From IMG/VR virus record IMGVR_UViG_3300023210_000021, positions 1 to 64,000 of that record: a stretch of 64,000 bases of DNA; one strand, given 5' to 3'. The DNA is from a virus. Positions 1-64,000 of the stretch are shown piece after piece. The notes under the pieces are model-generated. The model saw only the letters and a program-made list of their open reading frames with translations, did not search any database and was not told where the DNA came from. Positions within the stretch are counted from its first letter, which is position 1; every line of letters starts with the position of its first letter. The position numbers and the translations under genes were made by a program.

Positions 1-1
1 A

Positions 2-154
2 TTGGGTGCTCACTTAATGGATTTCACACAATTCTCTCCGTTTGCTAGTTACGGACTAACATTAGCACCTTTGGCTATCTTTTTAGATGGTTGTTTAGCT
101 AGTGGTTGTGTATGGTTAGTCCACACTTTTCAAGAATATTTAGAAGGGGAATAA
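2..154 (+). CDS. C-terminal fragment of a hydrophobic protein (cut by window edge)
   Basis: An open frame on the + strand runs in from the left edge and stops at TAA 152-154, giving about 50 residues with no start inside the window. The middle is hydrophobic (SYGLTLAPLAIFLDG) and could be a membrane segment, followed by a short polar tail ending in EYLEGE. The stop lies directly before a hairpin with a T tract, which fits the end of a real + strand gene converging on the minus-strand genes to the right. The family is not recognised, and a chance open frame cannot be excluded. Confidence 0.5.
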   Translation: MGAHLMDFTQFSPFASYGLTLAPLAIFLDGCLASGCVWLVHTFQEYLEGE

Positions 155-159
155 AAAAA

Positions 160-195
160 GTGAGGGGTTAAACGACCCCTTTAAATTTCTTTTTT
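160..195. terminator. bidirectional rho-independent terminator
   Basis: A 6-bp stem AGGGGT (163-168) pairs with ACCCCT (175-180) around a 6-nt loop. It is flanked by A-rich sequence on the left and TTTAAATTTCTTTTTT on the right, so it can end transcription in both directions. It sits between the + strand gene ending at 154 and the minus-strand gene ending at 194. Confidence 0.75.
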
Positions 196-706
196 ATTTA
201 GGTTCTACAATTATTTGTAATTGTATTATCTTATCATTTGATTTAACATAACCGTCTATATTATATCTATTACCGTCAAGTACCACACCAAGTTCACAAT
301 CAAAAATAAAATCATCTATATCTTTAGTATCCCATGTTTTATTCTTACCACCATTATTATACATATAATGTATTTTTGCATCTGACGTGAAGAATTTACC
401 TTTTTGACTATTAAAATCTTCTACCGATACTTTACCCAATATTAAACCACCTACTAAATCATTTAATTCTCTATCTAATTGTGGATCAAATGGGTAACCT
501 GTTTTACCATCTGATAATTCCCAATTTTTTCTTTCTTGTTCATTAATCAACCTCTTATATTGACTTTCTGATTTTATATCTTCAATATCTTTATACTCTT
601 TTTGTTCATTTAAACTATAATTTCTTTCGTGGTTTTGTCTTTCACTTTCTACCATAAGAGATCTATCTCTCATTGCTTCTACTTTTGGGTTTGTTCTTTT
701 TTTCAT
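194..706 (-). CDS. unknown protein with two capsid-targeting-like motifs
   Basis: This 170-residue protein matches no family I recognise. Its first 60 residues are basic and polar and contain two short motifs ending in hydrophobic-x-E: SLMVE near residue 21 and SQYKRLINEQ near residues 48-57. The second is almost the same as SQYKRLFKEQ at the N-terminus of the M15 peptidase encoded at 4628-5623. Motifs of this type resemble T4 prohead-protease sites on packaged internal proteins, so I infer a head-packaged protein. The rest is mixed alpha/beta with no visible catalytic motif. Its start overlaps the upstream gene by 4 bases (ATGA), so the two are probably translationally coupled. Confidence 0.75.
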   Translation of the reverse strand: MKKRTNPKVEAMRDRSLMVESERQNHERNYSLNEQKEYKDIEDIKSESQYKRLINEQERKNWELSDGKTGYPFDPQLDRELNDLVGGLILGKVSVEDFNSQKGKFFTSDAKIHYMYNNGGKNKTWDTKDIDDFIFDCELGVVLDGNRYNIDGYVKSNDKIIQLQIIVEPK

Positions 707-1140
707 TTTCTTACACTTTTAAGTTCAAAGTCTGTAATACCAATTGATTGTAAATATTCAGCCATTTCTTCAGGTCTGTTGGTGTAGTATTCACTACCGT
801 TAGAACCCAATCTTAATGATGATGGCGCAAATCTTTGGTTAACCATATCCATTAGGTTATTGTAGATAAAAACTCTGTTATCATTACTAACTCCAGCATT
901 ATCAGTAAAACTAATACCTAAATACTTGTTTAATAAACCAACAATTTCATCTTCAAAATTAGACACCACTTCAGGATTATTTAAATCATAACTTAAATTT
1001 TCTTCTTTCCCCGTTTTTTCCCTTTCTTCTTCGTAGTATTTTTCTTGTCTTCCTCTAGGGGTTTCTATTTCATACTCAACTAATAATCTTTTATTAGCCT
1101 TTTCCATTAAAAGTCTTTTTTGTTTCTCTAATCTTCCCAT
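703..1140 (-). CDS. unknown protein with capsid-targeting-like N-terminus
   Basis: A 145-residue protein of unknown function. Residues 1-22 form a basic helix containing KRLLMEKANKRLLVE, nearly identical to the N-terminus of the peptidoglycan-binding protein at 58432-59439, although the two proteins share nothing visible after that. The LLVE end fits the (L/I)-x-E rule of T4-type prohead protease sites, so the segment is probably removed during head maturation (inference). The remainder is acidic and then mixed alpha/beta. An ATATTTATAA box lies 14 bases before the ATG. The gene is followed by and overlaps the gene at 194-706. Confidence 0.75.
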   Translation of the reverse strand: MGRLEKQKRLLMEKANKRLLVEYEIETPRGRQEKYYEEEREKTGKEENLSYDLNNPEVVSNFEDEIVGLLNKYLGISFTDNAGVSNDNRVFIYNNLMDMVNQRFAPSSLRLGSNGSEYYTNRPEEMAEYLQSIGITDFELKSVRK

Positions 1141-1153
1141 AGTATTCTTTTTA

Positions 1154-1163
1154 TTATAAATAT
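1154..1163 (-). promoter_or_regulatory. ATATTTATAA upstream box
   Basis: The minus strand reads ATATTTATAATAAAAA, ending 14 bases before the ATG of the gene at 703-1140. The same sense-strand box recurs before many genes in this window; function not proven. Confidence 0.45.
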
Positions 1164-1169
1164 CATTAA

Positions 1170-1203
1170 AAACAAAAAGAGGAAGTTTTTTAGGCTTCCT
1201 CTG
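1170..1203 (-). terminator. rho-independent terminator overlapping a stop codon
   Basis: On the minus strand an 8-bp stem AGAGGAAG/CTTCCTCT (1178-1185 with 1195-1202) is followed by TTTTTGTTTTT. The stop codon of the gene at 1190-1687 lies in the loop, so termination is placed exactly at the gene end. Confidence 0.8.
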
Positions 1204-1687
1204 TTTCTATAATTTCTTCTTCCGTTTCGACTTTGTTATTAGTCGGTGGTAGTTCTATCCCCTTATGTAGTTGTGGGATATCATTTTCAATAGATTCTAT
1301 TGATGATAAATCACTCAACTTCGGTTCTTCTATATCTTCAATTTTAAATTTGAGTCTTTCTAACTCACTCAATGGTTTAGACGTAAACCACATTTTCAAT
1401 TCTTCAATCTTAGCCCTTAATAGAACTAATTTGTGTTCCTTTTCAATATTACCATTTATAATACCCTCCACATGATCCAAAATCATATCAAAATCATTTG
1501 ACTCACCATTTACAGGGTGGAACATATAATAGTTTTCATTATTCTGACTTGCTTTATATGTAATATCGTCTGACTGGTATACATCCCAACCATCCTTTAA
1601 CACTACATCAACTACACCCATATTCTTAACAAACCTAATGCCTGTTACATATGGTCGTAAGTCATTTAACCTCTCTTGTATCATCAT
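1190..1687 (-). CDS. unknown acidic-tailed phage protein
   Basis: This 165-residue protein has a beta-rich N-terminal half (VVDVVLKDGWDVYQSDD region), a central helical stretch with charged heptads (about residues 85-125) and an acidic C-terminus ending EEEIIETEEA. No catalytic motif or membrane segment is visible. I do not recognise the family with confidence; the length and compact layout suggest a small soluble phage protein. It ends inside a terminator hairpin, so it closes the transcription unit running from the histone-like gene. Either M1 or M2 could be the start. Confidence 0.7.
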   Translation of the reverse strand: MMIQERLNDLRPYVTGIRFVKNMGVVDVVLKDGWDVYQSDDITYKASQNNENYYMFHPVNGESNDFDMILDHVEGIINGNIEKEHKLVLLRAKIEELKMWFTSKPLSELERLKFKIEDIEEPKLSDLSSIESIENDIPQLHKGIELPPTNNKVETEEEIIETEEA

Positions 1688-1700
1688 AAAACATTTTTAT

Positions 1701-1901
1701 TTATAATATGGTTAACCCATTAAAAATGGACATTAAGATAAAAGCAATAGATATACCCAAAAATAGTAAAGATTTATTATCTAAAACAAATCTCTCTTTA
1801 TTGTATACACTACGAGAAAGAAAGAATATGTTTCGAACCACAGTCAAACCACTCATAAAGAATATGAATATTAATATTTTATTAACTATATCTATTGCCA
1901 T
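1701..1901 (-). CDS. small two-helix membrane protein
   Basis: A 66-residue protein with two predicted membrane helices, roughly residues 6-27 (ILIFIFFMSGLTVV) and 44-64 (SLLFLGISIAFILMSIF), joined by a basic loop containing RSVYNKERF. It lies in the same direction as its neighbours between two minus-strand genes. A + strand open frame covers the same bases but is less plausible given strand and context. Small membrane proteins like this can be holins or superinfection factors, but nothing in the sequence decides this. Confidence 0.6.
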   Translation of the reverse strand: MAIDIVNKILIFIFFMSGLTVVRNIFFLSRSVYNKERFVLDNKSLLFLGISIAFILMSIFNGLTIL

Positions 1902-1911
1902 CTTATTTTAA

Positions 1912-2097
1912 TTAGGATACTGCTTCTGTTTTTTTCATTTCAGAAACGTTAATTCTAATTTCTTGTGATAAATTCTTAATCTCCTGTAACCCTTTTCTTA
2001 ATCTTGTTCCAGCGGCTTTATTACCTTTATCATAAAACTTCTCTGCTTCCGCCTCAATTTCTGCGACTTTTGCTTTTAACTCTTCAAATTTTTCCAT
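1912..2097 (-). CDS. histone H1-like (Hc1 family) DNA-binding protein
   Basis: The 61-residue product matches the short Bacteroidota histone H1/Hc1-like family. It has the conserved FYDKGNKAAGTRLRKGLQE core (about residues 21-39) followed by a helix with paired basic residues, and the length is typical of that family. Family members bind DNA non-specifically. In a phage such a protein could coat or compact phage DNA, or alter host nucleoid structure or transcription (inference). The gene sits in a run of small minus-strand genes. The close match to a host chromosomal protein is good evidence for a Bacteroidota host and for acquisition from one. Confidence 0.88.
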   Translation of the reverse strand: MEKFEELKAKVAEIEAEAEKFYDKGNKAAGTRLRKGLQEIKNLSQEIRINVSEMKKTEAVS

Positions 2098-2111
2098 TTT
2101 AAAAAAATTAT

Positions 2112-2351
2112 TTATTTATTATTATTTTCCTCATTTAGAGGAGTGCTTAAAACGTCTTCTGGAATCATTCCAGAAAAAGCTTCAATATTGTTATTTGCTT
2201 TTGTTAAATCATCTATTAAAACTATCGCCATGTCTGATTTTTCATCAGTAGATATGTCTTCTCTTTTTAAGAGTAATCTCATATCTAATTCAACCATCTC
2301 TCTTTGGTTAAGTAGTTTTGTTAAAACAATTTCTATAAACTCCTTAGTCAT
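2112..2351 (-). CDS. small helical protein of unknown function
   Basis: A 79-residue, mostly helical, acidic protein with no Cys, no membrane segment and no recognisable motif. It is separated from the downstream histone-like gene by 14 bases and points the same way, so the two are probably cotranscribed. An overlapping + strand frame (2143-2364) is judged a shadow. Confidence 0.6.
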   Translation of the reverse strand: MTKEFIEIVLTKLLNQREMVELDMRLLLKREDISTDEKSDMAIVLIDDLTKANNNIEAFSGMIPEDVLSTPLNEENNNK

Positions 2352-2395
2352 ACACCAACTATAAAACCTTTTTTCTTTAAAATAAATAGTTTAAA

Positions 2396-2872
2396 CTACG
2401 TTTTTAACTTATAATTAAGACTTTTCTCAAATAATTTATATAATACTATAAGTAAATCCATATCTGACCTAGTTTTAATTCTATGGAAATCAAAAGATAA
2501 ATTAGATAACATATTTAATTTTGCCATTATATCTTCTTTATCATCAACAAGATAAAATAATTCATTATAAAAGTTAAAAAAATATAATTTTAACCCATCT
2601 GTATCTTCAAAAATAATATTTTCTGATTTAAAATCAACCACTACCTTATTAAAACACCACAAATAATGTCTTTTCTGATCCTCTTCTGTGATTACTACAT
2701 CATCACCTAAGTAAGTGTCAATTACCAATAAGTTAAGCGTCTTTATAAAATCATAATAAAGTTCACACTTATCATACCTAACATTATTTGCTTTATACAA
2801 TAATGTCATCTCTTCTTTTGTGAGTGGTGTTCCGATATAGCTTAAAAATTCTATCGTGTTCATTTTATCCAT
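2396..2872 (-). CDS. unknown protein, helical
   Basis: A 158-residue protein rich in aromatic residues (YYDFIKTLNLL, YLWCFNKVVVDF, YFFNFYNELFYL) and probably all-helical. No family was recognised and no catalytic pattern is visible. A reversed-complement TATA-like box (ATATTTATTG on the sense strand) ends one base before the ATG, as for several other genes here. A second in-frame ATG four codons in is an alternative start. Confidence 0.65.
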   Translation of the reverse strand: MDKMNTIEFLSYIGTPLTKEEMTLLYKANNVRYDKCELYYDFIKTLNLLVIDTYLGDDVVITEEDQKRHYLWCFNKVVVDFKSENIIFEDTDGLKLYFFNFYNELFYLVDDKEDIMAKLNMLSNLSFDFHRIKTRSDMDLLIVLYKLFEKSLNYKLKT

Positions 2873-2873
2873 A

Positions 2874-2883
2874 CAATAAATAT
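2874..2883 (-). promoter_or_regulatory. ATATTTATtG upstream box
   Basis: Sense-strand ATATTTATTG ends 1 base before the ATG of the gene at 2396-2872. It is a variant of the recurrent ATATTTATAA box. Confidence 0.35.
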
Positions 2884-2902
2884 ATGGTGGAAAAACTAAC
2901 TA

Positions 2903-3784
2903 TTAAAGGCTTAATAACATATCGATCAATTCCTCTTGTGGGAATAAATCTGTTTTGTCTTTTCTAGTTGATGTATGAGTCCACATCCCTTTTACTTTAC
3001 CATAATAAGCATTTTCATTAAATTCAAATCCATCAGCCCCGTTCTTTCTAATCTCTTCAACTAACCCTTTACGAACATCGATAGAGTCTCTTTCTGCTAT
3101 AAACAAAATCCATAATCTAAGTGCTTCGATTTGATTATCAGAATATCTATGCCATGTTTTATGACCCCTGAATGGTTTTGATAGTGTTACTATTTGTGAT
3201 TCATGTGCTGTTGTCCCAGCATATGTTTTACCATTAACAATATACCCAAAGTTACATACCTCAATACCTACTGAATTTGTGTGCATATATTGTGAACCAT
3301 TTTTACCTAAATGCCAACCATATCCACCATCGGGAAATGCTTGAACCATCGTACCGTCCCAGTTAGTGTCGTAACCTTCAACTGAAGGTCCACCCATTAC
3401 AAATTCGGTTGCTACAGCTCCTCTATCATCTCTACCCCATGAATCTATACAATTAAGTGGTTTGTGCCACCCTGCTGTGTGATGTAAGAATACATACTCT
3501 TTAGATGTTGGTCCCACTTTATATTCACCACTTGGTAAAAAGTGTTTTTGAATTACTAATCCGTTTGGTGTTGTGTAAAATTGTTCTGTGTTATCTGTTG
3601 TTGCTAATCCCATAGCGTCCCATGTTTTAGATCCGACTATACCATCATCATCAAGACCATTATCAAATTGCCATGTTTTAACCGACCTTTCTGTACCTGA
3701 ACCGAAAATTCCATCGGCAGATATATTTAAAAACTCTTGAAGTTCTTTAACTTCTTTTCCCTTAGAACCTTTTTTTAATACCAT
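2903..3784 (-). CDS. endolysin: peptidoglycan-binding domain plus zinc amidase (Amidase_2/PGRP type)
   Basis: A 293-residue protein with an N-terminal PG_binding_1 domain (residues 4-58, with GSKGKEVKELQEFL and a second VGSKTW repeat) and a C-terminal N-acetylmuramoyl-L-alanine amidase domain (about 92-285). Visible zinc ligands follow the AmpD pattern: H101 in FLHHTAGW, H270 in WTHTST and D279 in RKDKTDLFP. VGIEVCNFG matches the conserved core strand. It should cleave the amide between muramic acid and the stem peptide, probably at lysis. There is no signal peptide, so export would need a holin or it acts from the virion. It starts on the stop of the upstream gene (TAATG). Confidence 0.9.
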   Translation of the reverse strand: MVLKKGSKGKEVKELQEFLNISADGIFGSGTERSVKTWQFDNGLDDDGIVGSKTWDAMGLATTDNTEQFYTTPNGLVIQKHFLPSGEYKVGPTSKEYVFLHHTAGWHKPLNCIDSWGRDDRGAVATEFVMGGPSVEGYDTNWDGTMVQAFPDGGYGWHLGKNGSQYMHTNSVGIEVCNFGYIVNGKTYAGTTAHESQIVTLSKPFRGHKTWHRYSDNQIEALRLWILFIAERDSIDVRKGLVEEIRKNGADGFEFNENAYYGKVKGMWTHTSTRKDKTDLFPQEELIDMLLSL

Positions 3785-4638
3785 TACTTAATTGTTTTTC
3801 TTTTTATTTTATAACCTTCGAACATATACCCACCATGTTCTACAAAATCTTTGTATTTGTTTAGTATTGGAACACTTTTACCACATATTCTTTTTATTAC
3901 CATAAGCCATCTTTCACAATACCCTTTTATTTCTGTGTCACTATAATTTAAAGGTGGTTTTAGATAAGCACTTTTTATATACCCACTATCTAATACGTCA
4001 CTATATTGTCTACCTTCATTAGCAACTAACCAATCCCCAAAAGAGTCCTCATTAAAGCTTAAAAAATCATACCCATAACCCTTTATTGTGTCAGGTAATA
4101 AATTAAAAAATATTGATCCTTGAAAGCTCGTTTCTTCTGTGACATATGTTTCATCACTATTAGGTACTGTTCCTTCATACTCACCAACAACTCTCATTGT
4201 AACCCAAACATCTGGATTCATATCTTCTTCGATCATAGTTTCAATATCCTCAGATATATTAAGCTCCCCACTAATACCATCAAATTCAAAAACGGTTTTA
4301 TTTTCATAATTCTTTTCTAAATACATCAACAAAATTTCTTTAGTTAACTTTGCTAAGTCTGGTGACATAACATCATACCCAGTAACTTTCTCTATACCTT
4401 CTTCACTAAATAAAAATTCCTTATATTTTTCATAAGTCATATAAAGAGTTGTCATCTCGTGCATGTCTACTCCAGCTTTTTTTGCTAAACTAAAAAGAAA
4501 ATCATTCACATTACCTGACCCTTCTTTGTAATCTTCAGTGTTTAATTGTTTATGTATCATTTTTAATATACCCTTATCAAACTTATTCATTTGTAAGTTG
4601 TCTATCATTGCCTCTGTTATAATCCCCTTAAACTTCAT
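3784..4638 (-). CDS. unknown protein next to the muralytic genes
   Basis: A 284-residue acidic protein of unknown family. It starts MKFKGIITEAM, where IITE followed by A fits the (I/L)-x-E motif seen on several neighbours, but the segment is too short to call a targeting peptide firmly. The N-terminal third is helical and the middle is beta-rich (VWVTMRVVGEYEGTVP). It overlaps the M15 peptidase gene by 11 bases and ends on the start codon of the endolysin gene, so the three are almost certainly translated from one message. Confidence 0.65.
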   Translation of the reverse strand: MKFKGIITEAMIDNLQMNKFDKGILKMIHKQLNTEDYKEGSGNVNDFLFSLAKKAGVDMHEMTTLYMTYEKYKEFLFSEEGIEKVTGYDVMSPDLAKLTKEILLMYLEKNYENKTVFEFDGISGELNISEDIETMIEEDMNPDVWVTMRVVGEYEGTVPNSDETYVTEETSFQGSIFFNLLPDTIKGYGYDFLSFNEDSFGDWLVANEGRQYSDVLDSGYIKSAYLKPPLNYSDTEIKGYCERWLMVIKRICGKSVPILNKYKDFVEHGGYMFEGYKIKRKTIK

Positions 4639-5623
4639 CTGTCCCTAATAATTTATTTAACCCTTTAATTATTTTTGATGACAACTCTTTTTCTCCTGAG
4701 TCGTCTGTATTTTTTATGATTTTTTGATTATCCCTTATAATTTTTTTAATCTCATATTTCTTTTTACCTTTATGTGAATCTACGATTTTATCAGCTTTAA
4801 TACCATATTTAGTATCTTTACTTAGTTCCATTTTTGAGTCGTCTGATTGTGGTAATTTTTCTAGTTTTTTAGATATTGGGTCAATTCTTTTTGGTTCTTT
4901 TTGTCTATTAATTATTGCGATATTTTTTATATCGGAACCTACCCCTGTAAATTTTAACAGACCTTTACCACAACACTTATAGTGTGGATGATCCATTGTT
5001 CTTAATGCGGTATCATAAAAATGATAGTGGTTGATGTCACTCATTAACCCTATGTGGAAATGAGGTCCCGTCCCACCAGTATTTCTCTTGAATTCATTTA
5101 AAAATGATATATCAGGGTAGTCACCCATTGCAAGTTTTAATACCGCCTTTTCGATTTTCTTTTGTACCTCATCATCATTACCACTTATAACATAAAAATC
5201 TATTGCATTTCCTGTTTTGTGATTACTACTATCTTTTGCTTGATGGTAGGCATCATTACCACTACTAATCATTAAATTTAAACTAGTCATATCCTCAATT
5301 TTTTTAAGAATATATAAAAGTTCTACATTAAAATTAGTATTTGATCCATAACCAGAAATTATTTCAGGTGCATATATGGGGTAGTTTTCCTTTATTTTAC
5401 TTGGAAATTTATTAACATCATAACCTAACTCTTTCCAAGTAACTTTATATTCTTCACTATCAGCAGTCTGCTTTAAGTCTAAACCCAACTCCATTGCTTT
5501 TGTTAACGTATCACTTATGTTTTTTGGTGGGGTGATTAGTTTAGTTGAGTCATCCTTAGTTTCATCACTTTGTTCTTTAAAAAGTCTTTTATATTGTGAT
5601 TCATTTATAATAATCTTCTTCAT
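4628..5623 (-). CDS. M15-type peptidase with capsid-targeting-like N-terminus
   Basis: A 331-residue protein. Residues 118-195 contain the M15 (D-Ala-D-Ala carboxypeptidase/VanY) zinc signature: S133-x-H135-x2-G138-x-A140-x-D142 in SSNHKTGNAIDFY, then H188-F-H190 in GPHFHIG. H135, D142 and H190 should bind zinc, so it probably cuts peptidoglycan stem peptides. Residues 1-18 (MKKIIINESQYKRLFKEQ) form a basic segment ending L-F-K-E, like T4 prohead-protease targeting peptides, and the same SQYKRL block recurs in the protein at 194-706. I infer a head-packaged peptidase, or a virion wall-degrading enzyme. The C-terminal third is lysine-rich and low in complexity. Confidence 0.85.
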   Translation of the reverse strand: MKKIIINESQYKRLFKEQSDETKDDSTKLITPPKNISDTLTKAMELGLDLKQTADSEEYKVTWKELGYDVNKFPSKIKENYPIYAPEIISGYGSNTNFNVELLYILKKIEDMTSLNLMISSGNDAYHQAKDSSNHKTGNAIDFYVISGNDDEVQKKIEKAVLKLAMGDYPDISFLNEFKRNTGGTGPHFHIGLMSDINHYHFYDTALRTMDHPHYKCCGKGLLKFTGVGSDIKNIAIINRQKEPKRIDPISKKLEKLPQSDDSKMELSKDTKYGIKADKIVDSHKGKKKYEIKKIIRDNQKIIKNTDDSGEKELSSKIIKGLNKLLGTDEV

Positions 5624-5626
5624 ATC

Positions 5627-5636
5627 ATATAAATAC
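5627..5636 (-). promoter_or_regulatory. gTATTTATAt upstream box
   Basis: Sense-strand AAGTATTTATATG lies 3 bases before the ATG of the M15 peptidase gene. It is a variant of the recurrent ATATTTATAA box. Confidence 0.4.
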
Positions 5637-5647
5637 TTTTAAAGCAC

Positions 5648-5678
5648 AAAAAAACCCCATCATTTCTGATGAGGTCTT
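5648..5678 (-). terminator. rho-independent terminator
   Basis: On the minus strand ACCTCATCA pairs with TGATGGGGT (one G-T pair; plus-strand positions 5654-5662 and 5667-5675) and is followed by a run of seven T. It lies after the gene at 5699-6562 and before the peptidase gene. Confidence 0.85.
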
Positions 5679-5698
5679 TATAATTGGGTGTTGTAGTT

Positions 5699-6562
5699 TT
5701 ATTTCTCTTTTTTTTCTCTAATGATGTCCATCATTTTATTAAACTCAACTGTTTCGTTAATGTAGTTGTTAGTTTTCCCAACAACATCTGATGACTTATA
5801 GTTAGATAACTTTTTCATCATTTCTTTTGATTCATTAATTTTATTTTCATCTTTATGTAATAAAGATACTGCTTCACCAGTTTTAGAGTTACCTTCCCAT
5901 CTCACTTTATAAGTTTGGTTACCGTCAGCCATTAAAAATGTGTTGTTGTCTACCTTATAACTTTCTTTAATTAAAGACATCATGTGCTTCTCATCCTTAA
6001 ATTCCTGTTTGAAGTTTAATCTTTTCATATTACTTTCGTTTTTTGTTGTTCTTACTCTCGGTGTTTTTTGATATTCATCTTTTATCCCATCAAAGTCACC
6101 ATATTTATAATCTTTATATTCTTGTCCTTTTTCTTTTAATTCATCGTAAACATTACCTTTCTCACCTTCACCAAACCCATCATGTGTTCCAAAATCTTTA
6201 TTATATTCTGAATCATCATTAATTGCGTCAATTCTGTCCATAAATTGTTTAAAGGTTTCGGTATCATCATTGTCATACCTAAGTCCCTGCATTTTACCTG
6301 CACCTTTTGCAGCAATTTCATAACCATCTAGGTCATCTTTTCTTGTGGTTTTTGGTGGGTTCTCTAATGCGTCTTCAGATCCCTCATCAAACTTATATAA
6401 ATCTTTAAGTTTGGTGTAGGTATTCATAGCGGCATCGTTAATTTTTTTAGAATCTCTTTGTATCTTCTCTGTATAATCTAAACCCTTAGCTTTAATGTCA
6501 GCCTCATTAACGGTTTTAATCACTATATTCTTTGTTAAAAATTTCTTTCCCATTGGTCTCAT
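5699..6562 (-). CDS. unknown hydrophilic protein, likely virion-associated
   Basis: A 287-residue, very hydrophilic, lysine- and aspartate-rich protein with no membrane segment. An early TVNE-A tripeptide (about residue 19) and NESNMKRL in the middle resemble the N-terminal motifs of neighbouring capsid-targeted candidates, but here the pattern is weaker. The C-terminal half has a small beta unit (TFLMADGNQTYKVRWEG) and then helices. Function unknown. Two ATGs three codons apart are possible starts. A terminator follows the stop codon. Confidence 0.65.
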   Translation of the reverse strand: MRPMGKKFLTKNIVIKTVNEADIKAKGLDYTEKIQRDSKKINDAAMNTYTKLKDLYKFDEGSEDALENPPKTTRKDDLDGYEIAAKGAGKMQGLRYDNDDTETFKQFMDRIDAINDDSEYNKDFGTHDGFGEGEKGNVYDELKEKGQEYKDYKYGDFDGIKDEYQKTPRVRTTKNESNMKRLNFKQEFKDEKHMMSLIKESYKVDNNTFLMADGNQTYKVRWEGNSKTGEAVSLLHKDENKINESKEMMKKLSNYKSSDVVGKTNNYINETVEFNKMMDIIREKKEK

Positions 6563-6567
6563 TTCTT

Positions 6568-6577
6568 TTATAAATAC
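6568..6577 (-). promoter_or_regulatory. gTATTTATAA upstream box inside the preceding gene end
   Basis: Sense-strand GTATTTATAA lies 5 bases before the ATG of the gene at 5699-6562. It also encodes the last codons and the stop of the gene at 6568-8013 (TAT TTA TAA). Confidence 0.4.
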
Positions 6578-8013
6578 TTATTAATTAAAGAATGTACATA
6601 TTTTTTTGATTTTCCAGTCTGTTTACAAATACTTTCAATCAATTCTACATCACTATTCTCTATTGGTTTATTCTTTGTTGGTAAAATACTAATACCTTTT
6701 TTATTAAGTAATTTCTCTAATACCAATGGTAATACCGATGATATAACACCCATCGATAACACACCAAATATTTTAGCAATATCAATAGATTGTTCTTTTA
6801 AGAACCTATATTCATCTTCTGATACTTCCTTTCTCAATAATACTTTTTTTAATATTCCTGCAGCAATAGTAGTTTCTTTACCTTCTCTTTTAGCTGCACC
6901 CAAAAACTTAACCCAACTATCCTTTATTTTTTCTTTATTTTTATTAATAGATTCCAGCCCCTCTTTAAATGGTGTCTTACTCATTTCAATAGCGTTTGAA
7001 TCTTGAATACAATATGGGAATGTTTTACATTTTTCTTTTACCTTAACGAATGTACTTAAATTCTTTCCATTACCTTTATAAGTAACTTTATGGTCATTTC
7101 CTTTTCTCTGTACTGCGTTTCCCTTTTTTCCTTTTGTACCCATAAACTTATTATTACCCCAACCACCTGGTGAGTCATAAATCCCAATAGAACTACCATC
7201 TGTTGACTCTAACATCTCTTTCTTACTGAATACATTTGTTTCTTTTAATTGATTCTTCTTAAAAACCTTACCTTCACTCCTAAATGAATACATTTTACCT
7301 ATCGGTTTAGTCATACCACCAGCACTACTAACTGGTACTTTACCTTTATAAAAACTTCTCTTAATAGGTTTGCGTTTACCTCCTAGTGCACCAACAAATG
7401 CCCCGCTACCCCCAGCGGTTGATGATTCCTCTATTTCTTCCTCAAATTTAATATCTTTTTTCTTTATTCTTTTTTTATTAAATTTTTCCAAACCTTTTTC
7501 AGAAGACTTAACACCATATTTTTTATTCGTGTAGTAATCGGGAAATTCTTCAATATGATCCATAGCGATTTCCTCAGCAGTATCATCACTATTAGTATGT
7601 TCTCTCTCTATCTTCTTCCCCACTTTAATTTCGTCAACAATATCTTTAAGTCTTACGTTGTGTTTCTTTGATAACTCTTCTGTTGTTGTATCATCTGCGA
7701 CACCACCTTCAATTTTATCCTCACCTTCAAATTTTATCTTCTGTAAATCAGGTGAACCACTTAACCCAGCTTGAGTTTTAAATTCTTTACCACTAGCAGA
7801 TAAATCTTCATCTAGAACTTCTTCTCTACCAACCCTACATTTAACTTTAATGAAAGATTGTTTTAATTTATCATATTGTGAATCATCTTCACCCACCTTA
7901 TATTGTTTTATGAATTGGTTGATTACCTTAACCGCAGTTTTTAGGTGATCCCTACTCTTACATAAAGTAAGGATTGATTTTACCTTGTCGTAGTGTTCTT
8001 TTCTTTTATCCAT
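6568..8013 (-). CDS. virion-type protein with LETM1-like C-terminal membrane segment
   Basis: A 481-residue protein. The first 300 residues are polar, with a glycine/serine-rich stretch around 195-245 (GGSGAFVGALGGKRKP). Residues about 380-450 read as a basic amphipathic helix (AAGILKKVLLRKEVSEDEYR), a hydrophobic helix (IFGVLSMGVISSVLPLVLE) and then KKGISILPT. This order, with charged helix, proline-bearing membrane helix and a following I-LP motif, resembles the N-terminal part of LETM1/Mdm38-type domains and short LETM1-like phage proteins. The match is by pattern only. The C-terminus (CKQTGKSKKYVHSLINKYL) looks like a small helical tail. It ends one base past the start of nothing else but overlaps the gene upstream by one base (TAATG). 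Membrane interaction is inferred. Confidence 0.6.
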   Translation of the reverse strand: MDKRKEHYDKVKSILTLCKSRDHLKTAVKVINQFIKQYKVGEDDSQYDKLKQSFIKVKCRVGREEVLDEDLSASGKEFKTQAGLSGSPDLQKIKFEGEDKIEGGVADDTTTEELSKKHNVRLKDIVDEIKVGKKIEREHTNSDDTAEEIAMDHIEEFPDYYTNKKYGVKSSEKGLEKFNKKRIKKKDIKFEEEIEESSTAGGSGAFVGALGGKRKPIKRSFYKGKVPVSSAGGMTKPIGKMYSFRSEGKVFKKNQLKETNVFSKKEMLESTDGSSIGIYDSPGGWGNNKFMGTKGKKGNAVQRKGNDHKVTYKGNGKNLSTFVKVKEKCKTFPYCIQDSNAIEMSKTPFKEGLESINKNKEKIKDSWVKFLGAAKREGKETTIAAGILKKVLLRKEVSEDEYRFLKEQSIDIAKIFGVLSMGVISSVLPLVLEKLLNKKGISILPTKNKPIENSDVELIESICKQTGKSKKYVHSLINKYL

Positions 8014-8273
8014 TATTTAATACCACTTTTCCAGAACATTCTTCTCATCCATAATTGCTTATAGAGTTGTTCTAATACATCTTTACTTATTTTTACCACT
8101 TGTTTTTCAAACTTACTACCTTTAATTTCTTTTGCAACTATTGTAGAAACTTTTTTTTCTAAATCACTACCAAAAGATTGTTTAATCTCCTTACGGATCA
8201 TAGACTCAATCTTTTTCTCGTCAGTCTTAGTTAGAGCTTCGTTGATTATTTGTTTAAGGCGTTTTTCTTCCAT
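8013..8273 (-). CDS. small helical protein with capsid-targeting-like N-terminus
   Basis: I place the start at the ATG at 8273, giving 86 residues beginning MEEKRLKQIINEALTK. An ATG 7 codons upstream exists, but its extension (FHIFIS) is simply translation of the ATATTTATAA box found before other genes. KRLKQIINE-A matches the basic-helix plus I-x-E pattern of the packaged-protein candidates. The rest is helical and ends WMRRMFWKSGIK, a motif that looks conserved-phage in style, but I cannot name a family. The TAATG overlap couples it to the next gene. Confidence 0.7.
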   Translation of the reverse strand: MEEKRLKQIINEALTKTDEKKIESMIRKEIKQSFGSDLEKKVSTIVAKEIKGSKFEKQVVKISKDVLEQLYKQLWMRRMFWKSGIK

Positions 8274-8275
8274 AC

Positions 8276-8285
8276 TTATAAATAT
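8276..8285 (-). promoter_or_regulatory. ATATTTATAA upstream box that decides a start
   Basis: Sense-strand ATATTTATAA ends 2 bases before the ATG at 8273. It falls inside the 7-codon extension of the longer frame, which is why the shorter start is preferred. Confidence 0.45.
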
Positions 8286-8302
8286 ATGGAACAACGGAAA
8301 AA

Positions 8303-8773
8303 TTAGGCTAAAGCTAATAATGTAAGTATAGGTAATATGACTGCAGCAGAGAAACCTACTACTTTAAGAAATTTCTGTTTCCTAATCTCCTTTTTTTGTT
8401 GTTTAATGGTGTTTTCTAATAACTCTTTTTCTTTATCATTATTAGCAATTACACTATCAAAATTCTCCAACATCTGTTGGAGATTTGTATTTTGTTGTGT
8501 GAGATTATCTAATTGTGTCTTTTGAAGTGTGATTTTTTCAGTATTTAAACTATCCCTTTTCTTAAATTTTGTTAATAAACTATCAGCATATTCATAATGT
8601 AACACATCCTCTAGTAAAACTTTTGCATCATTATAATGCATCTCTACTAATGTATCCCCTTTTTGGTTAATCGTTACCTTGACTCTCTCTTCGAATGAAG
8701 TAGTTTGACAATTCGATTGCAACCCCATCAGCATTAAGGACACGAACCCTATCAGAAACTTTATCTTTCTCAT
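8303..8773 (-). CDS. u-spanin-like envelope protein (signal peptide, coiled coil, C-terminal membrane helix)
   Basis: A 156-residue protein with three parts. A signal peptide (MRKIKFLIGFVSLMLMG) leads to a Cys at residue 22 in LQSNCQ. A long coiled-coil stretch with heptads follows (about 80-130, including LTQQNTNLQQMLENFD). The C-terminal membrane helix is VVGFSAAVILPILTLLALA. This is the topology of unimolecular spanins, which link outer and inner membranes at lysis. The lipobox is not canonical, so outer-membrane lipidation is uncertain. The gene starts out of frame inside the 3' end of the gene at 8667-9053, an arrangement also typical of Rz/Rz1 spanin pairs. The amidase-like gene lies just upstream. 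Confidence 0.65.
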   Translation of the reverse strand: MRKIKFLIGFVSLMLMGLQSNCQTTSFEERVKVTINQKGDTLVEMHYNDAKVLLEDVLHYEYADSLLTKFKKRDSLNTEKITLQKTQLDNLTQQNTNLQQMLENFDSVIANNDKEKELLENTIKQQKKEIRKQKFLKVVGFSAAVILPILTLLALA

Positions 8774-9053
8774 CTTGTAAATTGGCTATATTACCGCTAT
8801 TGTTATTAAGTCCACCATCGATTTCTATAATGTCGTCTATGATTTCATCATATTTAATAGTTAAATCATCATTTTTATTTTTTAGATCGTCATTACTATG
8901 AAGTAAACTATCATTTTGTTCTTTTAGATTATTTAATTCATCTTTATAATTGTCAATACCCTTATTACCTCCGCCACCGAAGATAAACATCAATATTAAA
9001 GCCACCGCCAGAATTAAAATGAATATTGTTTTTATGTCTAAATTTTTAAACAT
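8667..9053 (-). CDS. i-spanin-like protein (N-terminal membrane helix plus coiled coil)
   Basis: A 128-residue protein with an N-terminal membrane helix (about residues 9-27, TIFILILAVALILMFIFGG), then an Asn/Asp/Lys-rich coiled coil (LKEQNDSLLHSNDDLKNKN) and a soluble tail. The architecture matches an inner-membrane spanin (Rz type). Its last 107 bases are shared, in another frame, with the gene at 8303-8773. No sequence-level family match is claimed, because spanins are called mainly by architecture. Tail-tape-like or regulatory membrane proteins are alternatives. Confidence 0.6.
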   Translation of the reverse strand: MFKNLDIKTIFILILAVALILMFIFGGGGNKGIDNYKDELNNLKEQNDSLLHSNDDLKNKNDDLTIKYDEIIDDIIEIDGGLNNNSGNIANLQDEKDKVSDRVRVLNADGVAIELSNYFIRRESQGND

Positions 9054-9643
9054 TAAGCAAACGTATCGTCTTCATCTGGTAAGTCATCACCTGGCTCAAA
9101 GCCAATACCCTCTACTTCTTCTACTTCTTCTACATCTTCATTACTAATCGAAGTGTTATACTCCTCAGCTATTCTATTAGCCCACTCATCAGACCATGCT
9201 TTATAATAACCAACCAATTTTTTTATTACCTCTAAGGTTTCATCTCTTAATTGTAACATATCAGTGGTTATATAAACACCAGTACTATCATCCAATGAAT
9301 AAAACCACTCAATTCTACTGTCAGTAAATTTACCACCGAATTCAACATTTTGTGACTTTGGGTATAATTTAAATTTATTAAACTCCACCCTATTATGAAC
9401 AGTTTGCCTAAATTTATCTTCTTCTTCTTTTAACTCATCAGTATCTAATTCTCTTACTTCACCAGAAATTTCTTCATTTTCATCTGGCATATCTGCGATT
9501 TCAAACCCACTATCAGGATCCATTTGATCTGTGGGGTTTAAAGTAGGGTCTAATTGTTCTTTTATCATTTGTTTTTTAGATTTTACATCCCCCTCCCTAA
9601 TTAGGTTTAATATTTTTCTTGTTTGATTATCTTGATACCCCAT
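9053..9643 (-). CDS. acidic unknown protein with targeting-like N-terminus
   Basis: A 196-residue acidic protein. Its first 31 residues are basic and contain ILNLIRE-G and KKQMIKE-Q, two (I/L)-x-E-type tripeptides after basic helices, as in the other packaged-protein candidates. Residues 40-70 and the C-terminus (SNEDVEEVEEVEG) are strongly acidic. The middle has a beta stretch (FNKFKLYPKSQNVEFGGKF) and a helix ending in AWSDEWANRIAEEYN. Function unknown; a head core or internal protein is one option. It overlaps the amidase-like gene by 17 bases and shares its final base with the next start (TAATG). Confidence 0.65.
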   Translation of the reverse strand: MGYQDNQTRKILNLIREGDVKSKKQMIKEQLDPTLNPTDQMDPDSGFEIADMPDENEEISGEVRELDTDELKEEEDKFRQTVHNRVEFNKFKLYPKSQNVEFGGKFTDSRIEWFYSLDDSTGVYITTDMLQLRDETLEVIKKLVGYYKAWSDEWANRIAEEYNTSISNEDVEEVEEVEGIGFEPGDDLPDEDDTFA

Positions 9644-10262
9644 CGTTTTCTAATTTTTCTTCTAATTTATTTTTAACTTTACGAAAATCCCAAGCTGGTG
9701 AAAGATCCGTTTTTTCTTTATAATAATTACTTCTATATGTAATTCCTTCATATAGCTCAATACTTTGTATCTGTGTATTGTGACCAACAATCTTCTTAGG
9801 AATGCCAAACTCTTTACATAAATACTCAATTAAGTCTAAAGTAGCTTTATATTGTTTAGGTGTGTATGGATCCCAATATGTATACCCTCGCCACCTTTTC
9901 TCTATTACCTTAGCTTTTCTCTTATAAATATTGCCAACCCAATCAATATACCTATCTTTCATTAAATCTTTCATTAACCAACCCTGATTCTCTAAGCTGA
10001 TCGAAATACTTTTTTTATCTACTGACTTATCCCCAATAAAATCAGAATAATATTTTGGGTTAAAGTGTTGGTATATTACGCCCTTTCTATCTATAGTAAA
10101 AGTACTTGTTTTTGTGTATTTACCACCTAACCTATGACACCAACCATTTACATGTTTCATGTCAGTTAACAATGTATTACCTAAAACAATTTGTTTTTTT
10201 TCAAACGATTTATCAAAATAGTTGTTTTTACCTAACCCATATGATTCTTTATCAATAACCAT
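9627..10262 (-). CDS. divergent amidase-like protein lacking the first zinc histidine
   Basis: A 211-residue protein with the Amidase_2/AmpD fold pattern: core strand SISISLENQGWL (about 85-96), H161 in IVGHNTQ and D186 in KEKTDLSPAWDF, which correspond to two of the three usual zinc ligands. At the first ligand position, where family members read HH in the strand (as at H101/H102 of the endolysin at 2903-3784), this protein has IVLGNTLL, with G28-N29. It may therefore be inactive, use another residue, or serve as a wall-binding or virion structural module. It lies between a four-helix membrane protein and spanin-like genes. It starts on the stop of the membrane-protein gene. Confidence 0.75.
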   Translation of the reverse strand: MVIDKESYGLGKNNYFDKSFEKKQIVLGNTLLTDMKHVNGWCHRLGGKYTKTSTFTIDRKGVIYQHFNPKYYSDFIGDKSVDKKSISISLENQGWLMKDLMKDRYIDWVGNIYKRKAKVIEKRWRGYTYWDPYTPKQYKATLDLIEYLCKEFGIPKKIVGHNTQIQSIELYEGITYRSNYYKEKTDLSPAWDFRKVKNKLEEKLENDGVSR

Positions 10263-11158
10263 TATCTAATCCTATCAATACCCATTCTTTTATTGGGGGG
10301 TTTATTATCTACCACCACATTCTCTATTATTTGTGGGGTTTCTTTTACTAATTCTTCCTCAATAATAATATCTTGAGTGTCTATCGAATTTTCTTCTATT
10401 TCAGTTACAACTTCTTCGGTTATACTTTCTTCTTTATTATCTATTTCCTTTGTTGATATTCCTGGTGAAACGAATTGTGTTAAATCTACTTCTTTATCCT
10501 CATTTAATGATTCAATTAAATCACCTACCGTTTCGTGCCCCTCTTCTTCCATTAGATCTTCCACTATATCATTCATAACCATATCTAACGCATGATCCTC
10601 ATCAAACTCATCATCTACTACCTTTTCAACTACATCATGTAGTTGAGTGGGCTCATTATTAGGTATTTTTGTATCATCTACTACCTCATCTTCCTTCTCT
10701 TTTTCATAATTGACAAAGAAATGTAATGATGTTAATGAGATGAGTGGGAGTAAACCACCCTCTAGGAATGCTAAATATCGTTTTAAACCAATAATATCAC
10801 TTAATTCAGTACCCATCATTTCCCATATTGGTCCGGTTAGTTCTACCCAATTTCTAAATAATTCACCAGTTGCGTCTATCTGTACGTATGAATAGAATAT
10901 GTTACCAATCATCTGAATGAAGGTAACTAAACCAAACATAAACCATACACCACCTTTAATCTTATTAGTTGCAGCAACCAATGCTGACATCGCACCAATC
11001 TCTATCGCAATTGAAAGATATATCGCCCAACTAATAGGGTTAGACATATCATACCAAGTAACAACGTGAGAAATAGAGATAGTTGCAACTAATAGGATGG
11101 GGACTAAGAACATTGCCCTATTTGGATTATTAATAATCCAATTCCAAATACTTTTCAT
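10262..11158 (-). CDS. four-helix membrane protein with acidic cytoplasmic tail
   Basis: A 298-residue protein with four hydrophobic helices, approximately residues 14-33, 42-62, 70-92 and 130-150. They are followed by a long, very acidic, low-complexity tail (about 160-298, rich in Glu, Asp and Val) that ends in a basic KRMGIDRIR. The helices include FMFGLVTFIQMIGNIFYSY. The family was not recognised. Its place beside the amidase-like and spanin-like genes makes a holin or other lysis or envelope role possible, but the long tail is unusual for a holin. It ends on the start codon of the amidase-like gene. Confidence 0.65.
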   Translation of the reverse strand: MKSIWNWIINNPNRAMFLVPILLVATISISHVVTWYDMSNPISWAIYLSIAIEIGAMSALVAATNKIKGGVWFMFGLVTFIQMIGNIFYSYVQIDATGELFRNWVELTGPIWEMMGTELSDIIGLKRYLAFLEGGLLPLISLTSLHFFVNYEKEKEDEVVDDTKIPNNEPTQLHDVVEKVVDDEFDEDHALDMVMNDIVEDLMEEEGHETVGDLIESLNEDKEVDLTQFVSPGISTKEIDNKEESITEEVVTEIEENSIDTQDIIIEEELVKETPQIIENVVVDNKPPNKRMGIDRIR

Positions 11159-11162
11159 AAAA

Positions 11163-11492
11163 TTATTTTTGTAATTTTTTTATATTGTCTTTTACAACCA
11201 TATGTAACTCCATTAATTGCTCTCCACGATTTTGTTTAGAAATGATGTAGTCATAACCCATATGTATATTTAATTTTTCTTCCCTTAAAAATTCAGGGAA
11301 ACTATCTATCTTATGTGTTTTCACTTTAACCACATTACTTAAACTATCATTTTCACTAACACATGCTATTTTAGATTTATTCAATTTTCTAATGTCTCCC
11401 GATTTCTGACAAGATCTGAAAAAGAAAATCACCATTAACCCCACTACAATATGGAATTTATATTTTTTTAAAAAATCAACAATTTTTTTCAT
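11163..11492 (-). CDS. small membrane-anchored protein
   Basis: A 109-residue protein with a basic N-terminus, a single membrane helix (about 13-26, HIVVGLMVIFFF) followed by RSCQKSGD, and a soluble, mostly helical remainder. The layout would fit a second i-spanin-like or lysis-accessory protein, or a lipoprotein-like anchor, although Cys28 is not in a lipobox. Four bases separate it from the next membrane protein, so they are cotranscribed. Upstream lie an ATATTTATAG box and the sigma-factor terminator. Confidence 0.6.
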   Translation of the reverse strand: MKKIVDFLKKYKFHIVVGLMVIFFFRSCQKSGDIRKLNKSKIACVSENDSLSNVVKVKTHKIDSFPEFLREEKLNIHMGYDYIISKQNRGEQLMELHMVVKDNIKKLQK

Positions 11493-11514
11493 AATTTTAA
11501 GTTTTTTATCTTTA

Positions 11515-11524
11515 CTATAAATAT
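11515..11524 (-). promoter_or_regulatory. ATATTTATAg upstream box
   Basis: Sense-strand ATATTTATAG lies 22 bases before the ATG of the gene at 11163-11492, just after the sigma-gene terminator. It is well placed to start the membrane/lysis operon. Confidence 0.45.
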
Positions 11525-11563
11525 CTGAAATAAATAATAATACCCTATCAGAATAAAGTGTAT

Positions 11564-11590
11564 AAAAAAAGGGGTTAAAAACCCCCTTTA
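11564..11590 (-). terminator. rho-independent terminator of the sigma gene
   Basis: AAAGGGG (11568-11574) pairs with CCCCTTT (11583-11589). The minus strand continues into a run of seven T. It lies 9 bases after the sigma-factor stop codon. Confidence 0.85.
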
Positions 11591-11598
11591 CATTTAAA

Positions 11599-12402
11599 TC
11601 ATATTAAATAATCAAATATACCACCTACATTGTGACGTATTTTCCTAATCGCACTTTCTTTAATTTGTCTAATCCTTTCTTTTGTAAGATCATATTCATC
11701 ACCAATCTGAGCCAATGTCATTGTTTCACCATGAATCCCAAAATAACAACTAACAATATTCTTCTCCCTATCAGATAACCCACACATCGCCCTTTCTAAT
11801 TGTATACCTAACGATTCATCCTCCGATAAAATTTCATCTGGACTATCAAACATATCATCTGAAATTAAATCAACTAACTCATCACCATCCTCATTAATGG
11901 GTGTAGATAGTGAGCTACAATAAGGTACTGAGATATACTCTACATCCATATCAGTAGCCTCTCTACCATTCTCCTTTTCAAACTCCTCAGTCTCTTTTCT
12001 TAACTTACTAAGCTTGTTAATCATATTGGCTGGTAATCTAACTGTCCTAGCATTTTCATTAAGACAATGTTTAATTGCTTGCTTAATCCAGTGAACAGCA
12101 TAAGAGATGAACCTGTACCCTTTGGTGTGGTCAAACTTATGTGCCGCAGTAATTAAACCATAATTACCTTCTGAGATTAAATCCGCCAGTGATACTCCTT
12201 GATTTTGGTATTGTTTAGCAATTCTAATAACAAACCTTAAATTAGCAGTAACTAACTCATTTAACGCCCTTTTATCACCATCTACAATTTTCTTAGCTAA
12301 TTCTAACTCTTTCTCTGGTGTTACCGTACTGCTCTTTCTAACATCTTTCAAATAGATAGATAAACCATCTTCTTTAGTATCAATAAATCTTTTGTTTCCC
12401 AT
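11599..12402 (-). CDS. sigma-70 family RNA polymerase sigma factor, primary type
   Basis: A 267-residue sigma factor with region 1.2 (DGLSIYLKDVRK), region 2 (ANLRFVIRIAKQYQNQGVSL, LISEGNYGLITAAHKFD, then FISYAVHWIKQAI), a region 3 helix, and region 4 with a helix-turn-helix (LAQIGDEYDLTKERIRQIKE). The order and length are those of Bacteroidota primary sigma factors (short N-terminus, no region 1.1), not of the small T4 gp55. It should direct host RNA polymerase to phage promoters, plausibly the late class; the ATATTTATAA box is a candidate target (inference). A single-gene unit ends with its own terminator. Confidence 0.92.
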   Translation of the reverse strand: MGNKRFIDTKEDGLSIYLKDVRKSSTVTPEKELELAKKIVDGDKRALNELVTANLRFVIRIAKQYQNQGVSLADLISEGNYGLITAAHKFDHTKGYRFISYAVHWIKQAIKHCLNENARTVRLPANMINKLSKLRKETEEFEKENGREATDMDVEYISVPYCSSLSTPINEDGDELVDLISDDMFDSPDEILSEDESLGIQLERAMCGLSDREKNIVSCYFGIHGETMTLAQIGDEYDLTKERIRQIKESAIRKIRHNVGGIFDYLI

Positions 12403-12417
12403 AAATCTTTTTTCTTT

Positions 12418-12906
12418 TTATTTATTTTCTGAATATTTTTTTAATAATTTTTTCTCTTTATCTGTAATATTTTTAAACCCCACATCACTTATCCTATCTA
12501 GTATATCATTTAAGTCAGGATCTGGTTCTTCTGTTCTCACTATAAACTCTGCGTCATATACCTTTTTATTCATCATCCCAATAATAGATGATGCGGTGTC
12601 TGACAATTCACCGAATAACTTTGAGTTATCAATTGGTCCACCGAACAGTTTATTCTGTAAATTCTCATCTTTAATATGTGCAGAATAAAACCCTGGAGTC
12701 ATTTCAAAAATAACATATGATTTATTTTCTTCTTTTAATAAATCTTCAATCTCTGTTAACATAAACGCACTTGTAAATGTAGCAATAATTAAAGCGCTAC
12801 CAGATAAATACGATACTTCTGTCTCTGATATAACATCTAAAAGTTTAGTGACATCAGAAATATCACCTAACCCTATAATGCAATAACTCTTAATCATTGG
12901 TTCCAT
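12418..12906 (-). CDS. unknown protein with DUF6576-like C-terminal helix pair
   Basis: A 162-residue protein. The N-terminal part looks like a small alpha/beta fold (SYCIIGLGDISDVTKLLD, then ALIIATFTSAFML and SYVIFEMTPGFYSAHI). The C-terminus, ILDRISDVGFKNITDKEKK, resembles the short helical repeat (ILDKIS-G-LT-EEK-FL) found at the ends of some Bacteroidota membrane proteins (DUF6576). That resemblance is by eye. No catalytic motif. It lies between gp46 and the sigma gene, with an ATATTTATAA box upstream. Confidence 0.6.
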   Translation of the reverse strand: MEPMIKSYCIIGLGDISDVTKLLDVISETEVSYLSGSALIIATFTSAFMLTEIEDLLKEENKSYVIFEMTPGFYSAHIKDENLQNKLFGGPIDNSKLFGELSDTASSIIGMMNKKVYDAEFIVRTEEPDPDLNDILDRISDVGFKNITDKEKKLLKKYSENK

Positions 12907-12917
12907 ATACTTTTTTA

Positions 12918-12927
12918 TTATAAATAT
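12918..12927 (-). promoter_or_regulatory. ATATTTATAA upstream box
   Basis: Sense-strand ATATTTATAATAAAAAA ends 11 bases before the ATG at 12906, nearly identical over 16 bases to the box before the gene at 703-1140. Confidence 0.45.
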
Positions 12928-12959
12928 CTAATTTTATCAATTATTACTCAATTTAATCA

Positions 12960-15323
12960 CTATTTTAACATTAATGTTGATATATTATCCTTTTTAACAA
13001 CAGTGATAATTTTGTCTGCCCAATCCTGAGCTAAAGGGTTGTGTGTGATGAATAAAATAATATCATACATCGTTTTAATCTTATCAAAGAATGTTTTTAC
13101 ATAGTCTAGATTAACATCTGCCACCTTCCCTAACACCTCATCAAAGACAATAACATTTGGTTTTGGTAATGTTGATATCCTACCTAACACACACCTCAAC
13201 GCTAATGAAGCAATTGTCAATTCTAATCCTGACCCACTTTTTAATTTCTTTGCCACCCCACTCTTTAAAATTAAAAATTCTACTTCATTCTTATCGTTCA
13301 TACTCAACTCTACTTCAAAATCACAAACATCGTCTAATAACCTTTGTAATTCGTAGTTGATAACTGGTATAACTGACGTTAATACTAACTTAGAAATCCC
13401 ATTCTTACCTATCATCTTGTGGTAAATTTCAAATATTTTTAAAACCTCAGTTTCTTTATTAATAGTTTTAATTAGAGATTCATTCTCTACTATCTTTTCG
13501 TTTGCGGTTTTTATTAGATTACCACCACTTGTGATAAAGTTTTTAAACTCATCTCTTTCCAAATTAAGGTTAGTAAGTAATTGATTGTAACCTAAAACCT
13601 TACTATCTATACCTCTATTAGTTTCAATCCCTTTAAGGTTTCTTTTAAAATCTTTTAGTGTATTTTTCTTTTCTTTAATATCAACACGTAACCTATCCAT
13701 CTCAACCTCTAAACGATCTTTTATTAACCCTAATTTATCCTTATCATCAGACTTTTGTTTCGTCTCTACAAAGGTAGATACTTTTTTTATAATAGATTCT
13801 ATTTTTTCTTGTTCTTTTTCTAAATCTTTCTCTTTTTCGAAAACTTTTGTTTCAGTATTCTCTATTTGCTCAGTATGATCAACATCTTTAAGGTCTTGTT
13901 TACATAAACTACAAGTTTCACCATCCCTCATCTCTTTGATAAGTTTTTTATAGTCTTTAATATCTTTATTTAACCCACCGATAGATACTTTTAAATCCGT
14001 TTGATCATCGAGTATAGTATTGTAGTCATCTTCATCAAAATCAACCTCACCAATATCTTCAATTTTAGTTAATGTTTTTTCTAAACTTTCTTTTTTATTA
14101 ATACCATCTGTTAACAAATCTTCAATCTCACTTTGTAAGGTTTGTGGGTTAACATCCTCTATCTCATCTTCAATATCAATCTTCTGAGATAACAACTTTT
14201 CCTTTTTAGAATTGGCTATTTTAATCTCGGATTCTTTTAATGTTAATTCTTTTTTATAATTAACAACTAACCTATCACTTTCGATGATTTTTTCATTACA
14301 TTCCTCAATATCACCAGCAAGATCTTTTAAGTTATAAATGTTAGACTTCATCTTTGATTTAAAGTCAGCCATCATCTTCTTATTAATCTCTTCTTTCTTT
14401 TCTATTGGATCTAACCCAATGAATTTAGTAAGTAACCTACCCCTTTGTGTAGGCTTAGTTTCAACTAAATCTTCTAAATTTTTAGCGGTTGCAACAATAG
14501 TTGTCATAAAATCATCATATGAACCAATAGTTTCAGTTATGATGTTCTCAGTTTCTCTTCTTTGTTCACCCTCTAAATTTTCTTTATTACCATCAGCAAG
14601 TATCCTATAGAAATCTAAACCAGATGATACTACCCAACCACCCTTCTTTTTAGTTTTACGACTAATCGTTCTTTCGATTATATAATCACCACCATCAAGT
14701 GATATTAATCCCCCCACCTTAACTTCATTCTTATCTGTATATGTGTTAAAGTTTTCTATTGCAGTGTCCGTTTTAGTTGTCTTACCAAAGAAAAGGAATA
14801 AAAGTGCGTCAATACTAAATATAGTTTTACCACCTTGATTAGCTGGTTCCGATTGAACTAAGTTAAACCCTTTAAGTTTAGTATAATCCAAATCATTACC
14901 ACTACCATAAGCAAGAAAATTATCAATCCACAACTTTTTTAATTCCCATCTTCTATAACGGTAATCTTGTTCTTCTCCACCATCAAGTAATATCTCCTCA
15001 ATTTGATCGTCTAATTTACAAATACGGTTAAAGTCTACTTTTATACCATTACGTTTCAACCACTCAGAGAATAGCTTTCTTTGGTATTCTTTATTCATTA
15101 TGTTTTCAATCAAACCATCACTAATATCAATAATCTTACCTTCCTTATTCTTAATAATCGGAATGAAGTTTATTTTAATCGATGTCGGAGCAACACTATA
15201 CTTCTTTGAGAAGTATGACTTAACTCTATTAATAGATTCTATTGTTCTATTTTCAGGGTAATCTTCCCAATCAACCCTTATCTGTGCTTTTTCTGGTATT
15301 TCCACCTTTGTCAATGTTGCCAT
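12960..15323 (-). CDS. 46: gp46-like recombination ATPase (SbcC/Rad50 family)
   Basis: A 787-residue SMC-like ATPase, longer than T4 gp46 (560) because of an N-terminal extension of about 130 residues before the ATPase head. A Walker A-like motif (QGGKTIFSIDALLFLFFG) lies near residue 165. Two coiled-coil arms flank a zinc-hook CSLC near residue 469. The signature SGSGLELTIASLALR and Walker B NVIVFDEVLG are in the C-terminal head. With gp47 it should form the nuclease complex that resects DNA ends for UvsX-dependent recombination and replication. The Walker A core (PANQGGKT) departs from GxNGxGKS but keeps GKT. It lies two bases after the stop of the gene at 15325-16020 and downstream of the split gp47. 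Confidence 0.92.
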   Translation of the reverse strand: MATLTKVEIPEKAQIRVDWEDYPENRTIESINRVKSYFSKKYSVAPTSIKINFIPIIKNKEGKIIDISDGLIENIMNKEYQRKLFSEWLKRNGIKVDFNRICKLDDQIEEILLDGGEEQDYRYRRWELKKLWIDNFLAYGSGNDLDYTKLKGFNLVQSEPANQGGKTIFSIDALLFLFFGKTTKTDTAIENFNTYTDKNEVKVGGLISLDGGDYIIERTISRKTKKKGGWVVSSGLDFYRILADGNKENLEGEQRRETENIITETIGSYDDFMTTIVATAKNLEDLVETKPTQRGRLLTKFIGLDPIEKKEEINKKMMADFKSKMKSNIYNLKDLAGDIEECNEKIIESDRLVVNYKKELTLKESEIKIANSKKEKLLSQKIDIEDEIEDVNPQTLQSEIEDLLTDGINKKESLEKTLTKIEDIGEVDFDEDDYNTILDDQTDLKVSIGGLNKDIKDYKKLIKEMRDGETCSLCKQDLKDVDHTEQIENTETKVFEKEKDLEKEQEKIESIIKKVSTFVETKQKSDDKDKLGLIKDRLEVEMDRLRVDIKEKKNTLKDFKRNLKGIETNRGIDSKVLGYNQLLTNLNLERDEFKNFITSGGNLIKTANEKIVENESLIKTINKETEVLKIFEIYHKMIGKNGISKLVLTSVIPVINYELQRLLDDVCDFEVELSMNDKNEVEFLILKSGVAKKLKSGSGLELTIASLALRCVLGRISTLPKPNVIVFDEVLGKVADVNLDYVKTFFDKIKTMYDIILFITHNPLAQDWADKIITVVKKDNISTLMLK

Positions 15324-15324
15324 A

Positions 15325-16020
15325 TTATTTTTTTCTACTTATATTAGAGCCGCCGCCCCACAGACCACGACTTTCATCATCGTAGATATCGTTATTATCA
15401 TCTGAACCACCATTAAGATGGTTAAGAATACCATTCAATCTTTTAATTTCTTCTTTGGTTTTGTCGTGAGATTCTACCTCTTCTTCCCAAAAACCTTTAT
15501 ACTTTTCGTCTACAACTACGTCTACCTTTTCGTCTAATTCTTGTTTAAGCCCGTCTAACTCCTCACACATTTCATCATGTGTATTATGTAAAGTCTCAAT
15601 TATACCCTCTAACCTCTCTTTTTCATCATCATACCCCTTTATTGTATTGTTTAATGTTTCTTCAAGAATAGTTATTTCATCAGTCAGTTGGGTGACTTGT
15701 TCATCATCGGTAATATAAACTTTCTTCTCTACTGATACTTCCTTAATAACCTCGACTGGTACTTCTTTAATTACTTCCACTACTACTTCTACCCTCTTCT
15801 CAACAATTTTTTCAACAGGAACTTCCTTTATAATTTCCTTAATTACCTCTTTTTCGATAATTTCAGGTTCTGGTGTTTCACTACCAAATGGGGAGTTGCC
15901 ATATTTTTCAATATTGAACCCGTTACCCACCATTTTATTGGTGAATTCATCTATATTTGGAATCTCATTTAATCTACAATAATCCCATATTTCATCTTGT
16001 AACTTCTTAGGTATATCCAT
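15325..16020 (-). CDS. coiled-coil protein with VPVE-type repeats
   Basis: A 231-residue protein. Residues about 50-95 are a low-complexity repeat of Glu/Lys/Val units (EVPVEKIVEKRVEVVVEV, EVPVEVIKEV). A long coiled coil follows (about 105-210). The C-terminus ends GLWGGGSNISRKK. Such repeats are seen in many phage and bacterial proteins and carry no specific function. Its position between the gp47 C-terminal half and gp46, with a shared TAATG junction and a 2-base gap, suggests it works with or is coregulated with the gp46/47 complex. Confidence 0.7.
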   Translation of the reverse strand: MDIPKKLQDEIWDYCRLNEIPNIDEFTNKMVGNGFNIEKYGNSPFGSETPEPEIIEKEVIKEIIKEVPVEKIVEKRVEVVVEVIKEVPVEVIKEVSVEKKVYITDDEQVTQLTDEITILEETLNNTIKGYDDEKERLEGIIETLHNTHDEMCEELDGLKQELDEKVDVVVDEKYKGFWEEEVESHDKTKEEIKRLNGILNHLNGGSDDNNDIYDDESRGLWGGGSNISRKK

Positions 16021-16247
16021 TATAGATTCATTAATTTCTCTGATTCACTTTCTAAATCATCTAATGATTTGATTTTAAATACAAAATATCCGTAATCAAT
16101 TTCTAAGTTATGTTCGGTATAGGTTCTATCTTCCACATCCCATATAAGATACCCATGTTCATATAACTTCTCACCAAAGTCTTGTTGTATTAAGCTCGAA
16201 CTAAAAACTGCTGGTATTGTTTTTTTAATTTTTATTTTTTTCCCCAT
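16020..16247 (-). CDS. 47: C-terminal half of split gp47 (Mre11/SbcD family)
   Basis: A 75-residue product beginning MGKKIKIKKTIPAVFSSSLI. FSSSLIQQDFGEKLYEHGYL followed by IWDVE matches the segment that directly follows the last metal motif in Mre11/SbcD-like phage nucleases (typically SGSLIQQNFGE, then HGYLLWD). The N-terminal half is the separate gene at 16333-17019, and 85 bases with an in-frame TAA lie between them. The two products together would give about 300 residues, near T4 gp47 (339). This half may be made from its own ATG and assemble with the first, or the gene may be broken. Confidence 0.75.
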   Translation of the reverse strand: MGKKIKIKKTIPAVFSSSLIQQDFGEKLYEHGYLIWDVEDRTYTEHNLEIDYGYFVFKIKSLDDLESESEKLMNL

Positions 16248-16332
16248 ATTCTTTTATTGTATTAAATAATTTATATTTAAAGTTTTTCTTCTTTATATCA
16301 TCACCCCAAAATCTAACAACCGTAAAAGTAGT
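16248..16332 (-). pseudogene. insert between gp47 halves with Vsr-like endonuclease tail remnant
   Basis: Reading straight on from the TAA that ends the gp47 N-terminal half gives an open stretch containing TVVRFWGDDIKKKNFKYK, then NTIKEYG. The VxRFWxxDIKKN pattern is typical of the C-terminal strand and helix of Vsr-like/DUF559-type endonucleases, a fold used by some phage homing endonucleases. There is no start codon or catalytic core, so at most this is a remnant. The gp47 residues just upstream of the stop (DEEELERYEKMGW) also look foreign to gp47. Confidence 0.5.
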
Positions 16333-17019
16333 TTAATCATCAATTACCCAACCCATTTTTTCATACCTTTCTAACTCTTCTTCATCAATACTTTTAGTTT
16401 CTATATGGTTAAAATGATTCCTCAAATGAATATCACCCATTAAAACCATATCGCACCCATCAAATTGTTCTAAATCATTATGATCCTCAAACTCATACCC
16501 AATGGCAGTAATAGCACCATTAACAGGTGCGTGATATAACCCAACATAGGATTTATCATCACCATATTCTTTACGTGCACTTTCAATGTCAGGACGTTCA
16601 TTCTCCTCAAAAATAGAATAGACACACCAAACCACATTATCATCTTCATAACCCTTACTTTCTGTAAGGTATTTGACATTATCATTATTAATGGCATCAA
16701 TTATAGGTGAAATGCTATCCATCCTATCCTTATTGTTCTCCAATAAATCATGATTACCAGCAATAACAACCACAGGACAATGTTTCGAACATTCATTTAA
16801 GAACCAAGCAACTAACGAAAACAATTCATTAGATATGGTAATCTTCTGATGAACAATATCACCGGCAATTACAATTCTACATTCATCATGTTTTAATTTA
16901 TTTTTCTTTATAAATTCTTTTATTTCAGATACAAATTGTTCACACCCTTCTCTTGATTCTGCTAACCTTTTATACGTTCTAAAGTGTAAGTCAGCTATAT
17001 GGAAAAAATATTTTATCAT
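16333..17019 (-). CDS. 47: N-terminal half of split gp47 (Mre11/SbcD-like nuclease)
   Basis: A 228-residue calcineurin-like phosphoesterase with all expected metal motifs: ADLHF (residues 8-12), AGDIVHQ, AGNHD, YHAPVNG and MGDIHLRNH. It should be the nuclease partner of gp46. It stops about 30 residues after the GDIH motif, where homologues continue directly into SGSLIQQ; that segment is encoded separately at 16020-16247. The final 25 or so residues (after HLRNHF) do not look like gp47. The metal site seems complete, so the truncated product could still be active if it pairs with the C-terminal half. Confidence 0.85.
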   Translation of the reverse strand: MIKYFFHIADLHFRTYKRLAESREGCEQFVSEIKEFIKKNKLKHDECRIVIAGDIVHQKITISNELFSLVAWFLNECSKHCPVVVIAGNHDLLENNKDRMDSISPIIDAINNDNVKYLTESKGYEDDNVVWCVYSIFEENERPDIESARKEYGDDKSYVGLYHAPVNGAITAIGYEFEDHNDLEQFDGCDMVLMGDIHLRNHFNHIETKSIDEEELERYEKMGWVIDD

Positions 17020-17121
17020 ACTATACTATTTTTATTAAAGGTAATGATATTTAATTAGAAAAACAAATCTAATGAAAGACGAAATTGATGATGATTACGG
17101 GTGGTTTCCCGATCACTCATT

Positions 17122-18033
17122 CTAAGCAAACATTGCTTGGTTATCTAATTTAAATTGAAACATGTCGTCTACTAAATTTCCGTAGTCTTCACATTTTATG
17201 ATATCATAATTAGGATTCTCCTCGTTGAACCATACTAGGAATGAATCACCTAAACGTAAGTTAGTGTTTCGTTCAATAATCTTCTTATATACATTAAGTT
17301 GGATTGAGTAAGTTGTAAACTCACAAGCGTCTAACATATAAAGGATATGTAACATTTTACCACCAAATTTGTTCACCATATTAAGTTTGGTATTTGTTTT
17401 CCAATCCCATATCTGTAAACATTGTTCCTTAACATTCCAAAATAATTGATCCACCATACCAGTTAAATTTAGTTCTCTATCACCAACAACTAACTCTGAA
17501 CGAACAGGTATTAATTTACCACTAGCAACTGCGGTGTTATAGAAATTATGAAATTGTTTTTCCATAATTTTATATGTTTTAACAATCTCATCAAAAGAGA
17601 TACCCTCTGGGCTAACATCTGGATACGGAAAAACCCTATTAGTCATATAATTCTCAATATAATCATGAAGTGTGTTACCCTCAAAAGTTGCGTGATGGTT
17701 TAAGTATAACCATTCTTTCTGTATATCTGATTCTGTTACCCATTCACTCTCTGGTTTTGGTTTACCATAATCTGGTCTCCCGTAAGGGTCACCCTCCATC
17801 GGATAAAAATTCTTTTTATGTGCTGATTTGTCTGCCATACTTTTTGGTACAAATACGTGACCTTGTTTACGTGCCCACCTATCTTCCTTATGTATATTGG
17901 ATTCGAAACCCTCTTCAAATTTGTGAATAAACCCCGTACAAGATATTGTTGGGTTTTCATCCATATAATACTTATGGGGTTCATCGTGATAAACTATGTT
18001 GTTAAATTTTGATAATTCTAGTATTGTATCCAT
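17122..18033 (-). CDS. PD-(D/E)XK nuclease, RecB/Cas4-like exonuclease fold
   Basis: A 303-residue protein. LTGMVDQLF, then LQIWDWKTNT, gives the GxxD ... (D/E)xK core of RecB-type PD-(D/E)XK nucleases. It is followed by a helix with YSIQLNVYKKIIE, which matches the usual Q-x3-Y motif. An upstream helix HDYIENYM supplies the early part of the fold. The N-terminal 100 residues are a less conserved domain. It is probably a DNA exonuclease in recombination or host DNA breakdown, consistent with its place upstream of gp47/gp46. A host-type promoter (TTG-N19-TATCTTTG) overlaps the divergent + strand gene start. Confidence 0.82.
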   Translation of the reverse strand: MDTILELSKFNNIVYHDEPHKYYMDENPTISCTGFIHKFEEGFESNIHKEDRWARKQGHVFVPKSMADKSAHKKNFYPMEGDPYGRPDYGKPKPESEWVTESDIQKEWLYLNHHATFEGNTLHDYIENYMTNRVFPYPDVSPEGISFDEIVKTYKIMEKQFHNFYNTAVASGKLIPVRSELVVGDRELNLTGMVDQLFWNVKEQCLQIWDWKTNTKLNMVNKFGGKMLHILYMLDACEFTTYSIQLNVYKKIIERNTNLRLGDSFLVWFNEENPNYDIIKCEDYGNLVDDMFQFKLDNQAMFA

Positions 18034-18041
18034 ATATTGTG

Positions 18042-18051
18042 ATATTTATTA
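18042..18051 (+). promoter_or_regulatory. ATATTTATTA box for the + strand island
   Basis: ATATTTATTA lies in the + orientation 29 bases before the ATG at 18081, with a second related stretch (ATTATTTATATTAA) nearer the start. It shows that the recurrent box follows gene direction, not the genome strand. Confidence 0.4.
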
Positions 18052-18081
18052 CAAAGATATATTATTTATATTAAACAACAA
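18052..18081 (-). promoter_or_regulatory. Bacteroidota-type promoter for the PD-(D/E)XK nuclease
   Basis: On the minus strand, TTG (18081-18079), a 19-base spacer and TATCTTTG (18059-18052) match the Bacteroidota TTG/TAnnTTTG consensus, 18 bases before the ATG at 18033. The element overlaps the first base of the divergent + strand gene. Confidence 0.6.
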
Positions 18082-19040
18082 TGAAAAAAACAATAAAAAA
18101 AATATTAAAAGAAGAAATCAGTAACGGATATACTAGATTTGAGTTGTTAGTTTTACAGTGGATTTATAAAGAACATAAAGGTGATCTTTTTGATTTTTCT
18201 TTCACAAACTATAAACCACTATTTAGGAAAATAAAATCCAATTTTGGGTTATCCAATAAAGAGATGATAAAAATAATTACTCTTTATAAAGATAATTACA
18301 CCACTGGTGGGTTTCATATGAGAGATGATGTTATAAGAACCCCTCTAAAAAAATATGATCTTGGTTTTGTTTATGATTACAGCTCTTATCAAACTAACAG
18401 TTATGTGGTTTGGGGTGTTGATGAAGATGAGGCATTTGAATTTGCTATTGCTAGTGAGGATAGTGGTGAATTTGTGGAAAGTTTTATCGAAGGGGAAATA
18501 GAAAATAGTGTTAATAGAGGTGATCATTTTGACACCACGTTCGAAGAGATAAATGAAACTATAAAAAAAGAATTAAATCTTTTAAAAGAGGAAAGAAATA
18601 AAAAACTTACAGATAAGTTTCTAATTGTTACTTTCAAAATATTAGATAAATGGATGCAAGGTGAAGGGCATGATATTGATGAGGTTGAAACAGATGTTGG
18701 TGTTTATGAGCAAATAATTAAAGTTGTGAAAGTATCACTTGGTATTGTGGGTCAAGAAGATATTGATTTCATTGTTGCATCATTTGTTTTGAATTACATG
18801 ACTGATGGGGATTGGGATCTTTTAAAAGAAATCGGAGTTAAAGAACCACAAATAAAGAAATGGGAGTTATCAAAAACATATGGTATACGTGCTTACGTAA
18901 CCGATATCGTTAGAAATGTAGAAGGTTATTTACCATCCGAAATGATGTACGCTGAATGGGATGCTGGGTATGACTGGGATCGATATGATATGGACATCCA
19001 AGATTACTTTGATGAGGAGTTAGATATCACAGAAGTTTGA
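18081..19040 (+). CDS. unknown + strand protein with capsid-targeting-like N-terminus
   Basis: A 319-residue acidic protein starting MKKTIKKILKEEISNG, a short basic helix ending I-L-K-E. The next gene starts almost the same way (MKKLIRKILKEEV). The N-terminal third is helical (FELLVLQWIYKEHKGDLFDF) and the middle contains a beta unit (YVVWGVDEDEAFEFAIAS). No known catalytic motif was recognised. I infer a head-packaged protein by analogy with the other candidates. It forms a two-gene operon with the following gene (TGATG overlap), opposite in direction to everything around it. Confidence 0.7.
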   Translation: MKKTIKKILKEEISNGYTRFELLVLQWIYKEHKGDLFDFSFTNYKPLFRKIKSNFGLSNKEMIKIITLYKDNYTTGGFHMRDDVIRTPLKKYDLGFVYDYSSYQTNSYVVWGVDEDEAFEFAIASEDSGEFVESFIEGEIENSVNRGDHFDTTFEEINETIKKELNLLKEERNKKLTDKFLIVTFKILDKWMQGEGHDIDEVETDVGVYEQIIKVVKVSLGIVGQEDIDFIVASFVLNYMTDGDWDLLKEIGVKEPQIKKWELSKTYGIRAYVTDIVRNVEGYLPSEMMYAEWDAGYDWDRYDMDIQDYFDEELDITEV

Positions 19041-19972
19041 TGAAAAAATTAATTAGGAAAATATTAAAGGAAGAAGTTGATCGTTCTGACATCATTTATG
19101 ATAAGAATGGTAATGTTTTTAAAACTGTAATGAAAATTTTAGATAAGAAGTATAGAATTTATATACCCAAATATTTCAAACCTTCAATCGGAAGAGGATG
19201 GGATATCGAAGGTATTGGTGAAGGTGGTAGTCGATATGATGTTAGTGATTGGGATGTAGAAAGATTTCTTGGGAATGAATTAGGTTTTGATGACGAACAA
19301 TTGGAATTCTTATATAAAAGTTGGGTTATTATATTTCTCGATAAACATAAAGAAGAGTTAGATTTGAATGAAAATGATTTAGAATATTATGGTGTAAATG
19401 ATGCAGATCCATCCAATGATGAATATAAAATAGGTTTAAAAGAAGATATCCCAATTTATAAAGAGGTTAACCCACATAAAAAAGTATTCAGTAGATTAAA
19501 AAAACAATTCCCAAATACACCTGATTATGTCTTACAAGATTTCTTCAGAGCACAATTTATTAAATCACCTAAAAACCTATCAATGGTTATTGATCAATAT
19601 GATGGGGATCCAATTCCGGCAATGGGTAGTTATTGGCATGAGTTCTTAAATGGGCCTTGGAAATTAGAATTATTAAATGTTAATCCTGATGACTTTAGTG
19701 ATACTACATTAAACGCTTTCTTTGAAAGGGAGTTTGGTGAAGTAGATTCTTATGATGTCCCTTATGATGAAAAGAGAATGAGAGTTCAAAAAAGTTTGGC
19801 TAAAGGTAAAGGAATGAATGAACCAGTTATTATTGTAAGAGATAAGAATGGTAAATATGAGTTAATAGAAGGGTGGCATCGCACAATGTCAGCATTATTA
19901 TTGGGTGACAATGGTGAGGATTTCATTAACTGGGATAAGGTAAAAATAAGAGCCTTCATTAAAAACGCTTAG
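19040..19972 (+). CDS. ParB/sulfiredoxin-like domain protein with capsid-targeting-like N-terminus
   Basis: A 310-residue protein if the ATG at 19040 (overlapping the previous TGA) is used; a TTG one codon earlier is less likely. Residues 1-13 (MKKLIRKILKEEV) match the basic-helix/I-x-K-E pattern of the packaged-protein candidates. The C-terminal 60 residues contain EPVIIVRDKNGKYELIEGWH, then RTMSALL and KIRAFI. This is the order of the ParB/Srx-like fold: strand, G-(W/N)-H-R and helix. The family includes nucleases, kinases and NTP-dependent switches, so the activity cannot be assigned. The middle is helical, with no known domain seen. Confidence 0.75.
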   Translation: MKKLIRKILKEEVDRSDIIYDKNGNVFKTVMKILDKKYRIYIPKYFKPSIGRGWDIEGIGEGGSRYDVSDWDVERFLGNELGFDDEQLEFLYKSWVIIFLDKHKEELDLNENDLEYYGVNDADPSNDEYKIGLKEDIPIYKEVNPHKKVFSRLKKQFPNTPDYVLQDFFRAQFIKSPKNLSMVIDQYDGDPIPAMGSYWHEFLNGPWKLELLNVNPDDFSDTTLNAFFEREFGEVDSYDVPYDEKRMRVQKSLAKGKGMNEPVIIVRDKNGKYELIEGWHRTMSALLLGDNGEDFINWDKVKIRAFIKNA

Positions 19973-20078
19973 TGGAAAATATTTGTTGAATTCCTGCGCT
20001 TAATGGAAAATATTCACCCTTTTTTGTGGAATTCCTGCGATTAGTGGAAAATATTCGTTAAATTCCTGCGATTAGTGA
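19966..20078. repeat. intergenic tandem repeat, about 31-bp unit
   Basis: Three units plus a partial fourth, each starting CGMTTARTGGAAAATATT and ending in AATTCCT: 19966-19996, 19997-20037 (about 10 bases longer, with a CACCCTTTTTTG insert), 20038-20068 and the start of a fourth at 20069. The array begins at the stop codon of the + strand gene and fills the gap before the convergent minus-strand gene ending at 20096. It may act in termination, mRNA stability, protein binding or recombination; the sequence does not say which. Confidence 0.8.
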
Positions 20079-20095
20079 CATTTTGGTTTATACAC

Positions 20096-20398
20096 CTAAG
20101 AAATAAGATTACCTTCATAATTTTCTACCACCCACTTCTGTTTTTGTTTCCCCCACATTTTGTGGATATGACCATTTTCCCTCCAATCTTCGTTGGATTG
20201 GGATTGTAAAACCTTTTTATATTTCATTGCATCTGGCTTACTATTAAAAACTTTAGGTTTAACCCTTTCTAATTCTTTTTTATCTATTGTATAAGGAATC
20301 ATACTCCACCAAACATCACCAAATGATGTGGTATCTTCATTTAAAACTAAACAAGATTTATAATCTTCATTTCTTTCTATAACAATATAATTTTTCAT
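20096..20398 (-). CDS. small unknown protein
   Basis: A 100-residue protein rich in Trp and Lys (FGDVWWSMIPYT, HIHKMWGKQKQKWVVENY). No membrane segment or recognised motif; the family is unknown. It overlaps the upstream cREC-domain gene by 4 bases, so translation is probably coupled. It converges on the tandem-repeat array. Confidence 0.65.
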   Translation of the reverse strand: MKNYIVIERNEDYKSCLVLNEDTTSFGDVWWSMIPYTIDKKELERVKPKVFNSKPDAMKYKKVLQSQSNEDWRENGHIHKMWGKQKQKWVVENYEGNLIS

Positions 20399-20787
20399 AA
20401 TAAATGTTTTTTTGCGTTTTCTAAATAATTCTTAATATTCTCAGCACCCACAGGGTTAGCTGAATGAACGTAATACATTGGGATATCTTTATCATTTTCC
20501 ACACAATAGTCAACCAACCACTTTGCTGCGTCATAACCAGTCTTTTCCTCTAAATTCTCATATAAAATCTCATTAGTCTGATTAATTTCAAGATAATGGT
20601 CGTATGAAAGATCATGGTCAAAAGAAATCACATCAGGTATACCTCTCTCTATTAAGGTATCAACAAACTCATTATAGCTTCTAACAATAACCCAATCAGA
20701 ATTATTTTCATAAATCGGCAAAATAGTTAATTTGAATACATCATAGGGTATTCTGACATCATCGAGAAACAAGTTATATTTTTTCAT
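20395..20787 (-). CDS. cyclic-phosphate-processing receiver-like (cREC) domain protein
   Basis: A 130-residue single-domain protein with a receiver-like fold. It has LFLDDVRIP (acidic pair D9-D10), DVISFDHDL in the middle, TGYDAAKWLVDYC, and MYYVHSANPVGAENIKNYL near the end. This combination (LDD-R, SFDHDL, HS-NP-G-NI) is the hallmark of the cREC family, which comparative work links to cyclic-phosphate RNA ends and anti-phage or RNA-repair settings. In this phage it might act on RNA repair or nucleotide signals (inference). A host-type promoter lies directly upstream, with almost no leader, suggesting early expression. Confidence 0.82.
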   Translation of the reverse strand: MKKYNLFLDDVRIPYDVFKLTILPIYENNSDWVIVRSYNEFVDTLIERGIPDVISFDHDLSYDHYLEINQTNEILYENLEEKTGYDAAKWLVDYCVENDKDIPMYYVHSANPVGAENIKNYLENAKKHLL

Positions 20788-20791
20788 ATGA

Positions 20792-20823
20792 CAAAGGTAA
20801 GTAATGTTTTTGGATTATAACAA
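20792..20823 (-). promoter_or_regulatory. Bacteroidota-type promoter for the cREC gene
   Basis: On the minus strand TTG (20823-20821), a 21-base spacer and TACCTTTG (20799-20792) fit the Bacteroidota consensus. Only 4 bases separate it from the ATG at 20787, so the message may be nearly leaderless. The upstream half overlaps the 3' end of the primase gene. Confidence 0.55.
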
Positions 20824-21756
20824 ACTTTCTTTAATTTTTTTTGCTGATTGTAGTATTTTTACCACACCTTTCTTACCAATCTTCTGATAAACATCGGAAA
20901 TATCATACCCATCAGGCATCTTAACAACCATAACTCTATTGTGTAACTTACTACTATTCAGTCGTTTATATAATTTAACCGAATCTCTATAAGCATCTGA
21001 ATCTAAAACAATTACAACCTTTGCGGTTAGCTTGGTTAATAATTCTTCTAATATGTGATCATTTAAAACTTTTCCTAACAATGGAATACTATTAGGTATT
21101 GGAATGTGATCAAATACACCCTCCACTATATAAACATTACTATCCCAATTAATTTTTTCTTCGTTGAATATAATGTCCATCTTAGATACCTCTGGGTTTT
21201 TGTATTTCATTTTACTCCAACCATAACTTCTACCTAAATAATAATTTATGTCCCCATTTTTGTCATAACTTGGGACAATGATTCTACCTGCATAATCACC
21301 ATCTGTACAATACCCAAGATTAAACTTATTGATTAAGTCTAAACCAATATTCCTCTTTTTAAGGTAACCTATTGCCTTCTCATAATCATAACTACCATTG
21401 TCAGTAGATAGTGGTTTAAACTCCTTCGGTAACCCCCCTATGACAGCCTCGTTATCTTCTCTATCCTTTGCAACATATGGGTTGACAAGGTTATACCGTT
21501 TAAGGTGTCCTTTATTCCCATAATTTCTAATAAGTTTTCTGATTGTTCCATGCGTTCCATTTACTTCACCACACGACCAACATTTGTAAACACTTAATCC
21601 ATAGTTAACTTCAAGGTTACCTTTTCCATCACCAGACATCATGTTTTTTTCCATAGAACATTCAGGGCAATCAAATGAAATTTGACCCCTATCTTCATAA
21701 TGTTTCTTATGTTCACCAAGAAAATCTTCTAATATTTCTACCACCAACTCAGACAT
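20815..21756 (-). CDS. 61: DnaG-type primase (T4 gp61-like)
   Basis: A 313-residue primase. The N-terminal zinc-binding domain has CPEC (C30, C33) and CWSC (C59, C62). The Toprim domain follows, with VYIVEGVFD near residue 210 and VIVLDSDAYRD near 250, the acidic residues expected for metal binding. The middle segment (YAGRIIVPSYDKNGDINYYL) is the usual RNA-polymerase core start. It should make RNA primers for lagging-strand synthesis together with the gp41-type helicase encoded at 51978-53381. Its length is close to T4 gp61 (342). Confidence 0.92.
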   Translation of the reverse strand: MSELVVEILEDFLGEHKKHYEDRGQISFDCPECSMEKNMMSGDGKGNLEVNYGLSVYKCWSCGEVNGTHGTIRKLIRNYGNKGHLKRYNLVNPYVAKDREDNEAVIGGLPKEFKPLSTDNGSYDYEKAIGYLKKRNIGLDLINKFNLGYCTDGDYAGRIIVPSYDKNGDINYYLGRSYGWSKMKYKNPEVSKMDIIFNEEKINWDSNVYIVEGVFDHIPIPNSIPLLGKVLNDHILEELLTKLTAKVVIVLDSDAYRDSVKLYKRLNSSKLHNRVMVVKMPDGYDISDVYQKIGKKGVVKILQSAKKIKESLL

Positions 21757-21761
21757 ATATC

Positions 21762-21769
21762 CAAATATA
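21762..21769 (-). promoter_or_regulatory. TATATTTG -7 element before primase
   Basis: Sense-strand TATATTTG lies 5 bases before the ATG at 21756 and fits the Bacteroidota -7 box. No clear TTG is found at the right distance upstream, so this is a weaker call. Confidence 0.4.
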
Positions 21770-21797
21770 GTGATAATTCTTCAAGAAAAAAAGTATC

Positions 21798-22436
21798 TTA
21801 CTCTGTTGTTGCAGGAACCCACAAACCTTCTTTATGCATACCACCTAAAACAACCGCATAACTATCTGTCATATCAAAGTTCTCTTTTTTTAACTTCATA
21901 TTCTTATCATACAACCACACAATCTGAGGTTCAATGTCACTAACCTTCTCCCATATAACCATCTTTTTATCAATGTCGAAAGGAAGTCCACCAAATAATA
22001 CTTCTTTGTTTCTATCAATCGCACCCTCAGTTAAAGGTTCACCATCTCTTTTATGTGTTCTCTTAACCATTAATTCTGGAAATGCATATTTCCTAGCGTC
22101 ATATGACGATATAAATGTAGGTACAACATTTAACACATCGTAAACCGATCTACATATCATACCATTAAACCTTAAAAGTACACCAACTGTATTTACATTA
22201 TTTGACCCAAGTAATGGTTCTTCAATAAAAACTTTGTCAATATCAAAGTCTGAATATTTTTGTAGAAATTCTTCCTCAAAAGATTGAGCTTTCCTCATTA
22301 ATAACTCTAAAGGTGTATCTGGTTTTGGTTTAATCTTTGGTGTAACGTGTGTTAACTCCAATAATCTACCATCTTCCTCAAAAAGCGCAATACCGATTGT
22401 CTTTGTTGACACATCTAAACCTAAAACTCTTCCCAT
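21798..22436 (-). CDS. RuvC-like Holliday-junction resolvase
   Basis: A 212-residue RNase H-fold nuclease. D8 lies in GLDVSTKTIG on the first strand, E72/E73 in VFIEEPLL and the acidic pair near residue 190 in NFDMTDSYAVVLG, giving the RuvC-type D-E-D-D catalytic set. LLRFNGMICRSVYD is the helix following the second acidic strand. It probably resolves branched DNA before packaging, taking the role of T4 endonuclease VII, which is not seen here. It sits between primase and the tail block; 34 bases separate it from the upstream fibre gene. Confidence 0.82.
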   Translation of the reverse strand: MGRVLGLDVSTKTIGIALFEEDGRLLELTHVTPKIKPKPDTPLELLMRKAQSFEEEFLQKYSDFDIDKVFIEEPLLGSNNVNTVGVLLRFNGMICRSVYDVLNVVPTFISSYDARKYAFPELMVKRTHKRDGEPLTEGAIDRNKEVLFGGLPFDIDKKMVIWEKVSDIEPQIVWLYDKNMKLKKENFDMTDSYAVVLGGMHKEGLWVPATTE

Positions 22437-22463
22437 AAATTTTTCTATTTTTAAAACTTTATT

Positions 22464-22478
22464 TGGTTTCTTAAACCA
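22464..22478 (-). terminator. weak hairpin at the end of a fibre gene
   Basis: TGGTTT (22464-22469) pairs with AAACCA (22473-22478) and overlaps the stop codon of the gene at 22471-23778. The following T tract is poor, so this may only slow or not stop transcription. Confidence 0.3.
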
Positions 22479-23778
22479 CTAATTGAACATCAAATATCAC
22501 AAAGTCATTTTTTGCTTTTAACACATGTCTGTCCGTTTTACCGACAGCCAATATTTCACCAGTAATATCTGTTATACCAATTTCACTTATCCTAACACTA
22601 TCCTTATCCGCATATGTTGCATTTTGAGATCTGTAAAATTCATCCCTACCAGCAATACAAACTAAATTTTGAACGAAGTTATTTTTTATACTATCTATTT
22701 CCGCTTGATATGTATCACCAGTAAAATACCAAAACCCACTTGGGTTAGCTACACTTGTTGTTATCGTATCAATCGTTGCACCAGTTGCATCATATAAACT
22801 AGTTGCAATACCACTAACTATTGTTGGGTCAGTAAAGGCGATAATCCCTTCAGCTAAATAAGCAATACCTATAATCTTATCTGCAACTAATCCAGTGGTT
22901 TCGTTGCTTTGGAAATTTATAAGTGATTTATCATTAACAGCGTATGCTTTAAATGTGTCAAATCCAGTTCCCCAACTTTTTAATACATTATTATTAGGTT
23001 TCTGTGTGTTGTCTGACATTAAAAATGAAATGTTCGACCCTAATAGGTTAGTGGTGTTAATAAACCCATCACTATATCTATTATCTTGTTGTTGTCTATT
23101 GTATTGTGAGGTATTAACATACGAACTATATATCTCATATGTTGTTAAACCTGTTTGTGTTCCACCTGTCGTTACGCCCGTATAAACTGGTAAAGTTACT
23201 TTAATTGACTTACCGTCAATTGATTCACCATATATATCATTATTAATAACACCAATTAATACATTATCAGTATTAAACCCACTAAATGCAGTATCTAACC
23301 AACCACCATCTTTAGCGACATTATTAAAAAACTTTTGTTGTGTATCTGTTATTGGTAATGATAAACTTCTAAAATAATTAGTATTATTATCTGAATTATT
23401 TGTTCTATCCAAAACCGTAAATAATAAATTAGATGTTGTTGCAGTTGTTTCACCTAACGAAACCGTTTCACTTCTAACTTGATATGAATTTTTCTCAACA
23501 CCTTTTAAATAGGCGTTAGTGTTACTCTTATATAACTTACTCTTAATTTGAATACCTGTAGAAATATTGATATTTGTTAAACCCGTTTCATCTCTATTAC
23601 CACTGGTTGATGGTATTTCACCTGTTGATAACACACCACTAGTATGGTAATTTGCATCACTATCACCAATGATAAAATGTGACAATATAGATGAAGACTC
23701 TTTTAATAGTCTTTCCCTACCTATCGATGTTAGTCTAGCTGTTACTGTTATTGTTGTTGCTGTATTGTTAAATCCCAT
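22471..23778 (-). CDS. tail fibre or collar-type structural protein (paralogue 1)
   Basis: A 435-residue Thr/Ser/Asn-rich protein. Its N-terminus (TARLTSIGRERLLKESSSIL, then FIIGDSDANYHTS) matches in pattern the N-terminus of the neighbouring gene at 23790-25994 (LTDIGRELLAKG, then GDSEVDY). The C-termini also match (RISEIGITDITGEILAVGK versus FVSEVGILDNNQNVVMIAK). The LT-x-G-x-L ... GD ... EVGL-x-D pattern recalls the phage tail-collar fibre N-terminal family. The middle is beta-rich and unrelated. Probably a virion fibre or tail surface protein. Confidence 0.75.
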   Translation of the reverse strand: MGFNNTATTITVTARLTSIGRERLLKESSSILSHFIIGDSDANYHTSGVLSTGEIPSTSGNRDETGLTNINISTGIQIKSKLYKSNTNAYLKGVEKNSYQVRSETVSLGETTATTSNLLFTVLDRTNNSDNNTNYFRSLSLPITDTQQKFFNNVAKDGGWLDTAFSGFNTDNVLIGVINNDIYGESIDGKSIKVTLPVYTGVTTGGTQTGLTTYEIYSSYVNTSQYNRQQQDNRYSDGFINTTNLLGSNISFLMSDNTQKPNNNVLKSWGTGFDTFKAYAVNDKSLINFQSNETTGLVADKIIGIAYLAEGIIAFTDPTIVSGIATSLYDATGATIDTITTSVANPSGFWYFTGDTYQAEIDSIKNNFVQNLVCIAGRDEFYRSQNATYADKDSVRISEIGITDITGEILAVGKTDRHVLKAKNDFVIFDVQLVV

Positions 23779-23789
23779 TTCTTATATGT

Positions 23790-25994
23790 TTAAAAGTCCA
23801 TAGTTATTTCAATTGTGGCTGTACTACTATTGGCAATTTTAATTGGTCTTGACAATTTAGCAATCATTACTACATTTTGATTATTATCTAATATACCAAC
23901 CTCACTTACGAATCTATCCCCACCTGTTGTATATGTTGGGTTACTACTACTTCCAAACTCCGCTCCATCTATATTAACACTAAATAATGTTTTATAAACA
24001 GTAGCACCAATGTAAGTTCTAAGGTTACCAAAGAATAATCTTTCATCACCAAAGTTCATTTTATTGTAAAATGTTCCTTGTGGTAAATCTATAAAACTAC
24101 CTAAGTTAAATGTGGTTGCCCCAGTGTAGGTTGATCCTTCCAATATAAACCCAGTTATTGTTGAGTTTTGATTTTGTAACAATAATGGATCAATTGTTTC
24201 CCCACTATTTGTTGTGATATTTGTTGACGTGAAGTCTATCTCTCTCCATAATTTAGGGTCTGGTCTATCAGTAAGTTTAGGATCAACAACTTGCGCCAAT
24301 ACTTTAAATTCATTAGCGTAGAATCCTTTTCCATCATAACCAACAGATTCTACCTTTCTCATATATGGTAGTTGATCCACATTAGCTAACCTAAACTGAA
24401 CATCTTTATCTGATGCGGTTTGATTATCTAAAACACTGTACCTCTGACAAGGTAATGTATTTGTTACCCCTGAATTAGCTGACATATAGTATGTAAGGTA
24501 TATTCTTTCACCAGCTTTTAATGTACCAGTACACTCTCCATTTACTGGTGATGTTAATTCTGACTTTAAATCTGGTAAAGTCCAATTTCTGTTTGACTTA
24601 TATGACATCGCAGCTAATAGTTCTTCATTATCAACAACAACAATCTTTTCGTTAGGGAATACTTTACCAACAGCCAATGGGGTACTAGGTGTAACCGACA
24701 TTCCACTATATTCAATTAAATCGTAATATACTATATTTGTATTTTCTAAAGTCTTTTCCGTTGTGTCAGATAAAAATCTCATACCCATTGTTGTCCCACT
24801 AGCTGTTCCAACATCATTTTTTCTATGCCACATTACTGGAATATCTAAATTTAATAGTTTTCCTGATTCCCCATCAATGTGGAAAAATTCACCATAGAAA
24901 TTAGAGATACAACTATTAGTGTAATGTATTATCGATATACCTTTTTGGAATGGGTCAATGTAACTAGACGCAGATTCTTTAAGTGCTTGTGTTACTTCTG
25001 GTGTATTTTTGTAATTTAAAAGTAATTTCGTTCCTACGAATTCTTCTGACCCAAACAATTGGTGATCATGATAATAATCTGTTGTGTCTTTAAACTGACC
25101 CGCCATATTCTCACACCAAGGATTGTTCATATTCCAAACAGGAATATTATCCACACATATGTCACAACTACTATCAAACGATAAAGTACCTGTGTGCCAA
25201 TATGATGTTAATGAGCTTTCCCCATAATAATCATCTGCTGGGTCATTACCACCAGGGATTACATAATAACTAATAATCGTTCCACTATCAGCGGTAAAGT
25301 TAGGTAATGCTCTATCCACATTAACTGTTGACCCACTATCTTCTAAATTAGTAATCATATAGTATTGTGACATTGAAGGTGTTGTCTCCGTTGTTGTTCC
25401 CGTAAGGTTACCTAATGTAGAATTACTTAAATTTAAAACCATTATATCATTAACACTAGACGCTGTTAAAGGTGTAGATAATCTTAACACCCCTTTTGTA
25501 AAGGTTGTGGTATCGGTTTCACCACTAAACGCAGATAAATCAATAGACCCACTCTCTTTAATAAATTGTGTTGTTGTTTGTGCTGTCAAACCTAATGATG
25601 CGGTTGACCCTGAGAAAAATCCTCTGTCATCAGCTTTATTACTAATAATACCTTTTACTAATTTAACATTACTTTCACCACCAAATTGTTGTATAAAGCT
25701 CCCTTCAGTACCCAATAAAAATGATTTTGGGTAATATTGTTTATCTTTAGGTCTTAATACCGCAGAGTAATTAACCTCTGTTCCACCAGTATTAATATTA
25801 AAAAAGAATTGTCCTGTTGTCGCACTACTACTAGGTACGAAATCTTTCCAACCCTTAACATAACTATAATCCACTTCTGAATCACCCGCTACCCAAGAGT
25901 TAAACGTTAATTGACCTTTGGCAAGTAACTCCCTACCTATATCGGTAAGTTTTGTCCTTACTAATGCTGTTCTGTGTTTATTTATGTAACTCAT
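23790..25994 (-). CDS. tail fibre or collar-type structural protein (paralogue 2)
   Basis: A 734-residue Thr/Ser-rich protein, longer paralogue of the preceding entry. It shares the N-terminal LTDIGRELLAKGQLTFNSWV, then GDSEVDY block, and the C-terminal SEVGILDNNQ block, with about 650 residues of different sequence between. The central part holds several Cys (SSCDICVDN, NPWCENMAG). It is likely a fibre or tail-surface protein; receptor contact is possible. It has an ATATTTATAA box 21 bases upstream and a 48-base gap to the large protein before it. Confidence 0.75.
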   Translation of the reverse strand: MSYINKHRTALVRTKLTDIGRELLAKGQLTFNSWVAGDSEVDYSYVKGWKDFVPSSSATTGQFFFNINTGGTEVNYSAVLRPKDKQYYPKSFLLGTEGSFIQQFGGESNVKLVKGIISNKADDRGFFSGSTASLGLTAQTTTQFIKESGSIDLSAFSGETDTTTFTKGVLRLSTPLTASSVNDIMVLNLSNSTLGNLTGTTTETTPSMSQYYMITNLEDSGSTVNVDRALPNFTADSGTIISYYVIPGGNDPADDYYGESSLTSYWHTGTLSFDSSCDICVDNIPVWNMNNPWCENMAGQFKDTTDYYHDHQLFGSEEFVGTKLLLNYKNTPEVTQALKESASSYIDPFQKGISIIHYTNSCISNFYGEFFHIDGESGKLLNLDIPVMWHRKNDVGTASGTTMGMRFLSDTTEKTLENTNIVYYDLIEYSGMSVTPSTPLAVGKVFPNEKIVVVDNEELLAAMSYKSNRNWTLPDLKSELTSPVNGECTGTLKAGERIYLTYYMSANSGVTNTLPCQRYSVLDNQTASDKDVQFRLANVDQLPYMRKVESVGYDGKGFYANEFKVLAQVVDPKLTDRPDPKLWREIDFTSTNITTNSGETIDPLLLQNQNSTITGFILEGSTYTGATTFNLGSFIDLPQGTFYNKMNFGDERLFFGNLRTYIGATVYKTLFSVNIDGAEFGSSSNPTYTTGGDRFVSEVGILDNNQNVVMIAKLSRPIKIANSSTATIEITMDF

Positions 25995-26015
25995 TATCTA
26001 ATGTCTATTATTTTA

Positions 26016-26025
26016 TTATAAATAT
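26016..26025 (-). promoter_or_regulatory. ATATTTATAA upstream box
   Basis: Sense-strand ATATTTATAATAAAAT ends 21 bases before the ATG at 25994, in a 48-base gap between two tail genes. Confidence 0.45.
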
Positions 26026-26042
26026 ACTCAATGTAAATATTA

Positions 26043-28901
26043 TCAATACGAATTTAATGCATTCGTAGTTATTTCTATCGGTGTAGTCTCACTAATTCTC
26101 TCCGATTTTATGATGTCCCCATTTAATGTGGTATATCTCTTCTCGTTTTTTACCCTATAAATGAATTTATCACCAAACGTTCCACCACTTAATGTTACAC
26201 CAGCATTATAAGATCTTTGACCTACAACATAGTCGGTAGTGCCGCTATATAATATATTATTAAATGACGTATCATCTCCACCTACAAATTCCACAATAAA
26301 AGTACCTGTTTGCCCACATACAGGGGCATTACTGATTGTCCAACCTATAATGGGTGAAATAGTTGTAATTGGACCAATTACCGAAGCTTCAGGAACATAG
26401 AAGGCTTGAATAGTGTCACCAATTTTAATTGGTACATCTAATATTGATCGTTTTTTATTAGTTATAGATTTATAATACTCAACATTATTTACCAATATAG
26501 CACCATTCACTGTGAGTGCGATATCACCACTGGTAGGTGTGTCAGTATAAAACTCGTATTTATTAAAATCAGTGTTATAATAAATTTTATCTGTTAGTTT
26601 TTCACTGTTAGTTGTCCCACTATTTATTGTACTCACCAATAATTTATCAATATAAGCGCTACTACCACCGCCGCCATCTACATAAACTATAGTAACTAAT
26701 TGGTTATCTAATACTTCAAAATTAAACACTAACTGCCTTATTGTAATAGTATAATCAATATCCTTTGATAATACTGATCCATTATAACTAATTATTTGAT
26801 CTCCATTACTTACACTTAACGTATAACCAGTTATACCTGATGTGGTATAAAAACTATTAACATTTAAAGTACCAATAGGTTCTGTATTAGCATTAATTTT
26901 ACTGGTTAGTGTAGGAACGTCTGCCCTATACATATTTAAAAAATACCAATCAGTAATGGGGTTATATAACCCATATAAATCACCTTTTTTACGAGTATCA
27001 ATTGTATTATATCTATAACCTAATTGTTTACCAACAAATGTGTTTATTGGGTATTCGTAATAACCTTTTATAATAAACTCACCTTCACCAATACCATTTA
27101 CGTTAATTGTTGTTGTGTTGGCGGTTGTAAACGAACTATATGGTATTGTTTGAGAACTATAAACAGCGTTTGTTGTGAACCCGCTGTTTGCGCTGTTGTA
27201 TTTATATATTTCACTATAAAAATTTAATTCTTTATCCCCTATAACCCCAGTAACATCATTAATAGTATATTCAAAATTAAAATTATCAGAACCCGTTTCT
27301 CTTATATACGCGTACCTGTCACAAGATAAAATTGTATTGTTTATTTGGTTAGGTAACCCCCATTGGGATGTCGTACCACTTAGAAGTTTTACACTATCCT
27401 CATCGAAATTACAATTAACACCTAACCCATTAGGGTAGTGAATTACATGTAATGTATCATTATCAAAATTACTAACATATATTTTTTCATCTGGACCCAT
27501 TTGTAATGATCCGTTAGTGTTACCTGTGATATCAGCAACTATAATAGAGTAATCTACCATATCGGTTGACGATGAATAAGATAAATCGAATTGATAAATT
27601 TTACCTTGAGCCCCATCTGAAATATATAATTTAGAAGAGTCCGAAGAAAATTCTACACCATAAGGTCCGTTATCAAATGTAAATCCAGTAATTGTTATTA
27701 AATTACTTAATGTACCCGCAGATGAGGTGAAATCCATTATATCTATAATATCTTCATCATATATTGCATTGACTATTTTACTTGCATCGTGTGAAACTTT
27801 TAAATACCCTCTTGGAGTATTATTTACACTACCAATATTAGTTACCACAGGTGGTGATATTCCACCCGATGTTATTTTATAACTATAAAATATACTATCA
27901 CCAGTTTTATGTGTGATAGCCCAATAATCAATACCATTACTATGTTTGGCACCAGCTACTTTTTCTGTAAGTCCGCTAGATAATAAATCAATATTTTTTG
28001 TTTGTACCTGTCCGTTACCACCCTGTAAAGACATGTCAACAACTGAATAACTAAATCCGTTGTTGGCGCCATCATAATTTGTGGTAAAAACGTAATATTG
28101 ATTTGTGGTTGGTCTTGGTACAATAAGTGATGATTGTGTTGACCCTGTATTACCATTTAATCCAGTACCATTTGTCATTATTGTATTTGCGCTAGTATAA
28201 ATTGTTTCACCATCACTATAAAATAATAGGTCACCTTCTGTATTTGATATTACAGATGAACCTTCAGTTGATACAACACTACCACTAATCGATGTTGGTG
28301 TTGCTCCACTTTCGATAGGGTTGAAGTTTATCCCCGCATTAATTCCAAAAAACCAATTATAATTACTTCTATTAGATGACTCAGATTCTGGTCCACATAT
28401 TGTTTCACCAGTTAATGGTATTTTTCTAGCACCCCTAACAGAAAATTCAGGATAATCAAAACCATCAATATCACTTCTAGTTATTGTAGTAAATAATTCT
28501 GTATTACTTCTAGGTAACCACCCAAAATTATTACTTTCATTCCTTACACCTGTTTGATAGTAATCATCACCACCATCTATATACCTTAATGTGTGATTTG
28601 CGTCTACTGTATACCCACTTAACACACTACCTGTGTTTCCTGTCATTACGTATGTTATAACGGGTTCATCCTTTATTGTATCAAAAATCCTTAACCCACT
28701 AAATAAAGGTAATGGTTTAGGTAAGATAACAGGTGTTTTTGATAAATCAGTCATAAACCAAGTACCATTAAAAACCTGTATAAACTCGCCCCTATTATAT
28801 TGTGAATATATAGTGGGTGCGAAATCAGATTGTGATTCATACTCTGTAATCACATTTATACTAGTTTCTAATATTTTTATATTACCTGACGCTGATGCCA
28901 T
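26043..28901 (-). CDS. tail/adhesion protein with Bacteroidota surface-type beta-propeller
   Basis: A 952-residue beta-rich protein. Residues about 184-525 form a repeat domain with FGINAGINFNP, NTEGDLLFYSDGETIY, STQSSLIVPRPTTNQYYVF, SYSVVDMSLQGG, LYISDGAQGKIYQFDLS and YVSNFDNDTLHVIH. This is the pattern of beta-propellers found in large secreted Bacteroidota proteins, often next to PKD domains and type-9 sorting tails. The flanking regions are phage-like and Ser/Thr-rich. It probably projects from the tail and touches the host surface. The domain looks captured from a host-type gene (inference). Confidence 0.75.
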   Translation of the reverse strand: MASASGNIKILETSINVITEYESQSDFAPTIYSQYNRGEFIQVFNGTWFMTDLSKTPVILPKPLPLFSGLRIFDTIKDEPVITYVMTGNTGSVLSGYTVDANHTLRYIDGGDDYYQTGVRNESNNFGWLPRSNTELFTTITRSDIDGFDYPEFSVRGARKIPLTGETICGPESESSNRSNYNWFFGINAGINFNPIESGATPTSISGSVVSTEGSSVISNTEGDLLFYSDGETIYTSANTIMTNGTGLNGNTGSTQSSLIVPRPTTNQYYVFTTNYDGANNGFSYSVVDMSLQGGNGQVQTKNIDLLSSGLTEKVAGAKHSNGIDYWAITHKTGDSIFYSYKITSGGISPPVVTNIGSVNNTPRGYLKVSHDASKIVNAIYDEDIIDIMDFTSSAGTLSNLITITGFTFDNGPYGVEFSSDSSKLYISDGAQGKIYQFDLSYSSSTDMVDYSIIVADITGNTNGSLQMGPDEKIYVSNFDNDTLHVIHYPNGLGVNCNFDEDSVKLLSGTTSQWGLPNQINNTILSCDRYAYIRETGSDNFNFEYTINDVTGVIGDKELNFYSEIYKYNSANSGFTTNAVYSSQTIPYSSFTTANTTTINVNGIGEGEFIIKGYYEYPINTFVGKQLGYRYNTIDTRKKGDLYGLYNPITDWYFLNMYRADVPTLTSKINANTEPIGTLNVNSFYTTSGITGYTLSVSNGDQIISYNGSVLSKDIDYTITIRQLVFNFEVLDNQLVTIVYVDGGGGSSAYIDKLLVSTINSGTTNSEKLTDKIYYNTDFNKYEFYTDTPTSGDIALTVNGAILVNNVEYYKSITNKKRSILDVPIKIGDTIQAFYVPEASVIGPITTISPIIGWTISNAPVCGQTGTFIVEFVGGDDTSFNNILYSGTTDYVVGQRSYNAGVTLSGGTFGDKFIYRVKNEKRYTTLNGDIIKSERISETTPIEITTNALNSY

Positions 28902-28910
28902 ATCTTTTTA

Positions 28911-28920
28911 TTATAAATAT
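28911..28920 (-). promoter_or_regulatory. ATATTTATAA upstream box
   Basis: Sense-strand ATATTTATAATAAAAAG ends 9 bases before the ATG at 28901. It is the same 16-base form as before the genes at 703-1140 and 12418-12906. Confidence 0.5.
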
Positions 28921-28948
28921 TTATTATATAATATTATTTTATTATATG

Positions 28949-31900
28949 TTATGAACAATCATATATTAATTCATCGTATTTATCCCACTCAGGATCCCCT
29001 ACAATTGTTACATCACCTTCATACTCATTTGTATCATATATCTGAGTGATAAATACTTTGTTAAATTGAGTTATAGGGTCATAAGAGTTAATAACCTCTT
29101 GTGCCTTTATAGTTGGTCCGTCATATACCTCAGATTGACCATTACCCGATTCACCAATTATCACCGTTTCCGTTAATTCAACACATAACCTTTCTTCACC
29201 TATAGATTCTGTAGTAACACCTTCTAATGTACATTCAGTACCATTGATTAATCCATCAGTATTTTCATAAAAGTAATTTAATGCGTATCTCTTATATGAG
29301 TGTTTAGGTTGATCAAATATGTGGTTTCTATATACTTTACCAGAATTATCACAACCATCCATAATAGTGGTAGCTGGTATTACTTGTTCTAATAAATCTA
29401 ACCAATAATCACCAATTAAATCAGTAAACTCAAATAAATTATTATAATCTAAATGCCCACTTAATTCTTTACCACAATTACTTGCTTGTAGATATAATTC
29501 ATAAAAACCAGCCAACAACGGATAGCCACCTAACACTTGTCTACTCTTAACATCGATTAGATTAGACACTACCATCGCGTCCATATTTTCTTTAACATTA
29601 ATCTCTGATGGTTTAAAATCTAAAAAGTCTAATGGATTTACTTCTATATATTTTTGTTCTGTTGAGCATCCAGTACAACTTATTATCGCAGCTTCTTTAC
29701 TAATAGAGACACAAGTAAATTCATCCCCACACGTTTGTAACGCAAATCCAGATGGGCAACTAAAACCACTATTTTCACCTAAATCAAAGACACCACCATT
29801 ATTTCTTATTGTTTCTGTTGAGAATATCGTAACAGCACTTAAAGCTGATTCGGTGGTGATACCAGTTAATGTTGGTATATCTGCATCATAAATCTCAGCA
29901 CCAAATCTTGCTTTACTCCCATCATTTTTTGCCTCCATTTCAAAAATATTACGACCACCAGATAATTCTATATTAAAAATGTGCCAATAATTAAAATTGA
30001 ATGTTGACCCCTGATTCATTTCCATATATGTCGACCCATTAACTTTAAGACGTATTCTATTATCGGCAGCCATACCAATAGTGTATGACCCACCACTGAT
30101 GGTGTCAACACAAAAACTAAAACCTATCCATTCACCCACTGGTAACCTATCTCCGTTACTAACACTTAATGTTGTCCATACACCTACATCATTTAACCTA
30201 CCATTTTTTGTGTTGTCATTCTGCCCCCAAAGAGTATTTTCAATTATATTTAATGGTATTATTTCGGTTGGGGTGTTGTCATTAAATTTATTATTACTAT
30301 CTAATGTTATTGGTAATTTATTACTATCAACATTAGAGTAAAATCTTCCACCCCTATAACCATATGACACTAGTGTATTTGACCCACCGACATTTAAAAT
30401 TGTACCATTAGCAATTGCTAGTTCTTCTTCAATTTTTGTACATGTTACATTATCACCTTCTAAGGTATAACCATCTGAACAAGTTATACACTCACTACCG
30501 CCACTAAAAACCTCACATACACACACTGTCGTGTATCCAGTAATTAAGCAATCTGACTTTGTAACCGCTGATGTTGTTCCAGTACAAGCTGATGATGAAC
30601 AATCAATTTGTTGCCAGAAATTATAAACATCACATTCTATCGCCTTAGCTGCATCTATTCTAAATGTTGCTGACTTAGAATTTAATACTAAGTGTTCATG
30701 ATTAACTTCATAATCTGCATTTCTATATTCTAAATCTAACCATAACCTTTCTTGTGGTTTTTCGAATTTTATAATCTTTGTTGTATTGTCTAATTGTGCT
30801 GGTAGGTTACAGCTATTAATTCCTGGTACATCTACTACCTCAGTTACACCACCATCACTAAATACCCAAGATTTCTTATCATCTATAACACAACTTAAAT
30901 CAAATGATGGACAACTCTCCATAGAGAATTTTCTTTCTATCTCATCTGTTTCGATATTGATTTGTATATTATCAATCAATACACAAACATCACATTCAAA
31001 GTTTTTGATTGCTACACCGATAAAGAATGGTCTATCTGGGTAAAGTGTTTTTAGTTGCATTAGTTGCACATCTGATATCGGTAATGATGTATGTTTCCAA
31101 TTAGCAACAAATGTATTCTGAGTAACTGACTCATCACCATACCTTTCCCTCATTTTAACAAACATAGCCTGTTCTATAGCATTAACCTTAGTTGTGTCAC
31201 CTTCGAATATAATACCAGTATAATCCTCATAAGGATCAAATTCCCAAACCGTTGTTGTTAGACTATCTATTGTTGTGTACCTTTGATTTAAATCAACAGT
31301 GGTTGTTCCAATATTGTTATCCACCTCTAATGTTAAACAAACCTCTAGATCATCCACATAATTTAATACCTGCTCAATTTGATCAGCTAAATATTGTTGG
31401 TAATTTTGCTCCCTTTCGGTATTAAGGTTATCATAACAATTCTTGGCATCAATAAGAGCTATTTCTCTACCACTACCAGCTAACATTAAAAGGTTTTCTA
31501 AATCATCTAACACCCGCACATTACAACAACTTAATGATGTTATCTCTGTTGTAAGGTTTCTAATATTTATGTTAATAAGTTTTATTGATTCTTTAATTTC
31601 AGAAGTTGTAATAGCACACTCTTCTTTAGTATTTTCTAATTGTGTTGAAATTTCATCACAAATAGTTTGTTGTTCACCTAAAAGAATAAGTTGTTGGTTT
31701 ATTTGTGACGTAATCACCTGTATTTGAGAATTACTATTTATAATATTTTGTTGGTTAGCAGCTAATTGAGCCGGGTCATGACCACTTTTTGGGGGGTTAT
31801 CAATATAATTCTGTGATACGCTAATTGAGTTTTGTAAATCTAATATTAAAGTGCTATAAGATTTTATAGTATTGTTTATACTTTCAATAGTTTTATTACA

Positions 31901-34900
31901 TTCCGATAAATTATTTTCATAACCTTCTATTGTTCTTTTACACTCTTTTTTAAGGGTTGATAAAGTAACTAACAATTCTCTTTTTTCGGCAATTAATTCG
32001 GTAAGATTACTTTCAAGTGTTTCTCTCTGATCGATACAATCCTCAATTTCTTCTTTTGCAAGTTGTAGTTGATTAATCATTACCCAATACCCCTCAATTA
32101 TTTTAGAGTAAATACCACATTCTGCTGGTATAGTTAAATAGCACACATTTTCTGTTGTGATTAATTGTGTAAAATCAATACATTTTTCACCGTCATAATT
32201 AAAAGTAGTGAGATCAATGCAGGTGATACCACTTACCACACTCCCATATGTGTTCGTTAAAGTTAATAAATCACTAATATAAGAATCATAATTGTTTTCT
32301 GTTGTTGTGCCATTACTCTCAATTAACCCATTAAACTGAGTATTAATTTCGTTTACATTTGTTGTATGTATATTACCCCATTCACTAGTAGAGACTAATT
32401 CACCACCCAAAGCTTGACAACACCCACTATTTGGTTCAGATTGTAACCCCGGTGTTTGCCACACATCAATATTAATATCATCAAAATAAGGTATGTATTG
32501 TGAAGTATTAATATCACCTAACCCAACATAATTTGGGTTAACTTCCGACCACTCAATTACACTATTTAAATCGACTATTTGTTTGTTATTTCTTAAATCA
32601 TCTAATACATTATCATATTCTGTAAAGGTTACCCAGTTCATACAATTAACATCATATAAACTATTATCGTATTGGGGATAATGGAACCCACATGTATTAT
32701 TAGAAGCACAACCTAATAAACTTTCTGCATCATACTTAATCATTATATCTGCCTGAATGTCAATTTCACATTTACCATCTACCTCTTTTGGTAAATAAAA
32801 CCCATTCCACTCATTTGCTGCGAATACCATTTTAACATCCGATACATCAGTACAGGTGATAAAATCAGGATCAACACATTTTTTAATTGTATTTACCGAG
32901 CTATTGGGTGAAACTCCATTGGTTGCGAATTGGGTATCACCATTGGATCTATTTATATCTCGGATATTGGATGGTATATTTTCTGATCCCGGACCAACAC
33001 TTCCTTCATCACAAACAACTGGTATTAAACTACCATCAACCCCACTTTGTTTAAAACAACCAAACGTATATCCTTTCGCACTACAACAATTTTTATATAA
33101 CTCCCTATCTTCTGGTAGGTTAAAAACTTCACCATCTACATCGGTAACTTCAAATGATACAAAACCAGTTAGTTGATCAACCTTTGGTTGCCATACAGTA
33201 CAATCATTTAATTCAGGGTTTTCAAACGCGGAGTCAAAATTTGCTGATGTAATATCAATAGTGGTGAATTTTAAATACACACCATTATTTAATCTATTGT
33301 ATTGACCACCTAATGTATTATATATGGAAGTATCCATATTAAGGTTACCACCAATTTCATACTCACTAACTCTTTTTTCTGCATTATAAGTAGTCTGTTT
33401 TTGTTGGTTACTAATATCTGACTCATACGATTGGTATAATGATTGTCTAGCATCAAGTACACTTTTTATTTCTATTGTGGTTTTACTATCCGGGCCAAAT
33501 TTTGCCAATGAAGTTTCATATTCTTTATTAATAACATCTAATGATTCAAGTGATACCGCTGTATTTGTTTCAGTGCTATTATTACCCTGTTGTAATGAAT
33601 TGTCGTTACATACCACATTACCATCCTCATTAATAGAAAACAAATAACCATACCACACACAACACTCCGCTGATACGTTTGTAACAACTGGTGGGGATTG
33701 TAATACATTCCACCCATTTTCATCTAAAATAGTTAAACCCTCAATACTACCTTTAAAACATGTTTCGGTAACATACCCTAAATTTAAATAACCACTAAGA
33801 CTTCCACTATCTGTTTGGAACAATATTTCTGGTGTTAATCCATTACTTTCACCAATGGGTGTTATTTGATAGTAACAATTTAAAGACACCTCTGAAATCG
33901 AAAAATAAATATTTTCACTATTTGATTCTGCAATATTAACTGATGGTACATTGGTATTACCATCCGTTTGTTCCCAAACAACAATACCGTCTGTTCCGGT
34001 AGCTGATGGTACTAAACCATTACAAGGTGCGGATCTAGCACAATAACAAGCTTCTTTACCGTTTTGAAATGTGAAGTCTTTATAAACACCCCCATTCGCA
34101 ACACAACACACTGGAAAGTCGTCAAATAAAACTTTATTATCATCACTATCTGTGAAATATATAAATGGTGCTGAATCAGCGTCATCAACCAAAACCCATT
34201 CATCACATGGATTAGTATCTGTCTTATTATTAACCCCAACACATAACTCTATACAAGAATTATCATTACAAACACTACCAGCATTTACACTACCAAAATA
34301 ATTTATACTCGCAATCTCATTGTTTCGTTTAATTATCTCCCATTCAGGACTATATTGTAAATAAGGCTCTTCTTGTATTTTTAATACCCATTCATCATAT
34401 TCTTTCTTAGCATTAATACATAACTCCTCTAAAATTGTACTAGGTGCGTTTTCAACCGTACCACCAGATAATGGTGGGCAACTATTATCAATTGTTGCTG
34501 TTAAATTTATACATTCACTTAACAACTGATTGGTTGTTGTTAATGGTGAAGCGTATAAATCGAATGTTGTCGGCATACCATTTATAAATCCGTAATTATA
34601 GTTTATAAATAAATTTTCATATAATCTAGTATGAGCACTAAATACTGTATTCGTTGGTGAGTATCCTGGAATGAAGCAATCTGATGTGAAGTAATTTACG
34701 TATTCTCTACCAGCATCGTATGGTCCAACATGTGGGTTGTTACCACTATTTAAATCTAAACTAGAATTATCCCCACCAGTTTCTCTGTACCAACCCCCGC
34801 CTTTTTGGAAGTATATCTCCTGTGGATCACTAAATATTGTATTACCAGATGCGTCAATGAATGATAAAATTCTTTGATCACCGTTTTGTGGCGGTAATGG

Positions 34901-36505
34901 ATACCCATTTTCATCAAAGGGTAAATTAGTTATGTCTACATCACCAGTGTAAAGGTATAACATCCTTTTTACTTGTTCCACATCTAATGGTTTATCTGCC
35001 ACATATACGTGTTCATCAAACACCACTATAGATTCTGGTGCACCAATAAATCTAAATAAAAATTCTATTGCCTTTCTAGCTCCTTTTGATTTCCACAACC
35101 AAGCGATGTTAAGTATAATTCTTCTATATAATTCAATATCTAATTCTTGTAGTGTTAAGTTTCTTGATGTACCACTAAATTCCCCCTTACCATTACTCGG
35201 TAATAAACTTTTATTTAAATCTATATCTGAAAGGAAATCAACACCATCAAAACCCAACATCCAAGCTAAATCTTTAACTAAGGTATCAGGAACATTATCT
35301 TTTTTATCGTAAGTAACAACGTGAGCGTATTTTATACCATTTATGTATTTCTTAACCTCATCAAATTCTCTACCATAAATATTTAATAAACTTGTTGCCT
35401 TAGCACCATCATTTATTAAGTCATCACCATCACATCTAGGTGCAGTATCAAAACTATTAATAATTTCCGCAGTATACTTCCTAACCATTAAGTTAGTTTG
35501 TGTGTCGTCATACCCCTCAGTTATATTAACCAATTGTTCTGCATAACTATTATATATGCCGTCAAAGAAATTAAGGTTATAACCATCATCCATTAATGGG
35601 AAAGTTAGTTTTGTATTTGTATAAACAATAATACCACCACTACCTTCTTGTGGGTAAGATAATTCTATAGTATATATTGGGTTTGTTAACCTATTTAAAA
35701 TGTTCCTTTGGAATTCATTTAACCCACTGAAAAATCCCTCTCTCTCTTGCTCGTTTGGTTTAATAAAATATGGTATGGATCCACTATTACCAGTTAACGT
35801 TGGGAATACTTCTTTATCAACCACAACATTAATAATATCATTTGTTGTTGTTGTTGACCCAGTAAATTCTTTTAACTTAAATTCAACCCCATTAACATCT
35901 ATAATATAAGAAAGATAATTAACCGTCATATTTCTTAGTGTAGACAATTCTTCTGAATCATTAACTAATGATGCGTCCTTAGTGTATTTAATACTAAATG
36001 GGTTAATAAAATATTTTGTCGGTATGGTTATCGTTGATGTGTCGGAAATTGGATCATAAGAATAATTAGTAATGTTATCCCCACTAATAGATCCAACTTT
36101 ATTGTCAACATATATCGCTCCAGGCCATTTATTAGAAATATCACCTAATGATACCCTTGCAAACTCTTTGAAGTTGCCATACCACACATAATGTAGTGGG
36201 TTTGTAATATCTAAATTTAACTGAGTTTTTAGATTACCTTCAATTGTTAAATAAGTTGTATCGTCTGATGATATGTCATCTAAACAGAAATAATCTGAAA
36301 AAGTACCCGTTTTAAATACCCTATCGGGTTTTGGGTCAAGGTTTGTAGTAACCGTAAAGTTACCCATAGTAAATAACGTTACACCACCTTCTGATGTAAA
36401 CTGGTTACCTACTAAATTTTCACTAAAATCTCTATATTCAATGTTATCATTAAAAAAGACTCTTTGCGCATACCCAGATACTTTTACTCTGTTATTATTA
36501 GCCAT
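28949..36505 (-). CDS. giant baseplate/tail structural protein
   Basis: A 2518-residue protein. An N-terminal beta-rich part (1-330) leads to a helical segment at about 350-500 (REFDEVKKYINGIKY, LAWMLGFDG, NIAWLWKSKGARKAIEFLFR, FIGAP). That segment has the pattern of P2 gpI-type tail/baseplate proteins (LAWLWxSKGTRxAIxxLLRxFG). A long cysteine-dotted central region follows, then a coiled coil at about 1480-1685 and further beta domains. At the C-terminus is YWLDLLEQVIPATTIMDG, typical of an assembly segment. It is probably the central wedge or periphery scaffold of the baseplate. It lies 8 bases from its upstream neighbour in the tail operon. Confidence 0.75.
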   Translation of the reverse strand: MANNNRVKVSGYAQRVFFNDNIEYRDFSENLVGNQFTSEGGVTLFTMGNFTVTTNLDPKPDRVFKTGTFSDYFCLDDISSDDTTYLTIEGNLKTQLNLDITNPLHYVWYGNFKEFARVSLGDISNKWPGAIYVDNKVGSISGDNITNYSYDPISDTSTITIPTKYFINPFSIKYTKDASLVNDSEELSTLRNMTVNYLSYIIDVNGVEFKLKEFTGSTTTTNDIINVVVDKEVFPTLTGNSGSIPYFIKPNEQEREGFFSGLNEFQRNILNRLTNPIYTIELSYPQEGSGGIIVYTNTKLTFPLMDDGYNLNFFDGIYNSYAEQLVNITEGYDDTQTNLMVRKYTAEIINSFDTAPRCDGDDLINDGAKATSLLNIYGREFDEVKKYINGIKYAHVVTYDKKDNVPDTLVKDLAWMLGFDGVDFLSDIDLNKSLLPSNGKGEFSGTSRNLTLQELDIELYRRIILNIAWLWKSKGARKAIEFLFRFIGAPESIVVFDEHVYVADKPLDVEQVKRMLYLYTGDVDITNLPFDENGYPLPPQNGDQRILSFIDASGNTIFSDPQEIYFQKGGGWYRETGGDNSSLDLNSGNNPHVGPYDAGREYVNYFTSDCFIPGYSPTNTVFSAHTRLYENLFINYNYGFINGMPTTFDLYASPLTTTNQLLSECINLTATIDNSCPPLSGGTVENAPSTILEELCINAKKEYDEWVLKIQEEPYLQYSPEWEIIKRNNEIASINYFGSVNAGSVCNDNSCIELCVGVNNKTDTNPCDEWVLVDDADSAPFIYFTDSDDNKVLFDDFPVCCVANGGVYKDFTFQNGKEACYCARSAPCNGLVPSATGTDGIVVWEQTDGNTNVPSVNIAESNSENIYFSISEVSLNCYYQITPIGESNGLTPEILFQTDSGSLSGYLNLGYVTETCFKGSIEGLTILDENGWNVLQSPPVVTNVSAECCVWYGYLFSINEDGNVVCNDNSLQQGNNSTETNTAVSLESLDVINKEYETSLAKFGPDSKTTIEIKSVLDARQSLYQSYESDISNQQKQTTYNAEKRVSEYEIGGNLNMDTSIYNTLGGQYNRLNNGVYLKFTTIDITSANFDSAFENPELNDCTVWQPKVDQLTGFVSFEVTDVDGEVFNLPEDRELYKNCCSAKGYTFGCFKQSGVDGSLIPVVCDEGSVGPGSENIPSNIRDINRSNGDTQFATNGVSPNSSVNTIKKCVDPDFITCTDVSDVKMVFAANEWNGFYLPKEVDGKCEIDIQADIMIKYDAESLLGCASNNTCGFHYPQYDNSLYDVNCMNWVTFTEYDNVLDDLRNNKQIVDLNSVIEWSEVNPNYVGLGDINTSQYIPYFDDINIDVWQTPGLQSEPNSGCCQALGGELVSTSEWGNIHTTNVNEINTQFNGLIESNGTTTENNYDSYISDLLTLTNTYGSVVSGITCIDLTTFNYDGEKCIDFTQLITTENVCYLTIPAECGIYSKIIEGYWVMINQLQLAKEEIEDCIDQRETLESNLTELIAEKRELLVTLSTLKKECKRTIEGYENNLSECNKTIESINNTIKSYSTLILDLQNSISVSQNYIDNPPKSGHDPAQLAANQQNIINSNSQIQVITSQINQQLILLGEQQTICDEISTQLENTKEECAITTSEIKESIKLININIRNLTTEITSLSCCNVRVLDDLENLLMLAGSGREIALIDAKNCYDNLNTEREQNYQQYLADQIEQVLNYVDDLEVCLTLEVDNNIGTTTVDLNQRYTTIDSLTTTVWEFDPYEDYTGIIFEGDTTKVNAIEQAMFVKMRERYGDESVTQNTFVANWKHTSLPISDVQLMQLKTLYPDRPFFIGVAIKNFECDVCVLIDNIQINIETDEIERKFSMESCPSFDLSCVIDDKKSWVFSDGGVTEVVDVPGINSCNLPAQLDNTTKIIKFEKPQERLWLDLEYRNADYEVNHEHLVLNSKSATFRIDAAKAIECDVYNFWQQIDCSSSACTGTTSAVTKSDCLITGYTTVCVCEVFSGGSECITCSDGYTLEGDNVTCTKIEEELAIANGTILNVGGSNTLVSYGYRGGRFYSNVDSNKLPITLDSNNKFNDNTPTEIIPLNIIENTLWGQNDNTKNGRLNDVGVWTTLSVSNGDRLPVGEWIGFSFCVDTISGGSYTIGMAADNRIRLKVNGSTYMEMNQGSTFNFNYWHIFNIELSGGRNIFEMEAKNDGSKARFGAEIYDADIPTLTGITTESALSAVTIFSTETIRNNGGVFDLGENSGFSCPSGFALQTCGDEFTCVSISKEAAIISCTGCSTEQKYIEVNPLDFLDFKPSEINVKENMDAMVVSNLIDVKSRQVLGGYPLLAGFYELYLQASNCGKELSGHLDYNNLFEFTDLIGDYWLDLLEQVIPATTIMDGCDNSGKVYRNHIFDQPKHSYKRYALNYFYENTDGLINGTECTLEGVTTESIGEERLCVELTETVIIGESGNGQSEVYDGPTIKAQEVINSYDPITQFNKVFITQIYDTNEYEGDVTIVGDPEWDKYDELIYDCS

Positions 36506-36513
36506 TATAAAAT

Positions 36514-37419
36514 TTAGAAATCAGTAATGTTATCAAAATCCTTTGTCTCATCAATCTGCTCTCGCTCTTCTCGCACTTCATACAGTGGTTTACCAGAGAA
36601 TTTATCCTTAACTTCATATAAGTTGTATTGACGATAAATCTGTTCCCCAAAGTTGTATATTGTGTAAATACCATCATCGAGAGATTTTGTCTGAGGACCA
36701 TACAACGCATAAGCAAGAGTTTCATTATCATGCTCTACCATTTCTACTTCTAACATTATAGGGTTAAAAAACGTATTTGTTATTATAACTTCTTGACCCG
36801 GCTCACCAATGAATGGTATTGCGTTAGGTTTTACTGAAGGTGCGGATGAAGGTGTCATAGTACAAAACACTAAGTTAGAATTATCATTAAATCTATATCT
36901 TAATGCTTTTTGTGATGTATTTGACAAATTCTCACTTACCGCCTCAGCGTAGTTGTTTGATGTTACTACCCTGTAGAAGTTTTGAATTTTCTTTTCTTCT
37001 GACGCTGGGTTAGTTGTTAGATATTCCATTCTATACCCAACTAAGTTACCATTATTGAATCTGACTCTATCACCTGATGGTACATTATTTATATCTAAAA
37101 TTACACCAACAACATCTGGTTTAGATGATAATACACCACAATCAATAATGGTGGTTTTAATTTCTTTTGGCCTAATGATGATAGTATAAATTCCTTTATT
37201 ACCAAAATCAGAAGCTGGTAGTTTAAGTGTATATAAACCACCAAATATTTGACCGACATTTTCAGGATTGTCAACCTTAATTAGATTTTGTGATGGGTCT
37301 AATTTTATTAAATCAACATCACCAACCTGATCCCTATTAGGGGTATAGTGATACCACATTTCCACATCGTTAGGTGAAACATCAGCTGATCTTACTGTAC
37401 CATAATTACCTGTTGCCAT
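36514..37419 (-). CDS. baseplate-region structural protein, unknown
   Basis: A 301-residue protein, beta-rich through residue 240, with a charged helical C-terminus (LYEVREEREQIDETKDFD). It starts MATGNYGTVRSADVSPNDVE. No named domain was recognised. Its place immediately before the giant protein, in a tightly packed run of virion-type genes, suggests a baseplate or fibre-attachment component. The spacing is 2 bases from the gene upstream and 8 from the gene downstream. Confidence 0.7.
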   Translation of the reverse strand: MATGNYGTVRSADVSPNDVEMWYHYTPNRDQVGDVDLIKLDPSQNLIKVDNPENVGQIFGGLYTLKLPASDFGNKGIYTIIIRPKEIKTTIIDCGVLSSKPDVVGVILDINNVPSGDRVRFNNGNLVGYRMEYLTTNPASEEKKIQNFYRVVTSNNYAEAVSENLSNTSQKALRYRFNDNSNLVFCTMTPSSAPSVKPNAIPFIGEPGQEVIITNTFFNPIMLEVEMVEHDNETLAYALYGPQTKSLDDGIYTIYNFGEQIYRQYNLYEVKDKFSGKPLYEVREEREQIDETKDFDNITDF

Positions 37420-37421
37420 TA

Positions 37422-38189
37422 TTAAACATTTTTATTTATTAAGTAACCGTTTCTAAATTCACTTATGTCGTCTACGGTTTTTATTTCTGCCAATACCATA
37501 TGTTTTTCAAATATATCTTCCCCACCTCTTTCTATAAATACATCACTTTGTACTTCTTGTGGAAAAACTATACCTAAAAATTCTTCTTCTTTTGTAATGG
37601 CAGATAAACTAGTATTAAATTCTGTCCTACCATTAGTTTTATAATTAAACGTTGTCTTTTTATAACGATCATTATCACCCGTTTCAGGATCAATGTTATC
37701 AACATACTCGTTCAAATAGGTTGAATAATGTATTCCAGTATCTGTAATATCATTAGGATTTGCGCCTAATGTATAGTTTACTACATTATTCGATATACTA
37801 TCTACACCATCGAAAGTAAATTCTATATCATCCGCCATATTAATACCACTACTAAATGATGGCTTACTATTTAAAGGGTTAATAATATAACTCTGAACCT
37901 CTATTAAGTTTCCATCGTCTGTTGATCCAGTCACTGTAGACTCACCATTATAATACATACCAATAGTAACACCTGTTGGTCTACCTATACCTATGAAATC
38001 GGCAGGTGGTGTAGTTAATAATGGTGATGTTTGTATAAAAGGCATGTCAGTAAATAACCCCATATCATCAAACTTTTGTGTAAGAAATATTGATATGTTA
38101 AATGTTGTCGCAGTTAAAACACCATACGTTGATCCTGTCATCCTATCAATACTATTCTCCAATAATATTTTTCTTCTAATTATTTCCAT
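37422..38189 (-). CDS. baseplate-region structural protein, unknown
   Basis: A 255-residue beta-rich protein with a Gly/Thr/Asn composition like its tail neighbours. The segment FIGIGRPTGVTIGMYYNGES is a likely strand-turn unit. No family was recognised. Its start codon overlaps the stop of the upstream gene by one base (TAATG), indicating coupled translation in the tail operon. Confidence 0.7.
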   Translation of the reverse strand: MEIIRRKILLENSIDRMTGSTYGVLTATTFNISIFLTQKFDDMGLFTDMPFIQTSPLLTTPPADFIGIGRPTGVTIGMYYNGESTVTGSTDDGNLIEVQSYIINPLNSKPSFSSGINMADDIEFTFDGVDSISNNVVNYTLGANPNDITDTGIHYSTYLNEYVDNIDPETGDNDRYKKTTFNYKTNGRTEFNTSLSAITKEEEFLGIVFPQEVQSDVFIERGGEDIFEKHMVLAEIKTVDDISEFRNGYLINKNV

Positions 38190-39058
38190 TATTGTTGTTC
38201 GTTAGGGGCTATTTGATAAAACGTTATTGTGGGGGTACCTGTCGATACATTCCAGTCAACACCATTTTGTATGGTTAATTTCTCAAATGTATACTTATAA
38301 ACACCATTATCATTTTTTAAGATGCACTTTAAAAATAAACCACCATTCGATCCGTTAATGTCAGCCAACTGAATGTCGTTTATATCTGATGTTGTTTTAG
38401 TGTACAATGCAGATGTAATACCACTCATTGCATTACTGTAAGTCGCTGTCATATACATCTCATATTCTTGATTTGGCGCGTCGTCAATCAAATCTTGATA
38501 CCAATACATATGAAAACCCTGATGAATACTTTCGGGTTTTAATTGTGGATCACCTATTCTATAACTTATAGGTACGTTATCCGATTCTTTTACCTGTCCA
38601 GTGTCTTCTTTTTGATCATCACCTATTTGTGTGTAGATTGTACTAATTGTTAATAACTTATTGTTTTGGGTATTTGTGGAGTCAAAATATGATAAAGTTA
38701 AAAAACTATTCATTAACCTATTTGTTCGACAAAATACATCTGAGTCAGTAAAATCTATATCACCATAGTTAGATGGTGTTTGACTATATACTGGTGGTGT
38801 ATTATTGTTAAACATAGTTAATTGTAATTTAAATTCATCAACTACCTCCCAGTTACCATTTTTTATTATTGCAGGTTTAAGTCTAACCTTTTTATAATCA
38901 GTTATCGGATTTATTGACTTAACCACCTCATCCTTAACAAACTTATCCTCTATTAACTCCGAATTATCTACAGGTGTAAAATCTAACCTAATAGGGATAT
39001 TAATAGACGTATTATTTGTAGTCTTATCGTATCTTATTTCGTATTTCTTAACAAACAT
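38189..39058 (-). CDS. baseplate-region structural protein, unknown
   Basis: A 289-residue protein, beta-rich with few charged clusters, starting MFVKKYEIRYDKTTNNTSIN. No domain was recognised. It overlaps the gene at 39048-41024 by 11 bases and the gene at 37422-38189 by one, so all three are translated from the same message. Virion component by context only. Confidence 0.7.
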   Translation of the reverse strand: MFVKKYEIRYDKTTNNTSINIPIRLDFTPVDNSELIEDKFVKDEVVKSINPITDYKKVRLKPAIIKNGNWEVVDEFKLQLTMFNNNTPPVYSQTPSNYGDIDFTDSDVFCRTNRLMNSFLTLSYFDSTNTQNNKLLTISTIYTQIGDDQKEDTGQVKESDNVPISYRIGDPQLKPESIHQGFHMYWYQDLIDDAPNQEYEMYMTATYSNAMSGITSALYTKTTSDINDIQLADINGSNGGLFLKCILKNDNGVYKYTFEKLTIQNGVDWNVSTGTPTITFYQIAPNEQQ

Positions 39059-41024
39059 TGCTTATATCTTTAACTGCAATTAGGCTAATGTCCGCACAAC
39101 CACCAGCGACATCTCTTTTTCCTAATTCATATTCCCCAAAGTACTCAACCATCCTAACCGTAACGTCTAAGTCAAATGGACCACTATCATTAGTAAATAC
39201 TTCTACTTCATCACCAACACTAACCACCGCACCAACAGCAGGTACCATACTAACTATTTGAACGAATTTTGGGTCACTTAATTTTATCGCCAACTCCGAT
39301 GAATCAGCAGGTAATGTATATGTTAAGTTAGTGTATACAAAATCACAAGGTGGATCTTGTCTCCTTAAATAAAATCTATTACCTAAAAATATGTAATGTG
39401 CGCCACTATCAAACGGATAATCAACACCAGCATTTCCTACATCAAAAATACCAATATCTAACAAGTCCCTCCATTTATAAACTTGTTCACCATTTGTTCC
39501 TGAATATGATAAAATTGCGTAATCGGGAATACCAACAGTATCTACTGGGTCACCATCTTCAATATAAGAAGAAAAATCTTTTATCTTTATTCTATAATGT
39601 GGTTTATAAACATACCCCTCTTTTTTATCGCTAAGTTCTTCTCTGAAATATGTATTAAATCTATGGTATATATCACTTAACACCCTTTCCTTTAATTCTT
39701 CTGTGTTATATTCCACAATATCACCAACAAACTCTGAATCTGTCTCGTCAATTGGGTTGAAGTATGTCTGATTAACATTAGGGTCCCCGAAACCTCTAAG
39801 GTTGTAGTTTATATTATTCTGGTTTGATGGTAGGAAATTAGGATTAGACTGATTAGCGGTTAAGAAACCAGGTGTTCTGTCCACCCAAAAAGGGTTTCCA
39901 TCCCCTTCATCATCCCAATATTGATCTTGTATTGTAGTTATGTCACTATCATTATCTATCTTTATGATTGTTAAATACAATTCTGATAGTGGTCTACCTA
40001 AATTATCCCTATAAATATCTGGATCAATATCAATATCTTTATTAAAATTAAAACCAGCTTCTTTATCACTATAAATATTTTCTGCGAAACCAGCAGGGAA
40101 TATTTCATAGTCTTTATCATCCGTTGTCATTGCGGAAAAAACCCTTAGATAATATGATGACTCAACATCATTTACCACCCTTTTGAATGTACACAACCCC
40201 AAATTAATTTCTATTTCTAATGGGTTAATGTCAATAACAAAAATGTTGTCTTTATCATCATTTAATTGATCCCCTAACTTAAATACAGTAAAACTTCTTT
40301 CAGTTAGAGCCAACTCACCATTAGTTAAATCAGTAAACCCATATAATTTAACTTCATCCTCATCACTTAACCCATGATTAATTGGTGATTTGAATGCAGT
40401 ATAATTCCTGTCATTAAGAGATACCCTACCAATATTGACTATCGGAATACCCTCCGCTATTGTTACTTCATCATTACCATTAGTCACCAAAGAGATATCA
40501 TCCCTAGTATACGCTGGGTATGTTATTTTAAGTAAATAATTAGGTGTTCCCTCTGAATCTAAAAAACTTAAACGGTTATATCCAGGGTCAAAGGGAATAA
40601 ATTCACAAAGACTACTTTTATTATCATTAAAATCGGTAGCACTTTGTGAGAATTCTTGAGCTTGTTCTGGAACATTATCATAATAACCAAACCAACCATC
40701 TTCTTCCACTATATCAGGTGATTGTACAACCGCAGTTGTTCTTTGACCAAAAGTTACATTATCATCATCTTTATCAATAAAAATTTTTATATTGTCATTA
40801 TATAGTGCGTTACTTATAACTGGTTTAACTGAACCATAGAATCTGTACTTGTTAGATTCTTGCCTTTCTTTATCTGATTGTAATGACTGACTTATTACCT
40901 TATTAATTTTATTTAAAGGTAAAGGTCTAGTTGTATTATTTAACCATACGCTACTTTGTGAGTCTAAATTAACATCTTCGAAAGATTTTTCTTGTGTTAG
41001 TAATTTTTCTATTCTACCATCCAT
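39048..41024 (-). CDS. large baseplate-region structural protein, unknown
   Basis: A 658-residue protein. The N-terminus is helical and charged (MDGRIEKLLTQEKSFEDV). A beta-rich body follows, with a central YNTEELKERVLSDIYHRFNT helix (about 450) and a C-terminus rich in strands (VSVGDEVEVFTNDSGPFDL). No family was recognised with confidence. The genes on both sides are virion proteins and are separated by overlaps or a few bases, so I infer a baseplate wedge or tail component. Confidence 0.7.
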   Translation of the reverse strand: MDGRIEKLLTQEKSFEDVNLDSQSSVWLNNTTRPLPLNKINKVISQSLQSDKERQESNKYRFYGSVKPVISNALYNDNIKIFIDKDDDNVTFGQRTTAVVQSPDIVEEDGWFGYYDNVPEQAQEFSQSATDFNDNKSSLCEFIPFDPGYNRLSFLDSEGTPNYLLKITYPAYTRDDISLVTNGNDEVTIAEGIPIVNIGRVSLNDRNYTAFKSPINHGLSDEDEVKLYGFTDLTNGELALTERSFTVFKLGDQLNDDKDNIFVIDINPLEIEINLGLCTFKRVVNDVESSYYLRVFSAMTTDDKDYEIFPAGFAENIYSDKEAGFNFNKDIDIDPDIYRDNLGRPLSELYLTIIKIDNDSDITTIQDQYWDDEGDGNPFWVDRTPGFLTANQSNPNFLPSNQNNINYNLRGFGDPNVNQTYFNPIDETDSEFVGDIVEYNTEELKERVLSDIYHRFNTYFREELSDKKEGYVYKPHYRIKIKDFSSYIEDGDPVDTVGIPDYAILSYSGTNGEQVYKWRDLLDIGIFDVGNAGVDYPFDSGAHYIFLGNRFYLRRQDPPCDFVYTNLTYTLPADSSELAIKLSDPKFVQIVSMVPAVGAVVSVGDEVEVFTNDSGPFDLDVTVRMVEYFGEYELGKRDVAGGCADISLIAVKDISNVC

Positions 41025-41028
41025 ACTT

Positions 41029-44000
41029 TTATGATTTATTTAAACAAGTTTTTAATAACGCACCTGCCGATTGTGGTGTACCACCTGGTTGTGTTGGGTT
41101 GGGTTCGTCTAAATCATCAATACCTGCTAACGTTTCTTCATCTATTTTATCTGCGAAGAATTTACCCACAGTCTTATGTAGTGCTGTTTTACCAGGGATT
41201 AACCCAAAGTAAAAATAATAAGGTGTTTGTGAAGTTCTAAAACTAACCCCCTCGACCGATTCATTAATACTATCAGGATCATCTTTTAATATTTCGGTGT
41301 TATGATTTATACCATAAATATATTTCCCATCCTTCATTTTACATAAATCTCCTGATGTAAACCCATTACCATCATTTATAGTGTCGCCTGACATAGGACC
41401 TAAATCAACCAGTAGATTTGGTGTATTGTCTGGAATCTCTGGGTATGTTTCGTATGTGTTGTCTCTATTAATTGTTGATGGTTGTGCATATGAAATATCG
41501 TGATTTGGATCTGTATAGGTACTGAACCTCCTACAAAAATAACCCCTAATTTCCTCGTCATGGTCGAATAACGATTCACATGTTTCCAATTCATGAGCTT
41601 GATCCGTTACATCATTTACTTCTATCCCTATTTGTGAAGAAACGACAACATTCTTGGGGTTGATGCACTTAGTAGCATTACACCCAAAATCAGCGTATGT
41701 CGTCACATTAATTGTACTTTTATCACCACCAGGTTGTTCGCTAATCTTAAATGTTGTAGGTTCTAACTTATCAATTAAAAATGGTTGATCGTCAATATCA
41801 CAGAATGTGCTACTCCCCAACTCAGTTATGTTTGTTGGGTATAATAAAGTTGATTTAAGGAATGGCCCATCGTATATTGCATTTAATTCAGCTCCGTTAT
41901 AGTCAGCGGTTGGTTTGTTAGGTATGATAGATGCATAATATATATTACCTTTTTCATATTTAATAATACCATGTGATATTTCCATTGTATTATACCCTAA
42001 CCCTAAATCCTCCTCTTTACAGGCGCAAAATGCAGAACAACCCTTAACTCCAGGTATACAAGTTCCCTTTGCACATGCTTTTAATTCTTCTTGCGTAGGT
42101 GGTGCCAAATCAAGATCCTCAGTAGAACCACTATCAGGTGTTGGTGGTGTACTCTCAGTATCAACATAACAATCCATATTAAGTTTAGTGAATTCTTTTC
42201 TTTCCACCAAGTAACTTGAATTACATATGTTTTGGTGATGGGCATGACCACCAATATTCTGAAATTGGGTAAAACCTAAATCTGTATTTTCATACTCCAC
42301 ATATTTTGGTTTTCCATGAATCTTGTTATATAGTCTATTATTAACACCATCCTGTAAAAATGGGTAATACCAAGGTAAAACCGCAGGTGGTGTTCCGGTT
42401 AGAAGAAAGATGGGGTTGGGAATTGGAAAAGTATTATATAGAAAAAAGGGTAACTCACCATAGTTATCTGTATTACTTAGTAAATACTTACCCTTACCAC
42501 CCTGTAAAGACACAGGTGGAATACCACCATTACCTGTGGGGGGGAGAGGATAGATTGGTGATGATGTCTCTGGTTGTTCAGGAACATAACAATTGAAATC
42601 ACAAAACTTATCTTTTTTAATTTGCCCGAATTTTTTCTTTCTTTTTTTAGTTTTAAATTTTCTTTTAATTAATGGGAAATATAAAGAACCATTTAACCAA
42701 TCATTATAAAAATCAAATTTTATTAACCCCAAGAACGCAGCAATTGCCTCTAATTTACATCTTACCCATTCATCAATAGGTGATAATTCTAAACCACCAC
42801 AAGTTGGGCAAGGGATTACTTGATTAACATTACAAGAGAGTGGTGCAAATGGTGTTGGAAACAATGTAGGGGTAATGAGGATTTCTTCTTTACACCTTAA
42901 TTTAATTAACGGAATTTTAACACAACAATCACTACAACAGCTATTTGCCCCACCCACATCTGCATCGTTATCATTAGGGTCACCATTGATTGATTCACAT
43001 GGTATCTCTTTATCGCCCGACCATTTTTTACACTTACTATTTGGGCACGGTGGGTTTGCATTTGGGTTATCGTTTTCATCCTTACATTCGTCACAACCCT
43101 GACCACACCCATAAGGATGATCATCAGGACCACAACAACCATGTCTATCATCATTCGGATCCGATGGTAGACATGATGAACAAAATACACCACCGAATAT
43201 ACATTTATATTTGATAGTGATGGTAGCGCACCTACATAAACCAATGCCTGCAATTTCTACATCTATTTGTGGTCCACCCGGTGGGGAACAATCTGAGGGG
43301 CAAACATTAAGACAAGTATCTTTTTCATCACCAGTTTTTATGTCATCCCATTTTCGATAAGACTGGGCACAACAACCTAAACCAGAAGCGGTTTCACATA
43401 GTGCCTTTGTTGTAAATAACACATTGTGTCCATCCGCGTCCGGTATACTACCATCTCCAGTAGTGGCCGCCCTGAGTTTCCAATCTTGACAATCACTATA
43501 CGAACCAAAATCTCCAACATTATTACAAACACCCCACACCTGATCATATGTTTGGTAATTTGTTATTATTTGAGATAAATCTGGTGTGTTGTCTGACACA
43601 GAACATTCTGCTCGGTTTATGGAAATTGTTGTTTCCGGAAATCCGTTGGCGACGTTGACGGGGTTATTTGTGTAATATTTTTCGGTAAGACTATGTGAAT
43701 AACTCCAATCTACTTTACCAGCGTTTAGTAATGTCCTACAGCTTTGGTCTAGCGTTTTTCGTTCTACTTTACGCCACCATTTTTTACTTTCACCTGCACA
43801 TTCTTTAAGGCAGAATTCAATACTACAAGGGATTTTTATCTGACATATCATGGTTAAAAAACCATTAAATAGATTTAATATACCATTAACCAATGCTAAT
43901 AGTATCCCAATAAAGGACAATAAAATACATAATAAAGTATATAACGGGTTTACGTTGGTGTCAATCCTATTAAATGGTATTTTATTAACACCGAAACCAT

Positions 44001-45420
44001 CACTAATATCTTTAAGACCTATGAAATTTCTATTCTCATCATTATCGTTTGGTTGGAATCTCCCTATATATTGTCTTACCGTATAAACTTTCTTCCACCT
44101 GAATGTAAAAAATTCTTTTAAATAATTATATTCATTTGCTGGGTCATCAGCAAAAGCAGTCGGTGTTAGTGAAGTTTGTTCGTTAATATCAAATATTGTC
44201 GTTCCTGTTCCAGCATCTTGAGCAAACTGAGCATCTCTCAATTCTGATCTATCAAAACTATCAAAATTGTAATTACCCAACATATTAGGAACTAACATCT
44301 TAGCTCTTGTTCTAAGTTTTTTATCATCGTTAGACTTATCCATAGATATTCTAAACCTAACATCAGCCTCTGTTGCAACACCCTTTATACCGTCTGGTGA
44401 AGGAATTAAACTACCATCTTCTTCGGTGATTACCTTCCTTAAATTCATTGGGACTTGAAAAGACCAATTTCCATTTTCATCAATTAAATCATCACCTAAA
44501 TCCCTATAAAATTCTATATCACCTTGTTGTGTTCTACGAATGATTTCAATATTACCCTCACCAGTAATTAATTCATTCATATTACCCATTTTCTTTCTAG
44601 GCCTACAATTTTTATTCAATGAGTCTTTTTCATCGTCACTAAATAAACCACCCATAAAAATTGCTGTGGGGTTTAATTCATAACTTTCTATAGGTATATC
44701 TTGTCTAGTAATACCAATCTCTCGACCTATATTAAGTGTATCACACCAAAATGGTTTTACAACTATAGGGATGGTTTCACTTATAACTTGAGTTAGTTGA
44801 TCAAGACTTCCACTTTTAAAGGTGAATTTATCTTGAAATCTTGATTCTGGTGCCCCCTGAGCAATTAATTCATATGGTCTTGCAGATAGAAACCCTATAT
44901 CACTTACATCTAAATCATAGAATAATTGTTGTTGACCATTGGGTACACCGAATAACATAAAATCACCAGCCTCATTTGTCTTTGTGGTGTATTTATAATA
45001 CTTCTCATATACCTCAATATATGTTTCATCATCTAAAACCTCTCTTTTTCCAGGAAACCCACCAACTGGTGTGTGATCGGTATGTTGTTTTCTATTTGGT
45101 AATAGGTTATACCTTAAACCATTTCTATTTTTATCTACCGTTGATTCATAAGGATATATTTCCCTTATTATTGCATTGTCTTTATCATCATCTGATATAG
45201 GGACAAATATTGATACCTTTACGTTGGGTAACCCGAAACCATCATTGACTGAAATTCTACCAGCGACTACCCCGTAGTTTGCACAAAAACTCTGATAAGC
45301 ATCTTCTTGCGTAATCTTTAAACTTAAAATTTCTAATAAGTCAAAGTCTTGCTCTAACTTTATCTTAACGTATTTATCGTCACTATTAGGTGTTGTTCTA
45401 ATTCTAATGGAACTTGACAT
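41029..45420 (-). CDS. very large Cys-rich baseplate protein with carboxypeptidase-regulatory-like domain
   Basis: A 1463-residue protein. About residues 45-165 (GRISVNDGFGLPNVKVSIFV, then TNEAGDFMLFGVPNGQQQL) have the pattern of a CarboxypepD_reg-like beta-sandwich, a module common in Bacteroidota surface proteins. About residues 497-527 form a very hydrophobic stretch (LLCILLSFIGILLALVNGIL), unusual in a virion protein. About residues 530-870 are extremely Cys-rich, with many CxxC and CC pairs (SCLPSD, GQGCDECKD, NSCCSDCCVK), suggesting metal or disulfide cross-linking. It lies in the tail operon next to a small CxxC membrane protein and gp6. Probably a baseplate hub or penetration component. 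Confidence 0.72.
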   Translation of the reverse strand: MSSSIRIRTTPNSDDKYVKIKLEQDFDLLEILSLKITQEDAYQSFCANYGVVAGRISVNDGFGLPNVKVSIFVPISDDDKDNAIIREIYPYESTVDKNRNGLRYNLLPNRKQHTDHTPVGGFPGKREVLDDETYIEVYEKYYKYTTKTNEAGDFMLFGVPNGQQQLFYDLDVSDIGFLSARPYELIAQGAPESRFQDKFTFKSGSLDQLTQVISETIPIVVKPFWCDTLNIGREIGITRQDIPIESYELNPTAIFMGGLFSDDEKDSLNKNCRPRKKMGNMNELITGEGNIEIIRRTQQGDIEFYRDLGDDLIDENGNWSFQVPMNLRKVITEEDGSLIPSPDGIKGVATEADVRFRISMDKSNDDKKLRTRAKMLVPNMLGNYNFDSFDRSELRDAQFAQDAGTGTTIFDINEQTSLTPTAFADDPANEYNYLKEFFTFRWKKVYTVRQYIGRFQPNDNDENRNFIGLKDISDGFGVNKIPFNRIDTNVNPLYTLLCILLSFIGILLALVNGILNLFNGFLTMICQIKIPCSIEFCLKECAGESKKWWRKVERKTLDQSCRTLLNAGKVDWSYSHSLTEKYYTNNPVNVANGFPETTISINRAECSVSDNTPDLSQIITNYQTYDQVWGVCNNVGDFGSYSDCQDWKLRAATTGDGSIPDADGHNVLFTTKALCETASGLGCCAQSYRKWDDIKTGDEKDTCLNVCPSDCSPPGGPQIDVEIAGIGLCRCATITIKYKCIFGGVFCSSCLPSDPNDDRHGCCGPDDHPYGCGQGCDECKDENDNPNANPPCPNSKCKKWSGDKEIPCESINGDPNDNDADVGGANSCCSDCCVKIPLIKLRCKEEILITPTLFPTPFAPLSCNVNQVIPCPTCGGLELSPIDEWVRCKLEAIAAFLGLIKFDFYNDWLNGSLYFPLIKRKFKTKKRKKKFGQIKKDKFCDFNCYVPEQPETSSPIYPLPPTGNGGIPPVSLQGGKGKYLLSNTDNYGELPFFLYNTFPIPNPIFLLTGTPPAVLPWYYPFLQDGVNNRLYNKIHGKPKYVEYENTDLGFTQFQNIGGHAHHQNICNSSYLVERKEFTKLNMDCYVDTESTPPTPDSGSTEDLDLAPPTQEELKACAKGTCIPGVKGCSAFCACKEEDLGLGYNTMEISHGIIKYEKGNIYYASIIPNKPTADYNGAELNAIYDGPFLKSTLLYPTNITELGSSTFCDIDDQPFLIDKLEPTTFKISEQPGGDKSTINVTTYADFGCNATKCINPKNVVVSSQIGIEVNDVTDQAHELETCESLFDHDEEIRGYFCRRFSTYTDPNHDISYAQPSTINRDNTYETYPEIPDNTPNLLVDLGPMSGDTINDGNGFTSGDLCKMKDGKYIYGINHNTEILKDDPDSINESVEGVSFRTSQTPYYFYFGLIPGKTALHKTVGKFFADKIDEETLAGIDDLDEPNPTQPGGTPQSAGALLKTCLNKS

Positions 45421-45423
45421 ATT

Positions 45424-45846
45424 TTAACCCTCTTTGGTACCCTCATTATACTCCTCAGTTTCAAATACTTCTATATCTAGTAACTCACTATCACCACTAT
45501 AGTCTCTATTCTTATTGAATTGTCTTTCTTTCTTTTTAATAATTCTATTAGCTTTAAATGTCGCATACTTATGAACGACATTTTCTATTAAATCACCAAT
45601 AACTTTCTGACCATCTCTTTTAGGCATAAAGAAATTTACAAATAACACATAAAAAAGTGTTATTGTTATTAACGGCCACGAAATAATAATTATTATAAGT
45701 GCCAATAATTTTAAAATAAAATTACCATTGAAATCTCCATTCTGAAGACTTTCAGGTATTAAACTAATATTAATATTTTCACTATCAGCACCACCACTAT
45801 TAGTGTTGTTTTTTGAACTTTTTCCTTTACATGTTGAACATCCCAT
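45424..45846 (-). CDS. small CxxC membrane protein in the baseplate operon
   Basis: A 140-residue protein beginning MGCSTCKGKSSKNN (a CxxC pair at the extreme N-terminus). It has one or two membrane helices at about residues 45-72 (LLALIIIIISWPLITITLF, FYVLFVNFF), and then a basic, mostly helical tail (NRIIKKKERQFNKNRD). The family is unknown. A membrane protein embedded between gp6 and a large Cys-rich protein that also has a hydrophobic segment suggests a joint role at the host membrane during DNA entry or in baseplate assembly. Confidence 0.65.
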   Translation of the reverse strand: MGCSTCKGKSSKNNTNSGGADSENINISLIPESLQNGDFNGNFILKLLALIIIIISWPLITITLFYVLFVNFFMPKRDGQKVIGDLIENVVHKYATFKANRIIKKKERQFNKNRDYSGDSELLDIEVFETEEYNEGTKEG

Positions 45847-45900
45847 AACTTTTAATTTTTCTTAAAAAATACACCTAAAACCCCCAAAATAAAGCACACA

Positions 45901-47712
45901 TTACTTTATTCTTATTTTAATGTCCTTACTTGGTAATTTAACTTCGAACATTGCATTTGGTTGTCCGAATAATGTGTATTGACCTAACAAATCAATTTGT
46001 CTAGTGTCGGCATCAATATATGGTTGTGCAATTTCATTAACAGAATATTTACCATCAGCGACTTTATTATATACCCTTAAATCAACCACATTTAATACCC
46101 CACCGACATTATTAATATTTTCAATTAATTGTGCTAAGTAGATATTATCACCCATAAACCATTTGTTGATGTCCATGAAATCGGTGATACTATTAATAAC
46201 ACCCGTCATTATTTCAGTTTTAGAAACTGACTTATCTACAAATAAGTCTACCTCATAACCTAAGTTTATAATCTTTCCATCCTTAATTGTGACGTAATCA
46301 TTTAACATTCTATATTCTGCAAGATATTCTGCGATATTTTCTTTTAATGTTGATGTTGATTTATTTGTTAATTTTCCAGCACTATCTAATGATAAAGTAG
46401 TAACCTGTATTTTATTTCTTTCTTCCCAAACACCACACCTAAATGGTACACCAAACTTACCAGGCATTGCTGATATTCTACTCTGGTAATCTTTAATTGT
46501 GACTGATCTGTTTTGTGCCGAAAAATTGTATCTTATTAAATTTCTAATTTCTTCAATAGATGGTTGGTTTTTTCCTCCTATTGCAGGAATTGGGTTATTA
46601 ACCTTCAAACTATTTCTAACAGACTGGTTTATGGTGTTATCATCCCCATTAATAACTAAATTTACCGTACCTAACTTTGTTAATACACCTGACCCAATGT
46701 TACTATCTGACCCACCGCCAACTCTATACTTTATAAACATTGTGTTGTTTGTTGGTGGGATTGACCCTAACGATAGATTATTCGCAAAATCACCTATCCT
46801 ATCAATTTGACCTCTACACCCCACAAAATCATTTAGTGAGGATGTGTCGGTGTCACCAGCACCAAAGACTAACTTACAAAACCCATTATCAGTAAATTCT
46901 TTAATAAATCTTTGTGATGTATTTAACCATTTACCAGGTAAAATACTAGTATTGTCACTGACTTTATTAGTGTCCTCTATGAATACCTCAGCCTCTGCCA
47001 ATGCCATCATTTCGAACCACCTATTGTCAAATATTTGGAATTCTGATAGTGTTGGTGTTGAACTATAATTAGTTCCTTCTTTGGTTATAATACTATCTAC
47101 CGACAATACATTTGTATCTGGTAATACCATTTCCATAAATGGTTTATAATCTTCTGGTCTAATTACCTTTTTAAATATTTTTGTAAAACCATTTAAAACA
47201 ATTTCTCTTTTTGTTAATGTATAATTTTGAATAACCCCATTGGATATGTTGGGTATGATTAATCTGTTCGGTATCCCACCTATAGTAAATGGTGATGAAA
47301 AATCACAATCTTCTAACAACTCAAATACTTTACCCGACCCTGTTGCTTGTGACCCCTGATAAATAATAGGGGAATATGTATTATCAAAGGAATCCCCTAA
47401 TACTGGGACAACCACCGACCAGTCAACAATAGTAATACTTGGTCTTTTTCCTGGTATGTTTAACCCAAATGTTCTCGCTAACTCCAATACAGAAGATCTC
47501 TCTTGCATGTAATTAATTTGTGTCTCATTAAACATCCTGTCCGTATGAAATGATAACATATCACCCACCGCAGCGTTTAATTCTAATAACATCATCCCAA
47601 CAGATGCATCATTAAAGTCGTTAAAAATATCTGGGTAATATTGTTGAACGAAATTGACTAACTCCGATCTTACATCAGAGAAATTACGACTATTATAATC
47701 TATTTTCTTCAT
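45901..47712 (-). CDS. 6: baseplate wedge protein gp6-like (baseplate J family)
   Basis: A 603-residue protein with the N-terminal baseplate-J/gp6 signature: DIFNDFNDASVGMMLLELNA, then AAVGDMLSFHTDRMFNE and a YMQERSSVLELARTFGLNIP segment. The C-terminal half has the usual beta domain (VTIKDYQSRISAMPGKFG; VTTLSLDSAGKL). In T4-type phages gp6 dimers form the inner baseplate ring with gp25 and gp53, and the gp25-like gene lies directly upstream (2-base gap). T4 gp6 is 660 residues, so the size is similar. Confidence 0.9.
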   Translation of the reverse strand: MKKIDYNSRNFSDVRSELVNFVQQYYPDIFNDFNDASVGMMLLELNAAVGDMLSFHTDRMFNETQINYMQERSSVLELARTFGLNIPGKRPSITIVDWSVVVPVLGDSFDNTYSPIIYQGSQATGSGKVFELLEDCDFSSPFTIGGIPNRLIIPNISNGVIQNYTLTKREIVLNGFTKIFKKVIRPEDYKPFMEMVLPDTNVLSVDSIITKEGTNYSSTPTLSEFQIFDNRWFEMMALAEAEVFIEDTNKVSDNTSILPGKWLNTSQRFIKEFTDNGFCKLVFGAGDTDTSSLNDFVGCRGQIDRIGDFANNLSLGSIPPTNNTMFIKYRVGGGSDSNIGSGVLTKLGTVNLVINGDDNTINQSVRNSLKVNNPIPAIGGKNQPSIEEIRNLIRYNFSAQNRSVTIKDYQSRISAMPGKFGVPFRCGVWEERNKIQVTTLSLDSAGKLTNKSTSTLKENIAEYLAEYRMLNDYVTIKDGKIINLGYEVDLFVDKSVSKTEIMTGVINSITDFMDINKWFMGDNIYLAQLIENINNVGGVLNVVDLRVYNKVADGKYSVNEIAQPYIDADTRQIDLLGQYTLFGQPNAMFEVKLPSKDIKIRIK

Positions 47713-47714
47713 AA

Positions 47715-48095
47715 TTAGAATGTTATATCGATAGTATCAGTAGATGAAAATACACCTTCGGTTATAGTATAAGAAAGTATTACCTTTATCGCCTCTTCTA
47801 CTTCTATATTCTCAAAAGTGATACTATCAATCTGTAGGTTTGGAATATATTTCTTTATTGTGTCATTTAAATTAGTTTTGATTTCTTCATGAGTAATTTG
47901 ATCATTCATTTCAAAAATGAATTTCTTTAAATCACTACCGAAATCTGGCATATACAACCTTTCACCTTTATTAGTTAATAAAAGGTGTAATAAATCAGCC
48001 TTTATTGCGTCTTTTGATGTAGAGGTTATGTCAACATAGAACCCTTCGTCACTATCCTTAAAAGGGAAGTTTATATTTATATATTTAGAAGGCAT
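47715..48095 (-). CDS. 25: baseplate wedge protein gp25-like
   Basis: I use the ATG at 48095 (start MPSKYININFPF), giving 126 residues. A GTG 8 codons upstream lies inside the neighbouring endonuclease remnant and is less likely. The protein has the GPW/gp25 pattern: DAIKADLLHLLLTNKGERLY, then PDFGSDLKKFIFE, and a C-terminal beta domain. T4 gp25 is 132 residues. It should form the inner baseplate ring with gp6. The 3' end of the remnant at 48085-48330 overlaps this start by 11 bases. Confidence 0.88.
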   Translation of the reverse strand: MPSKYININFPFKDSDEGFYVDITSTSKDAIKADLLHLLLTNKGERLYMPDFGSDLKKFIFEMNDQITHEEIKTNLNDTIKKYIPNLQIDSITFENIEVEEAIKVILSYTITEGVFSSTDTIDITF

Positions 48096-48330
48096 TTTTA
48101 TATTTCCATTTAAACCCACATGTGGTTTTTATTAACCCATCACGCATCATTATAATATTTTTTTTATTTTTTGTTTCTTCACTATGTTTTTCACCTACTC
48201 TATAAGTATTACCAATACTTATTTTACCTAAGCTATATTTAGGTTTTTTAGTGGTATTATCAATATACCTAACATTAGATATATCACCATTAGAAACTAA
48301 ACTATAAATATTAATATACTTTTCTTCCAT
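48085..48330 (-). pseudogene. miniature GIY-YIG homing endonuclease remnant with NUMOD3-like motif
   Basis: An 81-codon frame. INIYSLVSNGD, then NVRYIDNTTKK, resembles the GIY-YIG core (xIYxL ... RYIGxT) with Asp in place of the last Gly. VGEKHSEETKNKK matches the NUMOD3 DNA-binding motif (G-x-HSEETK-K). CGFKWKYKNA is the GFxWKY tail common in phage endonucleases. The linker that should carry the catalytic Arg and Glu is missing, so an internal deletion is likely. It lies between the nrdB terminator and gp25, a typical freestanding homing-endonuclease position. It could still be a translated small protein. Confidence 0.6.
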
Positions 48331-48333
48331 TAC

Positions 48334-48343
48334 TTATAAATAT
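48334..48343 (-). promoter_or_regulatory. ATATTTATAA upstream box
   Basis: Sense-strand ATATTTATAA ends 3 bases before the ATG at 48330, upstream of the endonuclease remnant and the gp25-gp6 genes. It is a candidate start of the tail operon. Confidence 0.45.
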
Positions 48344-48378
48344 TGTAATATAAATTTTCGTTAAGAAAAGTGTGGACA

Positions 48379-48410
48379 TAAAAAAAGTCGTTACATGTAA
48401 CGACTTTTAT
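48379..48410 (-). terminator. strong palindromic terminator after nrdB
   Basis: Positions 48383-48408 form a perfect 26-base palindrome (AAAAGTCGTTAC and its complement, centred on ACATGT). It ends in a T run on both strands, so it can end nrdB transcription and act in either direction. Confidence 0.88.
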
Positions 48411-48429
48411 CTTATATTATATATTTTCT

Positions 48430-49509
48430 TTAAAATTCAAAACCATCAAAGGTACTATCACCTAAATCTGACTTAACAGATCCAATATTATATGAATCAA
48501 TTTCTGTTTCTTGTGGTGCGTTTTGCGTACCATCTGATGATGTCCAAGCATTAATCCAGTTTATTGGGTTTTTTATTTTTTCGAAAATGGGTTCTAACCT
48601 AACAGCCTTCATTCTTTTGTTGGTAAGATACTTCATATACCTTTTAAGAATTTCTGCGTTTAAACCTAACATTGAACCATCTTTAAAAAGATAATCTGCC
48701 CACAACATTTCTTCTTCTGCGGCATCTTTAAACATCTGGATTACAGTAGGTTTACATTCCTCAACAACCTCTAAAAACCCCTCATCCTCTCTTTTTGCAA
48801 GGTCATTTAATAATTTTTGGGTGAAACCTAAGTGTAGATTTTCATCTTTATTAATCAATGAAATGATTTTAGAGTTACCCTCCATTTTACCATTCTGAGC
48901 AAAGGCGTATGAACAAGCAAATGAAACATAAAAACGTATACCCTCTAATATATTTATTGACATTAGTGTTAGATAAAGTTTTTTCTTTCTTTCTTTAACA
49001 CTTTCACCCAACGAATTCATCATATCGTCATAATACTTAGTAACCGACACAGTTCTTTTGACAATCTGTTCGTCATTAAGAATATTATCAAACACATCAC
49101 CAGGGGATGAATAAACATTTTTAATGATAAATGTATATGAGTATGAGTGAATAGTCTCAAACATAGCCCAAGCCGAACAAAACGCCTCTACCTCTGGGTT
49201 TGACAAGTCTTCTGTTAGATGGGGAATACCTCTACTCTGAACACTATCTAGTAATATTTGATATTTTAAGTTAGACGTGAATATGAATTTTTCATTATCT
49301 GTCATTTCCTTATAATCCAACCTATCTTTAGATAAATCAATTTCCTCGGGTAACCAAAAAGAATTTAATTGTTTTTTAAATAATTCAAAATACCCAACAT
49401 ACCTAAATTTATCATATCTCTCTAAATTCAATGGTTTACCAAAAAATACTGGTTCTTTTGTAAAATCCACATTAGGATCTAAATTTACTAAACTTCTTCT
49501 TTCACTCAT
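48430..49509 (-). CDS. nrdB: ribonucleotide reductase class I, small (R2) subunit NrdB
   Basis: A 359-residue ferritin-fold radical subunit. Visible metal ligands are Asp in ILLDSVQSRG, Glu and His in FETIHSYSY, Glu in ILEGIRFYVSF, and Glu and His in DENLHLGFTQ. The C-terminus (SDLGDSTFDGFEF) is the flexible tail that docks on NrdA. With NrdA it makes deoxyribonucleotides for phage DNA synthesis in the cytoplasm. The gene lies downstream of nrdA with a terminator on each side, so the two can be expressed at different levels. Confidence 0.95.
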   Translation of the reverse strand: MSERRSLVNLDPNVDFTKEPVFFGKPLNLERYDKFRYVGYFELFKKQLNSFWLPEEIDLSKDRLDYKEMTDNEKFIFTSNLKYQILLDSVQSRGIPHLTEDLSNPEVEAFCSAWAMFETIHSYSYTFIIKNVYSSPGDVFDNILNDEQIVKRTVSVTKYYDDMMNSLGESVKERKKKLYLTLMSINILEGIRFYVSFACSYAFAQNGKMEGNSKIISLINKDENLHLGFTQKLLNDLAKREDEGFLEVVEECKPTVIQMFKDAAEEEMLWADYLFKDGSMLGLNAEILKRYMKYLTNKRMKAVRLEPIFEKIKNPINWINAWTSSDGTQNAPQETEIDSYNIGSVKSDLGDSTFDGFEF

Positions 49510-49532
49510 ATTATTTTTTATTTTATTTTAGA

Positions 49533-49562
49533 CAAAAAAGGGTAGTATCACTACCACCCTAT
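49533..49562 (-). terminator. rho-independent terminator between nrdA and nrdB
   Basis: On the minus strand AGGGTGGT pairs with ACTACCCT (one G-T pair; plus-strand 49539-49546 and 49553-49560), followed by six T. It may reduce read-through from nrdA into nrdB. Confidence 0.8.
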
Positions 49563-49588
49563 AAAATTAATCATTTTTTTTAATATTG

Positions 49589-51898
49589 TCAAATTGCACA
49601 CGCACCAGATTCACAATCATCCATATCCATCAACAAAACTTCCTCACTAGCATTTTGTGTGTTTGTTATCATTTCATCTAATTTATCTGATTTATAGTCT
49701 TTTGAGTTAGAATAGTAGATTTGTTTACCACCAAATTTATAGAAATTTAATATATCCTTTGCCACTTCAGATATTGGTAAGTCATTACCTTCATATTTTC
49801 TTGGGTCGTAATAATGATTTACTGATATACCTTGATCAAAATACTTCTGTATTATAGAAACAATATTATTCATTGCGGTATTATCAAAACCCCAAGCAAA
49901 TTGATATTTGTTTTTATATTTTGCGACTTCAGGTACAACAACTGGTAATGGCGCACCGCTCTTAGATTTTTTAACCACAATAAGTTTTCTAGGTGCTTCA
50001 ATACCATTTGTAGATGAGGATACTACCGATGAACTTTCACAAGGCATCTGAGCAGTAACCGTAGAATTCCTTAATCCATACTCTAAGATATCCTTTCTTA
50101 ATGTTTGCCAATCCATTGTTAACTCTCTATCAACAATTTTGTCTACATTTTTATTATAATGGTCAATTGGTAATAACCCTTTAGAGTATTTTGTTCTATT
50201 AAAGTATTCACAAGCACCTTCTTCTTTCGCTAACTGATTTGATGCTTTTAATAAATAGTATTGGATATTCTCAAATAACTCGTCTATCCTTCCTAATGAT
50301 GTGGAATCATCATAAGATAAACCATTCTTAACCAACCAATAAGCAAAGTTTGTTACACCAACACCAATTGATCTTCTCTTTAACATTTTTCTTGCCGCCT
50401 CAATAGGGTAGTCTTGATAACTTATTACACTATCTAAACTTCTAACAATGTATTCACACACAATTTCTAACTCATCTAAATTTTTAATCGACCCTAAGTT
50501 AATTGCTGCTAATACACAAAGTGCAATTTCTGCGTCTGTATCGTCTCCATCATCAATGTGTTGTATTGGTGTGGTCGGTAGATTTATTTCTGTACAAAGA
50601 TTAGACATTCTAATCATATCTAAGAAAGCAGAATGATCATTAGCGTTATCTATATTCATAATATAAATTCTACCAGTCTCAATTCTTTCTTGTATTAGTT
50701 TGTCTAATAAATTCCTAGCACTTACTTCTCTTCTTGGTATGGTGACATCTTTTTCATATTTTTCATATAAAGGATCAAACTTTTCATTATCACCAAAAAC
50801 CTCATATAATCCAGGAACATCAGATGGGGAGAAAAGAGAAATATTTTTATCTTCCACAAAACGTTTGTAAAAAAGTCTACTAAACTGAATCGCGTGATCC
50901 ATTCTTCTAACCCTATTTAATTCGTTACCCCTATTATTTTTTAATACAACAATATCTTCCGCCTCTAAATGCCAGAATGGGTAATAAGCTGTTGCCGCAC
51001 CACCCCTAATTCCTCCTTGTGAACAAGATTTAACAGTACCCTCAAACATCTTTAAGAATGGGATTATTCCTGTGTGAACAGCTTCTCCATTTCTTATTTT
51101 AGAGCCAATACCTCTTAATCGAAAATTCAAACCAATTCCAGCTCTTTTAGAAATATATTTACCTACCGCAGTATTAGAGTGAAAGATAGAATCTAAATTA
51201 TCGTCAACGTCAATTAACACACACGATGAGTATTGTCTTGTTGGGGTTCTTACCCCAGCAACTATTGGTGTTGGTAGTGATATCTTGTGAGTCGATATTA
51301 AGTCGTAGAATGTTTTTACCATTTTTAACCTTTCTGACCCCTCTTTATTCGCAAATAAAGTCATAGAAATTAACATATACATAAATTGTGGTGTTTCGTA
51401 AACCACATCTGTTTTTCTATCTTTAATCAGATATTTGTCAACTAATTGTTGTAGACCAGAATATGTTAACTCTTCATCCCTTTCATGTTTAATGTAAGAC
51501 TCTATTTTATCATAATCATAGTCTGTATAGTGATTAAGAATATCCTCATCATACACACCCCTATCTACATTTAACTTAACAAAATTCTTTAATCTAGGAA
51601 AGTTGTTATATGTATTGAATACTTCTTTTCTTAAAAGATAATTTAATAATTTACTAGCTACAAATTGATAGTTTGGTGTTTCCTCGGTAATCATATCCGC
51701 TGCTGATTGTATCAAAACTTTATGGATCTGAGTTGTGGTAATACCATCAAATAGTTGTAAGTGAGCGTTCATACCAACGTCAGAATAATTTACACTATTA
51801 ATACCATTAACTGCCCATTCAAGTACTTTGTTTATTTTATCGTAGTTTAAGTCTTCATGACCACCTTTTCTTTTTATTACATTGATTTTTGACATCAT
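49589..51898 (-). CDS. nrdA: ribonucleotide reductase class I, large (R1) subunit NrdA
   Basis: A 769-residue catalytic subunit. The N-terminal ATP-cone (KINVIKRKGGHEDLNYDKIN onward) is followed by the barrel, with TPTRQYSSCVLIDV (catalytic Cys), RAGIGLNFR, SNLCTEINLPT (radical-site region) and MPCESSSVVSSSTNG. The C-terminus DDCESGACAI holds the thiol pair that is re-reduced by thioredoxin or glutaredoxin. It reduces ribonucleoside diphosphates with NrdB. No thioredoxin gene is seen in the window. M1 and M2 are adjacent starts. Confidence 0.95.
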   Translation of the reverse strand: MMSKINVIKRKGGHEDLNYDKINKVLEWAVNGINSVNYSDVGMNAHLQLFDGITTTQIHKVLIQSAADMITEETPNYQFVASKLLNYLLRKEVFNTYNNFPRLKNFVKLNVDRGVYDEDILNHYTDYDYDKIESYIKHERDEELTYSGLQQLVDKYLIKDRKTDVVYETPQFMYMLISMTLFANKEGSERLKMVKTFYDLISTHKISLPTPIVAGVRTPTRQYSSCVLIDVDDNLDSIFHSNTAVGKYISKRAGIGLNFRLRGIGSKIRNGEAVHTGIIPFLKMFEGTVKSCSQGGIRGGAATAYYPFWHLEAEDIVVLKNNRGNELNRVRRMDHAIQFSRLFYKRFVEDKNISLFSPSDVPGLYEVFGDNEKFDPLYEKYEKDVTIPRREVSARNLLDKLIQERIETGRIYIMNIDNANDHSAFLDMIRMSNLCTEINLPTTPIQHIDDGDDTDAEIALCVLAAINLGSIKNLDELEIVCEYIVRSLDSVISYQDYPIEAARKMLKRRSIGVGVTNFAYWLVKNGLSYDDSTSLGRIDELFENIQYYLLKASNQLAKEEGACEYFNRTKYSKGLLPIDHYNKNVDKIVDRELTMDWQTLRKDILEYGLRNSTVTAQMPCESSSVVSSSTNGIEAPRKLIVVKKSKSGAPLPVVVPEVAKYKNKYQFAWGFDNTAMNNIVSIIQKYFDQGISVNHYYDPRKYEGNDLPISEVAKDILNFYKFGGKQIYYSNSKDYKSDKLDEMITNTQNASEEVLLMDMDDCESGACAI

Positions 51899-51920
51899 TT
51901 TAATTTTAATTTTTACTAAA

Positions 51921-51972
51921 AATTAGGGGTGCTTATTTCATTACCATTGACTGATTTAACACTTACCCCTAA
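51921..51972 (-). terminator. terminator with long loop after the helicase gene
   Basis: TTAGGGGT (51923-51930) pairs with ACCCCTAA (51965-51972) around a 34-base loop. The minus strand continues with TTTTT. It lies in the gap after the helicase gene and before nrdA. Confidence 0.6.
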
Positions 51973-51977
51973 ATTAT

Positions 51978-53381
51978 TTACCCCTGTTTGTTTTTCTTAG
52001 CCATTCTAGCGTCTCTTTTATTCAACGCATCAACCACTAAATTTGATCTTTTTTGATCCTCACCTTTTTCAAATTGTAAAAATGAAACATCACTAGTATC
52101 TTCAGTATCAATAACTAATGTACCATTATCAAAAACAATATCTTCGAATATAATACCATCTTTACCAAACCTAGATTTAAGTATCGCCATAGTTGCTCTA
52201 CCTTCCTCTTTTTGTTCTAGTGTTTTTGCGACAGACATAATAAAGTGACCAATTTGTCCTTTCTTAATAGAACCACCAATCATATCAGCTTCAACTACAT
52301 TAGCACCTATCGAACTTCTATTACCCTGTATAGCTGTCCAACCAGCAATATCTAATTCAGAAATCATAGTTTCAAATTGTCTCATAATTGGACCTTCTCC
52401 AGAATATTCATCCCTATATTGTTTTGTACTCTCCACACAATCAATGTAATCTAAGAATAAGATATCGGGTTTATTACCCAATGACGTTAGTTTTCTTAAA
52501 TATTGTTTAATATGTGGGATGGTTGTTCCATCACTAGGCATCTTCTTTAATATAAGACTACCCTTTTGTCTGTCCTGAAATTTAGCAATTGCGGTTCTTA
52601 CCTCATCTTTTCTTTCAGTCAACTCATTCAATGAAATCTCTGACCAACAAGTATAATGTTTTCTCTGAATAACCTTTGGGTTATCTTCAAAGAATATTTG
52701 TACCACATTATAACCTAAGTTATATGCTGTATTCGCCATTCTAGTAACTAATGTAGTTTTACCCACACCGAATGGTGCTAGAATCACACCTAGTTCTCCT
52801 TTTGATAATCCTCCATCCATTAAGTTATCTAACCCCACTAACCCTGTTGGTATAGGTTTTCTGAAATCATCAGACAACACATCCTCAACTGCGTGAAATA
52901 CATCGATACCACTATCGGCTTCTGTACCAACAGAAAGAGCATCTTTCATAATTTCTTCACATTCATCATAACGATCGAAGTCACCTGACTCCATAATTTT
53001 CTGAATTTTCTGTGTAGCCTTTTTCAACTCTTGTTGTTTGCAAAATTGTATCGCTGTATCTTGAATGTGGAAACAATCTTTATTATCAGTGTTTTGAATC
53101 TCCTCAATCATAGCCATTGCAGATTCTCTTGCAATTTCTCGCTTGATATCTTTATTAACTAATTGTTTGATTGTATCATATATCGGAATTGTCTCATACT
53201 TTTCGTGATAGTCTTTAACACTCGCAATCAATAACCTTAAATATTCATTATCAAAATATTGTGGGTCAAGAATATCAATTATACCCTCTGAAAACTTAAC
53301 GTCTTCCACTACCTGTTTAGCTAACTTTACCTGAAAACCATACCCTAAAAAACCTAAGTTTTTACTTTCTTTTTTCGCCAT
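51978..53381 (-). CDS. 41: replicative helicase, DnaB/T4 gp41 type
   Basis: A 467-residue RecA-fold helicase. Walker A is in LGVILAPFGVGKTTLVTRMA (about 195-213) and Walker B in DILFLDYIDCV. The downstream AIQGNRSS and GHFIMSVAKT strands are typical of DnaB-like motor domains. The N-terminal 150 residues are helical, as in gp41. It should unwind DNA at the fork and work with the primase at 20815-21756. T4 gp41 is 475 residues. A TTATAAATAA variant of the recurrent box lies 17 bases upstream. Confidence 0.92.
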   Translation of the reverse strand: MAKKESKNLGFLGYGFQVKLAKQVVEDVKFSEGIIDILDPQYFDNEYLRLLIASVKDYHEKYETIPIYDTIKQLVNKDIKREIARESAMAMIEEIQNTDNKDCFHIQDTAIQFCKQQELKKATQKIQKIMESGDFDRYDECEEIMKDALSVGTEADSGIDVFHAVEDVLSDDFRKPIPTGLVGLDNLMDGGLSKGELGVILAPFGVGKTTLVTRMANTAYNLGYNVVQIFFEDNPKVIQRKHYTCWSEISLNELTERKDEVRTAIAKFQDRQKGSLILKKMPSDGTTIPHIKQYLRKLTSLGNKPDILFLDYIDCVESTKQYRDEYSGEGPIMRQFETMISELDIAGWTAIQGNRSSIGANVVEADMIGGSIKKGQIGHFIMSVAKTLEQKEEGRATMAILKSRFGKDGIIFEDIVFDNGTLVIDTEDTSDVSFLQFEKGEDQKRSNLVVDALNKRDARMAKKNKQG

Positions 53382-53398
53382 ATCTTTTGAAATGTTTG

Positions 53399-53408
53399 TT
53401 ATAAATAA
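53399..53408 (-). promoter_or_regulatory. tTATTTATAA upstream box
   Basis: Sense-strand GATATTTATTTATAACAA lies 17 bases before the ATG of the helicase gene. This shows the box is not restricted to virion genes. Confidence 0.35.
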
Positions 53409-53415
53409 ATATCAA

Positions 53416-53880
53416 TTAAAGTGCGATTCCTCCATATTCTTTTGATAAATTTTCCTCACTTAACGTTTCTTGTATTGTAGATATGATAGAGGGTATAAGT
53501 TTTCTAATATCCACATCATATCTCACTTTTGGTGGGTACCAATTTCCACTAAACATTTTAGTTGCCACAGTTCTACCAAACGCACGTATCTCAAATGTGA
53601 AGATGTCTTCATTATCAAAAACATTTCTTCTGTCGATATCATCCTCATTTTGTTTCTCATATGAGTTATAATATTTATACGAGTAATCCTCAGATTTTGC
53701 TTTGAATTGTTTTTCAATTACACTAACACAATCGTCTATACATTCCTTCATCTCCATTGATCTAAGGGATTGTGAATTATAACCCTTAATACCAAAATTT
53801 CTACCCACAATCGGTCTTTCGTTACCATTAATTCTTAAATAGAATTCAAATGGTAAATTATCATACTTTCTTTTATTCAT
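53416..53880 (-). CDS. unknown protein in the replication block
   Basis: A 154-residue protein with a beta strand pair (FEFYLRINGNERPIVGRNFG, FTFEIRAFGRTVATKMF) around a charged helical centre. It ends in a helix (IPSIISTIQETLSEENL). No motif was recognised. It lies 34 bases upstream of the helicase start and 4 bases downstream of the exonuclease gene, so it is probably a replication or recombination accessory protein. Antisense frames here are shadows. Confidence 0.65.
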   Translation of the reverse strand: MNKRKYDNLPFEFYLRINGNERPIVGRNFGIKGYNSQSLRSMEMKECIDDCVSVIEKQFKAKSEDYSYKYYNSYEKQNEDDIDRRNVFDNEDIFTFEIRAFGRTVATKMFSGNWYPPKVRYDVDIRKLIPSIISTIQETLSEENLSKEYGGIAL

Positions 53881-53884
53881 TTTT

Positions 53885-54922
53885 TTAATTTACTTGTTTA
53901 AAATACTTTTTTTCTTTTTTTATAATACTTAAAAATGGTCGTAGATACTCTATATACCCATCTCTACCACCAGGAATCGCCATAACAAACCCATCTTCAA
54001 TCATCATACTTAAAACATTCTTTGTATTCCTATCTTCTGGGTCTATCGGTGATTCAATTATGTTATCAACATTGTCTTTACAGTTTTCAGTCATTATTGG
54101 GTCAGTGAGATTAATTATCCTCTCATTTATCTCATATAACCTTTCACCCTGTACTCCAGTGGTAACACCGTTTAAAATATTGTCTAACGTTTTTAACCTC
54201 GTTTTCCTATCGTTTTGTATACCATTAATTTTAATGAAAATTTCACCCAATGTCAATTTTTTTTCACTTAACTCAGGGAAATATTTTAATAGGGTTTTTT
54301 CTTTAACACCTTTCACCCCTTTAATATTATCACTACTATCACCAGTAATTATTTTTATTAAAGCAGAGTTACTTTGGTGGTGATCGAAATATTCACCATA
54401 ATTATATTTTGATACGATTGTTCTCTTATTTAAAATATATATCGCAACCCTATCATCGATAAGTTGACACATATCTCTATCATTGGTTAGGATTACTACT
54501 TTTTCATCGTCTTTGATTTGAGAGCAGTAATACCCAATACAATCATCAGCCTCACAAACCTCATCCTCATATTGTCGTATGAATAGTTCTTCTGCGTAAG
54601 CCTTAACTCTTTCTTTTTGTAAAAATAATGATAAATCCTTTGGTTCGGTTACATTATAGAAATCTTTATCTCTATTAGACTTATATTCGTTGTAAATTTC
54701 ATGTCGTAACCTACCACTGAATGGTCCATCCCAAAAGATGAACACCTTATCAAACCTATTTGTTGTAATAACTTTTCTTAGAAGAGAAAAAAACTGGAAG
54801 AGACCCCCAATGTGGGTGTCTTTATAATAGAGATTCGAAGCTCCATGATACGCTGTTTTAATTAATGCATCACCATCTACTAATAGTGTATGATTAAATT
54901 TCTTTTTTGAGGGTCTTTCCAA
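53885..54922 (-). CDS. rnh: 5'-3' exonuclease / flap nuclease (T4 RNase H type)
   Basis: A 345-residue FEN-family nuclease. LLVDGDALIKTAYHG starts the fold, FIFWDGPFSGRLRHEIYNEY is the metal and arch start, CEADDCIGYYC and ILTNDRDMCQLID carry the acidic cluster, and ITGDSSDNIKGVKGVKEKT is the H3TH motif binding double-stranded DNA. It should remove RNA primers on the lagging strand, as T4 RNase H (305 residues) does. It lies between UvsX and the helicase, fitting a replication role. The start MERPSKKKFN is used; no other start is better. Confidence 0.92.
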   Translation of the reverse strand: MERPSKKKFNHTLLVDGDALIKTAYHGASNLYYKDTHIGGLFQFFSLLRKVITTNRFDKVFIFWDGPFSGRLRHEIYNEYKSNRDKDFYNVTEPKDLSLFLQKERVKAYAEELFIRQYEDEVCEADDCIGYYCSQIKDDEKVVILTNDRDMCQLIDDRVAIYILNKRTIVSKYNYGEYFDHHQSNSALIKIITGDSSDNIKGVKGVKEKTLLKYFPELSEKKLTLGEIFIKINGIQNDRKTRLKTLDNILNGVTTGVQGERLYEINERIINLTDPIMTENCKDNVDNIIESPIDPEDRNTKNVLSMMIEDGFVMAIPGGRDGYIEYLRPFLSIIKKEKKYFKQVN

Positions 54923-54955
54923 TTTTCATAATTAACGGATTAAACAATATATTAA

Positions 54956-55987
54956 TTAATCGTCAGAAGTACTGATTTCAGCCTCTAACACATCTTCTTC
55001 ATCTAACGTAAAATCTACTGAAGTACCTGCCTTTTCAAATACTTCTGACCAATAATCTTTATGTTCAGTTTTGTATTTTTCAATAGACTCTTTACTATCT
55101 TCGATGAATCCATGTGTGGTTGCTAATAACCTACAATCAGCATACCCTAAACCATTCATATGATTTTTATGTATACCTACCTTTGTACGAATAGCAAAAT
55201 TAACTTTCCTTCCTGAGGCACCTGCATTCAATTTAGATACACCAGCACTTTTCTGATTTCCAAATAGGAATACTAAAGCGCAAGATAAGTATATTGATTG
55301 ACCACCTTTCGGCTGTATCTTTGGTTTTTGACCGAAACCATCTGGTGTCTCTACCCAAGGTTGGTTGACGAAAATCATCGTATTAGTATATGGTGATTTT
55401 TCTTTCCTAGATGCGGTAATTCTTTGTGCCAGACCCATACCCCATTTTTCAGAGATTGCTCTCGCAGTATGTTGATTACCACCTTTACCTTCGAAACTCA
55501 TTAGACAAGGTATTGTACCAACTGAATCCCATAAGAATAGAATATCATGTGGAATTTCACCTTTCTTCTGAGCATCAAGTACATCAGTTACGTATTGGAA
55601 TGCTTCTTCTATGTAATCAAAACCTAATTTGTAGAGTAAGTGACCACCCCAATAGGCTTCGTCACCATCTTCTACATATTCTGTCTCTAAACCCATAAGT
55701 TTAGCATGTTCAAAACTCCATTTCTGTTCAGTAATAATGAATACAGGTAACACACCTTTCTTCTGAGCATCTATTGCTGCTTGAATTAATGCGGTAGTCT
55801 TACCAGTATCAGAATGACCTAAAAACATATTAACCTGACCCATAGCTGGTCCAGGAACTCCTGTCGCTTTATGAAATGGTTCTCCACAATCAAAATACTT
55901 TTGATCTTTGTATTTATCACTTGTGGAGAACTTTTTTCTTATAGAGGAAAAGTCTGTTTTTTTCTTTTTAATAGGTGTCTTTGACAT
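54956..55987 (-). CDS. uvsX: UvsX recombinase (RecA family)
   Basis: A 343-residue RecA-type recombinase. Walker A is in FLGHSDTGKTTALIQAA (G57 to K63-T). Walker B is in DILFLWDSVGTIP. The NQPWVETPDGFG, KGGQSIYLSCALVFLFG and related segments correspond to the DNA-binding loops and core strands. The C-terminus is acidic (DEEDVLEAEISTSDD), which fits interaction with gp32. It catalyses strand exchange and recombination-dependent replication. T4 UvsX is 391 residues. It lies 10 bases from the gp32 gene. Confidence 0.94.
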   Translation of the reverse strand: MSKTPIKKKKTDFSSIRKKFSTSDKYKDQKYFDCGEPFHKATGVPGPAMGQVNMFLGHSDTGKTTALIQAAIDAQKKGVLPVFIITEQKWSFEHAKLMGLETEYVEDGDEAYWGGHLLYKLGFDYIEEAFQYVTDVLDAQKKGEIPHDILFLWDSVGTIPCLMSFEGKGGNQHTARAISEKWGMGLAQRITASRKEKSPYTNTMIFVNQPWVETPDGFGQKPKIQPKGGQSIYLSCALVFLFGNQKSAGVSKLNAGASGRKVNFAIRTKVGIHKNHMNGLGYADCRLLATTHGFIEDSKESIEKYKTEHKDYWSEVFEKAGTSVDFTLDEEDVLEAEISTSDD

Positions 55988-55997
55988 AATACTTTAA

Positions 55998-56918
55998 TTA
56001 AAACGGTAACTCGTCATCGTCATCATCATTTCCACCAGCGGTTTCTAACGATGTAACTTCAACTTCCTTTTCTAACTCTTTTGAGTCGGTTTCACCCATA
56101 GATCCCATCATATTGATTTCTTCTTCCAATGAAGCCGTTTCTTTCTCATCTTTATCTTCCTCAGCAACGTATTTCTTTTGTTCAGAATCCCAAACTGGTG
56201 TCTTTTGTTCTGCAACAATAGTAACAAATTCAGGGGATTTTACAGCGTATACATCTCTCCAAGTTTCGGAATTACCTATCCACTCTTTTGCCTCTGCCGA
56301 TTTAGGGTCAGTTATTACTGCCTCATCTTCTGGCATAATAGATGTTACTACCGACCAACCTTTTTCATTACGAACAGTACTGATAGTAATATCTCTACCC
56401 GTTCTTGGATCCATAATGTTTCCTTTTCTTTTTAGAATTGGAATTAGTTTGTCCATTACACCATCACCTGTGTATTTATGTTTGAATCTCCAAAATTTAA
56501 CACCATGATCGGCGTTATCTCTATCAATCCCTTTAACAACATAAAATTTTCTTGCGGTATATGTTGACCCTAATAGTTTTGCTTTCTTACTACCATCTTC
56601 ATATAAAGCGTCTTTTGCTTCACAAATTTTACAATCTCCACCATCGTTTAACTTTGCACAATGGATTTTTTCGAATTTACTATTCACACTCAATTCGTGG
56701 TAATAAGCCTCTACGAATGGAGATTTTGTAGGGTCGCTAGATGGTAATATTCTAAATGTTTTTTCAGCGGATTTCTCACCCTTTTTCAACTTTTCTGTGA
56801 AGTATTTTTTTAGTCTTTCTTCATTAGACATCTTTGGTTTGTTGCCACCCCTATTTTCAGTATTTTTTTCATACTGATTAAGAATCGCATCTAATGGATT
56901 TATTGTTTCTTTTCCCAT
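55998..56918 (-). CDS. 32: single-stranded DNA-binding protein, gp32 type
   Basis: A 306-residue protein with the gp32 layout. The basic N-terminus is used for cooperativity. The core carries a zinc site (H86, C87, C96, C99 in KIHCAKLNDGGDCKICEAKD) and is aromatic-rich (ARKFYVVKGIDRD, VKFWRFKHKYTG). The acidic C-tail ends GGNDDDDDELPF and contacts partner proteins. T4 gp32 is 301 residues. It coats ssDNA and recruits UvsX, primase and polymerase. It heads the replication operon, with a host-type promoter about 45 bases upstream. Confidence 0.94.
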   Translation of the reverse strand: MGKETINPLDAILNQYEKNTENRGGNKPKMSNEERLKKYFTEKLKKGEKSAEKTFRILPSSDPTKSPFVEAYYHELSVNSKFEKIHCAKLNDGGDCKICEAKDALYEDGSKKAKLLGSTYTARKFYVVKGIDRDNADHGVKFWRFKHKYTGDGVMDKLIPILKRKGNIMDPRTGRDITISTVRNEKGWSVVTSIMPEDEAVITDPKSAEAKEWIGNSETWRDVYAVKSPEFVTIVAEQKTPVWDSEQKKYVAEEDKDEKETASLEEEINMMGSMGETDSKELEKEVEVTSLETAGGNDDDDDELPF

Positions 56919-56962
56919 TTTAAATGATTTTTTTAATTGTTAATAAATTTGTTTAATATACT

Positions 56963-56993
56963 CAAATATAATCAGTTTTTCTTTAAAAGTCAA
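56963..56993 (-). promoter_or_regulatory. strong Bacteroidota-type promoter of gp32
   Basis: On the minus strand TTG (56993-56991) is followed by a 20-base spacer and TATATTTG (56970-56963), a near-perfect match to the Bacteroidota housekeeping consensus. The leader to the ATG at 56918 is about 44 bases, which leaves room for gp32 autoregulation by binding its own message, as in T4 (inference). Confidence 0.75.
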
Positions 56994-57011
56994 CAAAGAT
57001 ATCGACTATAA

Positions 57012-57051
57012 AATAAAAAACGGACAATGATTAATTATAATCAATGTCCGT
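57012..57051 (-). terminator. strong terminator before gp32
   Basis: A 14-bp stem with one mismatch (57020-57033 with 57038-57051, loop ATTA) is followed by a T run on the minus strand. It ends the operon that includes the gene at 57101-57664 and insulates the gp32 promoter. Confidence 0.88.
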
Positions 57052-57100
57052 TAAAGTATCAATACCCTTTCTAGGTTTTATGTATTTTTTTACGTATAAT

Positions 57101-57664
57101 CTACGATAATGCCTTTTCTATAATACCATAACTTCTCATAATAGATTGTTTATAAGTTGTTCTTCTTACATCCATATCACCCTGCACAATCTTTATTAGA
57201 CTTCCTTTTAAACCTGTTTTTTGTTGAACTAATTTTTCAACTTCTTTATAAAGTTTAGGGTTTTTAGCAATTGCAATAAAAAGTGCTTCTGCAATTTCTT
57301 CTTCATCATCCCTTAACAACTGTTCAATTTTATCATCTGATTTTGACATTTCAGATTCAAGCTCACTTGTTTGGTTTCTATATGGTACCGACCCAGGTTT
57401 ACTATCAGTATCACCAAAAGCTAACACTATTGGTATTACGAATGATGCTGCAACATCAATCCAAGATGCGTTACTACCCCTCAAACCTAACGCCTTTATC
57501 AATGCATCTGCAATATCTTCCGAATCTTCGAAATCTTCAAAATATTCATAATCTAATTCACCTAGAACTTCATCTTTAATTTTACTTAAACCTGTTTGTT
57601 CTTTAATTACTTTTCTAACAATTCTCGTTAAATCGTTTTCTGTTAACCTTACTATTCTTTTCAT
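57101..57664 (-). CDS. unknown protein with capsid-targeting-like N-terminus
   Basis: A 187-residue protein whose N-terminus reads MKRIVRLTENDLTRIVRKVI followed by KE-Q. The basic amphipathic helix ending V-I-K-E fits the (hydrophobic)-x-E rule for T4-type prohead protease and is the clearest case after the two ANKxLLxE proteins. The rest has a hydrophobic helix (AASFVIPIVLAFGDT) that could interact with membranes, and helical acidic stretches. I infer a head-internal protein. Nine bases separate it from the next gene, also a likely internal protein. Confidence 0.75.
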   Translation of the reverse strand: MKRIVRLTENDLTRIVRKVIKEQTGLSKIKDEVLGELDYEYFEDFEDSEDIADALIKALGLRGSNASWIDVAASFVIPIVLAFGDTDSKPGSVPYRNQTSELESEMSKSDDKIEQLLRDDEEEIAEALFIAIAKNPKLYKEVEKLVQQKTGLKGSLIKIVQGDMDVRRTTYKQSIMRSYGIIEKALS

Positions 57665-57672
57665 AATAATTA

Positions 57673-58419
57673 TTAGTCTTTTTTAGGTTTAAATGTATTT
57701 CTTATGTCTGTTTCGTTGTAATCATAATCAACCTCATCTTGTGTTAACGTATATTCTTTTTCTACTTCTTCACCACCTGTATCGTAACCTTCTCTATCTT
57801 CCCAGAAATCAGTTAACTTTACACTATACGGAAATGATTCCATTGATCTCATATTCAATTTTTCTACTGGTGTTGGGTTTCTTTGTATCACCTCTTTTTC
57901 TAATTCATCCATCTTAGAAATGATTTCATCCATACCACCTAAACGGCTTTCTAATTCAGAAAATTTTCCCAATAAATCATCAACCTTAGAAGATACTTGT
58001 GCGGTTTCTTCTTTTGCTTCTTCTGTTTTGGTTACTATGTCAGTGACATCTACCTCAACTTGTTCTTCACCACCCATGTCATCCATTACTGGTTCTTCAG
58101 CAAATTCATTTTCTACAGGAATTTCACCACCAAAAGGATCTTCACTCATTGCTGGATCTTCCATCGGTATCTCTTCTTCACCCGCCATTGGATCTTCCAT
58201 TGATGGTTCTTCAACAGGAATATCTTCTACCGGAATTTCGTCAGTAACTGGTTCTTCAACATCTGTTATTTCTTCCTCTTGTTCTTCAAGATTATCAAAT
58301 AACAAATTCTCTGTCTCACCTTCTGGTTCATCACCTTCTTCTGTAACATAAAAATTATATTCTAAAATTTGTTTATGTCTTTTAAGTTCTTCTTTTAATA
58401 ATTCTTTTTTCTTATCCAT
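57673..58419 (-). CDS. acidic Pro/Glu-repeat protein, likely head-internal or scaffold
   Basis: A 248-residue, strongly acidic protein. Residues 1-15 (MDKKKELLKEELKRHK) give a basic helix with L-L-K-E-E. About residues 45-115 repeat EPV/IPVE/MEDP units (VEDIPVEEPSMEDPMAGEEE). About 125-170 form a coiled coil. The C-terminus has SFPYSVKLTDFWED and YDYNETDIRN. Prohead core proteins of T4-type phages are also very acidic and are degraded by the same protease, so a core role is possible but not shown. It lies between two other targeting-motif proteins. Confidence 0.65.
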   Translation of the reverse strand: MDKKKELLKEELKRHKQILEYNFYVTEEGDEPEGETENLLFDNLEEQEEEITDVEEPVTDEIPVEDIPVEEPSMEDPMAGEEEIPMEDPAMSEDPFGGEIPVENEFAEEPVMDDMGGEEQVEVDVTDIVTKTEEAKEETAQVSSKVDDLLGKFSELESRLGGMDEIISKMDELEKEVIQRNPTPVEKLNMRSMESFPYSVKLTDFWEDREGYDTGGEEVEKEYTLTQDEVDYDYNETDIRNTFKPKKD

Positions 58420-58431
58420 AATTTTATATTT

Positions 58432-59439
58432 TTATAACCCATCCACACCTTTATCACTAGATTTAAATCTAATCCATGGATTAGATTTACCACCACCGAT
58501 ACTCGTTGAATTTCCTTTACCACTAGTAGTGATACATTTTAATATATCAGAACGATTAATAAGATCTTTTTTACCAAATAATCTAGATAAACAAAATTTT
58601 AATTCATCACAATCAATACCTTTAAGGAAATCACTATTGAATTTGCCACCAATACCCTTATCTGTCTTGTTTGAATCCTTTTTATCTGATTGTGTTTTTT
58701 CATCACAATCACATTTAGTATTACATAATAATTTAGTGTAATCGTAATTATCACCTAATAATTCACAAATCTTTTTAAGTGTTTCTGCACCAACAACACC
58801 ATCTACCTTTATTTTAGCATCTTTTTGAAAACCCTGCACAGCCTTTTGTGTTTCACCTCTAAACTTACCATCACAGCTCTGATATTTCTCACTACAACCT
58901 GAGTCCATACCACCACCACTATGATCACTATTATATGGTCCATATCCTTTCGCACCTTTAGCTAAATGATGTTGTATTAATTTCACAACATCACCTGTTG
59001 ATCCATTTTTTGCGATCTTTCTCTTACATTTAATTTCACAAACATCATCACCTTCTTGAATGATACCCTCATATGCCTCATTTAATAAGACCTTATTAGA
59101 TTCTTCCATAATGTTTTTTCCTGGAAACCCACCTAGGTGTATATCATCTCCTGTTCCCATATATTTAATGAAGTCGTTGGTGTTATCCTCATCTTCCTTT
59201 AATCTTTCATCATAATAGTCAGCGTTTTTTGTCATATCCTTATTGTATTTGACATTATCAACTAACATATAAATCATGTTATCATCACCAGTTTCCTCAA
59301 CCCATTTTTTTGACTTTTCGGGGTTATCTTCAATAAGTTTGACAACCTGATCATACAAACCACCAGAGGATTGTTCATTTAATAATGATTTATTAGCTTC
59401 TTCCATAAGAAGTCTTTTTTCTCTTGCTAATCTACCCAT
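58432..59439 (-). CDS. peptidoglycan-binding-domain protein with duplicated capsid-targeting-like motif
   Basis: A 335-residue protein. Residues 1-22 read MGRLAREKRLLMEEANKSLL then NE-Q, nearly the same as in the protein at 703-1140. A second copy, MEESNKVLLNEA, lies near residue 113. Residues about 145-232 form a PG_binding_1 domain (TGDVVKLIQHHLA; FRGETQKAVQGFQKDAKIKV; VVGAETLKKICELL) with several Cys. No catalytic domain is seen. The repeated L-L-N-E motif would be expected to give two cuts in the head. It may deliver or anchor a wall-binding factor. Overlaps the upstream gene by one base. Confidence 0.75.
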   Translation of the reverse strand: MGRLAREKRLLMEEANKSLLNEQSSGGLYDQVVKLIEDNPEKSKKWVEETGDDNMIYMLVDNVKYNKDMTKNADYYDERLKEDEDNTNDFIKYMGTGDDIHLGGFPGKNIMEESNKVLLNEAYEGIIQEGDDVCEIKCKRKIAKNGSTGDVVKLIQHHLAKGAKGYGPYNSDHSGGGMDSGCSEKYQSCDGKFRGETQKAVQGFQKDAKIKVDGVVGAETLKKICELLGDNYDYTKLLCNTKCDCDEKTQSDKKDSNKTDKGIGGKFNSDFLKGIDCDELKFCLSRLFGKKDLINRSDILKCITTSGKGNSTSIGGGKSNPWIRFKSSDKGVDGL

Positions 59440-59627
59440 TACATTAATAATTGTCTACCGTCAGTTGTCTTATAAACCTTATCTACTCTTTCTACAATTT
59501 CTTTACCATCATTGATAATACATTCTTCACCAACACACTCTTGTTCGGTATCATTTTTTGTTCCTAAAAAATCATCCAAATTGTTTTCTAATTCTTGATT
59601 CTTTTTAATATCTTTTTCGTTTAACAT
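59439..59627 (-). CDS. small acidic protein of unknown function
   Basis: A 62-residue, acidic protein with two close Cys in QECVGEECI. No motif was recognised. It ends on the start of the peptidoglycan-binding gene (TAATG), so it is probably translated with it. An ATATTTATTA variant of the recurrent box lies about 28 bases upstream. Confidence 0.55.
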   Translation of the reverse strand: MLNEKDIKKNQELENNLDDFLGTKNDTEQECVGEECIINDGKEIVERVDKVYKTTDGRQLLM

Positions 59628-59654
59628 AACATTAAATTTTATAATTGTTATTTA

Positions 59655-59665
59655 CTAATAAATAT
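59655..59665 (-). promoter_or_regulatory. ATATTTATTA upstream box
   Basis: Sense-strand ATATTTATTAG lies 27 bases before the ATG at 59627. It is a variant of the recurrent box and a candidate start of the 59627-57101 operon. Confidence 0.35.
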
Positions 59666-59672
59666 ACGATTA

Positions 59673-60077
59673 TTAAGAAAAAACACGTTTAATGTTATTA
59701 ACAACTAAACCTTCTTTGTTGGTTAATATCATTTTGTTTTGAAATTTTTCCCAATCAATCTGGTAATTTTTATGTTCTATGTTACCACTATCTAAATTAT
59801 GTTCACGTTCAATTAGGCTATTAAGTGCATTGATTGTGTAGAAACACTCACCTTTTTTATGTACAATAATTGTGGTAGGGTAGATACTTTTTAAATCCAC
59901 TCTTTTTCCATTTTTAAGAAATACCTTGTATGTTACTATATTTTGGGTTGGTTCATCTTCATTTTTATATACGAAAATTCTATCCCTATTCATTTTGAAC
60001 CTTTTAATTAAATAGTCCAAAAACGTCTCTAATCTCTCTGTGGAGACGAAAGACGCTAAAATTATACTTCTATCCAT
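59673..60077 (-). CDS. unknown alpha/beta protein
   Basis: A 134-residue basic protein with strands (RIFVYKNEDEPTQNIVTYKV, TTIIVHKKGECFYTINALN) and a helix (LETFLDYLIKRFKMN). No family was recognised and no catalytic motif is visible. It overlaps the gene at 60070-60672 by 8 bases, so expression is coupled. Confidence 0.65.
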   Translation of the reverse strand: MDRSIILASFVSTERLETFLDYLIKRFKMNRDRIFVYKNEDEPTQNIVTYKVFLKNGKRVDLKSIYPTTIIVHKKGECFYTINALNSLIEREHNLDSGNIEHKNYQIDWEKFQNKMILTNKEGLVVNNIKRVFS

Positions 60078-60672
60078 TACTCTCTATATCACATAAATAA
60101 GGTAAAAACCTAACCTTATTGTTTATTTTTGTCATTATATTCTTATACTTATTAAATATTTCTGTGTCCATCAAAAGACACCCTGACAAATTACGCAATT
60201 TAGTTATTACCCTATTCGGTTCGATACCGAGATACTCTACCACATCTAAATCAATACCAAAAATCATACCCTCAGCATACAGATACACCATTCTGTCGTT
60301 GTGGATATAAAGTTTAGGATTTTTTAGTGAGTAAATTTTTCTTAAAATTTTATTTATTTTTTTTCTTGAATCATGAATAATATCAACATAAATGTAATGG
60401 ATTTCGTCACCGATTCTATTGTAACTGTTGTATATAAATTTTTTTACATCCTTTTCATAATCAACCCTTCTTTCTTTGGGGGAGAATGTCCAACAGGTTG
60501 TTGGACTAATTTCCTTATGGAGTATGGATACCTCATCACCATACAACTCCTTTGTCTTATCCCAACCAACTATAAGTGTGGGTAAACCCTCAATAATGGT
60601 TTCTACCTTTCTACACACCTTAAAATTAGGATCTTCTATTTTTGACGTTGTGACTATGTTTCCAATATACAT
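60070..60672 (-). CDS. unknown conserved-looking protein
   Basis: I start this gene at the ATG at 60672 (MYIGNIV; 200 residues). A GTG two codons upstream is possible, but it overlaps a TATATTTG promoter box. The protein has an alpha/beta N-terminus (TLIVGWDKTKELYGDEVSIL, CWTFSPKERRVDYEKD) and a more helical C-terminus (VEYLGIEPNRVITKLRNL). The family is not recognised. Its own host-type -7 box suggests early or constitutive expression. Confidence 0.65.
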   Translation of the reverse strand: MYIGNIVTTSKIEDPNFKVCRKVETIIEGLPTLIVGWDKTKELYGDEVSILHKEISPTTCWTFSPKERRVDYEKDVKKFIYNSYNRIGDEIHYIYVDIIHDSRKKINKILRKIYSLKNPKLYIHNDRMVYLYAEGMIFGIDLDVVEYLGIEPNRVITKLRNLSGCLLMDTEIFNKYKNIMTKINNKVRFLPYLCDIESNG

Positions 60673-60677
60673 AAACA

Positions 60678-60685
60678 CAAATATA
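60678..60685 (-). promoter_or_regulatory. TATATTTG -7 element
   Basis: Sense-strand TATATTTG lies 5 bases before the ATG at 60672, which would give a nearly leaderless message. No clear TTG at the expected distance; weak call. Confidence 0.35.
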
Positions 60686-60703
60686 AGGAAAATAAATTAC
60701 ATT

Positions 60704-63700
60704 TTAAATATTTTCTTCATCTTTAAGATCAAGGATGTCCAGTACTTTACTAAACACCGAATATCTCTCAGTAGAGTGTTTATAATCCTCACCATTAATT
60801 TTATTAAACAATTCAGTGTAAGAAGCTGATTTTCCACCTTTAGCAATTTCATTTATTTCATTTTTTTTCCAAAAAGATGCCGCACTAGCTAATGATACTA
60901 CTGGGTTGGTAACCATTACGTCTAGGTCATCAAAAAAGTCGCCCGTTATAAATGGCTCTAACACTTGTTTGAAGTCATTATCACCCTTTATTGTTTGGTA
61001 TTGATCTCTTCCGGTTAATAAAAACGCCCCCCTCCCTCTAAACTTATAACCATCACCATCTTCAGTATTACCTAACCCACCAACACCATCACTATTTTCA
61101 TATGCCAATTGTGCTCTACTACCATTTTGTGCAATTCTATTGTCATCAATGTTTGGTGTATTCCATACCTCTTCCGTTATAGTCATATTACTAGATTCAT
61201 AAAGAACCGAAGCTAAAAACATTGTCACCTGAGAGTTTGTTAATATTTTAAATTTAATAAGAATTTTTTTAAATTCACTATCTGTGCCAGTATCGTCACT
61301 TATTATTTCTGATGTGGTTTGTGTTATACCTAATCTACGGAACCCTGCAGCCGTTAACGTTGTAAATTTATCGAATACATTATCGGGGTTTTGAACCGAC
61401 CATGGCGCTGGATTTCGATTTATTGGTTTTTGATCAATTTTTTTAGAAGCAAACTCTTCAGTTAAGTTTAAATTTAAAAAAGTTGTTGCGGTATCAATTA
61501 TGGGGGTTGATACACTACTTTGTCTAACACCTTCAAAATTTGTACTAATATGGTTGGGTGTAATACTATGTGTCACATTAGTTATTAAGTATGCCCCCCT
61601 GAAAAAAGGAACGTTGTCCAATTGGAAGTACATTAGTGGTTGTATATTCATACACCCTAACGACTCTACCTTACACTTGTAAGACCTAGCTTGATAAATT
61701 TGGTATAAGTCAGTTCCCTGATAAGTTCTTTTAGACCCGCCCCTATTATCAATCAATTCAGTTAAGACTTTAAAATATTCACCAGTTTCCCTATGTTCTT
61801 CTTGATTTAAGTTAAGGTTTTTAAATATGCTTTGGTTTTCTGCACCAAAAGCAACCCTGAAAGCAACTAAATTATATGAAAGACCATTTGAGTCTGTTGG
61901 TTTGTTACAATTAGTAAATTCTGATGGAACAGCTTGAGGGGTATCAAAATCCATACCATCATTACTATAATCACTATCTTCTATTTCTAATGATTTTGAA
62001 CTACCCCCTGCGTAGATACAAGTATAGATTGGACCACCCGAACTATTAGGATCTAAACTCGTTGTGGGTTTGAAAATACCTTCAACCTCTATTTCATCTT
62101 TAAAATTTATATATGTTGGTAGTATTTGTAAAAGAAAGTTACTATCCCTTAAAACCTTTGCCAAATAAAAATACATATTAATATCATAGTCACCACTTAA
62201 TGTTGCAACACTATTTAGGTTTACTGCCGCATTATCACCTATGTCACACCAAGATCTATTAATAAACTTAAAATAATTAATTAAATTATCGTCTGGGTTT
62301 GGTGCACATGCGTTATACATGTCTTTACCATTAATTGACCCACCAATCCATTTATCGTAAATATTTTTAAAATACTTATAAAACGCATTTTTTAAGTCAG
62401 AATTATTTGTGGTAGCTAATGGGTTGTTATTACCATCATCATTCTCACTACTTGATTTTTCTTGTATAGACTCTGGTTTCCAAAAATTAATAAAAGAATT
62501 TTTGTATTCATTTACATATGTCAGAATATTATCTGTTTCTACAATGTTACCATTTAATTTTTTATTCCATAGGTTTGGTGTGGTTGATATCAGTGTGGTT
62601 TGTTCTTTTAAATCATTAATTAAAGAATTAATATCTGAAGTATACTCATTATTTAGTTGGTCGCTTGGTTCTAATGATTCTAAATATGATTCCATTAACC
62701 TACTAAATTCAACTAACTCAGATTTAACCCATCGTTTATAATAATTTATTAATAATTCTTTTGTTTTAGGTGGTAAAGTTAAAAGTAAACTAGGAATTTG
62801 CCTTCCCTCTATGGTGTCTCCATATATTTTATTTTTCCCCACATTATAAAGGAAATTTGACGGGGATGTTTGACCTACCTCACTCCCAGACCATATTATA
62901 GGGTCATTAGCTAAAACCCCAGATGATTCTTCATACCTCCAAATAGATCCACACAACCATAATAAATAATATTTAGGTAATTTTATAACTTTAGCAACAT
63001 CACCTAAAAGTGGTATAATTTTATTTGGGTTATCAAAGGGTAATGTATTAAGTAATAATAAAGCTTGTGATTCATTGTTAGTTTGCCCAGAATAAAGATC
63101 ACTTTTAAATATATTTTGTTTTTCAGGCTCTAAGAACCCTATAAAATTATTATTACTTTGACCATTTTGTGCTGACCCGTCAAAATCATTAATACTTTTA
63201 AAAGGGAGTATATAATTTATATCATTAGTCCCTTCTGGTGGTTTTATTTTGTTAAAAATAGTATCACCCCACACTAAATATGAAATATTGTGTGTTGGTA
63301 ACTTATAGCTAACATTAAAATATTTAATACCATTTTTAATGCCATTAGTTTTATAAGACTTATTTATATTACCAATAGCTTTTTTTGCTTTACCATTACC
63401 ACTTATTTTGGGGGACACATCAAGTGTGTTTTGGAGAATGCTTTTACCTATTGAATTGGAAAAGTCTTTACCGATATAAAGGTATGAATTATCACAACTC
63501 GTTTCACCGTCTATAATAAATGAACCCGACGCTATTGTATCCTTTAGGTAATTATCATCACCACCAGAAATGGGTTTAATTATTTGATTATCTTTAGCGT
63601 ATTCTATAATCTCCTCACCGTTAAGGTTTTCAATTATGGATTGAGCATAGATTTTATCCTTAGTATTTATCCCAGAATACGCTCCATCTAATAAAGCGTA

Positions 63701-64000
63701 ATTCTTTAAGGTATCGTTATATTTTGAGGTGTTGGTGAGAAATATTACCCTGTCTATTATTTCAACAATTAAAGATTCCGGAACACCTTTTTTGGTTTTT
63801 ATATCCCAAAAATCTGTTTGGTTTAACCCTATATAAGGAAAAGATTTATAACCATATGGTGTTATGGGGTACCAATTATTAGATATCTCTTTAACCGCAC
63901 CTTTTGATGCAATTTCTGAATCAGCATTAACTCTGGCAGATGATGTTAAATACGCATCAACAACTTCCTCAACAAAAGATATTTCAGGGAAAAGATAAGT
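60704..64000 (-). CDS. long tail protein with C-terminal GH19-type muralytic domain (5' end beyond window)
   Basis: The frame is open from TAA at 60704 to the right edge, so at least 1098 residues are encoded. A GTG at 63418 is not needed as a start, because coding sequence continues upstream without a stop (LTSSARVNADSEIASKGAVK near the edge). The C-terminal 230 residues hold a GH19 chitinase/lysozyme-like domain: VTMFLASVLYESSNMTITEE, then GYKFRGRGAFLLTGRDQYQ and SAASFWKKNEIN. Before it comes a domain like tail hub or tube-end proteins (LGCMNIQPLMYFQLDNVPFF). This suggests a tail-tip protein that opens the cell wall during entry. Confidence 0.82.
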   Translation of the reverse strand, partial: TYLFPEISFVEEVVDAYLTSSARVNADSEIASKGAVKEISNNWYPITPYGYKSFPYIGLNQTDFWDIKTKKGVPESLIVEIIDRVIFLTNTSKYNDTLKNYALLDGAYSGINTKDKIYAQSIIENLNGEEIIEYAKDNQIIKPISGGDDNYLKDTIASGSFIIDGETSCDNSYLYIGKDFSNSIGKSILQNTLDVSPKISGNGKAKKAIGNINKSYKTNGIKNGIKYFNVSYKLPTHNISYLVWGDTIFNKIKPPEGTNDINYILPFKSINDFDGSAQNGQSNNNFIGFLEPEKQNIFKSDLYSGQTNNESQALLLLNTLPFDNPNKIIPLLGDVAKVIKLPKYYLLWLCGSIWRYEESSGVLANDPIIWSGSEVGQTSPSNFLYNVGKNKIYGDTIEGRQIPSLLLTLPPKTKELLINYYKRWVKSELVEFSRLMESYLESLEPSDQLNNEYTSDINSLINDLKEQTTLISTTPNLWNKKLNGNIVETDNILTYVNEYKNSFINFWKPESIQEKSSSENDDGNNNPLATTNNSDLKNAFYKYFKNIYDKWIGGSINGKDMYNACAPNPDDNLINYFKFINRSWCDIGDNAAVNLNSVATLSGDYDINMYFYLAKVLRDSNFLLQILPTYINFKDEIEVEGIFKPTTSLDPNSSGGPIYTCIYAGGSSKSLEIEDSDYSNDGMDFDTPQAVPSEFTNCNKPTDSNGLSYNLVAFRVAFGAENQSIFKNLNLNQEEHRETGEYFKVLTELIDNRGGSKRTYQGTDLYQIYQARSYKCKVESLGCMNIQPLMYFQLDNVPFFRGAYLITNVTHSITPNHISTNFEGVRQSSVSTPIIDTATTFLNLNLTEEFASKKIDQKPINRNPAPWSVQNPDNVFDKFTTLTAAGFRRLGITQTTSEIISDDTGTDSEFKKILIKFKILTNSQVTMFLASVLYESSNMTITEEVWNTPNIDDNRIAQNGSRAQLAYENSDGVGGLGNTEDGDGYKFRGRGAFLLTGRDQYQTIKGDNDFKQVLEPFITGDFFDDLDVMVTNPVVSLASAASFWKKNEINEIAKGGKSASYTELFNKINGEDYKHSTERYSVFSKVLDILDLKDEENI

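Follow-up and report, generated by a model that had tools for sequence, protein, structure and literature searches.

A phage gp47 gene in two pieces, probably split by a homing endonuclease that has since been largely deleted

Homing endonucleases (HEs) of phages occur together with devices such as the T4 gene 60 bypass, group I introns and fractured genes. Friedrich 2007 reportedly described nrdA of Aeromonas phage Aeh1 as split by mobE, and Dassa 2009 is said to have described fractured genes with split inteins and a Vsr-like HE family, to which I-Bth0305I, the fold match of the HEs treated here, presumably belongs. According to PMC2988022 and PMC3653736, Aeh1 nrdA is split by mobE and its enzyme is known to work. 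T4 gene 60/mobA and gene 43 of Aeromonas phages 25 and 44RR are also split, with or without an HE, and still working (PMC2988022), and in gene 43 of phage 25 the split possibly came before the HE (PMC2988022). A 2023 survey (PMC10448857) counts 'at least one instance' in which a functional gene was split by an HE.

Here we analyze a 64,000-nt stretch of viral DNA (the window) in which gp47, the SbcD-like partner of gp46, lies in two pieces; both names were assigned by homology. The split gp47 agrees with HE-made 'genes in pieces' in those features that sequence analysis can test, and it would work like them. As in Aeh1 nrdA, a free-standing HE sits in coding sequence without intron or intein, the two chains carry extra ends, and the HE frame overlaps the downstream piece (our reading of AY266303). 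However, mobE is an HNH enzyme with one target gene in one phage group, whereas gp47 is entered by Vsr-like and TnsA-like HEs across numerous lineages, some of which lost the HE or apparently re-fused the gene. We rejected the Aeh1 NrdA ends as sequence kin of the gp47 ends, given that the layout is alike but the sequence is not. The fractured genes share a Vsr-like HE between gene halves, but the gp47 break shows no split intein and its halves are very probably not spliced. T4 gene 60/mobA and Aeromonas gene 43 share a replication gene that is split, with or without an HE, and functional; gp47 differs in having no bypass signals, and PMC2988022 describes neither recurrence at one codon nor homing footprints for those genes.

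A split gp47/SbcD, its recurrence and its decay series were not found in the literature searched, which left subscription papers mostly outside. New relative to the known class are the target gene, its repeated invasion at a single codon by two types of HE, homing footprints and graded decay. One recombination-gene site is split repeatedly in distant phages, with an empty site, HE, scar, tidy split and re-fusion as stages, and the way in which a mobile element comes to be tolerated inside an important gene becomes a directly testable question. Because gp46/gp47 may take part in homing (PMC2988022), the HE target is a gene whose product may itself act in the process.

The split gene and its scar

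On the minus strand of the window, gp47 consists of two ORFs in differing frames, with 85 nt (16248-16332) between the stop of the first and the ATG of the second (Table 1). The N-piece (228 aa) contains DLHF, GDI, GNHD, H and GDIH, the motifs of a metallophosphoesterase, and ends in GDIHLRNHFNHIETKSIDEEELERYEKMGWVIDD before its stop. The C-piece (75 aa) begins with MGKKIKIKKTIPAVFSSSLIQQDFGEKLYEHGYL and supplies the remainder of gp47, including SSSLIQQDFGEKLYEHGYLIWDV; its start region outscores 99% of the ATGs on the same strand. The modeled fold of a fused relative, L004, matches SbcD 7DOG and Mre11. At the DNA level, a search against known phages gave no match, and a Pfam search gave none for the C-piece alone or the relic alone. 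A first-pass annotation had recognized a gp47 in two pieces with the motifs from DLHF to GDIH in the first, which the two ORFs bear out. It had set the non-gp47 gap at about 190 bases, more than twice the real stop-to-ATG distance, and had counted as foreign the ~70 nt before the stop, which in every split relative encode the gp47 N-tail and not an endonuclease.

Table 1 Features of the gp47 locus in the window
Feature	Position	Strand	Basis or remark
gp47 N-piece, SbcD/Mre11-like nuclease	16333..17019, stop included	-	Pfam Metallophos 9e-11; PHROG 100 SbcD-like 4.9e-18
N-tail (IETKSIDEEELERYEKMGWVIDD)	16336..16404	-	In all split relatives and fused L004; contiguous sisters without it
Presumed remnant of the leader ahead of the HE gene, 16 nt	16317..16332	-	Single-deletion alignment; short, 8-10/16 identical to relatives
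ORF with HE relic (TTFTVVRFWGDDIKKKNFKYKLFNTIKEYGEKNKN, then stop)	16225..16332	-	HE-derived from ~16316 down; 23-nt overlap with C-piece start
gp47 C-piece	16020..16247, stop included	-	Own ATG; start-region score
C-head MGKKIKIKKT	16218..16247	-	Common to split relatives
gp46 (SbcC-like partner), intact	12960..15323	-	PHROG 77, 1.1e-45

Two neighbors complete the locus. A 231-aa coiled-coil protein with KEVPVE-like repeats and no clear family lies between gp47 and gp46 (15325-16020, minus strand), and just upstream of gp47 the stretch 17122-18033 (minus strand) has a weak PD-(D/E)XK nuclease match (E=6e-4).

Positions 16237-16332 (minus strand) match positions 265-296/297 of the HE profile (E=5.6e-8), the sole such match in the 83.8-kb record. 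The profile match identifies the relic as the last 35 codons, the C-terminal end, of an HE with a Zn-finger and a Vsr/I-Bth0305I-like domain. When a single deletion is modeled against L001, L032 and L171, the alignment scores 39-43, compared with at most 5 for the best of 300 shuffles. The right side of the scar is identical at 52/69 nt (L001) to 56/69 nt (L171), and the leader half is a short, weak match. The insert between the gp47 pieces is therefore a decayed Vsr-like HE gene, and a single deletion that joined the leader to the VRFW codons would explain the scar. The Vsr-like endonuclease tail noted earlier after the TAA is real, and the suggestion of a decayed insertion in the first-pass annotation is supported.

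The window is a metagenome contig, so an assembly or sequencing artefact has to be weighed, but the same architecture, with graded scars, occurs in many independent contigs and we regard an artefact as extremely improbable. Because the frames differ, a single wrong stop codon is not the cause, and the previously considered read error at the TAA could not by itself have joined the pieces into one frame.

Devices that accompany phage HEs could restore a single gp47 chain by intron splicing, ribosomal bypass or a split intein. For splicing, an Rfam search gave zero intron matches, a group I catalytic core was not found and the gap is too short for one: 85 nt here, ~4 nt in L009 and an overlap in L259 and others, and where an HE is present the gap contains only ~60 nt besides it. 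For bypass, the C frame has a TAA just upstream of its start, a matching take-off/landing codon was not seen and several split relatives overlap stop and start. For a split intein, the break has no intein motif, with neither a Cys/Ser block A after GDIH nor an HN before the C-extein on inspection by eye. Restoration of one chain is very improbable on these grounds, and splicing and bypass, both raised in the first-pass annotation, lack support.

The reading we strongly favor is that a once contiguous gp47 was invaded, at the beta-hairpin turn after GDIH, by a free-standing HE with a Zn-finger N-terminus and a catalytic domain of the Vsr/I-Bth0305I-like kind. The flanks of the HE would have supplied the new C-terminal tail of the N-piece and the start codon and head of the C-piece, with the last HE codons overlapping the C-piece start. 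A single deletion running from the leader to just before VRFW would then have removed ~90% of the HE. The final ~69 nt of the HE ahead of the C-piece ATG, where C-piece translation starts, would have been spared. The two gp47 chains would reassemble and act with the intact gp46.

Endonucleases and scars in relatives

A scan of viral contigs gave at least 55 relatives. Nearly all the data come from metagenome assemblies; the counts are of distinct sequences among the matches listed and are not natural frequencies. Most are contiguous at this place (GDIHKRQSFNHKGIPIAYPSSLIQQ) and a minority have the two pieces of the window. Every split gp47 carries an extra ~25-aa N-tail (..E.EL.rY...GWv.D before the stop) and an extra ~9-aa C-head (MGKKIKIKK..); the comparison with intact relatives called for earlier shows both to be missing from contiguous sisters. 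Of at least 15 viral contigs in which a frame starts with MGKKIKIK, L403 and L405 look like chance occurrences and all others are gp47 C-pieces by contig name or inspection, hence we rejected the idea of tail and head as a cassette used across many different genes.

In L001, L006, L032, L071, L078 and L088 an intact HE of ~300 aa, without intron or intein, lies between the same two gp47 pieces, and its last codons overlap or adjoin the C-piece start; the window retains the relic only. The HE ORF combines CxxC pairs of the Zn-binding kind with a domain containing LIEADGDYWH ... RFWE, in which LIExDGxYWH and RFW are conserved. The full-length model matches I-Bth0305I (3R3P, prob 1.00, TMt 0.70) and Vsr (1CW0, prob 1.00), at Foldseek E-values of only ~0.004-0.01 and with E=0.3 for the sequence profile alone. 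The Vsr-type fold and motifs are those of full-length relatives, of which the window relic covers the C-terminal end. PHROGs label relatives of the ORF as HNH/homing endonucleases. A second, TnsA-like HE type occupies the same site in L013, L083 and L192, so two unrelated HE types use it.

In T4, a hairpin can hide the ribosome site of an HE gene. Ahead of the HE start, only L013 and L192 have hairpins clearly more stable than those of shuffled sequences (z -2.46); L032 does so weakly, the remaining relatives tested do not, and the window scar has no hairpin. L078 has a 2.3-kb gap in its split gp47 (1631-3902) that contains, in addition to the HE, a DNA-methylase-like frame and one further gene, and in L062 and L064 a TnsA-like endonuclease frame (1102-1353) lies directly upstream of the split gp47.

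Other relatives show graded loss of the HE. Its front is missing in L171 and L080. In a marine series, L071 has the whole HE, L068 has an internal deletion with ~50 codons left, L070 and L073 have shorter scars, and L066, L074 and L076 retain almost nothing of it. The split persists without an HE in L009 (gap ~4 nt), L062 and L076, and in a clade of nine phages (99% support), most of which have 4-nt ATGA/GTGA/TTGA overlaps of the kind typical of translational coupling. The pieces of L259 also overlap. Fused genes that retain the tail, L004 and less surely L295, are apparent re-fusions (n=2). Early scars retain the HE 3' end, which carries the C-piece start, and we infer that this end is kept because it starts C-piece translation.

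Recurrence and homing footprints

Trees were built from two sets of distinct gp47 cores with tail and head excluded. The first (116 cores) needs a minimum of 12 changes in the tail/split state, and its supported branches require the contiguous label to change 9 times or more; in the second (95 cores), there are 15 state changes and at least 11 forced ones. Split genes stand beside contiguous ones, the window with L169/L242/L330, L006 with L046, L013 with L047 and L192 with L197. The same gp47 site has been invaded, and the HE then lost, many times in other phages. Among these neighbors, L330 (QCKH01000004.1), whose contiguous gp47 is among the nearest to that of the window, is an 83,794-b contig from a Prochlorococcus single-cell assembly; it is perhaps a phage inside a Prochlorococcus cell and a hint of the host.

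L006, L013 and L192 are ~92-95% identical to their contiguous sisters, dropping to 62-85% over the last ~120 nt before GDIH. For L006 and L046 the identity is ~95%, then 72-85% in the ~120 nt before GDIH, then 93-96% past the break; L013/L047 and L192/L197 follow the same pattern. The divergent stretch of L006 and L013 most resembles that of other split genes. The marine phages L068, L070 and L071 share an island of 97-100% identity around the break. It is mostly 93-100% over the ~120 nt that precede the stop and the first ~30-60 nt past the ATG, and identity outside it is 60-80%; their silent differences are 0.8-0.9 in the core vs 0.06-0.22 in tail and head. The islands and footprints look like marks of double-strand-break repair that copied in the HE with its flanks, and islands and co-conversion tracts fit homing, that is, cleavage of an HE-free allele followed by self-copying.

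The footprints also bear on whether the split, or a long hairpin, predates any HE, with HEs settling in the gap later. The HE-free split clade with its tidy overlaps and the gp47-specific tail and head are in line with such an order. However, sisters of split genes are contiguous and have neither tail nor head almost everywhere, and in L006, L013 and L192 split, tail and HE arrive together. We consider the prior split unlikely and an HE-made split the better account.

Two chains and their pairing

Among marine phages with a split gp47, the N core has a pN of ~0.1-0.2 and the C-piece, which is longer there than in the window, one of 0.11-0.37, with pS near saturation. Because both pieces are under purifying selection in split relatives, a functional two-chain gp47 is very probable. 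The split in the window itself is old enough for dS to be saturated, and its later selection and function are therefore read from the relatives. The split functional enzyme that the first-pass annotation listed among its options is, by the same selection, very probably correct, and we infer that the enzyme is active. A pseudogene, killed by the insertion and now decaying, would agree with the decayed HE relic, and the saturated dS is compatible with recent loss of constraint. However, both frames are open (228 and 75 codons) with all motifs kept, the C-piece start region is in the top 1%, gp46 is intact, both pieces have a pN well under pS in split relatives, and neatly overlapping pieces are maintained throughout a clade, which together render a pseudogene improbable.

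The break is not at an active-site codon, as had been supposed, but ~25-30 residues past GDIH, where a beta-hairpin lengthened by the insertion makes its turn. In the L004 model (pLDDT ~80), a strand (200-211), a helix (212-220) and two strands (224-227 and 233-244) follow one another; tail and head extend the hairpin that follows GDIH, and the break site is the loop between the last two strands, at the far end. Hence the halves can probably pair, and tail (strand-helix-strand) and head (strand) may zip them together, a docking view drawn from one moderate-confidence model of a fused relative. We give about an even chance to a broader proposal, in which N-tail and C-head would be a travelling docking device, spread with the HE by co-conversion, that neutralizes the insertion without intron or intein. 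The split would then outlive the HE, since a gene without the target site would stay immune to renewed invasion.

Further rearrangements of gp47 were seen in relatives. In L078, L080, L082 and L088 the gp47 C-part and gp46 (SbcC) form a single long fusion protein, and the HE-free split gp47 of L062 and L064 (1354-2982) has an apparent intein right after GNHD (CF...ISGNC).

Follow-up and report, generated by a model that had tools for sequence, protein, structure and literature searches.

The window and the box

The window, that is, the whole stretch of 64,000 bases analysed here, comprises bases 1-64000 of an 83,832-base IMG/VR virus record (83.8 kb). It encodes several T4-type proteins, namely, UvsX, a gp41-type helicase, gp25, and the gp6 baseplate wedge, and the tail sheath and tube are encoded in the other 19.8 kb of the record, outside the window. 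Neither a terminase nor a major capsid gene was recognised among the record's proteins looked at; the record is therefore probably a fragment. A 20-kb part of the window gave no match to phage records by megablast, and relatives of the phage were identified via protein comparison. By UvsX, the nearest cultured relative is Flavobacterium phage immuto (41% identity).

The initial annotation listed 13 genes of the window as preceded by a recurrent box, ATATTTATAA, and a box is present in front of all 13. The exact 10-mer, however, stands at only six of them (genes starting at 1140, 8273, 12906, 25994, 28901, and 48330), and the other seven carry variants with one or two mismatches. Exact and variant boxes have the core TATTTAT in common, and their consensus is ATATTTATAnnnAAA. 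The distance from the end of the box to the ATG is 1 to 29 nt, as had been proposed. The boxes are as follows, with positions of the first T of TATTTAT given relative to the ATG.

28911..28920, minus strand: exact box ATATTTATAA of gene 26043-28901; first T 18 nt before the ATG
1154..1163, minus strand: exact box of gene 703-1140; first T at -22
2874..2883, minus strand: variant ATATTTATTG of gene 2396-2872; first T at -10, the closest of all
5627..5636, minus strand: variant GTATTTATAT of gene 4628-5623; first T at -12; predicted leaderless class
6568..6577, minus strand: variant GTATTTATAA of gene 5699-6562; first T at -14
8276..8285, minus strand: exact box of gene 8013-8273; first T at -11; predicted leaderless class
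11515..11524, minus strand: variant ATATTTATAG of gene 11163-11492; first T at -31
12918..12927, minus strand: exact box of gene 12418-12906, with the gene for an RpoD-like sigma factor next downstream; first T at -20
18042..18051, plus strand: variant ATATTTATTA of gene 18081-19040; first T at -38, and a second TATTTATA at -18
26016..26025, minus strand: exact box of gene 23790-25994; first T at -30
48334..48343, minus strand: exact box of ORF 48085-48330, which heads the gp25/gp6 baseplate genes; first T at -12
53399..53408, minus strand: variant TTATTTATAA, overlapping a second TATTTATT, of the gp41-type helicase gene 51978-53381
59656..59665, minus strand: variant ATATTTATTA of ORF 59439-59627; first T at -37

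The two remaining exact copies of ATATTTATAA lie within genes, at 6101 and 9922. The box also occurs in the last 19.8 kb of the record, before the genes starting at 69324, 72272, 75458, 77687, and 78264.

Enrichment and orientation of the box

In the window as a whole, the exact 10-mer is only slightly over-represented (8 copies, where shuffling predicts 2.1 and a count of 8 was reached in 1 of 100 shuffles), but its position upstream of genes is strongly non-random. Sense-strand space within 50 nt upstream of gene starts makes up 2.3% of the window and holds 6 of the 8 exact copies (P 3.6e-9), 12 of 27 copies of TATTTATA (P 2e-13), and 19 of 59 copies of TATTTAT (P 3e-17). In the antisense control, few box-type copies were found upstream of the window's genes. 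TATTTAT is the top upstream 7-mer of the record, preceding 23 of 74 genes against 1.45 expected, and TATTTATA and its one-base shift ATATTTAT occur 17 and 18 times, respectively, upstream of the record's genes. The 56 letter permutations of T5A3 average 1.8 upstream occurrences in the 83.8-kb record, which places the box approximately tenfold above them.

The same orientation was found in the relatives. The sense:antisense ratio of ATATTTAT is 18:2 in the record, 19:1 in immuto, and 18-19:2 in the Microcystis phage Mel-JY01; that of TATTTATA is 18:4, 24:6, and 13:2, respectively. The top upstream 7-mer of immuto is ATATTTA (39 sense versus 4 antisense), and the top upstream 8-mer of Mel-JY01 is ATATTTAT. 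As a control, upstream motifs were counted in the same way in 49 kb of late genes of T4, which recovered TATAAATA (12 sense versus 5 antisense), the mirror image of the result for the phages studied here.

The box is real, sense-oriented, and non-random. That it is a by-product of AT-rich intergenic sequence can practically be discounted: the upstream regions are indeed 76% A+T and a simple count over the window exceeds the shuffles only slightly, but 8-mers of equal composition are about ten times rarer upstream, few copies appear in the antisense control, and distant genomes have the motif in the same orientation, so that the permutation and antisense controls refute this explanation.

A promoter rather than a translation signal

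The position of the box relative to operons was then compared among the phages. In the record, the box precedes none of the 24 genes that adjoin or overlap their predecessor, compared with 19 of the 36 genes that follow a gap of more than 20 nt; in immuto, the corresponding numbers are 1 of 92 genes without an intergenic gap and 26 of 87 genes with a gap of more than 20 nt. A terminator-like hairpin with a T-run, read from the sequence, stands directly before the boxes of the genes starting at 1140, 5623, and 77687.

The initial annotation had offered two readings, a late promoter of leaderless messages and a translation-initiation element in a host without Shine-Dalgarno use. The second would agree with the near absence of Shine-Dalgarno-like sequences from the window's phage (1 of 71 genes) and with the A-run after the box, which fits the A-rich, Kozak-like start context of Flavobacterium (PMC6847099). 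However, the box shows neither a fixed spacing to start codons nor a presence inside operons, and it follows terminators. Mel-JY01 provides a further test. Shine-Dalgarno-like sequences are found in 29% of its genes versus 4% in the record and in immuto, its median distance from box to ATG is 41 nt, and in 14 of its 20 box genes a separate Shine-Dalgarno sequence lies between the box and the start codon. The operon-gap and Mel-JY01 comparisons thus reject a translation element, which we regard as highly improbable. The box stays with the transcription start while the translation signal varies. Because it follows terminators, is missing from all 24 abutting genes, and recurs on structural genes of immuto and Mel-JY01, the box is a promoter, not a translation signal, and the evidence favours the first of the two readings.

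Two distance classes and predicted leaderless starts

We pooled 2167 distinct upstream regions from the window's phage, immuto, and relatives and measured the offset from the first T of the motif to the A of the ATG. The offsets of TATTTATA were bimodal, with 29 in a peak at 11-13 nt, 9 in a trough at 14-17 nt, and 101 in a broad peak at 19-26 nt; tested against uniform spacing, the near peak (11-13 nt) gave P 2e-7 and the trough (14-17 nt) P 7e-7. Neither the reverse complement nor a permuted control showed this shape in the pooled upstreams. The host element TAnnTTTG had an equal shape, peaking at 12-13 nt (27 at 11-13 nt and 4 at 14-20 nt). In F. johnsoniae transcripts, the first T of TAnnTTTG, the -7 element, lies at -12 (PMC6847099), and TA-like signals about 12 bp upstream have been read as marks of leaderless bacterial genes (PMC3160421). 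A -10-like signal at this distance is what we found before part of the phage genes. The likeness to those bacterial genes lies in where the signal stands with respect to the start codon; here, by contrast, the signal is phage-specific and forms one class of a bimodal distribution.

Since TAnnTTTG shares the 12-13 peak and has its first T at -12, we predict that RNA starts 12 nt after the first T of the box. The pooled box sites have a conserved A at box +11/+12, and the start should fall on this A. At an offset of 12, the predicted start is therefore the A of the ATG itself, which defines the leaderless class, and in the other class the start should lie 7-14 nt before the ATG. For approximately one gene in seven, the box is near enough to the start codon for the ATG itself to be the probable 5' end of the messenger. 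In the host species F. psychrophilum, leaderless messages make up 5.5% and the median leader is 24 nt (PMC9723704).

The concern that closely spaced boxes would place the transcription start inside the gene assumed E. coli geometry. With the first T at -12, as in Flavobacterium, boxes 3-4 nt before the ATG would start RNA on or next to the A of the ATG; the concern holds clearly only for the box of the gene starting at 2872 (first T at -10), for which the predicted start falls inside the codon and which may not have a working transcription start. The gp25 orthologues, in which the start codon is fixed by the conserved N-terminus, include both classes: the box lies at 11-15 in one clade and at 20-39 in others.

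Two genes of the window have predicted leaderless promoters of the host type, in contrast to the box.

20815..21756, minus strand: primase gene with host-type TATATTTG; first T at -13
60070..60672, minus strand: 200-aa gene with host-type TATATTTG; first T at -13

The host-type element stands at 12-14 in 7 of 14 distinct primase upstreams. For the 200-aa gene it stands at 12-13 in 18 of 22 distinct orthologue upstreams, with one more at 59.

Comparison with the host promoter

The Bacteroidota sigma-A promoter (-33 TTTG, -7 TAnnTTTG) resembles the box in that about 12 nt separate its first T from the start site and in having a leaderless subset with equal spacing. Host sigma-A could in principle read the box as a variant -7 element with no phage factor, given that TATTTATA has the TA and two further T positions of TAnnTTTG and shares its 12-nt geometry to the ATG. 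However, the nearly invariant G at -5 is missing from the box, and the pooled box sites show no -33 element, whereas the host-type sites show one. Box and host-type elements also stand on different genes, and the same box occurs in the Microcystis phage, whose host is of a different kind. We therefore consider a reading by host sigma-A improbable. As in T4-type late promoters, recognition appears confined to a -10-like 8-mer without a -35 element. A weak, clade-specific upstream bias was seen at gp25 promoters only: in one clade (gp25 upstreams, L094-L169), the box is preceded at a distance of about 29 nt by another conserved stretch, TATTTACTtataaaaa, and this stretch may represent an additional upstream element or reflect shared ancestry.

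Genes under the box

The box sites of immuto include those of the tail sheath, tail tube, gp20, tape measure, and tail spike. Within this genome, boxes are concentrated in the structural half (P 0.0045) and host-type elements in the other half (P 0.0016). As expected of a T4-type late promoter, the box precedes late structural genes (region tests, P 0.0045 and 0.0097), with lateness judged from gene content. The description of the box as "late" is mostly borne out by these structural genes, but it does not extend to a virion-only regulon, because the gp41-type helicase orthologues have the box in 40 of 57 upstreams; the regulon thus comprises late genes and at least one replication gene. Of five distinct upstreams of orthologues of gene 23790-25994, four retain the box.

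The small genes of immuto at 66-75 kb have host-type TATNTTTAG after GTTG instead of the box. About 15 small genes there (L007 16811-24128; record 66.8-74.1 kb) have a near-identical early promoter and leader, GTTG...TATNTTTAGGTATCAATAATTAAAAC. In Mel-JY01, small genes (L347 30242, 31040, and 43487) have in common a leader that resembles ACAACCTAACAGGA before the ATG; this is a distinct conserved element whose end is Shine-Dalgarno-like.

ORF 48085-48330, which lies between the box and gp25, encodes 81 amino acids with similarity to the N-terminal part of a longer GIY-YIG-like endonuclease that occupies the same place in a relative (L015 17990-18709). It is possibly a remnant of a homing endonuclease that was inserted behind the late promoter.

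Two phage sigma factors as candidate readers

One candidate for a phage factor that reads the box is encoded in the window.

11599..12402, minus strand: RpoD-like sigma factor with regions 1.2, 2, and 4 and a weak region 3; rival candidate reader

The second candidate is a gp55-like family of about 240 amino acids, found in immuto (gp118, annotated as hypothetical), in five large relatives, one of which has a UvsX 76% identical to that of the window's phage, and in Mel-JY01 (HMM E 1.5e-31). Profile-profile comparison with the T4 gp55 family by hhalign gave E 1.3e-5 at a probability of only 81%. An AlphaFold model, built on an alignment of relatives other than immuto, is of middling confidence (pLDDT 72, pTM 0.42). 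Plain Foldseek with this model gave no E below 0.05; VIA-align, run after it, gave as the best match gp55 of the T4 late open complex 7d7c (7d7c_F) with Z 10.7, 3.0 Å, and 104 residues, where a Z of about 10 is not rare for helical proteins, and almost all others among the matches listed were sigma factors. The gp55-like profile found a chance match only in a PDB sequence search. Because phrog_234 (T4 late sigma) gave only marginal matches to the gp55-like proteins and an HMM of the T4 gp55 family, used directly, gave none in immuto or Mel-JY01, the kinship with gp55 rests on the profile-profile and fold comparisons, by which the relatives' protein has both a sigma region 2 fold and a sequence relationship to the gp55 family.

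The gp55-like gene was not found in the 83.8-kb record of the window, and a wider gp55 profile revealed no weak copy there either. Its neighbour in one relative (G008) is also missing from the record, as it is from every other tested IMG/VR record without the gp55-like gene. The absence is therefore probably due to record incompleteness, and we infer that the window's phage carries the gene on the missing part.

The strongest competing explanation is that the box is a phage promoter read by the RpoD-like sigma (11599-12402) rather than by the gp55-like protein. The RpoD-like gene is present in the window's record and in 19 of 19 IMG/VR relatives tested, and host-type elements lie upstream of it in relatives (8 of 30 upstreams), as for an early or middle regulator. 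However, no RpoD-like sigma was detectable in immuto or Mel-JY01, which share the box, and the box lacks a -33 element although the RpoD-like sigma has region 4. Since these two box phages have only the gp55-like protein, it is the likelier reader, and the RpoD-like sigma remains an unlikely contender. By co-occurrence and homology, the gp55-like sigma is most likely the reader of the box. All 19 tested IMG/VR relatives keep the RpoD-like sigma, even though the gp55-like sigma seems to be the one to which the late box belongs.

Proposed mechanism and comparison with T4-type late transcription

We propose that the box would be the -10-like element of a phage-specific promoter class in a group of T4-related myoviruses of Bacteroidota, driving mainly late, virion-structure genes. 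Host RNA polymerase would carry a phage sigma distantly related to T4 gp55 and would recognise the box alone, without a -33/-35 element. RNA would start about 12 nt downstream of the box's first T, on an A; where this is the A of the ATG, the message would be leaderless, and elsewhere the leader would usually be 7-14 nt. We put the probability of this proposal as a whole, a phage late-promoter class read by a gp55-like sigma and with a leaderless subset, at roughly 77%. It builds on the enrichment, the orientation, the placement at operon heads, the distance classes, the missing upstream element, and the co-occurrence with the gp55-like protein.

The system would be a new form of T4-type late transcription. 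Like the T4 late promoter (TATAAATA, read by gp55), the box is a single 8-bp -10-like element without an upstream element that stands before structural genes, and in relatives it is accompanied by a gp55-like sigma with T4 gp55 as its best structural match. The box was described earlier as the reverse complement of TATAAATA, which is literally correct; compared in the same sense, TATTTATA and TATAAATA are identical at 6 of 8 positions and differ by two central A to T changes, and the box is thus not the T4 consensus in sense orientation. In addition, leaders here are predicted to be much shorter than in T4, with some messages leaderless, and the gp55-like protein, at about 240 amino acids, has an extra C-terminal part. 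T4-type late promoters are activated by the gp45 sliding clamp through gp33 and gp55; PF02916 detected no gp45-type clamp in 13 records.

The T4-like cyanophage and vibriophage systems of S-PM2 and KVP40 likewise combine a phage-specific late box with a gp55 homologue in distant hosts (PMC2988020), but the T4 consensus is closely kept there, unlike in the present group, and the host of immuto is a Bacteroidota bacterium. Our literature searches yielded neither a description of the box in Flavobacterium phages nor a paper that names Mel-JY01. A more specific view, to which we give somewhat less than even odds, is that these phages form a separate gp55-type branch with a TATTTATA-reading and probably clamp-free sigma, in which some virion genes are expressed from leaderless messages in Bacteroidota (gp25 in some relatives would be an example) and leaders of about 2-5 nt are avoided.

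The proposal would supply a promoter code for a large and almost unstudied group of Bacteroidota myoviruses and would extend gp55-type late transcription to hosts whose sigma-A is very different and which do not use Shine-Dalgarno sequences. Leaderless translation in Bacteroidota would become testable with phage genes; the published share of leaderless messages is only 5.5% in F. psychrophilum (PMC9723704). The cultured phages immuto and Mel-JY01 open all of these points to experiment.

Shared N-termini of phage proteins

Several otherwise unrelated proteins have in common an N-terminal stretch like MKRIVRLTENDLTRIVRKVIKEQ or MKKLIRKILKEE that ends in hydrophobic-x-E. In the window, these are encoded at 4628-5623, 57101-57664, 58432-59439, 703-1140, 18081-19040, and 19040-19972, and in relatives at L189 5519-5911 and L172 18145-18606. 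Such N-termini resemble the T4 capsid-targeting peptides that are cut by the prohead protease.
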